This document shows, one piece after another, positions 1-64,000 of a stretch of DNA of 64,000 bases (its first letter is position 1; each line of letters starts with the position of its first letter). Source of the stretch: Dermanyssus gallinae (Eukaryota; Arthropoda; Arachnida; Mesostigmata; Dermanyssidae); NCBI GenBank assembly GCA_003439945.1, contig QVRM01005606.1, forward strand, positions 1-64,000. Direction: 5' to 3'. The notes beneath the pieces are model-generated. The model was not told the DNA's origin. It did not search any database and was given only the letters and a program-made list of their open reading frames with translations. The translations under genes were made by a program, and so were the position numbers.

Positions 1-889
1 GTAGAATCAGCACGATATATGTAACTCATGCAAATTCAATTTAAAGAGTTGTAAAGGCAAATCTAAGAGCTGCTGGGGGCAACGTGAGTGGAAACGATAT
101 GTTAAGCAATGAGCATTTAAAGGAAACATCGGCATTGACGCCATGCCGAATACGCCGTGCTCTATTTTATGAATGCCTGACCTCCGGGGGACGCATATGG
201 CGTGCAAAGAGGATATCCTTATTATTTTACACAAAGAAAAAGAGATCAAAACAGAATCCAACGCCTGTATGAGAACAACACTTAAGATTAGCCCATTTAA
301 GATATTATCGGCAATGAAGTTCAAGACACTTGAGTACTTCCTGGAAATAGAAAATTTGGAACACTATCCAACTAGAGAACGCGGTATTTAAGATCTCAGA
401 GCACCTTTGACCTCCAGAGAGCAGACAACGTCTACTGATGTTTGTCGCAGAGCTAATCACTCTGTGCAGATTCCTGGCGGACTCTGGGTGACGCCAGAGG
501 GCAAAAATCAGATTCCAGGTGGAGCCAACCCTGGAATCTGGACCTATATGGAATATATATATATATATTCAGAGATGTGAGATACGACAGCAAGCATGAA
601 AGTGTGATAAAAGGCAAACTAGGACCAGCATTGCAGAGTGCTCCCGGCACGTAGGGCACAAATCTGGATCCTAATATTCGGGACTAAGATAACCACGCAA
701 ATTTCTCAACTGATGTACTAACGGGGCACCAGGCTTTCCAAGCAGGGCCTGTTAAAATATTTAGAGCTGCATTTATTTTATGTACGCACTCATAGCAAGG
801 TTATTGAGCACCTGGGCAGAAGCCCGTTGAGACCTGCGAACAGCGTACGACGTGTCGTTAAATTACTTAATTTCCGACAAGCGATTCAA
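1..889. other. No gene seen; hairpin and (TA)n tract
   Basis: I see no supported coding sequence. Two small structures are visible: an 11-bp inverted repeat (509-519 against 530-540, 10-nt loop) and an AT dinucleotide tract at about 548-567. Open frames here are short and match no family I recognise. Confidence 0.5.
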
Positions 890-1080
890 CGACCTTGTGA
901 AGCACATACATATAGGCCTTGCAAAGGATGATCATTTGGGTCGCTAAACCACGAGGCGAATGAGTGCCCAAGTGGGTAAAGAAGAAACCCTTTCGGGCTG
1001 TCCGCAGGGTACCATTCTCGGCCCTTTAATGTATGTACTGTATACCGACTGATTGAATCATGTAATACAGTATATGCAAA
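890..1080 (+). pseudogene. Decayed non-LTR reverse transcriptase fragment (CR1-like)
   Basis: At about 1000-1053 one frame reads GCPQGTILGPLMYVLYTD and then hits a stop. This is RT motif B, the segment that usually precedes the catalytic YADD motif in CR1/Jockey-type retrotransposons. Upstream codons back to about 890 give weak further similarity with stops. Downstream, 'LNHVIQ' resembles the linker before YADD in the related fragment at 16741-17435, but the catalytic motif itself is not recovered. It is an old, non-functional scrap; the family assignment rests on motif similarity alone. Confidence 0.6.
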
Positions 1081-2205
1081 CAACCTGATAGATTCAATAA
1101 GTTCTTTGAAATCATAATGACGATAACTCGCTTTAGTATTAACGTTCAGGCAAAAGCCGTATGCAAAGAAGGAATCGTTTATAGAATGTTCGCATGGTGC
1201 GCAGCCCGCAAGTACATTCATACACAGCCAAATTTCCAAATCGCCTGATGGCGCGTTTGCTATTAAATGTTGATAACCTTAAAGAAAGACCCCTGCCAAA
1301 GAGTGTATAAATATATATTTCTGACCGCAGAAGTATTACCCTAGTTGTGCCAGATTGCGAAAAAACAAACACGTAACCCTCTGATGTTTGCCAAAGATAA
1401 TTTAGTAATTTCTAGTCTGCGTACATTTGTTCTTATGTTTTAACATTTACCATAACATAAAATGAATTTTACTAGCACATAAAAGGGTAAGTATAGTTTT
1501 CGATTCGTACTTTTGAAAGAAAAACATAACTAATCGCCAAATAGGCAAGTGCAATATTTCTATAGCAGAAAACTTAGCAGAGTCTGAGGGTAACTCTCCC
1601 GTCGCTCGAATATGACACCATTCGATTTCTGGCCCAAGAAAGTCTCATGTTGAATGGAGTCAAAAAAAACGCCATCAATGTTTGCACTCTACTCCTTACT
1701 AGCGAAATTAAAAAATGGCTGGCAAAATAATACCGCCGACAGGAACAGTGTTTTCGACCTTGTTGACTTTTTTCATCTTTGATATTGATATGTGTACATC
1801 TGCGGTCTTCTGCAGCTAGCGTGGAACTCTATCCCGGTGGTGTTGTCATTAAGAATAATAAGTACAAAAACTATCCCTCCGCTTATTCCTAATACTTTCA
1901 ATTTAAGTAATTGTAATGCAGAAATTTTTGCTCGCGCCAACTAGTTGAGCTTTTCTTGTAATGTCCAAAAATGAATGTATTTGCGCAGCCAGTTTTTTCA
2001 GGTCTTGCGGGGACGTGAATACGTGGTACCAAAATACAAGATAAAACCTGCTAATGACATTTGGAATAATTCTGGCGCTGGGAAAAAGCAAAACCTAAGT
2101 TACCTGTCGAAATATGGGATGAGGCTATCCAGGGGTACAAATGTCAGATTAGATTTATACCAGACCAATCCTTAACTATAGGTAACGAAAATGTTTTAAA
2201 CTAAC
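1081..2205. other. No gene seen (downstream of the CD36 exon on the minus strand)
   Basis: No supported coding sequence. Because a CD36-family exon ends at 2206 with a splice donor, this stretch should lie in an intron of that gene if the gene is intact. I looked for the next CD36 exon on the minus strand and did not find a convincing one. Confidence 0.4.
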
Positions 2206-2443
2206 CTGTATACAAAAGGTCCGAGCTCTTCCAAGGCGAAATGTCCTGCCACGTTGTTTATCCAGCCAGAAGCATTCGTGTAGTTAAACACATAAATATA
2301 TTGATAGGAAGGAACAGGTGGGCGAGCAAACACGTTTGCCAGCGTTGAATCCTTTTCTAGACCCGGGGGCGCAGCACGCTTTAATTCCAGTGTCATTAGT
2401 ACCCAGAGACTCATGGCCACCACAATGGCCAGAAAGCCCAGCG
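2206..2443 (-). CDS. CD36/scavenger receptor class B family protein, one internal exon
   Basis: This 238-nt minus-strand exon has textbook borders: a T-rich acceptor ending cctttcag just above 2443, and the donor CAG|GTTAGT at 2206/2205. It encodes about 79 residues. First come a hydrophobic stretch (LGFLAIVVAMSLWVLM) and a polar linker, then the CD36-family signature: PPVPSYQYIYVFNYTNA and, further on, LEELGPFVYR. In the family these are the end of the N-terminal membrane segment and the start of the ectodomain, which binds lipids or lipoproteins at the cell surface or lysosome membrane. The sequon NYT fits an N-glycosylated ectodomain. No other CD36 exon was found, so this is either one exon of a gene with long introns or an orphan. 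The frame is intact and codon choice is normal. Which CD36 subfamily (SCARB1, SNMP, croquemort-like) cannot be told from one exon. Confidence 0.85.
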
Positions 2444-3500
2444 CTGAAAGGACAAAAAAAGTAAAGTATTATTTGCGAGCTACGCCTATCGATCAGGTTT
2501 ATTGTGCCGTAGAGAAAGTTGCCGCAAACTCTTATTGAAATTACAGAAGTGAAAGCATGCCTTATTAGAGTGCTCCAACTGCACCAGTATACTAACAATT
2601 ATGAAAAAGAACTAGACACAAAAATTAGTACCTAAGTAAACGCGAAACCTAGCATTAGCACCCAGAGACATAAGAAGAGAATAAAAAAATAAGACCATCC
2701 ATACAAGGACGATATGGCTCGGACCTGCTGGCTCTGTGCTAAGTAGGAATGCCATGGATTCTAAGTTAAAGCATAAGTTTATTTGACATACGACGACGCG
2801 CATATTAACTCCCAAGAGATATAATTACTAAACGCGACCTAAGGCGGGGAAGCAACAAAAAATTGTAATACACTAATAGTAATACACACAATTGAATGTT
2901 ACGGATATTATCGAAGATTTGCTTAGAATCACCCCGCTAATTATCGAATTTGACGAAGGTTTCATTATGCCCGTTTGAATAGAAAGAAAGGCGGTGGTAT
3001 GCCATCTTCTTCCACCGGTCCAACCTAAAGTGGTTAATAGCAAAACGAATCCAATACAACAACAAAATGTCGATGATCGACAGGCTAATGTGGTAAAGCA
3101 AGTTTTTTTTTATTTGAGTGGCCAATAAAAAACTTAGCAGTCAATAAATCGCTTAGTCAAGCCCAAAAAAGTTTTCATGACACCCGTTTTCATGTCCGTA
3201 ATCATTCGCTGCCCGGAATGAAACTAACAATAGGCGCGTCGCCGCAAATTCCACCCAGGTATACTCATCAGAACATAAACTACGTTTTTAATGAGAGCCC
3301 CTGAAGAAATAAAAAGTCCTGAAAAAATTGATCTAATATTTACACAACGATGTGAGAGCAAGGATTTAAGCATCGCCAGGCGGATATGGTATTGACTAAC
3401 TCCATCACCAGTAGGCATTCTTTATAATATAGACATATTATTTATGTTATTCCATTTGACAATATACAGCCAATACAGATGTTATAAAAATGTATAATAC
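2444..3500. other. Probable intron, no exon recognised
   Basis: AT-rich sequence upstream of the CD36 exon on the minus strand. No exon with both splice borders and recognisable coding content was found. About 20 nt near 2650-2675 (minus) resemble the start of the CD36 exon, but the frame is not kept. Confidence 0.4.
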
Positions 3501-3605
3501 CTTCATTGCGCCAAAGATCTATAGCAGCTTCTATACCTTCTTCTATATAAACTTCTACATTTTTTTTACTGCGATCAGAGGCAAGAAGCATTAAAAATTC
3601 CTCGT
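3501..3605 (-). CDS. Possible internal exon, unknown protein
   Basis: Candidate 105-nt minus-strand exon between an acceptor (ctgctttatag|AC at 3605) and a donor (GAAG|GTATTA at 3501). It encodes 34 full codons with a gene-like, acidic composition; the middle reads NVEVYIEEGIEAAIDLWRNE. I do not recognise the protein. It has the same strand as the CD36 exon about 1 kb away, but CD36 N-terminal exons do not look like this. An AT-rich chance open frame is a real alternative, since both splice sites are only moderately good. Confidence 0.3.
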
Positions 3606-4554
3606 CTATAAAGCAGGATACCATACTTTGATTCAATAAAAAAAGGTAAAACAACGACTGTTTTACACTCTTAATTAAGTACCTGTGCTAGGTACAAGAT
3701 TGATAAAAATCTTATAAATGAAGAGACTTTTCCTCAACCGCGAGAGACTTATAGAAGCGATATTTACGCAAACCACACCATGATCGGGCAGAATTCTCCA
3801 CATCGAACACATCTACGTCACGGTTATAAATCGTGGTAGCAGTGGCATGTGCAGAGAGCATGGTGAAACCCGTGGACCACTGCATGGCGGTTAGTGCAAG
3901 AGGCGCCCTTCAAGTGCAGAACCTAATTTTACCGGTACATGAGGATTCTGGATTGAGACGGGCCATTTTCCCTTTCTAAATTGGAATGTCATTCAAAATT
4001 TCTTCAAAAACATTGGTGTGTCTAAATGAGACAAAAAGTAGGTAGTTAAATTTGATCGACCACGCGAAACAAGTAGAGCATTAACGAGTAAACAAGATTG
4101 TTTCTTAAATTTACAACAGGCCCGAAATCACGTTTACAATACTGAATATGTTATTACCCTTTCGACTACGGCGATCGAGTTATGTTAGATAGGTCATGTC
4201 AAAACAAGATCGTCGTAGCATCAGCAAAATTCAAGAATTCTACCAATACGTTGTTACCAATGTTACGCCGAGCCTTAAAAATAGATCTACGACAGGTATT
4301 AGGTGCATCATAAAATAGATCAGTGTGCAGCTTCCGTGTTGACAAGCTGACTGGCTAGTCGTAGAGCGGCTAACACTACCACAATGTCATTTTAGTCTAT
4401 TTGTGATGATCTTAGGGCCTTATGTTAGCACATGACCACAGTCTATGGCCAGAACAGAAAAAAAACGTGCCTTATCACACTACCCACTGAAGTAAAGTTT
4501 TCGGGCTGACCCTCAGCCAAGATTTAACGTCCACGGAACTGTTTTTCACATTGC
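3606..4554. other. No gene seen
   Basis: No open frame with recognisable content on either strand and no clear repeat by eye. Confidence 0.4.
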
Positions 4555-4672
4555 TTCATAGACGGACTGCCATAAATACAAATGTTCAACGGTGCGGTTC
4601 GAACCCGCGCACCTATGGGTCTCCTCCGGTTGCGAGGCGCAGACTTAAGCCACCACGCCACCGGGCTCTACA
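4555..4672 (-). repeat. tRNA-derived SINE, family 1
   Basis: On the minus strand the sequence carries an A-box-like TGGCGTGGTGG and, about 50 nt later, a good B box (GGTTCGAACC) in a GC-rich arm. Spacing and order match a tRNA-derived polymerase III promoter, but no full acceptor stem forms. The same block, including the 'ttgcttcat...aatacaaatg' tail side and 'cgccaccgggctc' head side, recurs at 45950-46075. Two diverged copies make a SINE family more likely than a functional tRNA gene. Confidence 0.65.
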
Positions 4673-5094
4673 TCACACTACCTATTGCGTGCCTAATTAA
4701 TAAACGTTCGTAACCACCAAGGATAATCTATAACGTCTCTGAAACAATTTCTATAGAACGCCCCTATAGATGCATGAACAGCTTCTAAGTAGGGTTTACA
4801 ATAATTCAATAAGCCGGTTTAACTCTCAAGGGTTTAAGGTGACTACTGCAAAGCTTATTTACGGTGCGCCGACGGCGACCAGACAGATAAAAACCCGATC
4901 ACAAACGGTAAATTGGTCGGAGCCTAGCTATTCGTTTAGAGATGACTACTAGAGCCTTTTTAGTGTTTAGCCAATAGCCAGGACTGCAGCCTAAATAAAA
5001 TAAGCAAAACCTGAGCTATTAACATAATCGACATGATGACATATCATAATGGAGTAATAATAATATAATTGTGTGCAAGGCAATGAGCATACCG
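4673..5094. other. No gene seen
   Basis: Nothing recognisable apart from short open frames without similarity to known families. Confidence 0.4.
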
Positions 5095-5582
5095 CTCGGA
5101 TTTAAATTACACTTTTAGTCGAGCACTGATTTCTGCTGGCATTCTGTATGTACTGGAACCTCCAGGCCTTGCCAGGGTAAATGGGAATAAAACCTGACGG
5201 TCTCACTCTGGCTCCCTTTGAGGGTGGCCGCACGCTTGTTTGGGACGCAACTTTAATCGACTCATTGACTTCTTTAATGGTTAGTGCAAGTGCGGGCCGA
5301 GCTGGTTATGCTTCCAGGTTAGCAAAAGCTAACCGATGCAAAAAAAAGTCTGGCATTGGTTATCCGCATCAGTTTTGTCTGTTAGCTTTCGAGAAAATGG
5401 AAGGACCAGGCCCTCTTACGCTTCAGTTGATTTTGCCCGTGAGTGAAAGCCTTAACCTTTCGATGGGAGACTCGAAAGCACCGGAATTCTTGCGTCAGAA
5501 GCTGTTGTTCTACATTCAGCGAGAACACGCAGCATATGTTTGGAGCCCATTGTTGAAATGGGGTAATGTTGTGGAAATCTAG
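5095..5582 (+). pseudogene. R2-like retrotransposon fragment: C-terminal restriction-like endonuclease
   Basis: The plus strand encodes the last ~160 residues of the same protein family as the ORF at 35003-37750. The putative catalytic segment is clear: KPDGLTLAPFEGGRTLVWDA, the PD...D arrangement of the restriction-like endonuclease of R2-type retrotransposons. Downstream similarity continues through GPGPLTLQ and the QRxxAAxxxSPL-type tail. The upstream residues (REPTGL-type, here LEPPGLARV) can be read before the first Met, so the fragment begins near 5095. RT and zinc finger are absent. A 5'-truncated insertion is the simplest explanation. Confidence 0.7.
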
Positions 5583-7679
5583 GTTGGAGAACCCATGACC
5601 GCACGCTCACGCGGAGACAATTGTACATTTTAAGGTGCTAACATAACAAAGTTATATAAATAAATTATATGCATAATCGGCACAAGTTTCCGAAATAGGA
5701 AGCGTAATAATAATTACTACACGCAAAAATTGGACAAAAATATTTATATTACAGCATCTTGTTCAGTGAGATTAGACATCATTCAATGCTTGAGGAATAG
5801 TGAATTCTACAAAATCACGGTCGTCATCACTAAGGTTTGCCCCATATCCAGCAATGTCATGACCAAAGACGATCGCAGGAATATCTAAAACAGAATTAAT
5901 CTTGACGGCCTTATTTATTTTATCGGCAGTATTAAATCATAAATGTATAAAATCGGATTCTTATTCGGGTCCCACATGGTATTACATGCGGAATATAACG
6001 CAAACAAATTGGATACTGCAGACGTAAAAGGCAGAACTTCGCGGCACATTCCAGTTTTGTGTCACTTGGGGCAGACGCCATTGCGCTCAATAGCGTTTTG
6101 TTGTTTTGGTTCTCTACTACTGAAGCAGACGCGACAAGAAGCAGACGCGCCGCTAGGTCACGCACATAAGCGGACGAAAAACTTTTTTAGGCTGATTCTT
6201 AGCAAGCATTTAATAAAACGGACCCCAGTGCAAGGCCAGTCATACTCGACAAAGACACGCCAAATCGCAAAATGGCGACAATCGAAGCTGACCCAACTTA
6301 ATATCTATGTGTATAGGGTCGAACTGGGCAACGGAAAACAAAGAAGTTGGTCGTTTCACACTGCACATTCGGCAAACTTGTCGTCTGCACGCGACTCTGC
6401 TACGCACCAGCACGACACTGTAGTTCGTTCATTTGCCGCTCTCCTTTCTGGCGCTACTGTCAACACATAGCTTCGCGTTCGCCTCCACTCACAGGAAGCT
6501 TACAGCAGTTCTCTATGATTCGCCTCTAGTCATCGAGGCGTGGTACCAGATCTAGATGATGCTGTCGCCAATCCCCGTTATGTTAAGATATATACGCCTG
6601 AGGTTCGTTACAAAGTCCTTAAGTAGAATGGTAAATACTCAAATAAATTGAACGCAGTAGTTGCTATGGCTCGAATAATGACTTTGATATCAGCAGAAAC
6701 AGTAGCTACAACACAGTGCACGTTGCTGACAATTAATTCGACTTAAGCTCAAATTTCCAAAATGTCCCATCACCAATCTTTCCGCGCGCTTTTGTCCATT
6801 TGTTTTCTTTTCTCATTCTACTCTCACATAAACGTGTCATTTGCGTTTATTGTGGACATTCCGTTTTTCATTTCGTCTCTTTCCGTGCATTTTACTACTG
6901 TGAATCGCACACATTCTAGTAACCTTTCAAATCGGGCAAGCAAGGTTCTTTTAATCACAATAAACAGTTGATATACAAATTTCGTGCAACGCCACTTCGC
7001 TATATTGTATATTAAAAAATTGCAGTCTAAATACGATCATGTTTTCACTACTAGGTGAATGCAAGACAATTAGAATTATTTTCATTCAACTAATTCTGTC
7101 AGAACAGCAAACGGACTAACGTTGCCAAAAACAAGCGTGAAAACGCAATACCAGAAACTAGTGCCTGCCGAGTCCGGTAAGAGTAAAATATCTAAAACGA
7201 CGAGAGAAATGTAAACAATTAGAGCAACTTGTTTGGTCCAGCATGCAGCGCTGTCGTGAATTATATTGCTTTAAAGTTGTACAAGCAGTCATTGATTAGC
7301 TTATATGCATCTGCATGTTTACTTTTAATATTGATTGTACGTACAAAAAAGGTTTCATGGCATGCAGTTTTTTGTGTCACTGTTCGTTTTCAACTTCTGA
7401 GCGCTCACACAGGATTATAGTTGATAAGATCTTCTCAGGTCAGTAGAGTGCTTTTCTCGAGGAGCTCTCTTATTCTACTTCTAGTTAAATTGGGCGGGTT
7501 GCAGGCATGACTTCCTTATCTCAGACGCCCAAAAAGCCAAGCCAGTTTTGGTCTTATAGGCGTCACTGACAAATCGTTCCCCTTCATTTAATTCAATGCA
7601 TGTAGGTGCCAGCGCACAAAATGCCTTGTCGACGTTTCCACACGAAAGCAGGCTAGTCAAGTTCTTTAGGCAAGCAGAC
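5583..7679. other. No gene seen
   Basis: Two kilobases without a supported gene. The longest open frame (5943-6470, plus) has no recognisable domain, no good start context and no splice borders, and I treat it as chance. An AAAATGGCG string at about 6270 resembles a YY1-type promoter motif, but only nine codons follow. Confidence 0.4.
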
Positions 7680-7840
7680 AGTCTCGGCCACAGACAAAGC
7701 CATGCTTAAAGTAGTCTTGGCCATTGTGCGCTGGCTGTACTTAGGAGTACTTAGGGCTAGCGAGGACGACGGGTTAAACCTAATCACGGTTCAAAGAGGG
7801 CACATGGTTGTATGGAACTCAACCGTAACCGACTTTTAAT
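7680..7840 (+). pseudogene. R2-like endonuclease scrap
   Basis: A short plus-strand frame (about 7765-7840) reads DDGLNLITVQRGHMVVWNST then VTD and a stop. It aligns with the RLE core of the element at 35003-37750 (DG-LTLIPFERGK-WDATVTD). The conserved Pro of the PD motif is gone and the aspartate after Trp is Asn, so catalysis would be lost. It is a second, older fragment of the same family about 2 kb from the one at 5095-5582. Confidence 0.5.
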
Positions 7841-9271
7841 TCCATTTATGGTCAATACGAGGGCGATAGCAAGCGACGATTGATACCCATAATGAAAATG
7901 CAGCACAACTTTACTTTCAAACTAGGCTATTGCAGTAAAAATAAAAGTAAGTTAATTATTAACGAGTTGATTAATATATGAGCACGCTCGCGTGCAGCTA
8001 TGGCTTCTTCAGCGTTACAATTATAATATTCCTATAAAATAATCAGATACGATTTCGCGTAATGCTCAGCTTAATTGACCAAATGAACTAAAATCTAGTA
8101 ATTACTACATGGTAAAAGCGTAGTGAACAGTGAAACATTTGCAAGCCGTAATCAGATTTTAACTCACCAGTGGCGATGTGATGTTTCATTCTGAGTAGTC
8201 ACCACGAACCTCGTAGCTTGATTCACTTTACGCACACTGAACGATCAAAACGCGAGTGTTCATAACACTAAAGCCATGAAGACAATGTTATAAACTAGAA
8301 AAAAAAACTAATCGCAAATGTAAGTAAACACTTTCTGGCAATGAATGCAACTCGATCCCTGACGATTTTTGCCGACTGAGAAACGAGGCCTAGAAACAGC
8401 GCTATCGCTTCACACGCACCGCTCAGAAAGGTTGACGAAACACTTTCGGTCCGGTTTTAATGTCTCTCTCCGCCTCCGTTCTCTCACCGGTTCAATAGCT
8501 ACTGTCTCCGGTGGCGCATTTATTTGAATGCCCCATTCAATGCCAGCATCTAGATATGCCAAGTATCTCTAGGGATGGACACTCCCACTAACAAATTAGA
8601 TGATAATCATACGCAGAACGTTACTAGAACAGAAAACAAATTGACCTTCTTCTCTTTGTACAGACCGTTAGCGGCGGAGATTAAATATGAAATGTGGAAG
8701 AATATGAAAAACGTTTCTGCTGCGGCAGCTGCAATGGCGATCACCTCCAAACAAGGTGGAGTTTTCATGTGTCATCGCAACTACGCAACAAAAACCAGCA
8801 ATTGCAGATTTTGAAAAATGCAAACTTTGTTGAAATTAAATTGGCCGTATCTCATCGAGCGTTGTACTTATATCCCAGGGATAAATCACATTTGCAAATG
8901 CAGCGTAAAGACAGAACGGCCTTGTGTAGGAGTTAAAATGACAGAAATGTCGGTGATTGCATGCCATAGTTATTAGACAGTTAATTAGTAGAACATATAG
9001 GTTTAATTATGCCCAGAACTTCTCGTCTAAGAAAAGCCCAGGTAAAAATCACCGCTGCAACGCCAAAAGGGAATCATACGGAAATACAGACAGAGAAACC
9101 AACACCACTCGTTTTCAAAAAAATGTGGAAGTGGGTAAAGAGTCTGATTTACAATAATAATAAATACATCGCTGGTCAAATACAGATATCACAGTACTGA
9201 ATATTGCTAACCAAATACTGCGTTGCGTATGACTGAAGTAAAAGATAAAAGTGGAATATAAAAACATGTTA
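7841..9271. other. No gene seen up to the gag-only LTR element
   Basis: Several plus-strand open frames between 8575 and 9200 overlap one another but show no recognisable domain. They may be decayed 5' sequence of the knuckle-family copy that continues at 11735, but I cannot align them. No other repeats noticed. Confidence 0.35.
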
Positions 9272-9275
9272 CGTG
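9272..9275. repeat. Target site duplication, left (CGTG)
   Basis: Four-base direct repeat abutting the TG end of the left LTR; its partner is 11735-11738. Too short to be decisive alone, but it sits exactly at both LTR edges. Confidence 0.6.
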
Positions 9276-9597
9276 TGTCAGGGCCTAAACTGGGTTACTA
9301 GGAGGAAGAGACCGATATTAACCACCACGGCTGAGGTTTTATTCCATCCGACTCCTTTGCTACTGCGGTACAGCACCGCCTCTCCGGCCTCTCTCAGAAC
9401 ACTGTGTTCCTTCTTCGACCGCGACTCATCACTAACTGTAGTGTCGTCCGTTATAACGACTCCAGATTCAAACCCCCGCTGTCGCTGCTGACGTAGCGCT
9501 TTCTCCGCTAAGTGCGCCGCTACTAGCAATTGTCGCTAAGGCCTCTCTCTTAACCAACATAGCCGCTATAACAAATATGTCATTCTACAGTCTTACA
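9276..9597 (-). repeat. LTR (3' LTR of the minus-oriented gag-only element)
   Basis: 322-bp direct repeat matching 11416-11734, with TG/CA ends on both strands. Because gag reads on the minus strand, this copy is the 3' LTR. Confidence 0.8.
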
Positions 9598-10012
9598 TTC
9601 AGCCATTCTGCTATAGTCGCTGCCCTCAGCGACGATAACCTATCATCCATCATGCGTACACATCATTCATGCTAATTTTTAAATGTCGCCTGCATCAATC
9701 GTATTATCCTCTTCGTCGATGTCATCTTTTTTTCGTTTTGAGTTGCATTTCCAGCAGGGTAACGCAGTTCCGAGGAATCTCCTCTTTTTATGCAACAGCG
9801 CAACAATTCGTTCCCGCATGTATTTGCGCTCGTTCTGGATGACGATGTCTCTTTCATTGCTCCCCTCGCGTAATGCAAGTAGTTCGGCAGCTGTCCGAAT
9901 GGGGTTCGGCACGCCGACAGATCGAAGTCGCTTGTTCACTTCTTTGCTGCGCTTGATCTTCATAGAAAAGGCGAATTTTGTCGATTTCCTTCTCTACCTG
10001 TGTAGCAGTCTG

Positions 10013-11161
10013 CTAGGCCGTCTCAGCACGGCTGCGCTCTCTGTGTGCTTTTTCTTTGGCAATGGTCACTTCTTTGGACAGCTGTAGCAATCGCGCCTGA
10101 AAATGATCAACCTCACACGGCGACCCAGTCTCATCTTCCACCACAACAGCGCATGCTTCACTGCCGGTAGCCTGTGATCGGACGAAGTTAACACTACGAG
10201 GACGCAGCGTCACTTCATGTTGTCGACCGCTGTCCACTTGACTCACATCGGCGGTAGTACAATTTATCGCATAATGGCCGCATTGGTTGCATCGGAAGCA
10301 GCGTATTAGAGCATCCCGATCTGCTCTGACACTCTCACGATCAGAGTTCACGGTCTGGCCGCCACTCATTGGACCCAGTCGGTGTTGTTGTCGTTGTACT
10401 TCTTGCTGAGGCTCCTGCTGCCGCACGGCTGAGGCCCACCACACCTGGCGGTTCTCCCGCGCATTTCGAAGTTAAACTGCCTCGGCGCTCTCATCTGTTG
10501 CTGTTGTTGTATCAGCGTCGGGCACCTGTCTCTGCAATGTCCTGCCTGTTGGCATTGATAACAGACCGGTTCAGGCCTGGCACCTCCACCTGCGGCACCG
10601 CCCACTCTAGCCGCGCCGCCGACGATCGTAGTGCGACGCCGAGTCTGCAATTCCATCGCGTCTTCTATGTCATGAATCAATGCGGACACGCTGCTACGTT
10701 GACGAGCAGCAATACCCTGTATGACAACCTCGAACTTTGGACGCAGTCCGGCAAACACCCTAGCCTTGATTTCGCCGGTCGCCAATGATAGTTTTAGCCC
10801 CAGTGCTTTCACTCTGAATGCAAAGCAACCCAACGACTCCTGTCGTTGTTGCGTACACGAGGCCAGTTGGTCCACCAGGCGGTTTCTATCCAACTCGCGA
10901 GTAAACGCCGGTCTCCTTGGCGATCTCAAACAGCCGGATCCATTCCTCCGCTGAGATGCCATCGCTTTCTGGGAACGTCTCCACTTGGCCACTGACGTCG
11001 CTGGCCGTCTCGATTCGCATTGGCACGCTCGATTCAGTCCCCTTCTTTGTCGTCAACTGGGTCACCATAGCCTGCGTAGCATCTGCCATCGCCTTCATCG
11101 AACTCATCATCTCGGCCAGCATCTCCATAGTTATCGGCGCCCCGCCAGCATTCGTAGCCAT
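10013..11161 (-). pseudogene. Gag-like protein with two CCHC zinc knuckles, frame-disrupted
   Basis: Minus-strand reading begins at a Met at 11161 with an alanine/methionine-rich helix (MSSMKAMADATQAMVTQL) and a segment typical of Gypsy-type gag (FPESDGISAEEWIRLFEIA). Near 10900-10920 the frame shifts and continues as a capsid-like region (RVKALGLKLSLATGEIKARV). The first CCHC knuckle follows (CYQCQQAGHCRDRC). A further frame change leads to a second knuckle (CFRCNQCGHYAINC) and a charged tail. Gag forms the particle that packages element RNA, and the knuckles bind RNA. At least two frame changes make this copy non-functional as read. Confidence 0.7.
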
Positions 11162-11415
11162 CTCTCACTGCGTGCGCGCTCGCCTCTTCCACAACACGCT
11201 TCGACTAGTCCACGAACACCCGGTCGATCTTCACTCGCGACGACTCAACCTCTTTGTAGCAGCAACAACTTAAACAGCGACTCTGCCTGCAGCACCACAC
11301 TCAGTCCTGTTAAGCACTATTCCATGCTGCTGCTCTTCGTCGTGGACTCGACACCTTCGTTGTGCCTCTCGATCAATCCGGTCATTGTTGCCCCCCAAAA
11401 GCCCCACTTCTGAAC

Positions 11416-11734
11416 TGTCAGGGCCTAAACTGGGTTACTAAGAGGAAGACACGGATATTGACCACAACGGCTGAGGTTTTATTCCATCTGACTCCTTTGC
11501 CACTTCGGTACAGCACCGCCTCTCCGGCCTATCTCAGCACACTGTGTTCCATCTTTGACCGCGACTCTGTAGTGTCTGTCGTCCGTTATAACAACTCCAG
11601 ATTCAAACCCGCCGCTGTTGCGGCCACCGTAGCGCTTTCTCCGCAAAGTGCGCCGCTACCAGCAACTGTCGCTAAGGTCTCTCTTTTAACCAACATAGCC
11701 GCTTATAACATATATGTCATTCTACAGTCTTACA
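11416..11734 (-). repeat. LTR (5' LTR of the minus-oriented gag-only element)
   Basis: 319-bp partner of the repeat at 9276-9597. It is followed by the second CGTG copy at 11735-11738. Confidence 0.8.
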
Positions 11735-12359
11735 CGTGTATGTTTTTTCAGGAAGAATGTGGAGGAGTACGTAAAAGAAGAATTAAGAAACTAGAAGTCC
11801 ATTGCTTCTTATGCAATGGCGGTCGGGGCTCCTGCTCACATAGATTGTACCGCATGGACATGCTAAATGAAATATCACGGAGCATATTAGAAAAGCAGAT
11901 AGATGGCCGTGTCCTTATTCGCACAGGTGTTGGAATCAGTAAGAGTCAAGAGCATTTGCTGAAAAGTAAGAGTCAAGAGCACTTATGGCCAAATCGCTCG
12001 CACGTAGTATCATGGCGGAAAATCAATGAGGACCCAGCCAGAGACAACAAAGCTAACTTACCTTTGCTCACTGGAATTACGAGAATGTGAAATCAACTGT
12101 AGTCTTCCTTCCGCGCACTATGACTACACACTAGTACTTACTGTAACCTAGGCCGGAACGAACTATGGCTTTCGGTTAGTATTTGATAGTGTCAAGAGTG
12201 ACAAGAGTGAGAATGACAAGAGACTTAAGGTCCTCGGAGAGCAAGCGGTGACGTTGCTGTACTATATAACAATACACTCAATGGAATAGAAGTATTATAC
12301 GCAGGGGCCAAATGCCTTGTGCATGCAGAGAGCTCCATAACTTATAATACCCTGCCACT
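11735..12359 (+). pseudogene. Older knuckle-family retrotransposon fragment (ORF1 end and endonuclease start)
   Basis: This aligns with the copy at 49452-53884. 11760-11890 matches the third zinc knuckle and the following CPHRLRRMDMLN-type segment (here CSHRLYRMDMLN). 12090-12343 matches the start of the ORF2 endonuclease, down to a clear match around 'agagcaagcggtg' and 'gagctccataa'. Stops and indels are frequent. It is cut at the left by the gag-only LTR element and at the right by a newer copy of its own family at 12360. Its last 16 bases (12344-12359) are the target site of that newer insertion. Confidence 0.65.
12344..12359. repeat. Target site duplication, 16 bp, left copy
   Basis: ATAATACCCTGCCACT here is repeated exactly at 15814-15829, flanking the retrotransposon at 12360-15813. 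Confidence 0.85.
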
Positions 12360-12395
12360 TCTGCTTTCGGAATGTTATTCAGAGGCAACCTGACG

Positions 12396-12866
12396 CTCCA
12401 ACTCTACCACTTTGCGCCCCCGTAGAGTACGTTCAACCGTCTGATAACTTTTCGAAGCGCAGCTGGTCATCTGTGGTAAAGAATGGTACGAAGGTGAACA
12501 ACGACACAATAAAGACTCGAGAAGTTGGACAGTCAAAGTCGAAACCTGTGGAAATAAGCGAAAAAGCGTTGCCTTCAATGGACATAGCTGCAGATCTTGT
12601 ACAAGGTTTACTAGACAAGGTTGTCCCCTGTATCATCAAAGCGGTTCAAACAGCGGTAACCAGTGTATTTGAAAAGTTGTTTCCCTCTCTGCTCTGTAGC
12701 CGCAGGAGAGATGGGTGGTGACTTGAGCAAAGCCACTGGAGCTACTTCCCTTGAAAAAACCTTGCAACACTCTATTGAAGCCTCCTTGCGCGACGCACTT
12801 TGCACGCTATCATGTAACCAAGGTGTAACGACGACCAAGCGCGACAGGCCTACTGAAGGCTCGTGA
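12396..12866 (+). pseudogene. ORF1 C-terminal piece of the 12360-15813 element
   Basis: It aligns with residues from about 380 to the end of the ORF1 at 49452-51038: the RSWSSVVK-type segment, an amphipathic region (IMDKITPCIVEAVQAAITSA there, LLDKVVPCIIKAVQTAVTSV here) and the HSIEASLRDAL helix. The frame changes at least twice, so no intact product is possible. The zinc knuckles were lost by 5' truncation. Confidence 0.65.
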
Positions 12867-12944
12867 CCGGCTTGCTCAGCAGTAACAAACGCACCAGTAC
12901 AAAAACAACCGCAACATACTCAAGACAAGAGATCGCAACTTAAA

Positions 12945-15718
12945 TTCTTTCAATGGAACTGTGAAGGCATTAAATCAAGTTACCCACTTCTTCCTTTAGC
13001 TAAGCAGTATGACGTGTTGGTTCTTACTGAGACATGGGCCACCAAACCTACAGTCGTTCCAAGTTGGTGTATAGCGGAATGCCTGGGTGTACAAACAGAG
13101 GGACCGGGCAGAACAAGTGGTGGAGTTGCAGTGTTGTTTAACAGCAAGCTCGCTGGCGCAAAAACATGCTACAAAGAGGATAACTGCGTAGGCCTAACAG
13201 GAACCGCCATTAACGTCATTGCAATATATTCAAGTCCTTCAGAAGCAATTTCAACACTGCTGGAGAAATTAGTACTATGTCTTGACATGGTGGACTTACA
13301 CAAAGTGACTGTAGTATGCGGTGATCTCAACTGTCGGCTTGACAAACCAAGATGTATAAGAACGGTATCACTACTCAACGCCTTGGCATCTCGCAGTATG
13401 TGGGTTATATCTACAGCTGAAGATTCGACATTCGTCGCGCCTCACGGACAATCTACGATTGACATTTTCGCCACAAATGCTAACCCATGTAATGTCAAGT
13501 ACAGGGGGGTGCAGGAGAAGACTCTGGCGTTCGGTGCAAGGTGGCACCTACCCGTCGCAATGGAAATATCAATTGAACCTCATTCTACAGATCACAAGCG
13601 GCTTTGTCTAAGTCGCAATCTGAATCTCAGCCTTTTGACGGTTACCTCGCGAAACATAGTCCCAGTGCCAACCGTGATCAACGTGGAATCCTATGCCACC
13701 AGCATTCGAAGTGCCATTACTGCTAGCGCTCGGCTAAAGCAACAAACGGAAAGCAAACGAACAAACAGAAAGCACGCTTCATGGTACAATCAGGAGTGCG
13801 CTTCTTGCAAACACTATATGATTCAAGCATACATTTTAGCAAAAATCCGCCCGGAGATGACTTATTTTTATACTAGATTAAATCGTGACTATAAAAGAGT
13901 TGTAAAAAACGCCATTAAAGAATATGAAGAACGAAAACAATACAAGCTGCTCCTAGAAGCGCAACAACGACTTCATAAGTGGCTGCAGACAGACAGGCGC
14001 GTTACTGCGTGTCCTATCCCACATGATATACTAAATGCTCATTTCCGGCAAATGTTTGCCAGTGCCATTACCGTTCCGAGCTGCGCTCCTGTGATAATGT
14101 CAGTGTGGGACAAGCGCGTCACTGACGCCCGTCAAGCCCTGTCGCGGCCTTTTAGCAATTCTGAAGTTATCGACTCAAAAATGAAAGCACCGTCTGGGAA
14201 GGCCCCGGGGCTCGATTTGGTCACAAATGAACATCTCAAGCAAGCGATTCACCTTGCGCCTTGTTTTACCAGACTTTTTAATGAGGTGATGAAAACGGTC
14301 CAACTACCCTCGGAATGGAAAACCAGTCTTCTTAGCATTATCCCTAAAGGAAAAGGAGATCCGCTAGCACCGTCGTCTTACCGAGGTATCGCAAAGAAGA
14401 GCGCAATCTACAAACTTCTGTCGGCTATCCTAGCCCGTAGATTAGAACATTTTCTTGAGATTAACAGAAAGCTGCCGGAGCAACAACATGGCTTCAGAAG
14501 GGGCCGGTCAACAATGACAGCATGTGCTGTACTTCTAAATTCGATACAACGGGCACTTCGAACTAAGGGGGCTTATCTATTTGCTGTATTTGTAGATTTT
14601 AAAGCGGCCTTTGATACGGCCGCACGAACAATTATACTTGACAAGCTGGCTTTTTGCGGGATCTCATTGAATATATTGGAGCTCATTAAAGGTTACAGGA
14701 AGGACAAGTTATTATAGATGACGGAGGCGCTAAACACATGGCGATCTTACAGACCACTGGTGTTGCCCAAGGTGATAATCTTAGCCCCCTGCTGTTTTCG
14801 GTGCTGGTGAGTGACCTTCCTGAAGAGATACGGAGTCGGCACTCGCAGGTAGACGTCCTTATGTATGCAGACGACTTGGTGCTATATTCTCGCAGTCGAT
14901 TCCATTTGCAACAATCCCTTGTGACCTTGCAGCATTACGTTCATCGAAACCAGTTGGAAATAAATTTAGATAAAACAAAGGCAATGAAGTTTAGACGCGG
15001 AGGGAAATTGGCTGGAATCGACGAACTACGGTTAGGTTCAAAATCTATAGAATTTGTCTCGCATTTCTCATACCTAGGGATTATGTTCTCGTCTCGAGGT
15101 ACGAACTTCTCGAGGCACATTGATGAACGAATTCGGAAAGGACTACAGTCCTTTCATAGCATCCGAGACCCTCATAAACTATCAATGGACGTTGCCGTTC
15201 ATCTCTTTAACCTGAAGATTGCGCCTACTGCTTCTTACGGTATACAGGTGATATGGCCGCATCTGACGAAGTTAAACTTTAAGGCGCTTGACCAAATCAA
15301 GGCCGCTTTTCTAAAAAAGGCGCTAAGAGTCCACCGCACTAGTCTCAACAGATTAGTCTATTTACTGGCGTCGACTCCGCTATTTGTTGAGAATTTACAA
15401 AAAATCCACGTGTTACCGAAAACGGCAGCTTTCAACGAGTACATGTCTGAATGGGAGAATAAGATGGCAGACATTGACCCGCTCTTTTATGAAACCCAGG
15501 CAATGACGTGTACTTCATGGAAGCGCTGCAACTATGAAAATAGACACCTAATTGCACGATTTGCTGTACATGGCTTCCACATGAAGATCTGTATTCGAGA
15601 GAAGTTCCATGAAATTTCCTCGTTATGCTTGTGCAAACTTTGCGGGAGACAGTGTGACTTATATCACCTTCAACGATGCGATAGAACAGTTCCGTTGACT
15701 CGACTTTTAGAACCGTGA
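12945..15718 (+). pseudogene. ORF2 endonuclease-reverse transcriptase, one frameshift (knuckle family)
   Basis: The APE-type endonuclease begins at FFQWNCEGIKS (about 12945). It keeps LVLTETWA, GDLNCRLDKP and STIDIFATN, which carry metal-binding and catalytic positions of this fold. The RT follows: AKKSAIYKLLSAILARRL, the motif A aspartate in FVDFKAAFD, then a small net -1 indel near 14695-14715. In the shifted frame it continues with GVAQGDNLSP (motif B), MYADDLVLYSRSRF (motif C, two catalytic Asp) and the MKFRRGGK segment. The C-terminus has a cysteine/histidine zinc motif (CLCKLCGRQCDLYHLQRC). Unlike the copy at 51136-53884, the LTETW segment is intact, so the indel is the only obvious lesion. 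There is no clear AUG before the endonuclease. Confidence 0.88.
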
Positions 15719-15813
15719 TGAATATATGTATATGTGAATGTGTGCTTTCTCTGTACGCGCAATATTGTAAACCAACTATCGGTTAATAAAGCTATTATGT
15801 TATGATATCCAGG

Positions 15814-15829
15814 ATAATACCCTGCCACT
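15814..15829. repeat. Target site duplication, 16 bp, right copy
   Basis: Exact repeat of 12344-12359, directly after the 3' tail of the inserted element. Confidence 0.85.
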
Positions 15830-16380
15830 CATATGCTTCCTTGAATTGTTATGCTAATACTAAAGTTAAAGATCTACCATTGAATATATGTAATAATACC
15901 CAGCTAAGTTTGTCCTTTATCGCCAGTTTTAGCTTAGAACTTGAGGTAAGATGAAATTTTTCGATTATTGGTGAAATATACAAGCTTGTAGCATCCACCA
16001 CCCTAATGACCGGACGGCGACAGTTACAGTTCGCTAGTCTGTCGCTCAAACAACACGCGCCCTCTGCCTGGCTCGCACCAACGACTACTGACTCGTTTAT
16101 TCGCATGCCTTCTCTTATGTCACAGATTTGCCCCTATTTACGGCATATTGCTTCCCCCAAATTTAAAAAGATCGTGGGAAGAATAAAGCACATTGCATTT
16201 TTATGGACAAGCGTTATGATGCACCATAGCCACACAAACAGTAGCCCTTGTTCTCTGGAGGCTACTTCTAATAAAACTGTCCTAACTAGAAATTCTGCTA
16301 GCAATGTTGTAAGGCATCCATGGAGACTGAGTGGTCCGATGTTTAAGCAGGTGAGATGTGTAGTCTGCTTAATCACATAC
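15830..16380. other. No gene seen
   Basis: Unassigned sequence. If the host of the 12360 insertion were intact, its endonuclease should continue here, but I cannot align it. The host copy was probably already broken. Confidence 0.35.
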
Positions 16381-16740
16381 TCAGGGGAAAACGTACCTAA
16401 GGTGTGGCACAAGGCTAGGCTTATTCTGCTATTCAAAAACAAAGATGGCAACAACGTGGACAATCCAAATCTCTACCGGGATATCGCGTTGAAACGCACC
16501 CTTAGAAAAACCCTTTCGCCAAGTTGATTATCTCGAAAGTGTTTTGAACTGTGCTCCGGAGCAATTCGGATTCAGGAAAAATCGCGGCACAGAACGCAAT
16601 CCATGTACTCCAGGCGAAAGTTGAGCGGGCGTTGATCTGAGGGTCACTTGTACGTCGTCTTTATTGGCTGCGTCCAATTTTTCGACAAAGTTTACCGCCA
16701 CTTACTAGTCAAATTATTTTGAAATACAACAAACAACAAA
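16381..16740 (+). pseudogene. Non-LTR reverse transcriptase fragment (same family as 43433-44832)
   Basis: 16381-16530 reads PKVWHKARLILLFKNKDGNN then YRDIALKRTLRKT, the finger-domain motifs preceding RT motif A. A frame change leads to APEQFGFRKNRGT and, in another frame, to the motif A region (VVFIGCVQFFDK) with the catalytic Asp replaced. The copy at 44060-44450 shows the same order. The fragment stops at about 16740, where a different RT family begins, so the junction is a break or an insertion boundary. Confidence 0.6.
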
Positions 16741-17435
16741 AGGCCGGTTCCGCTCTTGTCAGTACCTTGTAAATTGTTCGAGAAAATCATCACTGAAGCG
16801 ATCTACAGTAACGCTAACGCGCATGGTCTGATTTCCAAAGAACAGTTTGCGTACCGTCCCGCCCACTTCACGGTTCTGCAGCTGCTTGAGACACAAAATG
16901 ACTAATCATTTATGGTCAACGAGGGAAAACTATTTGACTGCATCCACTTCAACTTCAAGTCCGCCTTCGAAACCACAACGCACTCAAAGCTGCTCAACAT
17001 TATGCCGCGTTATGGAGTTGGAAGTCGTATTATTAACTGGATTAAGGCCTTCCTCACGGATAGGTTTTTCAGATTCAGGGTGAATGATTGTCTATTCTCC
17101 ACTGCTGAAGTGACGTCGAGTTGCCGTCAGGACACTATACGAGGTCCAATATTGTGCGTACTGTATACTGACTGCTTTAAATATATAGTGGGCCAGCCAG
17201 TGCAAACAATAATATATGCAGACGATGTAAAAATGTATATAGCTATAGATAAAGATATGAATGCCGGACTTCTTTAAAATACTCCCTACGTTTTATAAAT
17301 GGCAGCCCTGGCCACACGGAGGCAGAACTGGATATTTCGTTGTACTGTGTTAAAAAACCCCTCCCTGTAGATAAAGTTGTATAAGCAATATGTTCTGCCG
17401 GTCCTACTGTATGCCTCGCCGGTGTAGAATCTAGG
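16741..17435 (+). pseudogene. CR1-like reverse transcriptase fragment
   Basis: It begins RPVPLLSVPCKLFEKII (RT motif 2a) and EQFAYRPAHFTVLQLLE. After a frame change it reads HFNFKSAFETTTHSKLLN, where the motif A Asp is replaced by Asn. Then come a degraded motif B and an intact IIYADDVKMY (motif C). The C-terminal side KQYVLPVLLYASPV is recognisable to about 17430. YADDVKxY and LYKxYVxPxLxY are hallmarks of CR1/Jockey-type enzymes. Motif A is mutated, so the copy is dead. Confidence 0.7.
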
Positions 17436-17442
17436 CTATTTT

Positions 17443-17482
17443 TTTTTTTTTTCATATAAATATATATATATATATTTTTTTT
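17443..17482. repeat. T-run and (TA)n low-complexity tract
   Basis: A run of T residues, a short TA dinucleotide array and another T run follow directly after the RT fragment. Confidence 0.8.
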
Positions 17483-17574
17483 CCGTAAGGCAATTGCCCG
17501 TGTACGGATTTTTCATGTCATGGCTAAGTTTATTCCACTCCGGCATTTACCTTGTCTAAATTGGAAACCATGCA

Positions 17575-17680
17575 AACCAATTTAAGAGTGACCGGTCTGG
17601 GTCTCGAACCCAGTCCTCCCGAATGCAAGGCAAAGGCTTTGCCACTAAGCCACCTTGCTCGGTGCTCGGTCGGCCGACAA
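17575..17680 (-). repeat. tRNA-like (Ala-like) pseudogene or SINE head
   Basis: The minus strand has a canonical A box (TGGCTTAGTGGCA) and a T-arm with a perfect 5-bp stem and 7-nt loop (CTGGG TTCGAGA CCCAG). The middle resembles tRNA-Ala (CTTGCAT around the anticodon), but the seven bases flanking the arms do not pair as an acceptor stem. I read it as a tRNA-derived SINE head or tRNA pseudogene. It differs from the two other tRNA-like families in this window. Confidence 0.6.
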
Positions 17681-17934
17681 CTACCCGCTCACTAAACTTT
17701 AAAAGAAATTTGTTAGGCGTGTTGCATCTCGCTGCAACATTAACGAGAATGACGTAAAATGTGAAGATATTGCATTCATGTTAGAGAGAATTGACAAATC
17801 CACGTTTATTCGGATATGTAAGCCACCTGAGAGAGCGGCGAAGTACAACAAGGACTCGCGCCGGGCTCAATATCCAGCTAGTAACTGTTGCTAAGAAAAC
17901 GATTGTCAACAGGACAGGTGTTTGCACAGCGTCT

Positions 17935-17949
17935 AGCTTGTAGGTATAG
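17935..17949. repeat. Target site duplication, 15 bp, left copy
   Basis: AGCTTGTAGGTATAG, repeated exactly at 18972-18986 around the inverted retrotransposon copy. Confidence 0.88.
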
Positions 17950-18971
17950 TAGTAGTTTTATTAACCAATAATTGGTTTACAATATACATCATAGACATCG
18001 CATTTCAGAATTGAGACAGCGGGATTGCTCTTTCACAACGCTGAAGGTGATAAAGATCACACGGGCAGCCACAAAGTTTACATATACACTCCGACGAGAT
18101 CTCAAGAAACTTCTCGCGCGCACAGATCTTCAGATGGAAGCCGTGGATGGCAAATCTGGTGATTAGATGCCGGTTCTCATAACTGCAGGCTCTCCACAAA
18201 TCCGACGTCATTGCTCTCGTTTCATAAAACAGCGAGTCGATGTCGGCCATTTTATTCTCCCAGTCTAAGATGTGTTCTCTAAAAACCGTCGTCTTCGGCA
18301 GGTTGTACATCCTCTGTAAGTCCTCAACGAATAACGGCGACGATGCCAGTAAGTGCAATAACCTATTCAGGCTAGTGCGGTGGACGTTCAATGCTTTCTT
18401 TAGAAAACTGGCTTTGAGTTGATCAAACGCCCTTAGGCGTGAGATAAGGCCAGATCACCTGAACACCGTAAGATGCTGTGGATGCAATCTTCAGGTTAAA
18501 CAGGTTAACAGCAACCTCTATAGACAGTCTGCATGGATCACTGACACTGTAAAAGGATTGTAGGCCTTTTCGGGCTCTTTCTTCAACATGCCTGGATAGG
18601 CTTGTGCCACGTGAAAAAAACACGACCCCAAGGTAGGGAAAGTATAGAACGATTTCAACTATTTTTAAATCCAGTCAGAGCTCATCGCCTTTGGCTAGTC
18701 TTCCTCCTCGTCGCTTTTGTCTTGCTCGCATCCTTGACAAGCTGGCACACAGTGGAGTCCCACTGGGCATGCTAAAGCTTCTAAGAAGCATCTCGCAAGA
18801 GGGACTGGCAATAATAGACGCGTTGCTGAGCACGCGCCGATCATTCAGACCACCGGTGTTCCTCAGGGTGATAACCTGAGTCCTCTGTTGTTCCTCTCCT
18901 TCACTTGCAGCAGTCGCTTGTAACTCTACAAGGCTATGTAAACCAGAACAAACTGGAGATCAATGCGAGCA
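17950..18971 (-). mobile_element. Knuckle-family retrotransposon copy with 5' inversion (twin priming)
   Basis: The left ~780 bp (17950-18730) reads on the minus strand as the 3' part of ORF2. From its 5' side it has a damaged RRGGRLAKGDEL segment, FSRGTSLSRHVEERARKGLQ, NRLLHLLASSPLFVEDLQ, RFAIHGFHLKIC and CICKLCGCPCDLYHLQRC. The family 3' terminus (TTGTAAACCAATTATTGGTT, then AATAAA) lies at the left edge. The right ~240 bp (18729-18971) reads on the plus strand as the segment just upstream in the same ORF: ILDKLAHSGVPLG, EGLAIIDA, QTTGVPQGDN and NQNKLEINAS. The breakpoint word TGCGAGCAAG occurs on both sides (minus 18730-18721, plus 18964-18973). The whole is flanked by a 15-bp duplication. 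The inverted part lacks about 110 bp containing YADD. Confidence 0.88.
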
Positions 18972-18986
18972 AGCTTGTAGGTATAG
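18972..18986. repeat. Target site duplication, 15 bp, right copy
   Basis: Exact repeat of 17935-17949. Confidence 0.88.
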
Positions 18987-19239
18987 CCATGCACAACCTT
19001 CCTCGTAAGCCGCTGGTTTAAGCAAGATTGTTTTCTTGTAATAGAGCACTTATCGGTGATTGTACTAACGCCCCCTGCTAAAGGGTGTGTGAATATATAC
19101 TGGGGTGGATGGTTCTTTCCTACGAGTGCTTCCCGGCTTCTTTGCTGAAGACCGCCTTGATGTAAACATAAGGGGTGAGGACACTTTGCAGCTGAGTCAA
19201 AACGTAGGGACTCTAAAGCGGACCTTCCCAGTTGTCTTT

Positions 19240-19725
19240 TGTTCTCCTTGCTCATCGCAGACCTAGCCCACCATCTGCGGGAGGAGTTTAGAAAAACCGT
19301 CGTGGTTATGTATGCGGATGACATAGAGGTGGCCATTCGTCGAACTGTCGGCGTCGGATAAACTTACCTTTACTGTAAAAGCCTGCAAATAAATTCGCGA
19401 CGAAAGCCATTAAGTTTTGCCGTGGGGGTCGATTGGCTGCAGCAGACATATTACCCTACTGTCGCAAATCGCTGGAGTTTGTAATCTCCTTCCCATATTT
19501 GGGTCTAAGACTACACTATATAGGAACGACATTCAGCCATCTGCAATAGGTGTCGGGCAGCTATTGCCTCTATTCACTCAGAGGTGAGAGACAACCCGAC
19601 TACAGTCTCTGAGTGCGGCAGTGCGCATATTTAAGCTTAAGCTTGCGCCAGTGCTAAGCTACAGCCAGCTACGGCCAGGTGTGGGGCCAATTTGCGCAGC
19701 TAGAAAGATGCTTCACAATATATAT
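19240..19725 (+). pseudogene. PHD-family-like ORF2 fragment (RT palm to C-terminal region)
   Basis: It reads LLFSLLIADLAHHLREEFRK then VVVMYADDIEVAI (RT motif C), a gap, LQINSATKAIKFCRGGRL, SLEFVISFPYLGL and VRIFKLKLAPVLSY, with several frame changes. The wording (LIADL, YADDIE, FKLKLAP) is closer to the copy at 39856-40644 than to the knuckle family. It ends abruptly at the left LTR of the element at 19726. Confidence 0.65.
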
Positions 19726-20148
19726 TGTAACGAACTTACTGTGTACGCATCACAGCGCAATTCAAATAAGTCGACCAACCGACCATGTCCAACGGCTACA
19801 GCGCCCGCGCCAGAATCTCAGCGTACACAACGTTCACCGACCGATACAAGTCAAACAGTCACTTAACCTGTATTCCTACAGGAAACAAACACAAACTGCT
19901 GTACATTTCGACTAATTTGAGAGCGGGTTCTGACACCCTTCGGGGTCTCGTGAACCGCCGCGGTGCCTCGTGAACCAATAAATAGACTGAGCAGCATGGC
20001 TTAATAACCATCCGTTGCTCGGCCGTGCTTTGCATTCGACCCAATGCTACGTGTCGTCATTCATCGTTCCTGAGTCCCACGGACTGCAGAACCCGTCCGG
20101 ATGAGTCTACATCCCCAAGCTGACTTAGCGTAACACAACAACGTTACA
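19726..20148 (+). repeat. 5' LTR
   Basis: 423-bp repeat with TG...CA ends. It contains 'ccaataaatagac', which could act as TATA-like or polyadenylation signal, and GC-rich blocks shared with the right copy. Confidence 0.75.
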
Positions 20149-20285
20149 TTTGGTGGAGATGCGTCGATCCCTCTCTACCACCGGACGGCGAACCAACCCA
20201 GGCGACAACGGACGATGCCAGTAAACAACGTTACACTTGGTAGCGATGCGGTGAGCAACGTCACATTTGGTTGAGATGCTTCGAT
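20143..20285 (+). repeat. Triplicated primer-binding-region motif
   Basis: The word acgttacatttggtggagat, which spans the LTR end and the presumed primer-binding site, occurs at about 20141. Degenerate repeats occur at about 20220 (acgttacacttggtagcgat) and 20258 (acgtcacatttggttgagat). The following 'ccaccggacggcga' is also repeated as 'ccaacggacggcga'. This suggests local tandem duplication of the LTR/primer-site junction. Confidence 0.55.
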
Positions 20286-20444
20286 CTCTACCAACGGACG
20301 GCGATCCAACCGAAGCGACAATGGACGACGACGAAACAGCACACGGAACGCGACGAAGAGAATCAACAGCAGTCCACAGACCTAGAGCCCTCGACAACAA
20401 CCATGACCGCAGTACCGACTACAACCACATCCACGATGACGCTT

Positions 20445-20590
20445 CCCGACCACGGCCACCGAAGCCGACGACGCTCCTCGACCACGGCCACCAAAGCCGA
20501 CGACGCTCCTCGACCACGGCCACCAAAGCCGACGACGCTCACCGACCACGGCTACCGAAGCCGACGACGCTCCCCGACCACGATACCGTC
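20445..20590 (+). repeat. ~32-bp tandem repeat (Arg/Pro/Thr-rich if translated)
   Basis: A 'gccaccgaagccgacgacgc' unit with 'tcctcgaccacg' linker recurs about four times with few changes. Open frames through it (20267-20653) merely translate the repeat and I do not call a gene. Confidence 0.7.
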
Positions 20591-20770
20591 CATACGCGAC
20601 GAGATCCGATAAGCGATCAACCCCGACCACGAACGACAGAGTTCAAGACATAGTGCCATCGTTCGTCTTTACCCAGTGTAAAAGCGTACAAGCCGCCCGG
20701 GTAAGTTGCGCAGAACAAGGCCGAAATACGACCGTGACCAGCGTTCATCCTTGCCCGGTTTATATATATA

Positions 20771-21827
20771 CAGGGTGTGACTGAAAGAATTTTATAGCGA
20801 TGCATGGAATTGTAGAGCTCGTTAAAGCAAATATTTTTTCCAATGGAACATGGGGTCTGAGAAGTCTTGTTTCAGAGTGAGAGTGAAATTACTACAATTT
20901 ATGACACTGCCGTTTTTGCCCGACATAGGAGCACAAAATGTGCTTTTGCGAGACAACCAGTCTTCCTAGACACAAACTAAGCACACCTTCGTGTTTGCGA
21001 AAAATTCTGCTCCATCTGAAGAGTATACAAGGCCGGTCAGAAGACGTGACATGGTCGCTTAGAAGAGAATTCGCCAAAAATGAAGTTCTTTATTAGCGTT
21101 CACGCCAAATACTTTAGAATCATAACCCTTCAACCACCCACAGCGCTCAAAACGGACGTATTCAGCCAATGCGCAATTCATGGCGATCATTTTGGTACCA
21201 AACATGTGTCAATGCGAGCTGTGGTTGCGAAGTAATTACGATTTTTCGGCGAGATGTCCAGATTAAGTGCATGTAAAATGACTGTGTGGCGACGTTTACT
21301 ACCGCCGACGTGTCGCGCGAGAGCCGCAGCGCGTCATTTTTCATGCACTTAAACTGGACATCCCGCCGAAAAATTGTAATTACTCCGCAACCACCGCTCG
21401 CATTGCCATAAGTTTGGTACCAAAATGATCATCATGAAATGCGCATTTGCTGCGTATGTTAGCTTTAAACACGTGGGTGGTCGTAGGGTTATGATTCTAA
21501 AGTATTTGGCGTGAACGCTAATAAAGAACTTCATTTTTGGCGAATTCTCTTCTAAGCGACCATGTCACGTCTTCTGACCGGCCTTGTATACTCTTCAGAT
21601 GGAGCAGAATTTTATCGCGAACACGAAGGTGTGCTTAGTTTGTGTCTAGGAAGAGCACATTTTGTGCTCCTATGTCGGGCAAAAACGGCAGTGTCATAAA
21701 TTGTAGTAATTTCACTCTCACTCCGAAACAAGACTTCTCAGACCCCATGTTCCATTGGAAAAAATATTTGCTTTAACGAGCTCTACAATTCCATGCATCG
21801 CTATAAAATTCTTTCAGTCACACCCTG
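20771..21827. mobile_element. Foldback DNA transposon 1 (~1.06-kb near-perfect palindrome)
   Basis: The unit begins CAGGGTGTGACTGAAAG and ends with the reverse complement CTTTCAGTCACACCCTG. The left arm (20771 to about 21283) is repeated inverted at about 21334-21827 with few mismatches and one ~17-nt gap; only about 50 GC-rich bases separate the arms. It is flanked on both sides by TATATATATA, so the target was a TA-type site. There is no transposase. It resembles a foldback/MITE element with unusually long arms. I cannot name the superfamily with confidence; the TA target and CAGGGTGT ends are the clues. Confidence 0.85.
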
Positions 21828-21837
21828 TATATATATA

Positions 21838-22750
21838 CAGGGTGTGCCAGGAAGGTTTTTAAAGCGATGCATAGAATTGTAAAGCTCGTTAAAGCAAATA
21901 TTTTTTCCAATAGAACATATTCTCTAAGACGTCTTGTTTCGGAGTGAGAGTGAAATTACAACAATTTGTGACAATGGTGTTTTTGTCCGGCATAGGAGCA
22001 CAAAATGTGCTGTTGCGAGACAACCAGTCCTCGTAGACAGAAACTAAGCACATGTTCGTCACATTGCTCCATCTGAAGAATATGCAAGGCCGGTCAGAAA
22101 ACGCCCCATGGTCGCTTAGAAGAGAATTCGCCAAAAATGTAGTAGTTTATTAGCGTTCACGCCAAATACTTCAAAATCGTAACTCTACAACCACTCACAG
22201 CGCTCAAAACGGGCATATTCAGCCAATGCGCAATTCATGGCAATCATTTTGGTACCAAACATATGTTCATGCGAGCTGTGGTTACGGAGTAATAACGATT
22301 TTTTGGCGGGATGTCCATTTTAAGTGCATGAAAAATGACGCGCTGCGGCTGTCGCGCGACACGTCGCCACACAGTCATTTTACATGCACTTAATCTAGAC
22401 ATCCCGCCGAAAAATCGTAATTACTCCGCAACCACAGCTCGCATGGACATATGTTTGGTACTAAAATGATCGCCATGAATTGCGCGTTGGCTGAATATGT
22501 CCGTTTTGAGCGCTGTGAGTGGTTGTAGGGTTATGATTTTAAAGTATTTGGCGTAAACGCTAATAAGGAACTACATTTTTGGCAAATTCTCTTCTAAGCG
22601 ACCATGGGGCGTTTTCTGACCGGCCTTGCATATTCTTCAGATGGAGCAGAATTTTATTACGAACACGAACGTGTGCTTAGTTTCTGTCTAGGAAGACTGG
22701 TTGTCTCGCAACAGCACATTTGTGCTCCTATGTCGGACAAAAACACCATT
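21838..22750. mobile_element. Foldback DNA transposon 2, right terminus missing
   Basis: A second copy of the same family starts at 21838 (CAGGGTGTGCCAGG), ten TA-rich bases after unit 1. Its left arm runs to about 22340 and its right arm from about 22370. The right arm stops at 'gacaaaaacaccatt', about 120 bp short of the expected terminus, and joins the LTR element directly. Its GC-rich centre is the reverse complement of unit 1's centre with about 12 bp deleted, so the two units sit in opposite orientation. Confidence 0.8.
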
Positions 22751-22757
22751 GGGGCAG

Positions 22758-23312
22758 TGTAACGAAGTTACTGTGTACGCATCATAACGCAATTCAAAAG
22801 TTCTAACCGACCACGTCTAACGGCTACAGCGCCCGCGCCAGAATCTCAACGTACACAACGTTCACCGACCGATACATGACTCAATGGAACAAGACATGTT
22901 TCAACCGAACAAGACGTGTTTCAACCAGCCAGCAGAAAACAGCCACAGCCTTTCGTGCCGAAACCCCAACGTCCTCCGCCGGCCAAACGATCATCGGCCG
23001 ACATCGGGTGAGGGTCGACCTATGATCGGCAGTCCAAGTCAAACAGTCACTTAACCTGCATTCCTATACGAAACAAACACAAATTGCTGTACATTTCGAC
23101 CGATTTGAGAGCGAGTTCTGACACCCTTTGGGGTGTCAGCACGCCGCGGTGCCTCGTAAACCAATAAATAGACCGAGCAGCATGGCTTAATAACCATCCG
23201 TTGCTCGGCGGTGCTTTGCATTAGACCCAAAACTATGTATCGTCATTCATCGTCACCCGTCCGGATGAGTCTACATCACCAAGCTGACTTAGCGTAACAC
23301 AAAAACGTTACA
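22758..23312 (+). repeat. 3' LTR with ~155-bp extra segment
   Basis: It matches the left LTR except for about 155 extra bases (about 22880-23035) after 'accgaccgatacat', containing a short internal duplication (acaagacatgtttcaacc / acaagacgtgtttcaacc). LTRs are identical at insertion, so the two have since diverged by an insertion here or a deletion on the left. Confidence 0.72.
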
Positions 23313-23741
23313 ATATGAAGCGTGGTTCGATCACACATCCAGGAGAAGGTTAGGAAGGCCACTATCGCAGCCGCGGCAATTAAATGCCCACATAAGTGTT
23401 CGGTCGATACAGCAGTAGCTATTTTTGGGATACAGATAGCGCCCATCGCCATATTTAGCATTTCACTAATATGGGATAAAGTGGGAGTAGACGAATTGCG
23501 TTTAATCGATGGGATGAGGTTTTTCGTTCTAAAAAGGGTTTTTGCGCTTTCAAATACATGCAGAAATAGGGTGGTCTACGTGTTGGAATGTGGCCCACTG
23601 CTGACAGAGGAGCTACAAAAAAGAAATTTATTGGACAGCAGCAATGAGAAGCACTGGGTGGAGGGCTACAATTGTGATAATCTGGACCACTTTAAATCAG
23701 AGCAGATTCACAAATCAGAACCGATAGAAAACGTACAATAG
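23313..23741 (+). pseudogene. PHD-family-like ORF2 C-terminal fragment
   Basis: The frame from 23322 aligns with the post-RT region of PHD-family ORF2: HIQEKVRKATIAAA, CSVDTAVAIFGIQIAP, DGMRFFVLKRVFAL, NRVVYVLECGPLLTEELQ. It ends by drifting out of similarity near 23660 and has no terminal zinc motif. The fragment at 19240-19725 ends further downstream in the same protein than this one begins. The two therefore are not one ORF simply split by the LTR element; some duplication or rearrangement occurred. Confidence 0.65.
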
Positions 23742-24590
23742 TTACCAAGCTTGGTACAAGTATTCTTAACAAGGCCTTATTAACCAACTTCTTGAAGAAA
23801 GTATTAGTGTTGCGTCGTACCAGCCGTTGTCGGCCTCCCGAGAGCAGATGCGCTCAACGAATACCTTTTTAAGCGGGGTAGAAGCTGGCTGAAATAAACG
23901 GGCTATTCTACAGAACATAGGCAATGAAGTCGCATACCTGAAGGAGCCCAAACATTACAGATCAATTCCTAATAACAGGTTTCAAGTTTACATGACTTAC
24001 AGATGAGGACACGCACGCGTGAGAAGAAGCGTCCCTTGAATGCAGATGTGTACTTTGTGTGAAATCGTGCGAACTGTACCAAGTCCAATACTGTTCGAAC
24101 GCTTCGCCGCTATGTAAAATACGACGGTAAACCAATGAACAAACCAATCAATTGTTAATAAGGCATAACAAACATAATACGAAATCAGTAGAATCTTACC
24201 TAGTAGTGCTGTCATTGCTTAATATTGCTCAAAAAATATTCGTGTCAGAATTCAGTTAGTATGTTTCCCTCACCAATCATAGTAACGCCAGCAAACTACA
24301 TACAGGTACTTTTTACTTGTGAGGTAAAGTAGTCAAACGTCAAAAAATTATTATATGCAAGCCACTAAACGAACCAGTACACTAGCGAGTAATAAACGTC
24401 ACTAGAAGTCTTTAAGCAACAGGAAAATGTGAAAGCGTGGCGTCCTCCTCCTGATTGGTAGGCATAGTTGATTTCTGCCACATCCGGGACCGGTGGACTG
24501 GTTCGGACGACGTGTGTAAGGACGTGAGTTTCGACGGTGATTTGCTCTCGTTTTCGTTCGGCTCAGGCGATGTAGACCCAGACGGCACAG
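23742..24590. other. No gene seen (3' side of the minus-strand exon at 24591)
   Basis: No recognisable repeat or coding sequence. If the coding exon at 24591-24923 is a genuine 3'-terminal exon, part of this stretch would be its 3' UTR. Confidence 0.35.
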
Positions 24591-24923
24591 TCAACCACGT
24601 AGTGCGGAATTCGGCAGAATATAAAGCAGCCTGTATTTCCGTTCAAGGGCCTTCATCATCTCCTTCCAGTTAGCAGAGTTAAAAACTTTTACAGTTCTGT
24701 AAAGATAGGTAAGACGATACTTCTTGTCTAACAAAGCAAAATAGTTTCTTCACTGACCTGCTGTAGGAAATTGGCCATAGCGTCTATACCAAACTGGGAG
24801 TCTGAAAGTTGGGTGAGAAAAATCAGCTGTATACAGACACTCTTCACAGCTCCTTTCACCACAGGAGGAGTTATCCCCAGTGACCAACCTTCCACCAGCG
24901 CACTAAGCCTATCGCGTGATGAC
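24591..24923 (-). CDS. Unrecognised coding exon with one frameshift, probable C-terminus of a host protein
   Basis: Read on the minus strand from a possible acceptor (cgcccag|G at 24924/24923), the frame gives a gene-like sequence: LSALVEGWSLGITPPVVKGA, then KSVCIQLIFLTQLSDSQFGI and ANFLQQVSEETIL. Near 24735-24742 one base appears to be lost. In the adjacent frame the protein continues LLDKKYRLTYLYRTVKVFN, WKEMMKALERKYRLLYILP and ends NSALRG at TGA (24591-24593). Similar helical, well-mixed composition on both sides of the shift argues that this was one coding sequence. The composition suggests an alpha-helical, perhaps HEAT-like region, but I do not recognise the family. It may be a pseudogene, a polymorphic frameshift or an assembly error. 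No RT, transposase or repeat feature is present. Confidence 0.5.
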
Positions 24924-25984
24924 CTGGGCGTTCAAAATTTAGTTAAAGATATCTAAAGCATAATGTTTCTGCTTTTTCATTTATTTTCTGGGCTTTCGCA
25001 TTCCGCCTGCGCTGGTATTGGCCGAATTAGCCAACTGAGTGCGTGTTCTGTTGTCGCTTATCACCCAGCTGGTGGCGCGGCTGGCTCGTGTGCTGGAGCC
25101 CTCCTGACGACTTGAAAAAAACTGAAGCGCAACACTAGGTTCTCTAACACCAAAGTGCCGACGGCTTCACTGTTTCTTCTGCCTTCCCACGCCAGCAATC
25201 AGCCATAATTGCCCGGGCCTATCTGTTGATTGAGTCCCATAGTGGAGCGTTTAGCGCTTTTAAACAACTCCTATATTCCTATTAATACTCCACTCAATAC
25301 TGTAAACTATTTTTCTGCTGCCAGTCGGACCTGCCGGAACGTTATTCTCATGGCTTCCGTGCCGGCGCGATCTCACACAGCGCCATGGGTTTTCTCGCAA
25401 CAAGTTTCTTAAATGTTAGCTTTTTATTATCTGCCCTGCATAGCTTCCGCACCTGTCGCAAATATAATACCTTAGATTTATCGCTTTCTGCTGGTGCTTT
25501 CCCTTTCTACCGTCAAAGCTTTAGCTTTTTTTGGGAGTCGCATTCTTCCTACATAATGCGTTAGCAACCGGTCTGTTTCCTCCCGTCCCGTGACCAACTG
25601 TTTCCTCCCGTCCCGGGAAATAAAAAACCATCCGCTTTTGTTTTTCGACTGTTCGTCCGTCATTGCGTGAGAAGTAAGAAACGTACTTTAGGCAGACGTA
25701 CGCAGCCGATTGTGCCATCCTAGATGTCTCTTAACTTATATCTGTGTGGGATGAGTTGAACATGCGAGCCAGGGGGGAGCATATTGACTGAAATAACTAA
25801 AGGTGACGTTATCACTGAATATCCTGAAGGCAAGCACCAAATCCGGATCAAATGCAGAATGGACGTCTGCACCGAGTTATGCTGCTCGTTCCTGCCGCAC
25901 ACACTCTAATCAACAAATATATAAAAATACACACCCTTGCCCTCGTCATAGAAGGAAACTATGTTAAGAGACATTCCGAAAGAC
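24924..25984. other. No gene seen
   Basis: Upstream exons of the gene-like segment at 24591-24923 would lie here on the minus strand; none was recognised. There is a short direct repeat 'tttcctcccgtcccg' around 25577 and 25600. Confidence 0.35.
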
Positions 25985-26650
25985 AACCCACTTTCTTCGT
26001 CATCTTAGCGCAAAGTATGGTGTGCAAGCTCATAGCAAGCATATTGATCAAGCGGCTGGAGGCATTTCTCGACGCTGTGAATGGCTTGCCAAAAGAGCAG
26101 CATGGATTTTATAAGGAAAAGTCGACGATGACCGCTTGCTTCGTGCGTTGCGAGATACGGTCGAATCTCTCTCAAAAACCCTTTTGCGCCGCTTTTGTGG
26201 ACTTAAGATCTGCATTTGGCACGGCGCCGCGGAAACTGGTTGTGAATAAACTAGCGTATCTCGGAGTTCCACTCCCAATTCTTCAGCTAATTGCCTCAAT
26301 CTTTCAGCAGGGCACAATTATCCTTGACGACGGTGTGTCTGAGCACGAGCCTGGTTGGTTTGGTTCAAACATCAAAGGTGGCTCAGGGGGATAATATCAG
26401 TCCTTTGCTATTCTCTGTGTTAGTTCGTGACAGTCTGCAAAAGTGTGCGAATGCTCTTGTTCATAAATGTGGATGAAAGAAAGGCTATTACATTTAGGGG
26501 AGGCGAAACACTGGCTAGCGATGTTAGGATTTACTTTTAGGGAAACCCTGTCGAGTTTGTAAAATACTTCGTCTACCTCGGTGTCGAACTAACAGGGACT
26601 GGGTTTAGTTATACGCGATATTTCAGGAAAATCATCCGTGAAGAGCTCAC
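25985..26650 (+). pseudogene. Non-LTR reverse transcriptase fragment
   Basis: 25990-26330 reads KLIASILIKRLEAFLDAVNG, PKEQHGFYKEKSTMTACF, AAFVDLRSAFGTAPRK (motif A) and TIILDDGVSEHEP. After a frame change, VAQGDNISPLLFSVLV (motif B) follows. The YADD segment is missing, and the text resumes at TFRGGETLASD and FVYLGVELTGTGF. The order and wording match the PHD/knuckle ORF2 group; I cannot decide between the two families. The deletion of motif C makes it inactive. Confidence 0.7.
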
Positions 26651-27149
26651 GTCAACTCAGAGTAGTTGAACTCCAGCGCGGATGTCGTAACAAATAGTTC
26701 TACAGCTATTTAATATAAATGTATGGATATGGGATACATGTAAAACAAATATTTATTTATCGTATATTACATTATGTTTGTGGGACACTATTACAAAAGA
26801 TTAGCTAAGCCAGTGTGCCTAGCGGGTATGTATTGTGACCATCACGTGTCCGGCTTGTCTAGGCTAGGCCGAGACCACTTCAGAAGTGTGCCCCAAACGG
26901 AAGTCGCGTTTCCACGTTGTATGTCGAGATCCAGACGTTGTTTAAAAAAGGACGACAATCTGCTTTCACCGGTTGACTGATCTAACAAAGTGTCGACTTT
27001 GCGGATCAGCTGTCTGGTCCGAACACCAAAAGCACCCGAAATCTCAAACGCAAGAGGCCAAAATTCTTGGGGATACCCAATTGATTAGTATTTTCTTAGC
27101 TTGCTGGTCTCCGCATGGTGGGCTGCATAATCGGCTTCAGATGCGCCGC
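26651..27149. other. No gene seen
   Basis: Between two retrotransposon fragments; no recognisable content. Confidence 0.35.
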
Positions 27150-28690
27150 CACCGACCATAGAAAGTGCTAAGGAGTCAGTAATGGTTGCATCTCAAACCA
27201 GCATTTTGCCTCGTTCAAATGGTGTAAGTGTCATCCCGCCTGCCGTCCTCCACGCAGAGGCCCGGGGGTTCGAGGATGCACGGACGACCGCATGACCTAA
27301 GGGCTCTGCTGAAGGTCTCATTGATAGCGCATGTCGAGGGCGTCGGCGCTGATGATACACGATAGACCGTGATGTCCCAGTTTGTCGACGGGGTGACCAC
27401 ATTGATGGGGACTAACCAGGTCTGTCCCCAGTCGTAGGCCTACTGCTATGTGAATCGTCTCATCATCAAGAAGGGTGCCTATGGGTGCACTAGGAAGCGC
27501 GTGTAACCAGGCACCTAAATCCTTGGCGGAAACGGCGTTTAGGCGAGCTCTGGTCGTGTCGTCGGCAGCTTCATTAAAAAGCCATCGTTGTAGTACTCCA
27601 GCGTGCAAAGGGGCCCTCCGGTCATGTTGGGATAGTACGTTGTCAGGCTTGCCATCGCACCAGGCCTTAAGGTTCTCCTGAAGCTAGGCTAAGCGTCTTC
27701 TAAACTGGCCAACTCGTGCTGTATCTAAAAGGGGGGTTGTCCTGTTTTCTGCGCTTAGCATGGATGAGACTAGACAGGACAGACCAAGGTCTACAAGTTT
27801 GGAACTCCGAGATCTCCTTGAGAGACGAGCAGTAATGCCTGTTGCCGTGCGCTAGGTGGTAAAGATGTGTTAAGCAGGGCCACGAGGGTAGACAGTGTCA
27901 ACTCGTTAAGCGCTTGCAAGATGTCGACCCGATTGGAGAGGTCAGCTCCTCGAAGAAGGTAGATGAGTCTCAAGGAAGAGAAAGAAGACCTGAGTAAGAA
28001 GAGTCCCCGATGGGCTCCTAGAAGAGGAAAGCGAGCGGCGGCATTTTCTAGCTTCAATCTCCAGCGCTCGATTGTTGCTGTAAGCCCTTTGGGACAAAGT
28101 GGTACACCTAGTAGCTCCAGATCGTCCTTGGCGGTCACGTTGCAGCCAGGCAGGAGGACTCGGAGTAATTGTATATCTTGGGAAGCCTCATCAGCAGAGC
28201 CCAGAATGCATACTTCACATTTGGCAGAGTTTAGCTTCAGCCCAGATATTACACCAAAGTTAAGAACCCGTCGAGTGCCCTCCACTACTGTATGAACGTT
28301 TCCTCCTAGTAGGCCATCGTCAAGGTACCAGCGGTTCAGCGGGCTTTTGAAGAAATCTACCAGATCCTTGATACCCAGACGAAACAGAGGTGATGCTAGG
28401 GGTCTTCCTGCTGCACTCCGGTGGCGGATGAAATAACATGCTCAGGCAGGACCAGATGGGAAGGACGTCGATATGCCAGCCCGACGTGGTGCAATAGATG
28501 AGGGGCGTGGGATGCAACGACCTTCATCAGATGATCGCGTCTCATACTGTTAAAAGCGTTTCTAAAATCGAGTTTCACAGGAACCCCTGAAGGTTCGCGC
28601 GAATCGAGGAAAGCACGAGTTGCATGAATGGCTACCTCGGTCCCACCCAAGTTATATGGCCGTATCTCAGCTAATCTCAAAGCTATCTGG
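27150..28690 (-). pseudogene. R2-like retrotransposon, RT through RLE, decayed
   Basis: The minus strand reads, in order: GTEVAIHATRAFL and VKLDFRNAFNSMRRDHL (RT motif A); TGVQQEDP (motif B, the usual GDP changed to EDP); RWYLDDG (motif C); LKLNSAKCEV and LELLGVPL (motifs D and E); and the connecting region LGAWLHALPSAPIGTLLDDE. The Cys/His motif HQCGHPVDKLGHHGLSC and EPPGL before the endonuclease core follow. The core is damaged: the PD dipeptide region is frameshifted and Trp before the catalytic Asp is a stop. The 5' part is missing. Same family and domain order as 35003-37750. Confidence 0.8.
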
Positions 28691-28764
28691 CGGCTGTGAC
28701 ATCTCTCTTTGCAAAGACCTACTAGCGATGCTATAACCCAAATTTTTAAGCAGCATTATTAGAA

Positions 28765-29075
28765 TTGGGATGTGACAAAATGGCCGATGTAGATCCAGCC
28801 ATCTTTATGACCTCGTAGACGTGCAGGGATCCCAATATGAATAATAGTCATCTTACGCTTCGATTTGCTGTGCATGGGGTTTACCATAAACTTTACTCAG
28901 GCTGCCACTATGAAACTGGTGAATCATGTACTTGTCAGCGTTGCGATCAGCAGTGCACAACATATCATTTATTTGAATGCTCCATTCCGGTTTCTGTAAA
29001 CCGTATAATACAACAAAATATAACACCTGATTTTATTTGGGCAATAAAAACAGATTATGAGTTACATTTATTTAT
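28765..29075 (+). pseudogene. Retrotransposon ORF2 C-terminal zinc-motif fragment
   Basis: DKMADVDPAIF at about 28770, then after a stop LRFAVHGVYHKLYSGCHYET and the cysteine/histidine motif CTCQRCDQQCTTYHLFEC. These match the extreme C-terminus of the PHD/knuckle ORF2 proteins. A 3' tail with 'caataaaaac' follows, so this looks like a short, strongly 5'-truncated insertion. Confidence 0.7.
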
Positions 29076-30109
29076 ATATATTGTCAACATTTAGGAGCGA
29101 CTAGTGCAAACAATTCTGTATGAAAAAAAAATGATTCACTTCTTCCAATGAATCAAACAGTAACGTCGTTATGAGCAAAAGCTATAGCAGAGCCACGGCT
29201 TAGCACCCAGTCCAAGAACTGAGCCTTAATGGGTACCGATATTAACCTTCCACGAGGACTCCATTCGACCATCTTGTATCACCGTCCTAGGCTCTAAGAA
29301 TAGGACATAACCCAGGCAACAGCCGGCGCGGAGTAACCCAGCTGGACGAGCCTCTGGAACAGAAAGACAACTGAAAGTTGCTGCTACAAGGCAACTGAAA
29401 GTTAGCGCATCAAGACTGCGAAACAAAACTTAAGTACCTCGACCGAATCAGATAAATAGGCTAACACAAAGTCAGTCGACTTAGCCCTACGAAAACAGAA
29501 CTGGCTAGACGAAAGGAAATAAATCGAAGTATCGATTTAGTCTGAGCAACACATGCTTCTCAATGACCTTTGAGATATGATCAATGTCAAGGCCTATAAT
29601 TAGCGGTGCGGTTACGTTCACCTTTCTTCTTTAATAGATAGTAAAAGAAATAGGATAAAAATAAGTATAGAAATAAAACAACGCCATATTTTTCAGCCAT
29701 ACTGGAAAGCTGCCAGACCCAAATGAACGATTTAAAATGGTAGTCAGAAGTCCTGCAATTGGATGGAACTCTTAGATTTTGCAGACGCATCAATGACACC
29801 TCGACTCCAATTTGCCGGATTTCAAGAACCTCGAAAGCAGAGACAGCAGAGAGCGAAAGGCATTAACATTTTTCTATACCTTATTGTGTAAGGTTACCAT
29901 ATTCTTATCTTCGGCAGAACTGACGGTTTAGCTCATCTACAATTTCACCCAAATAAATGTACTAGTCAAAAAAACAGCTATAATAAATAAAAAAGATGTC
30001 AGTAAATGATAAGAAAGAAATGGTAATAGTAGCGGAAGCATGTGAGGCATTGAGGTGAGGCACATAGAACCAATTATGAAAAGGTATCTATTTTTTTGTC
30101 ACGGAACAA
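29076..30109. other. No gene seen
   Basis: A 1-kb stretch without recognisable coding sequence or repeats, up to the 3' edge of the minus-strand PHD-family fragment at 30110. Confidence 0.4.
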
Positions 30110-30247
30110 ACTCACAAATTTCGTTTATTCACTAATTAAGTGTCGATAATACCTAAGTACAAAGAATTGTCTCGGCGTCAAGAGCTCACAAATGCAGTTA
30201 CAAGAATTGTATAGATTATAGAATATAAACATATACAATATACAAAG
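30110..30247 (-). mobile_element. PHD-family retrotransposon 3' UTR, outer layer of the nest (left part)
   Basis: On the minus strand this is the same 3' UTR as at 39388-39512: 'gtcgataatacctaagtacaaa', 'gagctcacaaatgcagttacaa' and 'catatacaatatacaaag' (plus-strand spelling) are shared. It stops at 30247 and its continuation, 'ttatgatgacatt...gagacccaat', is found at 37847. It is thus the left half of a copy split by the R2-like element. Confidence 0.82.
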
Positions 30248-30248
30248 T
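30238..30248. repeat. Target site duplication of the R2-like element, left copy
   Basis: ATATACAAAGT, 11 bp, repeated at 37837-37847. Its edge coincides with the break in the flanking 3' UTR. Confidence 0.75.
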
Positions 30249-30395
30249 CCGAGCCACTCGGACAACCTCCCGCAGACGGACCATTTATCCAGCCTCGGGT
30301 CGGATACAGGGAACCTAAGCCCAGCTCCTCACTACAACAGGGTTACTTGCACGCATTGCCAAAGGAACTTTACAAGAAGAGGAATCAAACGGCAC
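30249..30395 (+). CDS. R2-like element, N-terminal segment with first half of a C2H2 zinc finger
   Basis: The frame SPSHSDNLPQTDHLSS...SPAPHYNRVTCTHCQRNF runs without a stop from 30249 to the insertion point and ends in RRGIKRH. The C-x2-C and the first His of a C2H2 finger are here. The frame resumes exactly at 35003 with MTAAH, supplying the second His (C-x2-C-x11-H-x4-H). N-terminal fingers of this kind bind the DNA target in R2, R4 and NeSL-type elements. Confidence 0.8.
30382..30395. repeat. Target site duplication of the PHD-family element, left copy
   Basis: GAATCAAACGGCAC, 14 bp, repeated exactly at 34989-35002. Removing one copy plus the insert restores the R2-like reading frame. 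Confidence 0.9.
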
Positions 30396-30550
30396 GAACG
30401 GGATTCGAACGTTCGAACGTGGCTGGTCGCACATTGCCAAGCTCCTCGAAATTGTCGTAGTTCACAGTGTTTTGGTATGTTTATTGGCAGTAATCTGTGC
30501 ACAGTGAATCCGATCATATCCCGATAATCTCGGGAAATGGTCAATGTGTC

Positions 30551-32128
30551 ATGTCGAGTAGCCAAAGCGGTGTATTGGTAACTAGTGGAGACCTGCCAGT
30601 GACGATCCCGTACACTCCAGCGCCGAACAGACCGGTTCCGTCAAATAACAGCGCTAAAGGACGGAAGCGGCCACATACGTCAACTGACGAGGAAGAAACT
30701 GCGCAACCAGCTGTCCATAGAGTGAAAGTTGGTGCATTACAACTGAGTGACACCCAACAGCTGACAGACGGCAATACGCCGCGGACACAACTGGCCAAGA
30801 TGGAATATACTACTATGACAGCCAACTCATGTGCTAGGTGTACGAATCAATTGGGTGGAATGATACTCTCATGCGGATTATGTCGCCGCGCCTTCCACCC
30901 CGCTTGTAGGCGGAGTGATGAGCTCGAGCCAACTGAGCAACCAAGCACAATGTGGTACTGCCGTGTATGCTCAGATCTGGGTAGTAGGAGCACCACCACA
31001 ACGGGGAGAGAAATTCCTGGACTAGACGGTGACCTTCGCAGCGCCCTGTGGTTTCTCTTCAGTCGTGTCCGAACATTGGAGCAGGACCTTGTTGCTTACA
31101 AGGCACAGCACACTGGTGCTGGTACAACAAGACGAGGAGGAGCAACAGCAGCAAATGCTGAGGGCCAGATGGAGACAGACTGTCAAATATCACAAAGTGT
31201 GCCAATTATTGACAAGCTGCAGCGTATGCAGCAGACCAAAACTGTCCTGGTGATTGGTGACAAGTCGCTCAAGGTGGTCAAGGGAAAACTCCTTGCTCAA
31301 TTTCCCAAGAAGACCGCATTGGTGGTGCGCACCTCTGCTAAAGAAGACACCGCATCTATAGTGAAAGAAGCGGAGACCTTCTTGCAAGATCGTACTGCTC
31401 CGACGAGTGTTATTCTACACTGTGGGTATGGTGATTGTGTTGAATTCCGGAAGGATGAGTTTTTGTCCCAAATCGCCATGTTCTCGACGAAATTGCGGGA
31501 GCAGAATCCAGACTCACGTCTGACTGTGGTGAGCGTTCCTCAGTTTACTCAGTCATGCAAGGAAGCAAATGACACATTAGAGGCACGCAAGGAAGAGTTG
31601 AAGATAGAGGTGATCCCATTGCAGTATACACATCGCCTGATGGTTCACCGCAACGGCTACTCATACAGCGGAGTTCCTGGTGTAGCCGATTCCTTGGTGA
31701 GGGCTGTTGCCAGACGGGCAGCCAATTTTTTAGGGGTCAAACTAGTACCAATGAAACAGAGCATCAAGGACGATGGCAAAGGTGGTCTCAAGTCGGGTTT
31801 CAACCAGAAGGGAGTGCTCAGCCGGACGCCGGCACCGAAGACCACATCGACGTACCACGGAGGGAGGATCGTTCGGGCTACAGACACACCCAGGAGGAAC
31901 GTCCACGAGCAGACTATCCATCGCCGGGAAGCCACACATGGCCGTCAGACCTTGTTCTACCGTCAGCGTGTGCCACATCGCCCGCAGCGAGGGAACAGCA
32001 AGTCTCGAATGGATCCCGACATGAAGCAGAACACCCAAGTACCGGGCAAACCGAAGCTCTACGACATGGTGGCGAGGCTGCTGGCTCAAGTCGACCAACA
32101 GGGATACAACCAACACAAGAGCTTCTAA
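30551..32128 (+). CDS. PHD-family ORF1: PHD finger + SGNH/esterase-like protein
   Basis: 525 residues from the ATG at 30551; the frame is open further upstream but without ATG. Residues ~1-80 are Ser/Thr/Pro-rich. Residues ~96-145 form a PHD-type zinc finger: CARC, CGLC, HPAC and WYCRVC supply the Cys4-His-Cys3 ligands. A segment with helical character (ALWFLFSRVRTLEQDLVAYK) follows. Residues ~240-392 resemble the SGNH/GDSL esterase domain of CR1-type ORF1 proteins: VLVIGDKSLKVVKGKL at the nucleophile position, VILHCGYGDCVEF, VVSVPQF and HRNGYSYSG near the C-terminal catalytic position. The canonical GDS is GDKS, so activity is doubtful. The last ~130 residues are basic and disordered-looking. 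The heptamer T TTT TTA at codons 391-393 may shift a fraction of ribosomes into the ORF2 frame. Confidence 0.88.
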   Translation: MSSSQSGVLVTSGDLPVTIPYTPAPNRPVPSNNSAKGRKRPHTSTDEEETAQPAVHRVKVGALQLSDTQQLTDGNTPRTQLAKMEYTTMTANSCARCTNQLGGMILSCGLCRRAFHPACRRSDELEPTEQPSTMWYCRVCSDLGSRSTTTTGREIPGLDGDLRSALWFLFSRVRTLEQDLVAYKAQHTGAGTTRRGGATAANAEGQMETDCQISQSVPIIDKLQRMQQTKTVLVIGDKSLKVVKGKLLAQFPKKTALVVRTSAKEDTASIVKEAETFLQDRTAPTSVILHCGYGDCVEFRKDEFLSQIAMFSTKLREQNPDSRLTVVSVPQFTQSCKEANDTLEARKEELKIEVIPLQYTHRLMVHRNGYSYSGVPGVADSLVRAVARRAANFLGVKLVPMKQSIKDDGKGGLKSGFNQKGVLSRTPAPKTTSTYHGGRIVRATDTPRRNVHEQTIHRREATHGRQTLFYRQRVPHRPQRGNSKSRMDPDMKQNTQVPGKPKLYDMVARLLAQVDQQGYNQHKSF

Positions 32129-34911
32129 GGGTAGTCCAATGGAATTGTGAGAATCCTGACACGTCACTGAAACTTCTCCCACATTCAACACTGGATGGAG
32201 TAGACCTGTTGGTGTTGACCGAGACATGGTCTTCGAGTCAACTGTCTCTAAATAACTATTATGCCGTTAACTGTGTCGCTACTAGGGTTAGCAACATCGG
32301 TCGTCCGAGCGGAGGAGTGTCTGTATTTTACAACCACCGACTGGGCGACATGAAGACTTTAATAGCAGAGGATGACTGCGTTGTCATTGAGGGCAGCCGT
32401 ATCAACGTCATAGCACTATACGTGAGACCAGCCCCAGTAGAGGGCACCGGTGAGTTAGTCGAGAAGCTCACGACATGTATACAGCGGTTAGACTGGTACC
32501 GGCCCACCATTATTGCTGGAGACCTCAATGCGCGACTGGACAAACCAACTGACAACAGAACAATCGCATTAATTGATATATTAGCAGATCTAGGATTTTG
32601 GATTGCTACTGATCCCACCGTGGCGACATTTGAAGGAGCTATGGGTAGCTCTGTAATCGATATATTTGCAACCAACCTGGTGCAATCTGCTGTTCACTAC
32701 CTAGGGCGGGATCATCAACTTATTGGAGGAGCCACTCTGACAGCGCATGTACCCGTCGGGCTTGACGTCAGTGTTGATGTCCAGATAGCAAGACAAAAGA
32801 GTCGGGTTGCTCTGTCAAAATATCTTGACAGTCAACGCCTTTCGACAATTATAAATACAGTATTCCCGTGTCCTGAACGTCCACTGATTGAGGAGTATAA
32901 TGAGCTACTCACAGGGCTCCTTCTGTCCTGTGTGCCGCCACAGCATGCAAGACGAGGAACGCCATGGTGGACACCACAATGCTCCAGTGCGAAAGCTATT
33001 CAGTTCCAAGCAAGAGACCTCGCACGTATGCGACCAGAAATGTGCTCGCTTTACGCAGCATCTAAAGCGTTATATAGACGAACGCTCAAAGAGGCCAAAC
33101 TCCAATACGAAATACGGAAGGAGGACAAACTACTATCGAAGGCTCATGAACAACCGCACGTATGGCTCAAGACTACAAAGCAACTACGAGCACCATGCCC
33201 AGTAGACCGTGGAACCCTACGAGCACACTTCCAAAACATCCTGGGGGACAAGGACACAATTCCGCGAGAGCCGCCAACCTACACAAGCGTCTGGTCTGAA
33301 GAAGATACCCAGTGGAGGGAATACCTGGGGCGAGAATTTGATATTCAAGAGGTGACGGAGGCAATCCATAGCCTAAGGAAAAATAAGTCGCCTGGGCCGG
33401 ACAATATACGGAATGAACACATTCAGGAGGCCATGGTGCTTGCACCATGTTGGACCACGCTGTTCAACGAATGCATGCGTAGAGGAAAGATCCCATCAAG
33501 TTGGCGACAGTGCCTTCTGACTCTCATCTCCAAAGGCAAGGGCACACCCACTGATCCTGCCTCATGGAGAGGTATAGCAAAGAAAAGCTGCATTTACAAG
33601 TTACTGGCCAGTTTGTTGGTACGGAGACTGACACCTTACATTGCCCACAAAGACGCACTGCCAGACGAGCAGCATGGTTTCCGGCCACATAGATCAACAC
33701 TATCAGCTTGTACAACACTCCTCAAGGATATCGACAGCACCCTCTCACGAAAAGGTCAATTTTTGTACAGTGTGTTCGTTGATTTCCGAGCAGCCTTTGA
33801 CTCGGGTTCGAGGTGCATAGTTCTTAACAAATTCGCTGAACTTGGTGTTCCAGCACCAATCGTAGGACTTCTCCAGGATGTCCTCCAAACAAATCAAGTC
33901 GTCATAGATGATGGAGTCACAGAGCATCCGCCACTGGTGCAAACTAATGGGTTCACACAAGGAGACAATCTGAGCCCGCTGATGTTTACACTTCTAATAG
34001 CGGACCTGCCACCCAAAATCAAGAAACGACACCCCACGGTCGATATAATTATGTACGCGGACGACCTGGTGATTTACAGCCGGAGTAGATTTCACCTTCA
34101 ACAAGCATTGGCAACCCTCTCTTCATATATTGCCGACGTTGGACTGGAAATCAACGCCCAAAAGACTGAGGCGATGAAATTTAGACGTGGCGGTAGAATA
34201 GCAGAAGGAGACACTTTAAGGCTAAACGGTCATGTTTTGAGCTATGTTAATAGATTCACATACTTAGGCGTGACACTGACGCCCAGTGGCAAAACGTTTG
34301 GTGTACATATAGAACAGCGAGTAGCAAAGGCACTGGTGGCCGCAACAATGATAGCACAGCCGCAAAAACTGTCACTCAGCACGGCACTGGCTTTGTTTAA
34401 TATGAAAATAGCACCAACTGCATCTTATGGAATAGAACTGCTCTGGGAGAAACTGAGCACAGCACACCTCGCGTTGTTAGATAGTACTAAACCTGCATTT
34501 CTAAAAAGGGTCTTGGGCCTGCACTGCTCAACGCGAAATCGTTTGGTCTATCTTCTTACAGGTACTCCGCTGTTTGTCGAACAGTTAAAGTCGCAGTTTA
34601 AGTTCCCAGAGACGCCGGCCTATCGTGAATTTATTAGGCTGTATGATGAAAAGATGGCAGACGTTGATCCCGATTTTTATAACACAAGAGCAATGACAAA
34701 CACTGAGTGGAAGGGGGTGTGCCGAAATACTCGTCATACGGTTGTAAGATATGCGGTTCACGGGTTCCACCATGCAATATGTAGAACAGAAGGATATCAT
34801 GACCTAAGTGATCTTTGTATATGCAAATATTGTGGCTTATCATGTTCAAGATACCACGCTGGTCAATGTACGAAAATGACATCGATAACAAGTCTGAATA
34901 TGATCTCATAG
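31573..34911 (+). CDS. PHD-family ORF2: APE-type endonuclease + reverse transcriptase (-1 frame of ORF1)
   Basis: The frame is open from 31573 to the stop at 34911 and overlaps ORF1 by 556 nt. There is no ATG before about 32350, past the first endonuclease motifs. The conserved endonuclease starts at VVQWNCENPD (about 32131), then LVLTETWSSSQ, GDLNARLDKP, SSVIDIFATN and AHVPVG. RT: AKKSCIYKLLASLLVRRL, EQHGFRPHRSTLSAC, FVDFRAAFDS (about 33778, motif A), TQGDNLSPLMFTLL (motif B), IIMYADDLVIYSRSRFH (about 34050, motif C), MKFRRGG and FTYLGVTLTP. The C-terminus has CICKYCGLSCSRYHAGQC, a putative nucleic-acid-binding zinc motif. Together these nick target DNA and copy the element RNA onto it. No lesion is seen. 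Missing AUG plus the slippery site upstream suggests expression as an ORF1-ORF2 fusion. Confidence 0.88.
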   Translation, partial: HIRGTQGRVEDRGDPIAVYTSPDGSPQRLLIQRSSWCSRFLGEGCCQTGSQFFRGQTSTNETEHQGRWQRWSQVGFQPEGSAQPDAGTEDHIDVPRREDRSGYRHTQEERPRADYPSPGSHTWPSDLVLPSACATSPAAREQQVSNGSRHEAEHPSTGQTEALRHGGEAAGSSRPTGIQPTQELLRVVQWNCENPDTSLKLLPHSTLDGVDLLVLTETWSSSQLSLNNYYAVNCVATRVSNIGRPSGGVSVFYNHRLGDMKTLIAEDDCVVIEGSRINVIALYVRPAPVEGTGELVEKLTTCIQRLDWYRPTIIAGDLNARLDKPTDNRTIALIDILADLGFWIATDPTVATFEGAMGSSVIDIFATNLVQSAVHYLGRDHQLIGGATLTAHVPVGLDVSVDVQIARQKSRVALSKYLDSQRLSTIINTVFPCPERPLIEEYNELLTGLLLSCVPPQHARRGTPWWTPQCSSAKAIQFQARDLARMRPEMCSLYAASKALYRRTLKEAKLQYEIRKEDKLLSKAHEQPHVWLKTTKQLRAPCPVDRGTLRAHFQNILGDKDTIPREPPTYTSVWSEEDTQWREYLGREFDIQEVTEAIHSLRKNKSPGPDNIRNEHIQEAMVLAPCWTTLFNECMRRGKIPSSWRQCLLTLISKGKGTPTDPASWRGIAKKSCIYKLLASLLVRRLTPYIAHKDALPDEQHGFRPHRSTLSACTTLLKDIDSTLSRKGQFLYSVFVDFRAAFDSGSRCIVLNKFAELGVPAPIVGLLQDVLQTNQVVIDDGVTEHPPLVQTNGFTQGDNLSPLMFTLLIADLPPKIKKRHPTVDIIMYADDLVIYSRSRFHLQQALATLSSYIADVGLEINAQKTEAMKFRRGGRIAEGDTLRLNGHVLSYVNRFTYLGVTLTPSGKTFGVHIEQRVAKALVAATMIAQPQKLSLSTALALFNMKIAPTASYGIELLWEKLSTAHLALLDSTKPAFLKRVLGLHCSTRNRLVYLLTGTPLFVEQLKSQFKFPETPAYREFIRLYDEKMADVDPDFYNTRAMTNTEWKGVCRNTRHTVVRYAVHGFHHAICRTEGYHDLSDLCICKYCGLSCSRYHAGQCTKMTSITSLNMIS
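31726..31732 (+). promoter_or_regulatory. Putative -1 ribosomal frameshift heptamer (T TTT TTA)
   Basis: In the ORF1 frame the codons are AAT TTT TTA GGG, so the heptamer T TTT TTA is in the X XXY YYZ phase required for simultaneous slippage, the same word used at retroviral gag-pol junctions. ORF2 lies in the -1 frame, which is open here. The word lies exactly at the end of the esterase-like domain. It is also present in the diverged copy at 41894-41900 (minus). I see no obvious strong stem-loop within the next 60 nt by eye. Confidence 0.6.
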
Positions 34912-34988
34912 GATGGATTGTGGATATAATGTTCTTATAATATATATTTGTAATGTGCAATACCTAACCAAGGTGACAATAAACGATT

Positions 34989-35002
34989 GAATCAAACGGC
35001 AC
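34989..35002. repeat. Target site duplication of the PHD-family element, right copy
   Basis: Exact repeat of 30382-30395, immediately before the resumed R2-like frame. Confidence 0.9.
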
Positions 35003-37750
35003 ATGACGGCAGCACACTCGAACATTGAACACCCATTTTTACCCCCCGTCAGCAATCCGGTCGACAACACTGATGGTACCCACCTGCGCGAAAAACTCGC
35101 CGAGTACACAAAGACATACAAACGGCTCGACACCATCCCTAAAAGTGCCCGTCCTGCAGTTGCGGTAGCGCTGGCCGACACACTTTCACTCGTACATCAA
35201 AACAATGACGCGCATAGCTGGGCCAACCTACTGGTTTTCGCGCATACAGTTCTCAGAGCTCCATCACAAAAACAGAACAATCTTAGTTGGACTACATACC
35301 TCAGAGACAGAATCGAGGAACATAGATCAGGTAGTGGGCCTTCACCCGAATTGGTCCCAAGGAAGCACTGGAACAAGCGACCTAACGAGGACGAAGCTGC
35401 CGCTAGACGAGCAACCAGGCTACTAGGCGAAGGCGACATTGGAGGCGCTGCGAGAGCTCTGCTTTCTGTGGGAAGTCCTGTTTGCGCAGCCGAAGCGTTC
35501 GTGGAAATGACTTCCAAACACCCTAGTGAACCGGCCGACCTTGACTTGCCACCAAGACTATCCCTTGCTGAGCCGCTAGTCATCAGTTCAGAAGAGATTC
35601 GCGAGGCCGTACGAACCTTTCCGGCAGGGTCTACCGCCGGTATGGACGGCCTGCGGCCGCGCCACCTCAGAGACCTCATTGCCACGACCAACACAAATAT
35701 CGCCAGTCGTCTACTGCGTGACTTAGCAAAAGTGATTGACATTATCAGAAATGGCACAGTGCCTGAGGCCATCCGCCCTATTATTTTTGGTGGACGCCTC
35801 ATCGCAATTAAAAAGCCGAGTGGGTCATTTCGTCCAATCGTCATTTCCTCAGTCTTTCGGAGGATTGCGGCAAAAATCACTGTCAAGCTAGGAACAAATA
35901 TCGTGTGCGAAAAGCTTGGGGCCCACCAGCTTGGCTTCAATACGCCTAGTGGCATCGAAGCAGTGGTCCACACAACAAGAGCTTTTATGTCTAGCGCACC
36001 CAACAATTTCGTCGCCGCCAAACTCGATTTTAAGAATGCTTTTAACCAGGTCCGTCGCGACCACATACTAAAAACTGTACAAACGGATTGGCCAGAGGCA
36101 GCCCCCTTAGTTGACCAAACCTACAGATCCAGTTCAGAGCTCTCATTCGGTGAAAGAACAATTTTCTCGCGCAGCGGCGTGCAGCAGGGCGACCCCCTTG
36201 GTCCGCCGCTATTCTGCCTAGCAATCAAAGAACTGGTCAATTCTATCCAGTCCCCCTTAAATCTCTGGTACCTAGACGATGGCACCATTGGGGGAGAAGC
36301 ATCTGTGGTACAGGCAGATATCAAGAGAGTTCTTGACTTCGGTCAGAAGAGTGGTCTTGAGCTCAACCCCCAGAAGTGCGAAATTATTTACAAAGGCCAC
36401 CCGAACATACCCGCCTTTGAGGCACTTCTTCCGGGGTGCAAACAAGTCGAGGCAGCAGATATGACGCTCTTAGGGTCCCCTGTGGGGTCGGCCGCCACTC
36501 ACCCAGAACTCGCAGGTAAGATAAAGAGTCTTTGCTCTCGCCTAAACCGGCTAAACCTGCTTAACCCCCATAGCGCATATCACCTATTAAAATCATCGTT
36601 GGGCTCATCGAGAATTATCCACTTCCTCCGCAGCACGGACGTCGGAGCAAACCAGGACCTGCTGAGGGAGTTAGACAATAGCCTTAGGACCAGCCTTAGC
36701 GACCTCCTCAATCTAAACTTGGCCGACAACAACTGGGCTCAGGCCACCCTTCCTCTTAGACTCGGAGGTTTGGGAATCCGCTCTGCAGCAGATCTGGCAG
36801 CCAGCTGTCACGTTGCTTCATTATACGCCTCAGAAGCTACAGTCCAGCACATCAGTCCGGCCATAGCCCTGCAGGCTTTCCAGGATGCCAAAAAAGCTGC
36901 TGATACAAGATTCGAGAACCTCGCAGGCCTACTCCCAGAGGCAAACAAACACCTGCAGAGGTCCTATGACGATCTCATAGTATCCAAGAAATATCAGCGT
37001 TTACTGTCCGATGCACTGTCCACGGCAGACAAAGCCCGACTACAGGCGGTTGTCCAAAAAGGGGCTAGCAAATGGCTCCAAGCCATCCCTTCCTCAAACC
37101 TTGGCACTTTACTTGATCACGAAAGTTTTCGTCTGTGCATCGGCTTGAGGTTGGGAACAAGACTAACGGAGGAACACCGGTGTCCGTGCGGAGCACAAGT
37201 GGACATTTGGGGAACCCACGGGCTATCCTGCAACAGAAGCGAAGGACGTCAAAGCCGTCACAGCGATATTAACGAGATTACCGCCCGGGCCTTAAGGTCA
37301 GCTCTACTGCCATGTATTCGAGAGCCAACCGGCCTCCTGAGAAGCGACGGAAAGAGGCCTGACGGTCTCACCCTTATCCCTTTTGAAAGAGGAAAGGCGC
37401 TTATTTGGGATGCTACAGTCACCGACACGCTCGCCCCCTCGAACATGGAGGCCAGCGCATCAGCCGCTGGCTCCGCAGCACGCAAGGCTGAACGTCTAAA
37501 GACCAACAAATACGCCCAGCTCACCGACGAGTTCATTTTTGTGCCACTAGTATTGGAGACACTAGGGGGACCTGGCCCTGAGGCATGGTCACTTTTACAG
37601 AAGATTGGTAAACGAATTGAACTCACGACGGGGGACAAAAGAGCTTTCGACTTTCTACTCCAGCGGCTATCTCTGGCGGTTCAGCGCGGCAATGCGGCAG
37701 CAATTATGGGTACAATGAGGGGCTGCCTCGAGGATAAGCTCGATTGGTAG
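35003..37750 (+). CDS. R2-like element: reverse transcriptase with C-terminal restriction-like endonuclease
   Basis: 915 residues without a stop. The apparent start Met is the middle of a zinc finger whose first half is at 30249-30395, so the true N-terminus is upstream. RT (residues ~200-480): STAGMDGLRPRHLRDL, RPIVISSVFRRIAAKI, KLDFKNAFNQVRRDHIL (motif A), SGVQQGDPLGPPLFCL (motif B), LWYLDDGT (motif C with Leu instead of Ala), GLELNPQKCEII and LLGSPVG. The C-terminal third has a Cys/His motif (CPCG, HGLSC, residues ~726-745), RHSDIN, then REPTGL, KRPDGLTLIPFERGK and WDATVTD (residues ~784-806). That PD...D layout after a CCHC-like motif matches the restriction-like endonuclease of R2 elements. 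The tail (GPGPEAW, TGDKRAFDFLLQRLS, QRGNAAAIMGTM) is conserved in the fragments elsewhere in this window. No lesion other than the nested insertion. Confidence 0.88.
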   Translation: MTAAHSNIEHPFLPPVSNPVDNTDGTHLREKLAEYTKTYKRLDTIPKSARPAVAVALADTLSLVHQNNDAHSWANLLVFAHTVLRAPSQKQNNLSWTTYLRDRIEEHRSGSGPSPELVPRKHWNKRPNEDEAAARRATRLLGEGDIGGAARALLSVGSPVCAAEAFVEMTSKHPSEPADLDLPPRLSLAEPLVISSEEIREAVRTFPAGSTAGMDGLRPRHLRDLIATTNTNIASRLLRDLAKVIDIIRNGTVPEAIRPIIFGGRLIAIKKPSGSFRPIVISSVFRRIAAKITVKLGTNIVCEKLGAHQLGFNTPSGIEAVVHTTRAFMSSAPNNFVAAKLDFKNAFNQVRRDHILKTVQTDWPEAAPLVDQTYRSSSELSFGERTIFSRSGVQQGDPLGPPLFCLAIKELVNSIQSPLNLWYLDDGTIGGEASVVQADIKRVLDFGQKSGLELNPQKCEIIYKGHPNIPAFEALLPGCKQVEAADMTLLGSPVGSAATHPELAGKIKSLCSRLNRLNLLNPHSAYHLLKSSLGSSRIIHFLRSTDVGANQDLLRELDNSLRTSLSDLLNLNLADNNWAQATLPLRLGGLGIRSAADLAASCHVASLYASEATVQHISPAIALQAFQDAKKAADTRFENLAGLLPEANKHLQRSYDDLIVSKKYQRLLSDALSTADKARLQAVVQKGASKWLQAIPSSNLGTLLDHESFRLCIGLRLGTRLTEEHRCPCGAQVDIWGTHGLSCNRSEGRQSRHSDINEITARALRSALLPCIREPTGLLRSDGKRPDGLTLIPFERGKALIWDATVTDTLAPSNMEASASAAGSAARKAERLKTNKYAQLTDEFIFVPLVLETLGGPGPEAWSLLQKIGKRIELTTGDKRAFDFLLQRLSLAVQRGNAAAIMGTMRGCLEDKLDW

Positions 37751-37836
37751 CACCCCTCACAAGCCCAAGAGTAGTTAGATATTCATATTCCACTGTAACT
37801 TCAAAATGAAATAAAACCACAATTATTGCTTTGTTC

Positions 37837-37847
37837 ATATACAAAGT
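37837..37847. repeat. Target site duplication of the R2-like element, right copy
   Basis: Repeat of 30238-30248 at the resumption of the outer PHD-family copy. Confidence 0.75.
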
Positions 37848-38060
37848 TATGATGACATTGAACGAGCCAGGTGATTTAGAGACCCAATTTTACTACAAAC
37901 AAGACCGTGATATCTAGAACATTCGGTATGACAATATTTATATCTGCAGTCAACATCGGTGAAAGGTGCAGAAAAGCGAAGAGCAAGTGCACACAGTGCG
38001 GTGGCGAACGTTACAACTTCAGGATACTGCAGATAATACATATGTGAGCTCATGCAAAAT
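37837..38060 (-). pseudogene. PHD-family retrotransposon 3' part, outer layer of the nest (right part)
   Basis: The minus strand carries the C-terminal zinc motif of ORF2 (CRYKYCHTECSRYHGLVC) and a 3' region 'atttagagacccaat...ttatgatgac' also found at 39512-39575. It joins 30247 when the R2-like element is removed. Upstream of the zinc motif the frame is disturbed and similarity fades by about 38060. Confidence 0.75.
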
Positions 38061-39387
38061 TAACAGACAAACACGCTGTCGAGTGCTACTTAACCAGGAG
38101 AGCTGTCCAATTGCTGGGAAAAGTCAGCTGACTGTATTAGTGGCCTTCGAATCCGTACTTTTGCATGCAAAGCGTATATTGTATACACTGTAGGATATAT
38201 AGCGTATACACGATAAAAGGTAACGTATCGAAACTGAGCAATGACGAAAAACACAACATTAAGTTCCGGCATATTTTCGGCCCAATACAATTTAAGAGTT
38301 TAAGCATACCAAATCTTCCAAAGGGAACGCTGCCGTTGATGTCGGACGTGCCAGTGATACATCATATTACAGATACGCGCATCCGTGGAAGTAGCAAAGT
38401 GCTAGAGAGAATAAAACAGGTGATAAGGCCGCGGTTAGTACATGCTTTAAGTGGTTCATTTACCGAAAGGAAACGACAGATGCATAAACGTTCACGCTAT
38501 TGTGTGAACTTTACTCGATGTAGCCCTTTAGCGTAACAAGTAGCAGAACGAAAAAGAAGAACACTGCTAGCAGCCATAAATATAGAGAGAGAAGCATAAC
38601 TAGAATAAGGGTACGAAAAGCCAGTCTACCCTACAAGAGTAAGAACATTAGCGAATAATTCACCGATTGTTATGAGAAAGAAACAAGCAATAACTTAAAA
38701 TCAGTGTGGTAAAGGGTGCGAGAGTCGAGAGAAACAACACATAATCGCTCAATGACATGCTACATCTTGGACACCAGGGACCAAATCTGATATCAGATAT
38801 AGTAGATGCACTGCTAAACACATGGACGATATCGCCCTAGGCTACAATTTTGCGAACGGAAGTATCGAACCTGTGTAGAAACCTTGCGCAGAGTTTTCAA
38901 TGCGGAGAGATTCCTTGCAAAAAAAGAGCCACCAATTCGCGCAAGAGAGCAGTTCTCCTGCAACGTGACGACAATAACATACTAACAGTTAACCAAACAG
39001 CATTTAAGATACTAGGAGTGCGGTCAGAAGTGACAACAGACACAATAGGGGATTCCACGAACATGACCAAAGCGAAAACACATCTTAGTCGAAACAAGCA
39101 GACAAAGTGCACACATAAGAAAAATCACAAGTAAACAATATGAGGCCGTACGTTGAACTAGGCCTAGTTGTATGCCAGCATACGTATTTCTGTAAAATGT
39201 TTGATAACTTAAGAACAGCAATGGCAGAAGAGACATAAGTAGAGATGCCATTGTCCATAGGTATTCCTGTGGGGTAGTCGAAAAATTCAGTGTTTTTTGC
39301 CACGCTAGCATGAAATAAGCTACACTTATTTAAGGGGTGGACAAGGATATTCAATAATCTATACCTAGTGTTTGTAAAGAGTGAACT
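38061..39387. other. No gene seen
   Basis: Only short open frames (38165-38536 and 38850-39134, plus) without recognisable domains or splice borders. A/T-rich 'gtatac' palindromic words occur around 38180-38210. I see nothing supportable. Confidence 0.4.
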
Positions 39388-39855
39388 TCACAAATTCCAT
39401 TTATTCACATATTTAGTGTCGATAATACCTAAGTACAAATAACTGGCTCGGCGTCAGGAGCTCACAAATGCAGTTACAATATTTGTATAAAAAAAACATA
39501 TACAATATACAAAGTTATGATGACATTCTACGGGCCAACTGATTTAGAGACCCAATCGGGGTCGTGGAAGCCTTCTGCACTGCATAAGTGGTGGTGGTAG
39601 CCGTGAACCGAAAAACGTGCTATCACATGGCGATTCGGTCGGTCGGGCCCTTTTCACACGTCGTCAGTCATTGCGAGTGTTGATATCAAGATCTATGTCG
39701 GCCAGTTTGTTCTTCTGAAGCTGTATGAACGCCTTGTATGCCTCTGTCTCCTGCAGCCCATACATCTTCCGTATGTCTTCTATGAATAGCGAGGTCCCTG
39801 TCAGTACACAAATCAGACGGTTGCAAGAGGAGGAGTGCAGGCCCAGCACTCGCTT

Positions 39856-40644
39856 TTAAAACGCGGGCTTAACTCTTTCCAGCGTTGCGAGGTCGTTCAT
39901 CTTGAGGTGTCGCCATATCAACTGCACTCTGTATGGGGCCGCTGGCGCAGCTTTAAGATGGAATAGGCGCAGGGCGGTGTCGATGGGGAGCTTCTGGGGC
40001 GCTTCGATTGTTGTCGACGCAATCAGAGCCTTTCTCACCCGTTGTTCAACATGTAGGCGGAACGCAGTCCCTGTTGTGGTGGGAATTATGCCGAGGTATG
40101 TAAAGGAATTTACACACTTGACTTGCCCCCCCCCCCCCAGGCTGAGTTCGTCGCTAGCAACCAGGCGACCCCCTCTGCGGAATTTGAGGGCCTCAGTTTT
40201 ATTGTTGTTGATGGTAAGGCCAACTTCGCTGACGCACCTCGACATTGTGCCTAATGCTTGTTGCAAGTGGTGTCTACTCGTACTGAACATCTCTAAATCA
40301 TCAGCGTACAGAATGACTTTGACGAGCGGATGCCTCGTGGTGATCCGTGAGGGTAATTCGCTTATAAGGTCCGCGAATAGTAGCGGGCTGATGTTATCTC
40401 CCTGTGCGAACCCCGTCGTCTGCTCAAGACTATCGCGTAACACTACGCCGTCGTCGATTGAGATCATATTCTTCTGTAAAATTGCTCTGAGGAGTTCTAG
40501 TATCCTAAGTGGTACAGCAGACTTTGCGAGCTTATCTAGTACTATCGAGCGTGATCCTGAATCGAATGCTGCTTTGAAATCCACGAAGAGGGAATAAAGA
40601 GGCCGTCCAGGCCTTGCTAGCGTCGACTGCACTTTTTCCATCAA
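39856..40644 (-). pseudogene. RT domain of the diverged PHD-family copy
   Basis: LYSLFVDFKAAFDSGSRSIVL (motif A), TTGFAQGDNISPLLFADLI (motif B), ILYADDLEMFSTSRHHLQQA (motif C), LKFRRGGRL, FTYLGIIPTTTGTAF and DTALRLFHLKAAPAAPY are intact in one frame. A C-run (about 40127-40138) translates as extra glycines before the cysteine-containing segment. A TAA after VKPAF separates it from the downstream piece (GLHSSSCNRLICVLTGTSLF, to 39664). Confidence 0.82.
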
Positions 40645-40701
40645 TTTTTAGCACACCGAGATCATGGTGGGGTGAAACTTGCAAAGTTATTTTAGCCGGA
40701 T

Positions 40702-41526
40702 TTAAGCTCGCTTGGCCTCGGTGCAGTCTCTGTTCCACCACTGTCTTTCTTTGGGCTTTAATCTCGGTCCCACGCAACTCTGGAGGCCGCTGGTCAATAG
40801 GTCATTAAGAGCTGTAACATCGTCATCCGCCGCCGCTGTCAATATATCCACGAACTGTAATAGCTTTATCTCGTCTAGGCTGCGGGAGCCTGATCGACGA
40901 GTATCTGAGGCACTGGTCGTGGCGTTAACGTCTATTCGGAGACCGGCCGGAACGTGCCAAGTGAGGCGTTTTCCTTCGCTTAGCGGGTGATCTGCGCCCT
41001 GGAACACAAGTTCGTGATTCGAGAGATTCGTGGCAAACAGTTCTATTGTTGAGGACCCCATCGGTCCCATGAACGTAAGCACTGCCGGATCGTCCGCAAT
41101 CCAGAAACCAAAGTCGGATAGCACATCAGTGAGGGCGAGCGTTCTGCTATCAAACGGTTTGTCGAGTCTTGCGTTAAAGTGCCCAGCAACGACCGCTTTG
41201 CTGTTTTGGGGGATCAGTTGGAGGCAGCGGACGAGTTTCTCAATCATCTCCGACGAGCTTTCGGCACCCGGTGGCCTGGCGTACATAGCAATACTGCTGA
41301 TGACCCCCCACATAGCATAACAGCGGTGGCTGTATAACACAGCCACTCCCCCACTTGCACGTTCGGTCTGGCTTAAGCGGACGGCGGGGCAGAACACTGA
41401 GTAAAAGTTCGGTAGATGTATAGGGGCGGTGGACCAGGTTTCTGTCAGGATGACAGCATTTACCAAGGCAAACGCCTATGGGGGCATTAGGTGTACGGAG
41501 TTTGAGGGGTCTTCACAGTTCCAAAG
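40702..41526 (-). pseudogene. APE-type endonuclease of the diverged PHD-family copy
   Basis: The start VLQLVLWNCEDPSN is read in one frame (about 41526) and, after a shift, NAVILTETWSTAPI, AVVAGHFNARLDKP (Asp of GDxN changed to His), SSTIELFATN, LTWHVPAGL and WWNRDCTEAKRA follow. The catalytic-site change and the following deletion mean the protein is not functional. Confidence 0.75.
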
Positions 41527-41528
41527 AA

Positions 41529-42720
41529 CTAGTTGTAAAACTTTCTTCTCCGGGTGTTTGCTTTGGACCCTCGACCCTTCTGTAGTGCTGTTTCGATGAA
41601 GTCGCTCAGCATGGGTTTGTCGGGTCTGGAAGACGATCGATGCACGTTTGCTCGCAACGATTGCTGCTTCGTACGTTCGTCCATACGTCCCCTCACAGGT
41701 CCACTGCGGTGGTGCCGTTGGTTGCACAGAAGGGAGATCAGACGGTCCAGTATCGCTGGGTTCTGGTAGCTCGGAGTAGGTACTGGCATCTTCTCCTTTT
41801 GCTTCGTCGCGCGCGCACTTCCTTTCGAGATGTTCGTCGACGAGCCGCCCATATTTGATTCAGTCGGGATTTTGTTCAACGGGATTGTGCGGCTAAAAAA
41901 GTAGCGGCCCGGCGGGCTATAGCTTTGGCACAGGCGTCCCGCGCATACGTGAAACCACTATACGAATAAATCCGTTGTGTACAATGGTCCGATGCGTCCG
42001 AATCATATTAATCACGCCAAAGTCTACCGTCGAGGCTTCTTGGAGTAAGCAGTCGTTAGCATTTTTGCACTTCTTCTGGAATTGAGGAACCGTCATCCCC
42101 GACAAGGAGCAATTCGGTCGCTGCGACTTCAAGGCTTTGGCGAATTCAGACACCTTGCCGAGGAAGACGTCCTTGTTGAATTCCATGCATCCGTCGTATC
42201 CACGGATGGCAATGACGTGAGTTGGTTGTGGGTATTTCTCCGAGAAACCCTGTGCTTGTGTCAATGCCGTAGCTGCATCAGACTTCGAACACACACGGAT
42301 TACTAACGGAGTCTTCTACGGTAATTGTTCGAGTCTTTTACTCTTCAGCTGACGGACGGTTATATCTTCAACAATCAACACCGATTTTGGGGGTACCTTG
42401 GGGCTACGCTGGCTTCCCTGCTTACCAATCTCAGTTGGTTAAGTAACACTATCAGACCCATCATGCGATGCGCTTGTAGGTCTGTTCGCTAAGTTAGCCA
42501 CACGTTCTACAAGAGCCCTCAACCGTAGCGCTAAATGGGTAGCAAAGTTCGCAAAATCACTTGTGAGGGGTTCCTTGTTGAGCACTGCCAAAAACTCCTC
42601 GGTGGTCATTTTCGCAGCCGGTAATGAGCAAAGACGACAAAGCCACAATGCACCGCGTTCTCCGCTGGGCTCCTTTTCGTCACCGAACTTGCAAGCTATG
42701 TGAAATTCACGTTTACATCC
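41529..42720 (-). pseudogene. ORF1 of the diverged PHD-family copy (PHD end, esterase-like domain, tail)
   Basis: MWLCRLCSLPAA (about 42648) matches the end of the PHD finger. The esterase-like part reads THVIAIRGYDGCMEFNKDVF, SGMTVPQFQKKCKNANDC and HRTIVHNGFIRIV. A frame change then gives ARRAATFLA, equivalent to ARRAANFLG at the slippery site of the intact copy. A tail ORF (41879-41529) ends just before the endonuclease, which again lies in the -1 frame relative to it. Confidence 0.7.
41894..41900 (-). promoter_or_regulatory. Conserved T TTT TTA heptamer in the diverged copy
   Basis: The minus strand codons are GCT ACT TTT TTA GCC, keeping T TTT TTA in the same phase although the preceding codon changed from AAT to ACT. 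It is a decayed homologue of the putative frameshift site at 31726-31732. Confidence 0.55.
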
Positions 42721-42780
42721 TCACCATCTAAGTAGCACACCACTCAAGCAGTCGCCACGTCTACTACAACCCATTTCGAC

Positions 42781-43432
42781 TTCATCGTATTCGATTTTTT
42801 TTATGTTTGTTGACATTATCCTTGTTTGTTGATGTTGTCAGAGTCAACGGAACAGTCGAAACCTCCCCGCTTCCGCGAACTCGAGCGGTTCACCGTGGAT
42901 CCGTAAACACACTACACGACGGAACAACAGCCGCTTCACTAAGTCCGCGCTGCCAGCTAGTGCCGGAGAAGACGATGGGAGGGAGTGTGGAGATGTGGTG
43001 GTGGGAGAGCACGTTCGCCTGCCAGCCGGCTTACTCAGAACCGATCCTCGGTTCGCTACAACGGACGCATAACACGCTCCGACACGGCACTCACTTTGTG
43101 CATTGGTTCAGGGCGAACCCGAGAGCGTGCACGGATCCAGCAATGCACACTGATGAACACTCAACTCAGGATGTTTTCTCGGGAGCTCAACTGTCGCGTC
43201 ACCGAGGCGGATTAGCGCGCGGGGCGATGATAAAGAGTGAACTTACTTTCACGAAATGGTATATTTCTATACACAGACTAGAGCTATTGGGAGTGACCCT
43301 CGCGGCCAGAATGTAAACCCCAATAGTTCCAGGAACCACTTACTTTTAAAACTACTATTACACTGGACACACAAAAATACACGCATACACACGGGGAGGG
43401 GATACAATTGACATTACAGACCTCGGGAAAAC
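42781..43432. other. No gene called
   Basis: Probably 5' UTR of the minus-strand PHD-family copy on the left and 5' sequence of the next element on the right. A 169-codon plus-strand open frame (42807-43316) has no recognisable domain. Confidence 0.35.
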
Positions 43433-43906
43433 ATGGTCGATGTTCCCGGTATTTGGCGAGACCTACATAACCTGCCGCGCAGGTCTCCAATGAAACGGAT
43501 TAATCTATTTCTTTTGGACAGAGCAGTGGGCGATCTTGAGGTAAGCCCTGACGTCGATACCACCTGTGACCAGCTGGAGAGGACGATGAGAAGTGCAGTG
43601 AAGTGGAAAAGGTTATGGCAGAAAACATCACGCCCGTGGTACTCTCGAGCCTGCTACCTCGCCTACGGTGAAGTGCTCGGACTCCTGCGCCAAGCAAGAG
43701 CCAGAGCACCGTCATTACTGCAAGCCAGGCGGGACTACTTTGAGCGTCAAAGGGCTTATATAAAACTCTGCTATGAGCATAAAAGAGAACACGCAAGGCG
43801 GGAGGAAAAACGGCTACTCGAAAGGGCAGAACGATGGCCCTCAGCTAACATCGTGCGACCTCGTAGGGCGGTGAATCCGCTTAGCGACGGGCAGGTAAAC
43901 AGGTAA
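43433..43906 (+). pseudogene. Family L ORF2 linker region
   Basis: Arg/Lys/Leu-rich helical stretch: RPWYSRACYLAYGEVLGLLR, ARRDYFERQRAYIKLCYEHK, REEKRLLERAERWPS. This is typical of the segment between endonuclease and RT, where a tryptophan-containing 'PWY/W' motif follows the endonuclease. Ends at a stop at 43906. Confidence 0.6.
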
Positions 43907-44029
43907 AAAAAGTCACTCCCGAAGAGAAAGAGCTTAGGGCACGATCAGGTCTGCTATGAGCATTGGATCTAGTCACTTGCTCTTTTGGCAGAAACTCTTG
44001 GTGATTCCTTTAACGAAATTATAAAGGGG

Positions 44030-44545
44030 GGCGGACGCCTAAAGTCTGGCATGTCGCCAGGCTTTATTCTGTTCAAGGTTAGGCATGGTGATAACAAACA
44101 GTATCCAAATCTCTATCGTGAAGTGGCGTCAGGACGCACATTGAAGAAGATCTTCTGTAAGTTTGTTATTCGACGGAAAGAGCACGTGGCTGAAGAGGCA
44201 TTTCCACCGGAGCAATCCGGTCTTAGGAGAAGCCAAGGCACTCGTGATGCAATCCACATTCTCCAGTCAGAAATCGAGTGAGCTGTGGCACAACCCAAAG
44301 GTTATCTGTATGCAGTCTTTATTGATTGCCTCAAGGTCTTTGACAAAGCCCTTTGCCATCTGCTAGTTGAAGCATTCCAACGAGCAGGAGTGGGTGGCTC
44401 TCTACTGAGTGTAATAGTAAGTTTATTTGAGGACACCTTAATGGTAGACGGTGAGCAGGGTGTATTAGAGATTAAGCAAAATGTGGGAACTCCGCAAGGA
44501 GACCCGCTAAGCTGCGTCTTGTTTACACTTCTTGGGAGGTCGGTG
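44030..44545 (+). pseudogene. Family L reverse transcriptase, motifs 1 to B
   Basis: PNLYREVASGRTLKKIFCKF, PPEQSGLRRSQGTRDAIHIL, a stop, then KGYLYAVFIDCLKVFDKA (motif A), GVGGSLLSVIVSLFEDTLMV and NVGTPQGDPLSCVLFTLLG (motif B). The fragment at 16381-16740 shows the same wording in its finger region. The catalytic YADD-type motif is deleted. Confidence 0.72.
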
Positions 44546-44559
44546 GTTTGGACGTTTTC

Positions 44560-44825
44560 AATGCCTTGCACCTTTGGGTTGGTCCTGCATGTGACAATCG
44601 CCACGTATACACCAGGTACATAGTGCATGGTTATCACTACCTGGTATGTTCAAACGTTGCGTTCACGTTACGTGCTTTCACGATGAGTACGAGTTGTGCA
44701 CCTGCCGGTTCTGTCTGCAGGGGTGTGCCAAGTACCATGCAGTGGAATGCACAGCGCTGGACCGAAAATCGTCGCACTACTTCTCTCGTCGGAAGCGCGA
44801 ACAAGATAGAGCTTTATAAATAAAC
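44560..44825 (+). pseudogene. Family L C-terminal zinc-motif region
   Basis: NRHVYTRYIVHGYHYLVCSN in one frame, then after a frame change the Cys/His motif CTCRFCLQGCAKYHAVEC in another. It matches the C-terminus of related ORF2 proteins and is followed by AATAAA at about 44820. Confidence 0.6.
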
Positions 44826-44832
44826 ATTTTGA

Positions 44833-45949
44833 AATGTATTAGACGAATTGTCGCTTTTCTAATATGCTGCATATATCAGCGTTAATGAGATTCCATAACA
44901 GATTCAGATCAATCTACACACGGTGCATAATGAGACCCCTGACATATACCGCCACTAACAACGCAAACACTACAACCATTACTCCCAGACTCACGACGTA
45001 CACCCACCGCACTAGGAGACACGACACCAGGAAAAACTTTTAAAAACTGGAAACGTAAACAAGCAATTGTAAAGGCAATCTGAAGACAAGTTAGGTCAGA
45101 CGACCTAACTTGTTCAGAAAGCATTTCTAAGATATTTTTTATATTTTCTAAGACCGACAGATCTAAAATTTCAGGGACGGATAGCAATCACGAGGGCCCA
45201 ATGGAGGCCAAAATTCTAAAGCAAAAAACACGTCAGGAGGAGAAAACCGATAGCACTATTCGCAAATCTAAGGCCAAACTGGATTTTGGACAGGTTCAGA
45301 AGACACTAGTGCATGTCCTATTTGTATTATAAATATTAAAATAGATTATGTCCACACGCACATCAATTTCGCAAAGAAAGAATTACCCCAACAAAGTTCA
45401 GGCATGGCGAATACCACATGTACTACAAAATAGTACTTTAATGAAAACGGAAATGTACGTTGACAAGTTTATATATTAAATCCGACATTAATTTCACTCA
45501 CATTGGCTATGCATGGAATATTGTTACTCAGACCGTTACTCTTGGCATATTATTTGAGAAAAGCATTTAAATGTTCAAAATGTGCTCTATTAAAAAAAAT
45601 CAGCATCTTAAATGTACTCTTGTACTAAAATAACAACTTTTTAAAAAAACATACATTGCGCCACCGACTCACCACTACGTCAGCCAACGGAGTAAGCTGT
45701 TTCAGCCAATGCAGGCTGCCCGCTGCTGAGAAACTGTGCTGATGAGACACACTCAACATCACTGGGCGTCGGCGTGGCGAGAGGAACCCGCCTCTTCATC
45801 CAATAGGGCGCGAAGAGAGAGAGACAAGCGCAACAGGCAAATAAGCAGTGTACAAAGTAAATAGAATAGCAGACGACAAACATATATAAGATAAGTAACT
45901 TCTCCAATCTGACTGTCAGCCAGACTGTCAGACTGTCTTCGGAATCGCC
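44833..45949. other. No gene seen; 12-bp inverted repeat
   Basis: A perfect hairpin ACAAGTTAGGTC / GACCTAACTTGT (45086-45097 and 45102-45113, 4-nt loop) stands out. The rest is AT-rich without recognisable coding sequence. Confidence 0.45.
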
Positions 45950-46075
45950 CTTGCATTGCTTCATGAAAGGGATCCCAATTAATACAAATGTGCAACGGTG
46001 GGGATCAAAACCGTGCACCCTTGTGTCTCCTCCGATCTCGAGGCATTACGCCACCGGGCTCGACGGATAAGAGGG
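45950..46075 (-). repeat. tRNA-derived SINE, family 1 (second copy)
   Basis: Shares 'cattgcttcat', 'aatacaaatg(t)g/ttcaacggtg', 'tctcctccg', and 'cgccaccgggctc' with 4555-4672 in the same order and strand. The B box is degraded in this copy (ggttttgatccc on the minus strand). Confidence 0.65.
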
Positions 46076-46104
46076 GTAGGCCACGAAAAGTGTGACGGCG
46101 TTGT

Positions 46105-46205
46105 TTTGGGGGCTGGAGTGCTAATAATGGTCGTCATCTGCCGGGGAGTCGCCGGTTCGATCCGTGTTGTCGATCGAATTTTCGTTGAGCGATGTTCATT
46201 GAGAA
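46105..46205 (+). repeat. tRNA-derived SINE, family 2
   Basis: Carries a perfect B box (GGTTCGATCC) and the tail 'gtcgatcgaattttcgttgagcgatgttcat'. The same sequence, diverged, is on the minus strand at 55470-55640 ('gttgatccaattttctttgagtaatgctcat'). Confidence 0.6.
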
Positions 46206-46227
46206 AATATAATACCATCGCATCACT

Positions 46228-46490
46228 GACGTCAGCTATGTTGCCGCAAGTACTCATTTCATGGACAGAGCTACTCGAAAACTGATTAGTAGTGCACCCT
46301 TGTCTCAAAGCCATAAGCCCCTCGCGCGTAATTTGGAACGTACAGCATTGTGTTGTCGGTGCTTGGAGGAAAGTAACCTCTTTCGAAATGCAGGCCGGCG
46401 TCTTAAACTCCAGTCCGGCGGTAGCGCCGCTTATATATGAAAAGGCACCGCAGTCCAAGATGGACATAAGGCTGAAGTTCTCCTGAGCTA
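46228..46490 (-). CDS. Possible cysteine-rich exon, unknown protein
   Basis: The minus strand has an open frame from an acceptor-like 'gtagctcag|GAGAAC' to a donor-like ATG|GTATTA. It reads ENFSLMSILDCGAFSYISGA, TPACISKEVTFLQAPTTQCC, TREGLMALRQGC and STCGNIADVSDAM. The spaced cysteines, including a CC pair, look like a secreted domain. I do not recognise it and no signal peptide or neighbouring exon is visible. The open frame runs on through two SINEs, which must be intronic or 3' to any real exon. Confidence 0.3.
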
Positions 46491-46689
46491 CTTCAAAAGT
46501 GTCTACATACAGCCTCAAAACAAGTGTATAATATCTCATGGGAATACTTTGAAGGGGACAAAATAGATATTCATAAATAAATGAATAATTTTTGAAAAAA
46601 CACAAAAGTCGCGATACTTTTTGAACACACCTCGTAGTTCTTATATTTCAGCGTCAACACATAGTATTTAGCGCCTCATTTATCTCTTG

Positions 46690-48240
46690 TTGTGTGTATT
46701 CCTGTCCTCTTTCGTTATCTTCGGCTATTTCATCCTGCTACTTTATGTATTCCCAGAAATGTTATCATCCTCTTCCCTGCGCTATTGTTTGTTATGTGTT
46801 TTTTTAAATCTTTAAGTTTGTCTAGCCTAATGGTGTTGGCTATATCCTCGCTTAGTTTCATTTTTACTTTCATGTATTCCCTCCACAGCTTATCTGCTTG
46901 CTCCATGACGTTTTGGCGTACCGCCTTTCGATGTTGTCTGGACAGATGTCTTCTTAGTTGCAAACCTCTATTTAAACCTTCGGTCCACCAGGATTTGATC
47001 GTGTGGCTTGGCGCCAATTTGACAATTGAGTTATCTAGGATTTGCTTTGCCATTCGAATATCTTTTTCATACGGTAGTGCTACTCCAGTTGTCCTCCACT
47101 GCTCTAGCCCTTTTGCAAACTTTCTCTTGTCTATTATTTTTAAAGTTTTGTTCTGTTTTTCCTTTAATCTCGGGTGCCTATTCTGATCGCTAAAAGTTAT
47201 CAAATTGTGGTTGCTTTCTACATTGTGTTGTTTAACTTCGTCAATACACATATTTACAATCCAGTTTTCTGCTCTTTGGTTGGCCAGTACATAGTCGACG
47301 GTCGACTACTTTTTTTGCCCCTGTGTAGGTGAACGTTCCTTCGCATTTCACACTTAGGTTCATATTCTTTAAGCTTGCTCGGCTACACAGGTTTTCTAAA
47401 TCCCTACCGGGCTCATCGGTATTTTTATCAAAGTAAAACAAATGCGCACTAAAATCCCCTATAGTTATGATCTTTTTGTTCTCTTTAACAAGCTTCTTAA
47501 TTTGTTTTATAGAATATCTTTTTTTGTTTTCTGTATTGCTGGGTGAAATTATAATTCTTAAACAGCTTGGTTGTTTCCCTATTTTCACTGCTATTAGGTC
47601 GCTCTATTCACTTGCCTCAACAACCTCTTTATGGTGACTTTTTCTTATCAGTACTCCTACTCCTCCGAATCTGTTTTGTGAACCTTTTCTGTTTACACCT
47701 ATCCACATTACATCTTTATGTAACGGTGGAGCTTCTACTTGAAGCAAGTGTGTCTCAGTCACAGCTAACGCATCCAGACTAACCTCGTTCATTATTTTGT
47801 ATAGCATCTCCTATTTTTCTTGTTTTCGTCCTCCTCGTATATTTAAATATCCAATTTTTAGATTTTGTCGGCCGTTCAACCTTGTTCTTCTTTCTATTCC
47901 TCCTCGAAGCGTCTTTTCATATTGCTGTGGGTCGGGTTTAAGCTCCCTGCCCCACTTCCCGTGGCCCCAGCGGTCTCTATTCCCCATCTCCCTCCCCCAC
48001 CATTGCTCCCGTACGGTCTTTGGTATTCAACCGCATGCCATTGTTGTAACTGTGCTTCCCTGTCTCCTTCTGTTGCCCTGTTGTTATATCGGTAGATTCC
48101 CTGTGTATTCCCGGTTCCAATTGTTGGTCCTGTTGTGTTCCTTATGGTATTTTTGTCGGTTGGTTTCCTGCCAGCCTCCTCTGTTGTAGTTGCCTTGCTC
48201 CGCTGCCGGCGGGAAATTACGAATACTTGTCTCTTGAATA
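46690..48240 (-). pseudogene. Non-LTR retrotransposon fragment: ORF1 end and APE endonuclease (family E)
   Basis: Reading leftward: an Arg/Asn/Gly-rich ORF1 tail (GNYNRGGWQETNRQKYHKEH), then the endonuclease start KIGYLNIRGGRKQEK, LDALAVTETHLLQVE, WIGVNRKGSQNRFGGVGVLI, IITIGDFSAHL (GDFN-type motif) and CEGTFTYTG. The post-endonuclease linker follows (KSWWTEGLNRGLQLRRHLSR, RQNVMEQADKLWREYMKVKM). There are at least three frame changes. The RT is missing, which is unusual because target-primed insertions normally keep the 3' part; it may have been lost by deletion. Confidence 0.7.
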
Positions 48241-48796
48241 CATTCAAGACAATCCAAGGGCCATGGCCTCTGATGGAGTGCACTACGAGGAGGTAGGTGC
48301 TGTACTAGCGGCACGGCCAATTGGCAAGAGGGCGTGCGATTGGCACAGTGTTAGGCCTATAATAATTAAAGTAATCAATGCGCAAGTAGGACATACGGGA
48401 ACGGAATACGGTAGGGGGACGCAGCCGTGGGATCAACAAAATCGGGGCAGCGCAAATTTTTCAAGCATGCGGTATGGGCATTTAAACGAGAGGGAAACGG
48501 TAGGGTACAGACACACAGAATGGGACAACAGATACAGGGACAAAAGAGAGAGCAGGGGACAATATGGATACAGGGAAGAGTGGGACAGCAGGTACAGGGG
48601 GAATCACGACAACGGGAGCTATTTCCCGAGGGAGGGGGAACACATAGGAGCAGTGGAGATCAAGGGGGCATTGGGGGTCATCACAGGAGAACAGCTGTTC
48701 TATCTCAACGGTGCGGACGTGTTTGTGTGTGGCTCTTGGAAAGTACTGCTAAATCTAGAATTTGGCAAAGAAATCCTTAAGCATCCACGAGCCTAG
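48241..48796 (+). CDS. Arg/Gly/Asp-rich open frame of unknown function
   Basis: Plus-strand open frame whose middle is a degenerate repeat of WDNRYRD / WDSRYRG-type units (YRHTEWDNRYRDKRESRG, YREEWDSRYRGNHDNG). It ends GEQLFYLNGADVFVCGSW and a stop at 48796. It starts beside an 18-bp palindrome (tcttgaat-ac-attcaaga) that also begins the oppositely oriented element to the left. It may be an inverted 5' portion of that element's ORF1, which is similarly Arg/Gly/Asn-rich; this is unproven. Confidence 0.35.
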
Positions 48797-48884
48797 CAAC
48801 CTCTGAGACTAGTAGAATCGACTAGCGAAAACTCTGCTGCTTACTTTGATGCAAATTAACTATTCGTGCGGTGTCTACTTAAAC

Positions 48885-49310
48885 AATTATCATCATCATC
48901 AGCACCACTCAACTTCATCATCACTTGCCAGCATCTTTGATCTCATCAGCTCCCCACAGTCATCGCCATCATCAACTTTATCATCGTCAGCTTCATCTTC
49001 ACTATCATCGCCATCCGTGTAATTGGCGTCTTCACCACCATCCTAATCGTCATCATCTATGTGCTCTACTTTTTCCATCTGTTACCACTTTCAGCGACAT
49101 CATCATTAGTACACTTTCACTATCTTCGTCATCATCATCTTTGTGTTTTATCTTCTCCATCAGTTAACACCTTCAGCGTCATCATCATCAGTACACCTCC
49201 ACCATCAATATCACCTTTCACCTCAGTTAACTATCACCCACAGTCATCATCATCGCTGCCACCGTCACCACCACTAGCCATCATCACTAGGTTTATCATT
49301 GACATCGCTG
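48885..49310. repeat. (TCA)n-rich cryptic microsatellite
   Basis: Many interrupted TCA/CAT/CCA trinucleotide runs over about 430 bp, immediately upstream of the knuckle-family element. Plus-strand open frames in it are His/Ser-rich artefacts. Confidence 0.8.
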
Positions 49311-49451
49311 CAGCTTCTATCCTCGGTACGTAATCATTATCGAACGCTATACTCAGCGTTATAATATCGAACATCATACTCAGCGCGGCCTGCGTCCGCC
49401 TGTAGTCAAACAATATCTTGTTTGTAAACAGGCGCGGCGCAGCAGCTGGTC

Positions 49452-51038
49452 ATGCCTGTGAAACGAACGCCACCGAGACGGCAAGGGAAGGAGCCGCCCG
49501 AACCACGTACACCGGTGCATGCAGAACGTGCAGTGGTATCGGATGAACGTATTGATGAAGCAATCAGAGATGCGGGCGGTCCAGCTTGTCATCTAAAGAC
49601 GAGTTGTGGGAAGCGCGCGGCATCAAGCCCGGTGGAAGACACTCGCAACAAAGATATGCGTGTATCGCAGGTTGATTCTTCTCCAGCGAGCACGGAGGTT
49701 GCCGGCGAAACAACCGAGGGGGCGTTAACGGGAGAAAATAAGGACGTGGCGCAGAGAACGCTTACTGAAGAGAGGGACGATGTAACAACAGTCACTACCG
49801 ACGTTCAAGAAAAAGATGATCTCACCGACGATGATGGTTTCCAAACAGTGACGCGCAACAAACGATTGCGTGAGTCAAAGGTGGTACTCGTCAAACAGGT
49901 GGCTGTAATATTTACAGCTGATGATAACGCTTTGGAGACGCGTTTCAATGACGTATATCACTGCATTGCGCAACACATCAAAGGCAAAGTTGAAGAACCT
50001 CGATTTACTAGAAATGGGGAACTCGTTATTGCAGTAGAAGACGAGGTTGACAGAGGTACTTTGCTATCGCTGCAAGAGTTGGCGGGAGTCAAGGTATCTG
50101 CGAGAATAAGCGGAGCTCGCTCCTCAGTAAAAGGCAAGATTTCTGGTGTGCACCCTTCTATATCCGAAGCAGCCGTATTAGCTTCTCTTACATCGTATGG
50201 AGTCTCCGAAGCAGTCCGAGTGAAGACAAAGAATCCAAGCACCAATATTGTAACGGCAACGGAGCATGTTATTCTGACCTTTGCAGGCAACAACTTTCCA
50301 GCAGAGGTCCGCCTGGGACTTAAACAACACGGGGTCATGTTGTACCGCGAGCCAATGCAATGCTTCAGATGCTTTAGCATGGATCATTTAGTTACCAATT
50401 GCAAGATGACAAATCCGAGATGCCGGAGGTGCGGGTCACAAGAGCATTTAAGGAAAGACTGTAAGGCAGAAGCCCGCTGCTGCCTGTGCAATGGTTGCCA
50501 CGAAGCCACCTGGGGGTCCTGCCCACATAGGTTGCGCCGCATGGACATGCTAAATAAAACGTCGCGAAACATATTACAAAGGCAAACAGAAGCCCCAAGT
50601 ATTCCACTCTGCGCTCCAGTAGCCTACGTACACGCGTCGGATAACTTCTCCAAACGCAGTTGGTCTTCTGTAGTAAAGAACAGAATTAAAATAGCCAACG
50701 ACCCCGCAGAGAGCAAAATGCTCGGAACCCAAACTGCGCCGGCTGAAAAAAGACCATCTGTGGCCAAAAATAGTGATGGTCTTGTCCAATCTATCATGGA
50801 TAAGATTACCCCTTGTATCGTAGAAGCAGTACAAGCGGCAATCACCAGTGCCATTGGCAAAATAATGCCATCTCTATTCTCGCAGCTGTTGGGATCAGCG
50901 AGCTCCTTTAAAACAAAGAAGCACCCTGAAAATATTGAGATTGGAGATGCACTCCGACACTCAATCGAAGCGTCCCTACGAGAAGCGCTTCATGTCTCCA
51001 CGAATGAGGTGACTCCAGATACTGCCGGAAAAAAATAA
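49452..51038 (+). CDS. Knuckle-family ORF1 (RNA-binding, three CCHC knuckles)
   Basis: 528 residues from an ATG, uninterrupted. Residues ~1-135 are charged and disordered-looking. Residues ~145-300 form a compact domain with IFTADDNALETRFNDVYHCI, SLQELAGVKVSARISG and GKISGVHPSISEAAVLASLT, probably an RNA-recognition-like fold; that is inference. Residues ~303-355 hold the knuckles CFRCFSMDHLVTNC, CRRCGSQEHLRKDC and a third CLCNGCHEATWGSCPH. An amphipathic region (DKITPCIVEAVQAAITSAIG) and HSIEASLREALH close the protein. ORF1 proteins of this kind coat element RNA. It ends GKK at TAA; ORF2 opens in the +1 frame at 51058 and has no ATG before the endonuclease. Confidence 0.85.
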   Translation: MPVKRTPPRRQGKEPPEPRTPVHAERAVVSDERIDEAIRDAGGPACHLKTSCGKRAASSPVEDTRNKDMRVSQVDSSPASTEVAGETTEGALTGENKDVAQRTLTEERDDVTTVTTDVQEKDDLTDDDGFQTVTRNKRLRESKVVLVKQVAVIFTADDNALETRFNDVYHCIAQHIKGKVEEPRFTRNGELVIAVEDEVDRGTLLSLQELAGVKVSARISGARSSVKGKISGVHPSISEAAVLASLTSYGVSEAVRVKTKNPSTNIVTATEHVILTFAGNNFPAEVRLGLKQHGVMLYREPMQCFRCFSMDHLVTNCKMTNPRCRRCGSQEHLRKDCKAEARCCLCNGCHEATWGSCPHRLRRMDMLNKTSRNILQRQTEAPSIPLCAPVAYVHASDNFSKRSWSSVVKNRIKIANDPAESKMLGTQTAPAEKRPSVAKNSDGLVQSIMDKITPCIVEAVQAAITSAIGKIMPSLFSQLLGSASSFKTKKHPENIEIGDALRHSIEASLREALHVSTNEVTPDTAGKK

Positions 51039-51135
51039 GAGTAAAGGGCACTCGTGACCAAAGCTCGCACGTGCAGGTAGTGTCACGGCAAAAGGCATTT
51101 CAAGACCAAGCCAGAAACAGCAACAACAAATCACC

Positions 51136-53884
51136 TTCTTTCAATGGAACTGCGAAAATATAAAATCAACCTTGGCCTTTCTTCCTCTGACTATGGATTC
51201 TCAATATGACGTGCTGAGACCTGGGCCACAGAACCAACTGTTGTTTCTGGCTGGTACCTGATAGAATGTCTTGGACAACGGAGTGAAGGCCTTGGAAGAG
51301 CAAGCGGTGGAGTAGCTGTACTATACAACAGTAAGCTTAATGGAATTGAAGCACTATACACAGAGGACAACTGCGTTGTACTTGCAGGAAGTTCCATAAA
51401 TATAATTGCAATGTATTCTAGTCCATCGGAAGCTATTCCCGACCTGTTGGAAAAGCTAGTGTATTGCTTGGACAAAGTCGACCTTAACAAAACAACAGTG
51501 CTTTGCGGGGATCTCAACTGCTCTCTCGACAAACCGGACAATGTTAGAACAGATGCACTTATCAGCACGTTAGCGTCCCGTTGTATGTGGGTGGTTTCCA
51601 CAGCCGAGGAACCGACCTATGTAGCTCCACAAGGGAGGTCTACGATAGATATATTCGCCACAAACGCCAGACACGATAGCATCAGGTACGAGGGCCCACA
51701 GTTAAACACTCTGGCCTTTGGTACTAGACGACATCTTCCTGTTGCAATGTCGCTTACGGTGCATTATCAGGCAGCAGGCCAAAGGCGGCAACGGTTAAAC
51801 GCTGCCGTTGACTCAACCCGCTTACTGGAGCTCCCGCCAGATGTTCTCCCTGTTCCGAACCCCCTGAATGTCGCAGTATATGCAACACAAGTTAAATATG
51901 TCATACTGCACAGCGTGCGTCCCCAGCCGAGTAAACCTCGAACAACCTGTTGGTATACCCGAGAATGCCGATCTCTGAAACACTGTATGATTCAGACGTA
52001 TATCTTGGCAAAAATTCGTCCGGAAAAGACCTTCCTGTATACGAATGCCAGTCGGATCTATAAAAAGGCGGTGCGTAGAGCTAAACTGAAGCACGAGATA
52101 GAAGCACAAAACAAGCTTCTCAGACAGTCCCAGCTTCATCCACATAAATGGTTACGCTCCGAGATACGCTCAACAGCCTGTCCAGTATCACCTGAGCGGC
52201 TGCATAGTTATTTTCGACAGATGTTTGCCAGCTCATCAACGATTCCTAGTTGCATCCCGATATACGTCTCCGTTTGGGGACAAAGGACAACCAAAGCTCG
52301 ACAGGAGCTGGTTCGCCCTATCGGTATCTCGGAGGTTGTGGATGTGATAATGAAAGCGCCGTCAGGAAAGGCTGCGGGCCCAGACCTTGTTCGGAATGAA
52401 CATCTGCAGCAGGCGATTATTGTGGCTCCTTGTCTTGCTTCTCTCTTCAACGAAATCTTGAAGACATCGCACTTACCTGAAGAATGGAAAGTCAGCCTTT
52501 TAAGTGTGTTACCGAAGGGAAAAGAGGATCCCTTGATACCTTCGTCGTACCGTGGCATAGCAAAGAAAAGCGTCATTTACAAAGTACTGTCAGCATTGGT
52601 AGCACGTCGACTAGAAGATTTTTTGGAAAGTACCGAGTGCTTGCCAGAGCAGCAGCACGGCTTTAGGCAAGGGAGGTCGACGATGACGGCTTGCTCCGTT
52701 CTTCTCAATAGTATTCAAATGACTCTACGGGTTAAACGTAACTTTCTTTTTGCTGTTTTCGTAGACTTTAAGGCGGCTTTTGATACGGCGTCACGAACAA
52801 TAATCCTAGAGAAATTAGCGTTATGTGGTGTTCCAGCGGTAATACTGAAGTTATTACAAGCTATGCTGCAGGAGGGGTATGTAATCATCGACGACGGGGT
52901 AACTGAACACACCCCTATTACTCAGACTACAGGAGTTGCACAAGGCGATAATCTTAGCCCGCTATTATTCTCAATATTGGTGAGCGATCTCCCGGACAAA
53001 ATCAGCGTCGACACCCGCAAGTTAGTACACTCATGTATGCTGATGACCTCGTCCTCTACTTCCGGAGTTGATTTCATCTGCAGCAATCGCTTGCTTCACT
53101 CCAAAAGTTTGTTGACCTAAATGCTCTAGTGATAAACGCAGCAAAAACGAAAGCAATGAAGTTTCGCCGCGGAGGTAGACTCGCAGAAAAAGACGAATTG
53201 CGCTTAAGCTCCGAACCAATAGATTTTGTTCAACATTTTTTTTATCTTGGAGTAATCTTTTCAACGCAGGGTTTACATTTCACTAAACATATCGAGGTAA
53301 GAGCTCGTAAGGGCATTTTATCGTTTCATAATATCCCAGAGCCTCATCGGTTGTCACTAGATGTCGCTCTCAAACTTTTTAATTTAAAGGTTGCGCCGAC
53401 CGCTGCTTACGGGATACAGGTCATATGGCCCCACCTATCAAAAGCAAATCTGGAAGTACTTGACAAAATTAAAGCCAGCTTTCTAAAAAGAGTGCTAGTA
53501 GTTCACCGCACTAGCCGCAATCGTCTTGTGTATCTGTTGGCCTCGACACCACTTTTTGTGGAGGAGCTCAGGGCAACTTATGCTTTACAGAAAACGGAGG
53601 CCTTTGAGAATCATCTTGCCGAATGGGAGTATAAATTTGCGGATGTTGATTGGCGTTTTTATGAGACTAGAGCGATGACTACAGACTACTGGAAAAGTCC
53701 ATGTTGTAGAAACAGATACTTCGTTACTGGGTTTGCAATGCATGGATTTCATATGAAGATATGTATACGAAATGGGTGGCATGAGATATCAAACGAGTGT
53801 GAATGCAACCTATGCGGACAATCATGTGATCTGTATCATCTCCAACAGTGTACAAAAACAAAGTCGCTGATAAAAGTTACTTAG
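51136..53884 (+). pseudogene. Knuckle-family ORF2 endonuclease-RT with three lesions
   Basis: The endonuclease begins FFQWNCENIKST (51136). At about 51213 ten bases are missing compared with the copy at 13010 (LVLTETWA there), which removes residues before ETW and shifts the frame. From 51411 the frame runs cleanly: VDLNKTTVLCGDLNCSLDKP, STIDIFATN, AKKSVIYKVLSALVARRL, FVDFKAAFDTASR (motif A) and TTGVAQGDNLSPLLFS (motif B). A second shift lies between about 53000 and 53027. In the new frame TLMYADDLVLYF (53036-53047 encodes YADD) is followed by TGA where other copies have CGA (Arg), a likely CpG decay. MKFRRGGRL and the rest continue to the zinc motif CECNLCGQSCDLYHLQQC. Confidence 0.85.
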
Positions 53885-53935
53885 GAGAACTGTAGCACAT
53901 ATGTGCTAGTGTGGGCAAAATAAAACGTGCAAGGA

Positions 53936-54236
53936 AGTTGAGATTGCTAAACTGAAAGCGGGAGAGGGGCGGGGTAGAATGGGTATACGATAATTCAAGA
54001 GCGAGTGGGCTATTGGCAGATGCCAGGGCAGGGATGTTGGAAATTACCTAGTCGATATTACAAAGAAGAGGTTGTCAGAATGGAAAGCAAATACTCAGTA
54101 GGTATTGAAGTAGACATGGATTATATGGATGCGTAGGTAATATATATGCTGCCGCTCTAAGCGCCCCTGATATAAAAGGGTGACATGTGTATTTAGGTAT
54201 ACATGCCAAGCGAACAATAAATCAATCAATCAATCA
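53936..54236 (+). mobile_element. Retrotransposon 3' tail ending in (AATC)n
   Basis: Non-coding sequence that finishes 'cgaacaataaatcaatcaatcaatcat' (54215-54236). A short-repeat tail after AATAAA is typical of the 3' ends of several non-LTR clades. No coding part is attached, so it may be a very short 5'-truncated copy or a SINE mobilised by such an element. Confidence 0.5.
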
Positions 54237-54640
54237 TATATTTTATGAACGGCCATAGTATACCTAATGTGTCAACATACAAAGACCTAGGTGTTACATT
54301 TGATTGTCAAATAATGCATACATCTCATATCGCCGAAGTTGTAAAATCTGCGTCTCGCTTGTGCAATCTCATTCTTAGAGCGTTTATGAGGGCATGATCC
54401 AGCAATGTACATAGAACAGTATTATACGCTTGTTGTACCAACGTGGACATACTGTTCCCACGTGTGGGCACTATTTTATATAAAATATGTAGAACTGCTC
54501 TAGCGAGTGCAGGATAAATTCGTCAAACGAGTCGCATGGCGTCACAAGACGCGAGAGCCCCGTATTCCCAAACGTGAGCGAGTACCAAATGCCAGTTGAC
54601 GTGAGACTTAAACAGCTAATTCGGAGTAATAACTTTAGTA
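54237..54640 (+). pseudogene. CR1-like reverse transcriptase C-terminal fragment
   Basis: FMNGHSIPNVSTYKDLGVTF, HIAEVVKSASRLCNLILRAF, a stop, then in shifting frames VLYA...VPTWTYCSHVWALF and VQDKFVKRVAW. The DLGVTFD, LYxxYVxPxxxYCSxVW and VQxxFxKRV steps are the post-palm signature of CR1/Jockey-type RTs. No catalytic motif remains. Confidence 0.65.
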
Positions 54641-55469
54641 CCTTTTTTACAGTTCGTGTTAATAATCTTCGTAGTGGTGTGTCAGTTACTCCACCGAAAG
54701 TTGCTAATGTCGAAGTGGTGAATAACGCGTTCGCATTGAGAGTTTTGCGACGTGCCCATGAGTGTGAAGACTACAATGTGATTTCAACACCCTTTTTTAA
54801 TAAAAGAGACTCTGTATTGTGCACTCGTAAAAAGCCCCAGATATTTCATGTTTTAATATTTTAGTTATTCGTATAAGCAGTTTTCAAAAATGAACTTTCG
54901 AAGCAGGAAACAACCAAGGTGCCCCAAGAAACGAGGATGACAAACCTGTTCTTCGGCCAACAACCCCGATAAGTCGGTCAATCATCGGTTTATTGGAGAT
55001 GCAGCTCTGGTTAAGTGTGTCTTTGAGGTGTAGTGAATTGGGCTTGTTTTGGCTTCGCCAGGACGAGAGCTCTTCGTAACCATTTAAAAGGTTATTTCAT
55101 AAGCTTTCACTCCGCCGCAGCAGTTCAATAAAACGTTAAATTCAAGGCCACAAAATTGCATTTTTTGTCAAAATCATGCCACGCATAGGAAACGTCGGGG
55201 GAAGCAGCAGAGGCCTAGTGACCGCGATGGCTAACTAAATTGTGCTTTTGCATCGTCGATTGGGTCGGAAATGCAAACTTCGTAAGACGCCTAGAATTAA
55301 ATGTATTTTTATATAGAGGTTGTTTTTGACAGTAACTATGATCGGCACCCTAGGGGCTTATGATTGTCGTGTGGCATATATTCAGTACACCGAGAGCCGG
55401 ACATGTTGAGGTATCAAAAGTTCTCAACAGTTTTTGTGACAGTGCGGCCGCTTACTTTTAGCGGTATGA
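54641..55469. other. No gene seen; contains a dispersed repeat
   Basis: 54877-54990 is a repeat shared with 61630-61735 (listed separately). Otherwise no recognisable content. Confidence 0.4.
54877..54990 (+). repeat. Dispersed repeat, copy 1
   Basis: 'cagttttcaaaaatgaac', 'aaacaaccaag', 'ctcttcgg/ttcttcggccaac', 'gaccccgataagtc(a/g)gtc' are shared in order with 61630-61735 on the same strand. Nature unknown; possibly a SINE body. Confidence 0.55.
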
Positions 55470-55640
55470 CTTATCATCTATTTTTGATGAGCATTACTCA
55501 AAGAAAATTGGATCAACAACGAGGATCAAACCGACGACATCCCGATAAACGACACCGATAATAGTGCACTTGTCCCCTAAGACTACGCCGTTGCGGGAGA
55601 GCTGAAACGCGCATAACGACAATTGGCTCGGGGTTTATTG
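55470..55640 (-). repeat. tRNA-derived SINE, family 2 (second copy)
   Basis: The minus strand has an A-box-like TAGTCTTAGGGGA, a degraded B box (GGTTTGATCC) and the same tail as at 46105-46205. Confidence 0.58.
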
Positions 55641-56589
55641 AGCCTATCACGCTGTGTCGATCGCTGCCTCCTTGGTTATACCCTGGGATTAAACAGTCAA
55701 GAGGCGCCAATAAGCGTAATAAAAAAAAAAACAAATTATACGAAATCCGACGCAGGGTTGATGGTAAGGTTCACAGGGAAACAACTGATAGCAGTTACGG
55801 CGCAGTCGTGTTTTGTGTGTGCTGATTAGGCGCAGTTTCTAATGCAAGGTTGTGCCACAAAAACTAAATAGAGTTTTCAGAGCATTAAAAACCATCGCTA
55901 TTTATTGCCCTGGAAACATTCATTACCTTAAGCGGAATTTTCATGCCGCTTCATTGCCCTTATGAATTGCAGTTGTACTGGAGCACGTAAAAAAATGACA
56001 TCCAGAATTTTAAATGATTGTGTGTGTGTGTGTGCGACTCTCTATGAACTAGGGCTTAGAATTTTGATCTCTCAGTGTTTCTAAAACCGTACTTGGTTCG
56101 AGGGCGTTTTGTATATTAAGAACGGACGAATACAATTGCTGATCTGGCTAAGCGGTAGATCCCCAAATTGGCAAAAAAAAAAATTGTACGCGCAGTATCT
56201 AGTCGGTAAAAAGATTATGGCTCGTGTGGATAATATCTGTTTCATCAATCCGAACCGGTATCGCTCTAATATATTTTGTGCACACACTGGTTTGATACAT
56301 CATGCGCGCAGCAAACAGGCATCACATCACAAAGGTGGAACTGCGTACTTTGTGGAACTGCCTATTTGGAGCAGCCAGATGGTCCTCTCGACAGGCAGTC
56401 TGCGTTCATGTGGCTTTTTTTTGCTCTGGGAGGTTTCGGTAATGCATGATGCACATGCGCCACTAGCAGCCTGCGTGACTAGTGTAAGACTCGCAAACCC
56501 ACTAAACCCGGAATCCTTTCCGCCCCCCCAGGCTCGGTAATACTTCGACATTACATCGAAGCCGTGGGAGGGACGCCTCTGTCGTTCTC
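55641..56589. other. No gene seen; short (GT)n
   Basis: A GT dinucleotide tract lies at about 56018-56034. Open frames here are unremarkable. Confidence 0.4.
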
Positions 56590-56601
56590 CTTCAATGAGC
56601 T

Positions 56602-57546
56602 CTATCCCTGACTCTCATCCCGCACGTACCTGCGGTTGAATAGGGGGATGCCATTTTGTAATCCGTCCTGTGAGGGTGCGTCGAGACCATGAGGGCCTGA
56701 CTGCTCCCCACCCCTCCCCCCCTCCCTCGGCTCCTCGTCTCGACCACTCTCCCGAGAGACCCGCTCAAACCTCTCCCGCCTAGCCGTTTCCTTGGCTGTC
56801 TTAAGTGACAAAACGGCGTCGAACAAGTTTGTCGCCTCCTTCCATGCCTCCGCCGAAGTCATCATTTGGGCGACCACCTCCTTAATGGGTCGGCCTCTTA
56901 CAGCGGTTGGTGCTGCGTCCCGTGCTTCCCTGAGAGCATCACACCACAGAACAGTATGCTCTACGTTGTCCGTTTCTCCAGAGTCGCACAGTACGCAAAT
57001 ATTGCTGATGGCCTTCTTGATCCTTGACAGGTAGCTCTGGAACTGGCCGTGTCCGGTCAGAACCTGAGTCGTCCAGTAGGAAAGCTCCCCGTGTCGGCGG
57101 TCATACCATACCCTGAGGTCTGGTATCAGACTCTTGGTCCAGCTGTCTGTGGTCACACCGGGTCTTACCTGCGCCCATTCCTCATGCCAGGCCGATATGG
57201 TGGCACTCCTGGCCCTGGTGAGATCCAGACCTTCGTCTAGATACATTTTACTTCGTTCGGCCTCTAGGAGGTCCCATGGCGGCGTCTTGGCTAAAACCAG
57301 GAGAGCCTCGGTCGAGACTGTTCGATACGCCCGGCTTACCCTGATTGCCAGCGTTCGTTCGGTCGATCTTAGTGCCCTCCTATTTTTCGCCGTCCGCATT
57401 GCCATGTCCCCCCAGACTGGGGCTGCGTATAGCGCCGTTAATTCGGCCACCGAGTCCAGGAGCCTTCTCTTCACCTCAGCCACCCCACCGACCCTAGGCA
57501 TGATCCGCACCAGGCTCAGGGAGACCCTTTGGGCCTTTTTGGCCAC
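56602..57546 (-). pseudogene. R1-clade ORF2 C-terminal domain
   Basis: RLLDSVAELTALYAAPVWGD and RTLAIRVSRAYRTVSTEALL are the post-palm region. WTTQVLTGHGQFQSYLSRIK then CVLCDSGETDNVEHTVLWC is the CCHC-type zinc motif. An Arg/Glu-rich tail ends RRYVRDESQG. About 314 residues open without interruption. Confidence 0.82.
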
Positions 57547-57811
57547 GTACTAAACGTGTGCCGATCCGGTCAGTCCAGTGTCTAGTATGACCCCAAGGTA
57601 CTTTACCTTCTTTCTGATTTCTATCGGGTGGCCCGCCATCACGAGGTTAATGTCGGTCGTCCTCTTTCTGCCTGTTAGGTACATCGCCTTTGTCTTGTCG
57701 GGCGGCAGTGTCAAGTGATAGGACTCCATCTACATGGACACTATTGGCAAGGCCTCATTGGCGGCGCTCTAGAAGGCTATTTTGCTCCTGGCCGTTATCA
57801 TGAGTGCAAGG

Positions 57812-58740
57812 TCATCGGCGTACGCTAACGTCTCCACCCCATACGGGAGACCTCGAATCTCGAGCACCCCGTCGTAAGCTATGTTCCAGAGCACGTACTC
57901 CTGCCCCCCCTGCAACCAAGCCTCTGTCATTCAGGTAGGATAAAATCATTTGACGGATGTAGAAGGAAAAGCCCTTCCTCTTCATCGCCTCCACAATTAC
58001 TTTCCAATTCATTGTGTTAAAGGCATTTTTGACATCCAGGAAGATCAGGAGCACGAATCCCCTTGTTTTAGGGGTCTTCATAGTCTCCTCACTTTTCAGG
58101 AAACCGTACTGGGCATCTAATAGGGCGTTCTTTGCCTGAATCTCGTCGTTTAGTTTCTTGACTATAAAGTTCTCCAGGATCTTACCCATAGCGTCAATGA
58201 GGCATATGGGCCGGTAAGCCGAAGGCCCCGTCTTCCTCCCGGGTTTGCGGATCAGCACCAGGCTTGCCCTTTTCCACAATCTCGGGAATCTCCCCTCTCT
58301 CAGAAGCTTGTTGGCAAGGTCTTGGAAGACCTTAGGCCACCTTTTGACCAGTAGCCTCGCTACCTCTGGGAGAATATCGTCTAGGCCGGGCGCTTTATCA
58401 GTTGCCAACCGATTCCGGGCTTGACCTCCAGCGTTACCTTCGGAATGTCTTCCGGGGTGACTGAGAACTCCTTGTTTTCTCTCCGCGGCTGTGCCGGAAA
58501 AAGACCGGTTACAGTCTCCCGCAGCACATCCGGGGGGAGTTTCGGGGGAGGTCTCCGAAGTTTGGCCATAACTACTTGGTACGGCAGACCCCATACGTCG
58601 TTTTCCACCGCGTCTGTCAGCTCTTTCTCCGTTCGGGCTTTACTTGTGGCGATGAGTCCTCGGAGCCTCGATCGAGCAGCCTTGTACTCCGTTAATTGGG
58701 ATTCAGCTCTTGCGGTCTCTCCCTCCCCGTAAGATCCCAC
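57812..58740 (-). pseudogene. R1-clade ORF2 linker and reverse transcriptase
   Basis: Linker: AARSRLRGLIATSKARTEKE, VWGLPYQVVMAKLR. RT: KAPGLDDILPEVARLL, AYRPICLIDAMGKILENFIV, DAQYGFLKSEETMKT, LLIFLDVKNAFNTMNWKVIV (motif A) and LSYLNDRGL. After a frame change around 57900-57930 the region 57899-57780 yields a degraded motif B/C segment (AYADDLALM-like). Several frame breaks make it inactive. Confidence 0.8.
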
Positions 58741-59007
58741 CCGTCGGTTTCTTCACGCTAACCAGCTGCGTGTTCTCGGAAAAACCCTGTTTAGGCTAAT
58801 GTAAGTCCTGCGGGCAGCTGCGATCCTTTTGTTCCACCAGTAGTTGGGAGGGTGGCTGCTCCCGTGGCGTTGTGATGGAGCAGTTTTCTCGCATGCTGTA
58901 GAGAGTATGTTGATTACTTGCTATTCATCTCCCACCGTGTCTCCCAGTCGTTTGCAACCCTCGTCTATTTCAGCCACTAGAATATTGGCGTCGAGTTTCC
59001 GCATCTG

Positions 59008-59651
59008 CTATCTCTTACTAGGGGGCGGGGCGAGGGCCACCTCGGGGGTACTGATGGTGAAACAGATGTATCTGTGGTCACTCAGGGTTTCCTCCGTCTC
59101 CCTCACCCTCCACTCTACCACCAGTGGAGAGGCCGCCTCATTGACCATTGTTAGGTCAATGAAGGCCGTCTGGCTCCCTCTGGAAATGGTGGGGACTCTT
59201 CCGTCATTAAGAACCATTAGACTCTTTTCAGCCATCTACTCCTGTAGAGTTTGAGCCCGTCTAGTTGTGGTCCGGCTACACCATGCTATGCTGGCTGGGT
59301 TAAAATCCCCGGTGCCCTTGCGCTCTGGGCAAGTTCCTCGAGAAATTTCTCGAACTCCCCCTCCCCCCTGTTAAGAGAGAAGTAGCAGCTATAGAAGACC
59401 CGGTCAATCTCCAGCCAGGAGAACCCCCTCCCCGACCCCTCGCCCCTAATTGCGAGGTTTCTCTCGGAGTTCGTCCACCAGATTGCGGTATCCGCCTCTG
59501 CGTCAGATACCCAGTCTGCCTTCCGCTTGGTGATCGCTATGTTTGGCTCGGAGAGCAGGCAGAGGCCTATGGACTCTCTGCGTACTATCTCATCGAGCAT
59601 GTCATGCGCCGCCCTGCAGCGGTTAAGGTTTACCTGAAGTATCTTTAACAT
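59008..59651 (-). pseudogene. R1-clade ORF2 endonuclease
   Basis: MLKILQVNLNRCRAAHDMLD, GLCLLSEPNI, GFSWLEIDRVFYSCYFSLNR, then after breaks RGSQTAFIDLTMVNEA and TEETLSDHRYICFTI (the SDH active-site motif of APE-type endonucleases). The GDFN-type segment falls in the damaged interval 59230-59290. Confidence 0.8.
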
Positions 59652-59857
59652 TGGTCGGATAAAGGGCCCCTACCTACTAAGTTCCAATCACCCTTTCCGT
59701 CCCCTGCTGGGATAACGGTTTTCTTCTTATGCTTAGCCTTCTTGTCTTTATTCCCATTTTTATTGCTCTTCTTGGTTATTTGGGCTTGTACTTGGGTCTC
59801 CTTGCCATTTACCTGTCCTTTGGCGACGCCCCTTCGGGCCTCCCGCCGCTGCTCGAC

Positions 59858-61011
59858 TTACTCCCTATAGGCCGGGCAAGACATCCTATCCGCTAGGTGC
59901 CCCTCTGTTCCGCAGACCAGACACTTTGGTGTCGTTGCTTTGCAATTGGCTACCAGGTAGTCAGGTTCACCACATTTGTGGCATACCCGAGGCATCTGGC
60001 TCTCTGCTTTACAGTATTGGGCCTTATGGCCCGGCCTATGACACTTGTAGCAGTTGGGGAGCCTAATCCGCTCCTCAGGTCTGCACCGCCTCGAGCCCAG
60101 CTTAAGGGTCTTGCGGGAGCATATGGCTCTTGCCGCCGCCGGGGACGCCGTAACCAGTGCGTACCAAACTTCAGCTCTTCTAAGCCTTGGCTTGGTAGCT
60201 GTGATCTTGGCGCTGGCCGGAAACTGCAAGGCCTTCTGCAGTTCCCTTTCGACCTGTTTCCCGTCCAAGAGTGGGTCAATCCCCCACAGGGCGATGGTCT
60301 GCCCCTGGTTGAGCTCTCGGCAGTCGGCCTGCATCTTTGCAGATTCCCGAATGGCCGCCGCCATTTTCGCTCCTGCGCCCTTTTCACTCTCCTCTATTCT
60401 AAATATAAGGTCACCCTCCTTAATTTTAACTACCCCCCTAACCGTTATCCCGGCGCCCTCCTGCTGCCTGACATGTTCTCTAACACCCCGGAGAGTGTCG
60501 GCGGACGTTTTTCTCTCTTTGACCTTAACCCTGAGGGTGCTCCTTGCTCCCTGGTCCGCCCAGGTGGTAGCCTCCGGTTTGGCTCCGGTCTTCCTTGTTT
60601 GTCTCGAGCAAACCTCTAGAAGGCCACTGCCGTCGCCGGCCTTTCGGCAGCAGATTTCCAAAGCCTGTAGAAACGTCTGTGTGCGGCGCCCCCTTGTGAC
60701 GTGCATCAGCGGGGGTTTCTCCCCGCCAACTAGCCCCAGCGCTTTTCCCAGAATCGTCGTCCCTAGTGCTTCTTCCGGGTTTATCACTCCCACTACTAAG
60801 TACCATGAGAGGCCGCTTGGTTTACCGAACCCTCTATGAATTCGACGGCGTCGCTATTATTGAGAACGCTATTAAGAACAGCGGCCGTCCCTGCGTTCAT
60901 GTCAGCCACCGCTGCGAACGTGGGAAACTGTGCCGCCAGCCTCTCTATTAAATCCCTATCCGAATCTGACCCCTTAGTGATAACCGCTACCCTAACCTCC
61001 CTCACGTTCAT
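59858..61011 (-). pseudogene. R1-clade ORF1 (gag-like, CCHC knuckles)
   Basis: The N-terminus MNVREVRVAVITKGSDSDRD is in one frame (61011-60796); after a shift, the rest runs to 59858: RGVREHVRQQEGAGITVRGV, TIALWGIDPLLDGKQVEREL, TKPRLRRAEVWYALVTASPA. Knuckles: CYKCHRPGHKAQYC, CHKCGEPDYLVANC (His replaced by Tyr) and CLVCGTEGHLADRMSC. This is the RNA-binding protein of the element. Confidence 0.8.
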
Positions 61012-61090
61012 GTGGCTATCTCGCCCTCATTGTGCCTATTAAGCCAAGGCAGCAGGCGTCCCAGACGGTACTCCATAGTAGCCTTAACAG

Positions 61091-62260
61091 CCCTCGAATG
61101 GGCCACGACAAAATGACAATATGTATTCGCTGCCACTTAACCGATATCGTATGCCTTGCCTCCCGCACCAACAAAAATGAGAAAGAATGTTACTATTGGG
61201 AGCTTGTACCGTCTAACCAACTTTCAAGTGGGCGCGTGAAGGTCCCCGCATCGCGCGGAAGTCGCGCGCCAACGGACCGACGCCGGAAAGAGAGTCATAG
61301 TTACTCCCGCCGAGTGTGATATAGCAATGCATGAACCTGCTATCCACAGATCCTACGTTGACTTCGCAAAACTCATAATTAGTTTCGAGTTTTTGCCACA
61401 TTGCCCAGCTCGACAATAAGATGATTCAACAGACTCAGCGTTTTTTTTATAATTAAACACAATCTGGTTCAGTTCCATCGTCGGTTCCCTCACTATTAAA
61501 GTCGACTGGATCTTGCCCAATGTGTTTAGTTCTAATTTAGCTAAAGGATGCGCAAACAGAGCCCAGGTAACTGCCAAAAGCGTCGCACCATTTTTTTGGC
61601 AGAAAGTTAGAGAAAGACATTTTAAGAAACAGTTTTCAAAAATTGAACCTGCAAAACAGAGAAAACAACCAAGAAGGTTAAGAAACCCGCTCTTCGGTCA
61701 ACGACCCCGATAAGTCAGTCTCAGTGCTAAATAATCGTCGCTTCACCGTGGAGCAACAAGGTCCAACTATACGCCTTCCGAAATAAATTTTCAAGAGTGT
61801 ATGCATTTTTGCGTGCTCATATGGTAGTCCGTTTTAACAAGTGCCTCTCTGAGGACACTCCTACGGCCAAGTCCTTCCAATGCCTTCCCAAGATAATTCC
61901 ATATCGTACCAAGTTTTTAAAATACCTAACTGCATCTTTTGACCAAACCGAATTTAATATTTTTACTGAACAGCTCAGTCATTTTATTGTCATATACAGA
62001 TGATTCTGGGGACTAAAACTCTTTCTACGGGGTCTTCGGAAGCCCTGTGACTGACGGAAGAGACCCTTTCACAGCCGCAGTATAGCCGCGCTGAATTTTG
62101 ATCGATATGTTCTGCTCGAGCTTTTTTTTGTTAATAATTTTGGAAGTCTAGCCTAACTAAAACCCTTTCTTTCTCGCTCAGAACAATGTGATTTGCACTA
62201 TAAAAATCGGAAGTATAGCAAACGTCCGTTGACAGCTAGGGTGGCAAATCGTACAAGGGC
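61091..62260. other. No gene seen; dispersed repeat copy 2 inside
   Basis: Partly perhaps 5' UTR of the R1-clade element on its left side. The repeat at 61630-61735 is listed separately. No supported coding sequence. Confidence 0.4.
61630..61735 (+). repeat. Dispersed repeat, copy 2
   Basis: Partner of 54877-54990; shares 'cagttttcaaaaattgaac', 'aaacaaccaag' and 'cttcggtcaacgaccccgataagtca'. Confidence 0.55.
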
Positions 62261-62560
62261 CTACAGGAAAGGTTTGCTGTCGTCCTCGCCAATGGGATCT
62301 TTTAAATAGCGAGATCGTAGGCCGTTGGAAGAACTGTTCAGGAGTCTCCTGACGGCGTTACGGAATTCGGTCGGCGTAACGATTTCCGATGCTGATGGAG
62401 TCGGCGTTGGTGCCGGCGGAAACGATGAATTCGACAAATGCTGGGGTTGTTTCTCCAGCAAACTGGGGCAAATTGGTAAATCGAGGGGCGAGCGTATCGG
62501 TTTGGAGCAGCTTTCTGGCGGCTGCTCCAAACCAATGCGTCGCCTTGAGTGAGCTCTCCC
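62261..62560 (-). pseudogene. R2-like retrotransposon fragment, start of RT domain
   Basis: The minus strand reads SASEIVTPTEFRNAVRRLLN and SSSNGLRSRYLKDPIGEDD, aligning with the EEIREAVRTF...GMDGLRPRHLRDLI segment before RT motif 1 at 35580-35690. A Pro/Ser-rich stretch precedes it. Only this small part is present. Confidence 0.55.
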
Positions 62561-62599
62561 TGCGCGCTTATTGCTCTGCAACAGTCAGAATCTCCAACT

Positions 62600-62618
62600 G
62601 GGGGGGGGGGGGGGGGGG
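62600..62618. repeat. Poly-G run (19 G)
   Basis: Nineteen consecutive G residues; simple repeat, prone to length error in sequencing. Confidence 0.9.
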
Positions 62619-63139
62619 CTGTCCGTGTCTTCTAGTCGTGTGAGGGTTATACGGTATGAATGCACCCTTCTAAAATTGAAGCAGGTAATTGAGTGTTTGA
62701 CTTCTCTTCTTTTTTTTGGCCGAGATGCTAAACACCGTCGTCGAAAAAGTAAGTAGTCTTTTCGAACGTTTCCGGTTCCTTGAGTGGCTAATACAGTTAA
62801 TACTTTTTGCCAGCTCAACAGAGACATTGTTCCGTGAGCTGCGTGGGACGCAGGCAACATCTTGACGCCCGTCTTTATTTTGGCCACCTTGAGCACAAGA
62901 TGATCGAAGTCTAAACTAATAGGCGCACGCTATCAAGACGACTAGTGTGCTAAATGTGGGTTTGCTGAGCCGGAGACAACCAAAGGCGGATATCAGCTCG
63001 GCTATTTAACGTGTTAGGTTCAGTGAAGAGGGTGACTGCCTATTTCTAGACAAACCATTGTTGTTTAGTGTCTTTTTCTCGGTACCATGCTGTGACTGCG
63101 CGGCCACTGGGAAAAGCGCTGCTTTTATCGCCTCTTCAA
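62619..63139. other. No gene seen
   Basis: No recognisable coding sequence or repeat between the poly-G run and the knuckle-family fragment. Confidence 0.35.
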
Positions 63140-63440
63140 TCCTGAGCCTCGTAAGTTTTTGGCCAAGGCACACCTCCACTGGGATATTGCAGCCTGAAAA
63201 GGGTAAAATAACATTGTCGGTTGGCATGATATTGCTCGTTCTAGCATCCTTAGAGCGTACTCTGACGACCTCCGTTATCCCGTAGGGCCTCAACGCGCTG
63301 AAGATTGCCGCACTTTTCAGCGATGGACTCCGCAAATTTTTCCTTTTATTGACGAAAGGGAGCGGCTTAATCTTGATGAGACTGGCGCTCCGGCCAGGGA
63401 CTGTAAACTAAACAGAACAGCTTTGGAGGAGTAGAAGGGT
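63140..63440 (-). pseudogene. Knuckle-family ORF1 fragment
   Basis: Minus strand: SLQSLAGAPVSSRLSRSLSS, IKGKICGVHR, then in the next frame SPSLKSAAIFSALRPYGITE, VVRVRSKDARTSN and PVEVCLGQ. These align with residues ~200-295 of the ORF1 at 49452-51038. The fragment stops just before the zinc knuckles. Confidence 0.68.
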
Positions 63441-63649
63441 CTACAGCAGAGTGGCACAGGGGTTAGTCTCCTAGCCCTGATTCGAAACATTAAAAGCTGG
63501 TTTAACCGATCGGGGAATTGGAAGGAAAACTTACATTCTCTAACATTCAAGACCTCACAGGCCTCGGGGACTTCTACTTTTACCTGTTGAGGATCAAGAA
63601 GGCTCCCAGGGTTACGTGTATCTACTTGTTACACTGCAGAAACTCAGGA

Positions 63650-63885
63650 AATTCCGTAGAAAAGATGCCGAAGGAAACAGGGGTTGACAAAAGGGATCCG
63701 AGAAAGCACCAGAAAGAGACAGGGGGAAGTAGGAAAACAAATGGCAGGAAAGGAGGAAATGACAACAGCTGGGAAAATGCACAACGGTTTTTCGTGACCC
63801 TAAAGGTGATTGGACGATCGTGGGGGAGGGTTCTAAATCCGCCTAAGATGTTAAAGATTATCCAAATGAACTAGTGGAACGAAAA
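63650..63885 (+). pseudogene. R1-clade retrotransposon fragment, ORF1/ORF2 junction
   Basis: The plus strand matches the R1-clade element's junction read on its minus strand (59840-59640). A Lys/Arg-rich ORF1 tail is followed by 'ggtgattgga...ccgcctaagatgttaaagat', giving MLKIIQMN then a stop where the intact version has MLKILQVNLN. A second, opposite-strand copy of that family. Confidence 0.6.
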
Positions 63886-64000
63886 AGATTATCGAGGCAA
63901 GAAAGGCCCGTATTAGGCTTCAAAGTATCTACACGAGGACGCGGACATGGCTGACGTGAAAGCAACTGAAGAGAAAACAAGCCGGACGAGACAGACCTGA

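What the first reader, a model, noticed from the sequence alone, without database searches (positions are those of the whole stretch)
31573..32128. Putative programmed -1 frameshift linking a PHD/esterase ORF1 to the endonuclease-RT ORF2
Seen: ORF2 lies in the -1 frame of ORF1 and is open for 556 nt inside ORF1 with no ATG until after the first endonuclease motifs. At 31726-31732, exactly at the end of the esterase-like domain, the ORF1 codons AAT TTT TTA form T TTT TTA in the slippage phase. A diverged copy on the other strand keeps the same heptamer in the same phase (41894-41900) though the codon before it changed, and its ORF2 is again -1 to the ORF1 tail. Known: U UUU UUA is a canonical -1 slippery word in retroviruses. 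Inference: a fraction of ribosomes make a fusion of PHD, esterase-like, endonuclease and RT domains, an unusual strategy for a two-ORF non-LTR retrotransposon.
Basis: partly seen in the sequence, partly recalled or inferred. Interest (0 to 1): 0.9.

Follow-up and report, generated by a model that had tools for sequence, protein, structure and literature searches.

The report
Jumping gene read by slipping ribosomes

Summary
Window ~30402-34988 is a full-length LINE with a 14-bp target-site duplication. ORF1 (PHD finger) ends at 32128; ORF2 (endonuclease-RT) is in the -1 frame with no ATG before 32350. The genome holds at least 28 copies (92-100% identical, some partial). In 22 of 23 covering copies a TGA closes the -1 frame at 31678-31680, so the 556-nt overlap is peculiar to the window copy; in the family the frame opens 45 nt upstream of T TTT TTA. 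Synonymous shuffles of ORF1 expect 7.6 stops in 31733-32125 and give none in about 1 of 8,000 trials (0.5% under a stricter shuffle). 20 of 22 well-covered copies have no in-frame ATG before 32350.

A sister family (ORF2 46% identical, CCHC-type ORF1 without similarity) has ORF1 and ORF2 in one frame separated by a TGA in 30 of 30 fetched loci, with no Met before the endonuclease motif: likely readthrough. Fusion by recoding is the most economical reading for both.

Against: no stimulatory RNA structure; young copies test the heptamer little; the one diverged copy is broken; the esterase label is unsupported. Closest precedent: Paramecium LINEs, predicted only.

The parts
30382..30395 (+). left copy of 14-bp target-site duplication GAATCAAACGGCAC
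   Evidence: exact match at 30382-30395 and 34989-35002, 0.03 expected by chance; the flanks joined without the insert give an open frame with a C2H2-like motif
30402..34988 (+). full-length two-ORF LINE (CR1/Jockey-type by domains); the six bases between the duplication and 30402 are not shared with the other full-length copies
   Evidence: full-length copies begin at element position 7-9, i.e. 30402-30404
30551..32128 (+). ORF1 from its first ATG, with PHD finger (residues 113-159 of the stop-to-stop frame, about 30830-30970) and stop TAA 32126-32128
31678..31680 (+). last -1-frame stop (TGA) in 22 of 23 covering copies; TGG in the window copy
31681..32128 (+). dual-frame overlap of the family: ORF1 tail and predicted -1-frame linker
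   Evidence: in 31733-32125 0 stops against 7.6 expected; 18 of 22 fully covered copies free of -1 stops in 31681-32128
31726..31732 (+). predicted -1 slippery heptamer T TTT TTA
   Evidence: 21 of 24 covering copies carry it uninterrupted
31795..31801 (+). only other in-phase XXXYYYZ in the overlap, GGGTTTC; weaker candidate
32104..32106 (+). ATA codon in the ORF2 frame, 11 codons before the QWN endonuclease motif; ATA in 28 of 28 copies
32131..34911 (+). ORF2 endonuclease and reverse transcriptase
   Evidence: Pfam RVT_1 8.3e-34; Exo_endo_phos_2 8e-6, 26.2 bits, just under its curated cut-off of 27.4
34989..35002 (+). right copy of target-site duplication
41885..42810 (-). diverged, broken ORF1 of a sister PHD-type element with TTTTTTA at 41894-41900
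   Evidence: tblastn 32.5% identity over 295 aa, then 50% over 28 aa across the site; DNA alignment
51055..51057 (+). in-frame TGA before ORF2 of the CCHC sister family (this window copy also has an indel in the A run just upstream)
   Evidence: TGA in 30 of 30 fetched loci

Best explanation
The element is a LINE whose ORF2 has no AUG ahead of its endonuclease motif, and its ORF2 is predicted to be translated as an ORF1-ORF2 fusion when ribosomes shift -1, likely at U UUU UUA (31726-31732). Most ribosomes would finish ORF1 at 32126-32128; a minority would slip one base back with tRNA-Phe and tRNA-Leu re-pairing, read a linker of about 130 residues in the -1 frame and continue into the endonuclease and RT. 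Shown: the frame relation, the missing AUG, the stop 45 nt upstream of the heptamer, the stop-free -1 frame downstream, and the heptamer in most covering copies. Inferred: that slippage happens, that it happens at this heptamer, its efficiency, and that the fusion is the working ORF2 protein. The sister CCHC-ORF1 family would reach the same end by UGA readthrough.
For: No in-frame ATG from 31681 to 32349 in 20 of 22 copies covering at least 660 of the 669 bases (exceptions L007, L019, at different places); two full copies fetched (L065, L066) show ORF2 frames of 1075 and 1076 aa with the first Met at residue 224, i.e. at 32350. The -1 frame has 23 stops between 30551 and 31572 in the window, a last TGA at 31678-31680 in 22 of 23 copies, then none to 32128 in 18 of 22 fully covered copies; chance 1.25e-4 for 31733-32125, or 0.00525 with the stricter shuffle. 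TTTTTTA uninterrupted in 21 of 24 covering copies and present in the diverged minus-strand copy, where the codon before it differs but still ends in T. The sister family, ORF2 46% identical over 918 aa and ORF1 without a match, has a TGA at the junction in 30 of 30 fetched loci, of 40 scored; two full copies read 542 codons, TGA, 945 codons in one frame, first Met 122 codons after the TGA. So two relatives with unrelated ORF1s both lack an ORF2 AUG ahead of the endonuclease and both would allow a fusion.
Against: No stem-loop (z from -0.04 to +1.29 for 60-120 nt) and no simple H-type pseudoknot downstream of the heptamer. Copies are 92-100% identical, so heptamer retention says little; many of them carry private indels and 4 of 22 have a -1 stop in the overlap. 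The diverged copy is one broken copy: its endonuclease frame has two stops between the heptamer and the stretch that is open, and its ORF1 changes frame there, so it shows only that the heptamer letters persist. Slippery words are common by chance. Substitutions shared by two or more copies in 31733-32125 do not favour either frame: 2 of 11 synonymous for ORF1, 4 of 11 for ORF2. One antisense frame is also open there, which shuffles give in 3.3% of trials. Some distant relatives (P0004, P0005, P0006, P0009; 45-49% identity) have a predicted Met 16 to 22 residues before the endonuclease motif, so an own start may be usual elsewhere; whether those are ATG cannot be seen (P0001, otherwise like the window, is shown with Met where the window has GTG at 32212). 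A sub-threshold match to an IRES family lies in the sense strand near 32013-32083 (17.8 bits against a cut-off of 40).
Confidence: 0.6

Rival explanations
1. ORF2 is translated by termination-reinitiation at a non-AUG codon near the ORF1 stop (for example AUA 32104), as in coupled LINE translation but without the AUG.
For: Termination-reinitiation is described for SART1 and proposed for L1 (passages of PMC5972666; PMC2881922). An ATA sits 11 codons before the endonuclease motif in 28 of 28 copies.
Against: It gives no reason for a -1 frame free of stops over about 420 nt upstream, nor for the in-frame TGA without a nearby AUG in the sister family. No UAAUG or AUGA stop-start pair lies at the ORF1 stop.
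Confidence: 0.2
2. -1 frameshifting is real but the site is not the T6 heptamer (for example GGGTTTC 31795 or another site in 31681-32128).
For: No RNA structure supports the heptamer; GGGTTTC is the only other in-phase word.
Against: T TTT TTA lies just inside the opened frame, is a canonical word (recalled) and its letters are kept in the diverged copy.
Confidence: 0.1
3. Non-ribosomal routes or internal entry: transcript slippage at T6, splicing, or an internal ribosome entry site giving ORF2.
For: The T run has indels in 2 of 24 covering copies (L011, L017). In both full PHD-family copies a weak, sub-threshold match to the BiP IRES family (17.8 bits, cut-off 40, E 0.13) lies in the sense strand about 45-115 nt before the ORF1 stop, near 32013-32083.
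Against: No copy gained a single T by insertion; L010 and L012 reach T7 by substitution. The IRES match is far below the curated score, and an entry site would still need a start codon, which is lacking before the endonuclease motif.
Confidence: 0.07
4. The overlap is accidental: a dead or parasitic family whose master lost the ORF2 start and which moves by proteins of other LINEs.
For: Some relatives elsewhere have a predicted Met just before the endonuclease; many copies carry private indels.
Against: At least 28 young copies; the two full copies fetched keep ORF1 and ORF2 open; the -1 frame is cleared of stops; the sister family lacks the AUG too.
Confidence: 0.1

Closest known systems
Paramecium germline LINEs, groups 1-3 (PMC5405496, passages read)
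   Same: ORF2 proposed to need +1 frameshifting or reinitiation (groups 1, 2) or readthrough of the ORF1 stop (group 3); two modes among related LINEs of one genome
   Different: ciliate; +1 rather than -1; no slippery heptamer or stop-clearance test in the passages read; prediction only there as well
CR1/Jockey-superfamily LINEs with PHD-type ORF1 (PMC4120745, passages read)
   Same: PHD in ORF1, endonuclease-RT ORF2
   Different: the passages read mention no frameshifting, and the words overlap and fusion do not occur in its text; some have a single PHD-bearing ORF; here two overlapping frames
SART1 UAAUG coupling and L1 ORF2 reinitiation (PMC5972666, PMC2881922, passages read)
   Same: ORF2 translation depends on ORF1 translation (predicted here)
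   Different: they have an ORF2 AUG at or after the ORF1 stop; this family has none ahead of the endonuclease motif
Retroviral and LTR-retrotransposon gag-pol -1 frameshifting (PMC5009743, passages read)
   Same: pol frame -1 to gag, canonical heptamer, fusion as minority product (predicted here)
   Different: no detectable stimulatory structure; a two-ORF LINE with endonuclease instead of an LTR element (LTRs and protease not searched for)

Membership tests
two-ORF APE-type LINE (CR1/Jockey superfamily) | APE-type endonuclease and RT in ORF2 | tested here: met
   RVT_1 8.3e-34, above cut-off; Exo_endo_phos_2 8e-6 but 26.2 bits against a cut-off of 27.4
two-ORF APE-type LINE (CR1/Jockey superfamily) | PHD in ORF1 (several subgroups) | tested here: met
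   PF00628 3.8e-6, 27.3 bits, cut-off 24
two-ORF APE-type LINE (CR1/Jockey superfamily) | esterase domain in ORF1 (type IV) | tested here: inconclusive
   no Pfam or PDB esterase hit by sequence; AF2 without alignment, pLDDT 39.6
two-ORF APE-type LINE (CR1/Jockey superfamily) | clade placement by RT phylogeny | not tested
   no reference LINE set at hand
programmed -1 ribosomal frameshifting | X XXY YYZ heptamer in slip phase inside a 0/-1 overlap | tested here: met
programmed -1 ribosomal frameshifting | stimulatory RNA structure shortly downstream | tested here: not met
   usual but not universal (recalled)
programmed -1 ribosomal frameshifting | -1 frame kept open as coding sequence | tested here: met
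   stop clearance; selection on the -1 protein itself not shown
programmed -1 ribosomal frameshifting | fusion product measured | not testable with these tools
   needs reporter, profiling or peptides
SART1-type stop-start reinitiation | AUG overlapping or near the ORF1 stop in the ORF2 frame | tested here: not met
UGA readthrough (sister CCHC family only) | stop between two in-frame ORFs, conserved in copies, no AUG before the downstream domain | tested here: met
   TGA in 30 of 30 fetched loci; first Met at +122 in 16, +46 in 11, +73 in 2, +30 in 1, the endonuclease motif being at +29 to +31; two full copies
UGA readthrough (sister CCHC family only) | readthrough product measured | not testable with these tools
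   needs reporter or peptides

The most novel reading that the evidence does not exclude
A lineage of LINEs in this genome gave up the ORF2 start codon and became gag-pol-like: ORF2 exists only as an ORF1-ORF2 fusion, and when the lineage swapped its ORF1 module (PHD type against CCHC type) the recoding signal was swapped with it, -1 slippage in one and UGA readthrough in the other.
Probability: 0.5. Interest if true: 0.85.

Novelty: new variant of a known kind. Interest (0 to 1): 0.68.

Why it matters
How LINEs translate ORF2 is a long-standing question, answered so far mainly by reinitiation (SART1, L1). A LINE family with no ORF2 AUG ahead of the endonuclease, a cleared -1 frame and a retroviral-type slippery word, beside a sister family with one conserved UGA, makes the alternative (a fusion by recoding) directly testable with short reporters. 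If true, fusion would couple ORF1 and ORF2 in one polypeptide and fix their ratio, as gag-pol does, and would show recoding changing together with the ORF1 module. My ten literature searches (open-licence full texts only) led to predicted +1 and readthrough cases in Paramecium LINEs and a frameshift needed for the HeT-A gag gene; in what I read of them I saw no -1 heptamer linking ORF1 and ORF2 of a LINE. Subscription papers and preprints are not covered, and most listed papers were seen as listings only.

Tried and rejected
Own ORF2 AUG lost only in this copy: rejected, ATA at 32104 in 28 of 28 copies. Non-AUG starts upstream in 31573-31680: rejected for the family, because a TGA at 31678 follows them in 22 of 23 copies. 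Downstream RNA structure: none found. Substitution test of dual coding: too few shared changes. Esterase fold: not confirmed. Homologues of ORF1, and of the ORF1-and-linker part of the sister fusion, in the protein collection: none at E 0.001 among about 8,000 scored candidates each, so no naturally fused relative was seen; among the 11 nearest ORF2 relatives the longest is 975 aa. Viral contigs: no relative of ORF2. SECIS element for the UGA of the sister family: none among the eight Rfam matches up to E 1 in four fetched copies, all eight below curated scores (six antisense in L063 and L064; two in the sense strand of L065 and L066, to an IRES family). Copies of the minus-strand PHD sister family, the best independent test of the heptamer, could not be obtained: no search for them was answered. 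The host species was not identified.

Full report
What was checked. ORF1 runs 30494-32128 (first ATG 30551) and ORF2 is open in the -1 frame from 31573 to 34911, with its first in-frame ATG at 32350, after the QWN motif that opens the endonuclease. T TTT TTA at 31726-31732 is in slip phase; the only other in-phase XXXYYYZ in the overlap is GGGTTTC at 31795.

What the element is. A 14-bp direct repeat (30382-30395 and 34989-35002; 0.03 expected) flanks it. The flanks joined without it read openly through a C2H2-like motif into a 919-aa frame (34991-37750) that looks by eye like the RT of an R2-type element (not scanned). So a PHD-ORF1 LINE sits inside another element. Pfam finds PHD in ORF1, RT in ORF2, and endonuclease models at E 8e-6 and 2e-4 just under their cut-offs. 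Other full-length copies begin at 30402-30404 of the window numbering.

The family. All 28 have ATA, not ATG, at 32104, 11 codons before the QWN motif. Of 22 copies covering at least 660 of the 669 bases 31681-32349, 20 have no in-frame ATG; L007 and L019 have one each, at different places. At 31680 the window has G and 22 of 23 covering copies have A, which closes the -1 frame with TGA. The family's -1 frame therefore opens at 31681, 45 nt before the heptamer, and is free of stops to 32128 in 18 of 22 fully covered copies (exceptions L015, L016, L019, L021). The heptamer is uninterrupted in 21 of 24 covering copies: L010 has T in place of the final A, L011 has two T inserted, L017 lacks one T; L012 keeps it but has a T before it. 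Many copies carry private indels. Two full copies were fetched (L065, L066): ORF1 frames of 545 and 544 aa, ORF2 frames of 1075 and 1076 aa, first Met at residue 224.

Chance. Resampling synonymous codons of ORF1 gives on average 7.6 stops in the -1 frame of 31733-32125 and none in 1.25e-4 of 40,000 trials (7.5e-5 for 31681-32125); permuting only the codons inside 31733-32125 gives none in 0.00525. The other open frame there, antisense and codon-aligned, is expected open in 3.3%. A slippery word of the right class is expected somewhere in 31681-32120 in 42% of shuffles, in the first 100 nt in 23%, and as TTTTTTA at this exact Asn-Phe-Leu in 3%. So the cleared frame, not the heptamer, carries the statistical weight.

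Diverged copy. The minus-strand ORF1 (42810-41885) aligns at 32.5% over 295 aa and 50% over 28 aa across the site. Its DNA reads ACTTTTTTAGC where the window has AATTTTTTAGG: the codon before differs but keeps its final T. Its endonuclease frame is open for about 111 codons before the LWN motif without a Met, but between that stretch and the heptamer the same frame has two stops, and the ORF1 frame also changes there. It is one broken copy, so it shows that the heptamer letters persist, not that the whole overlap is intact.

The sister family. Another LINE in the window (ORF1 49428-51038 with a zinc knuckle) showed no ATG before its endonuclease motif. Of 482 first-look candidates 40 were scored and 30 loci fetched; all 30 were examined. 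The first Met after the TGA lies at +122 in 16 loci, +46 in 11, +73 in 2 (L057, L058) and +30 in 1 (L054), the endonuclease motif being at +29 to +31. Upstream the same frame is open for 541-542 codons in 6 of 30 (L035, L036, L037, L046, L049, L060); many of the others have decayed further. Two full copies (L063, L064) read 542 codons, TGA, then 945 codons in the same frame. A third, more decayed element (ORF2 from 12867) has the same layout, TCG TGA CCG. The sister's ORF2 is 46% identical to the PHD family's over 918 aa, while the ORF1s gave no match at E 1. No SECIS was found and no structure after the TGA stands out (z -0.93 to +1.35).

Mechanism. The simplest common reading is that both lineages make ORF2 as an ORF1 extension: -1 slippage, likely at U UUU UUA, in the PHD family and UGA readthrough in the CCHC family. 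Steps shown: frames, stops, missing AUGs, heptamer, TGA conservation. Steps inferred: that slippage or readthrough occurs, where, how often, and that the fusion is the active protein. The lack of an RNA structure argues for low efficiency, which a LINE might tolerate, since ORF2 protein is needed in small amounts (recalled).

Results against. Copies are young, so conservation inside the family is weak evidence. Shared substitutions do not separate the frames (2 of 11 synonymous for ORF1, 4 of 11 for ORF2). Distant relatives P0004, P0005, P0006 and P0009 have a predicted Met 16 to 22 residues before the endonuclease motif and P0007 one 58 residues before it, so loss of the AUG may be a local trait; a shown Met need not be ATG, since P0001 has Met where the window has GTG (32212). 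A sub-threshold match to the BiP IRES family (17.8 bits, cut-off 40, E 0.13) lies in the sense strand of both full PHD-family copies, near 32013-32083 in window numbering; at that score chance is likely. The esterase label rests on no hit.

Literature. Passages read: PMC5405496 (Paramecium LINEs: +1 frameshift or reinitiation, or readthrough, predicted), PMC5009743 (recoding review; frameshift in HeT-A gag, LTR -1 cases), PMC5972666 and PMC2881922 (reinitiation), PMC4120745 (ORF1 types; its abstract places esterase ORF1s in two vertebrate groups only), PMC7175516 and PMC1925062 (nothing on this point). Other titles were seen in search listings only.

Noticed in passing
window 49428-53884; L033-L062, L063, L064: CCHC-ORF1 LINE family with ORF1 and ORF2 in one frame and a TGA between them in 30 of 30 fetched loci; predicted stop readthrough, perhaps as interesting as the finding given.
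   Followed up: yes
window about 12500-15718: A third, decayed LINE with the end of ORF1, a TGA and ORF2 in one frame (TCG TGA CCG) and no ATG before the endonuclease motif; its other copies were not sought.
   Followed up: partly
L018 / L029 (G000:C3653): A natural copy with a 2-nt deletion at 31741-31742 in which the first 397 residues of ORF1 and the ORF2 frame lie in one frame.
   Followed up: partly
L065 3228-3298 and L066 3163-3233, minus (sense) strand; about window 32013-32083: Sub-threshold Rfam match to the BiP IRES family just before the ORF1 stop (17.8 bits against 40); probably chance.
   Followed up: no
window about 30300-37750: The LINE is nested in the C2H2-like region of another element with a 919-aa frame that looks RT-like, R2-type by eye; not scanned.
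   Followed up: partly
window 30095-30213 and 39371-39489; 37837-37888 and 39505-39556: Direct repeats of 84-90% identity around the nested elements, perhaps UTRs of related copies.
   Followed up: no
window 20434-20582: Tandem array of a 32-nt unit, 4.7 copies.
   Followed up: no
P0004-P0006, P0009: Relatives from other sources with a predicted Met 16 to 22 residues before the endonuclease motif; whether these are ATG could not be seen.
   Followed up: no
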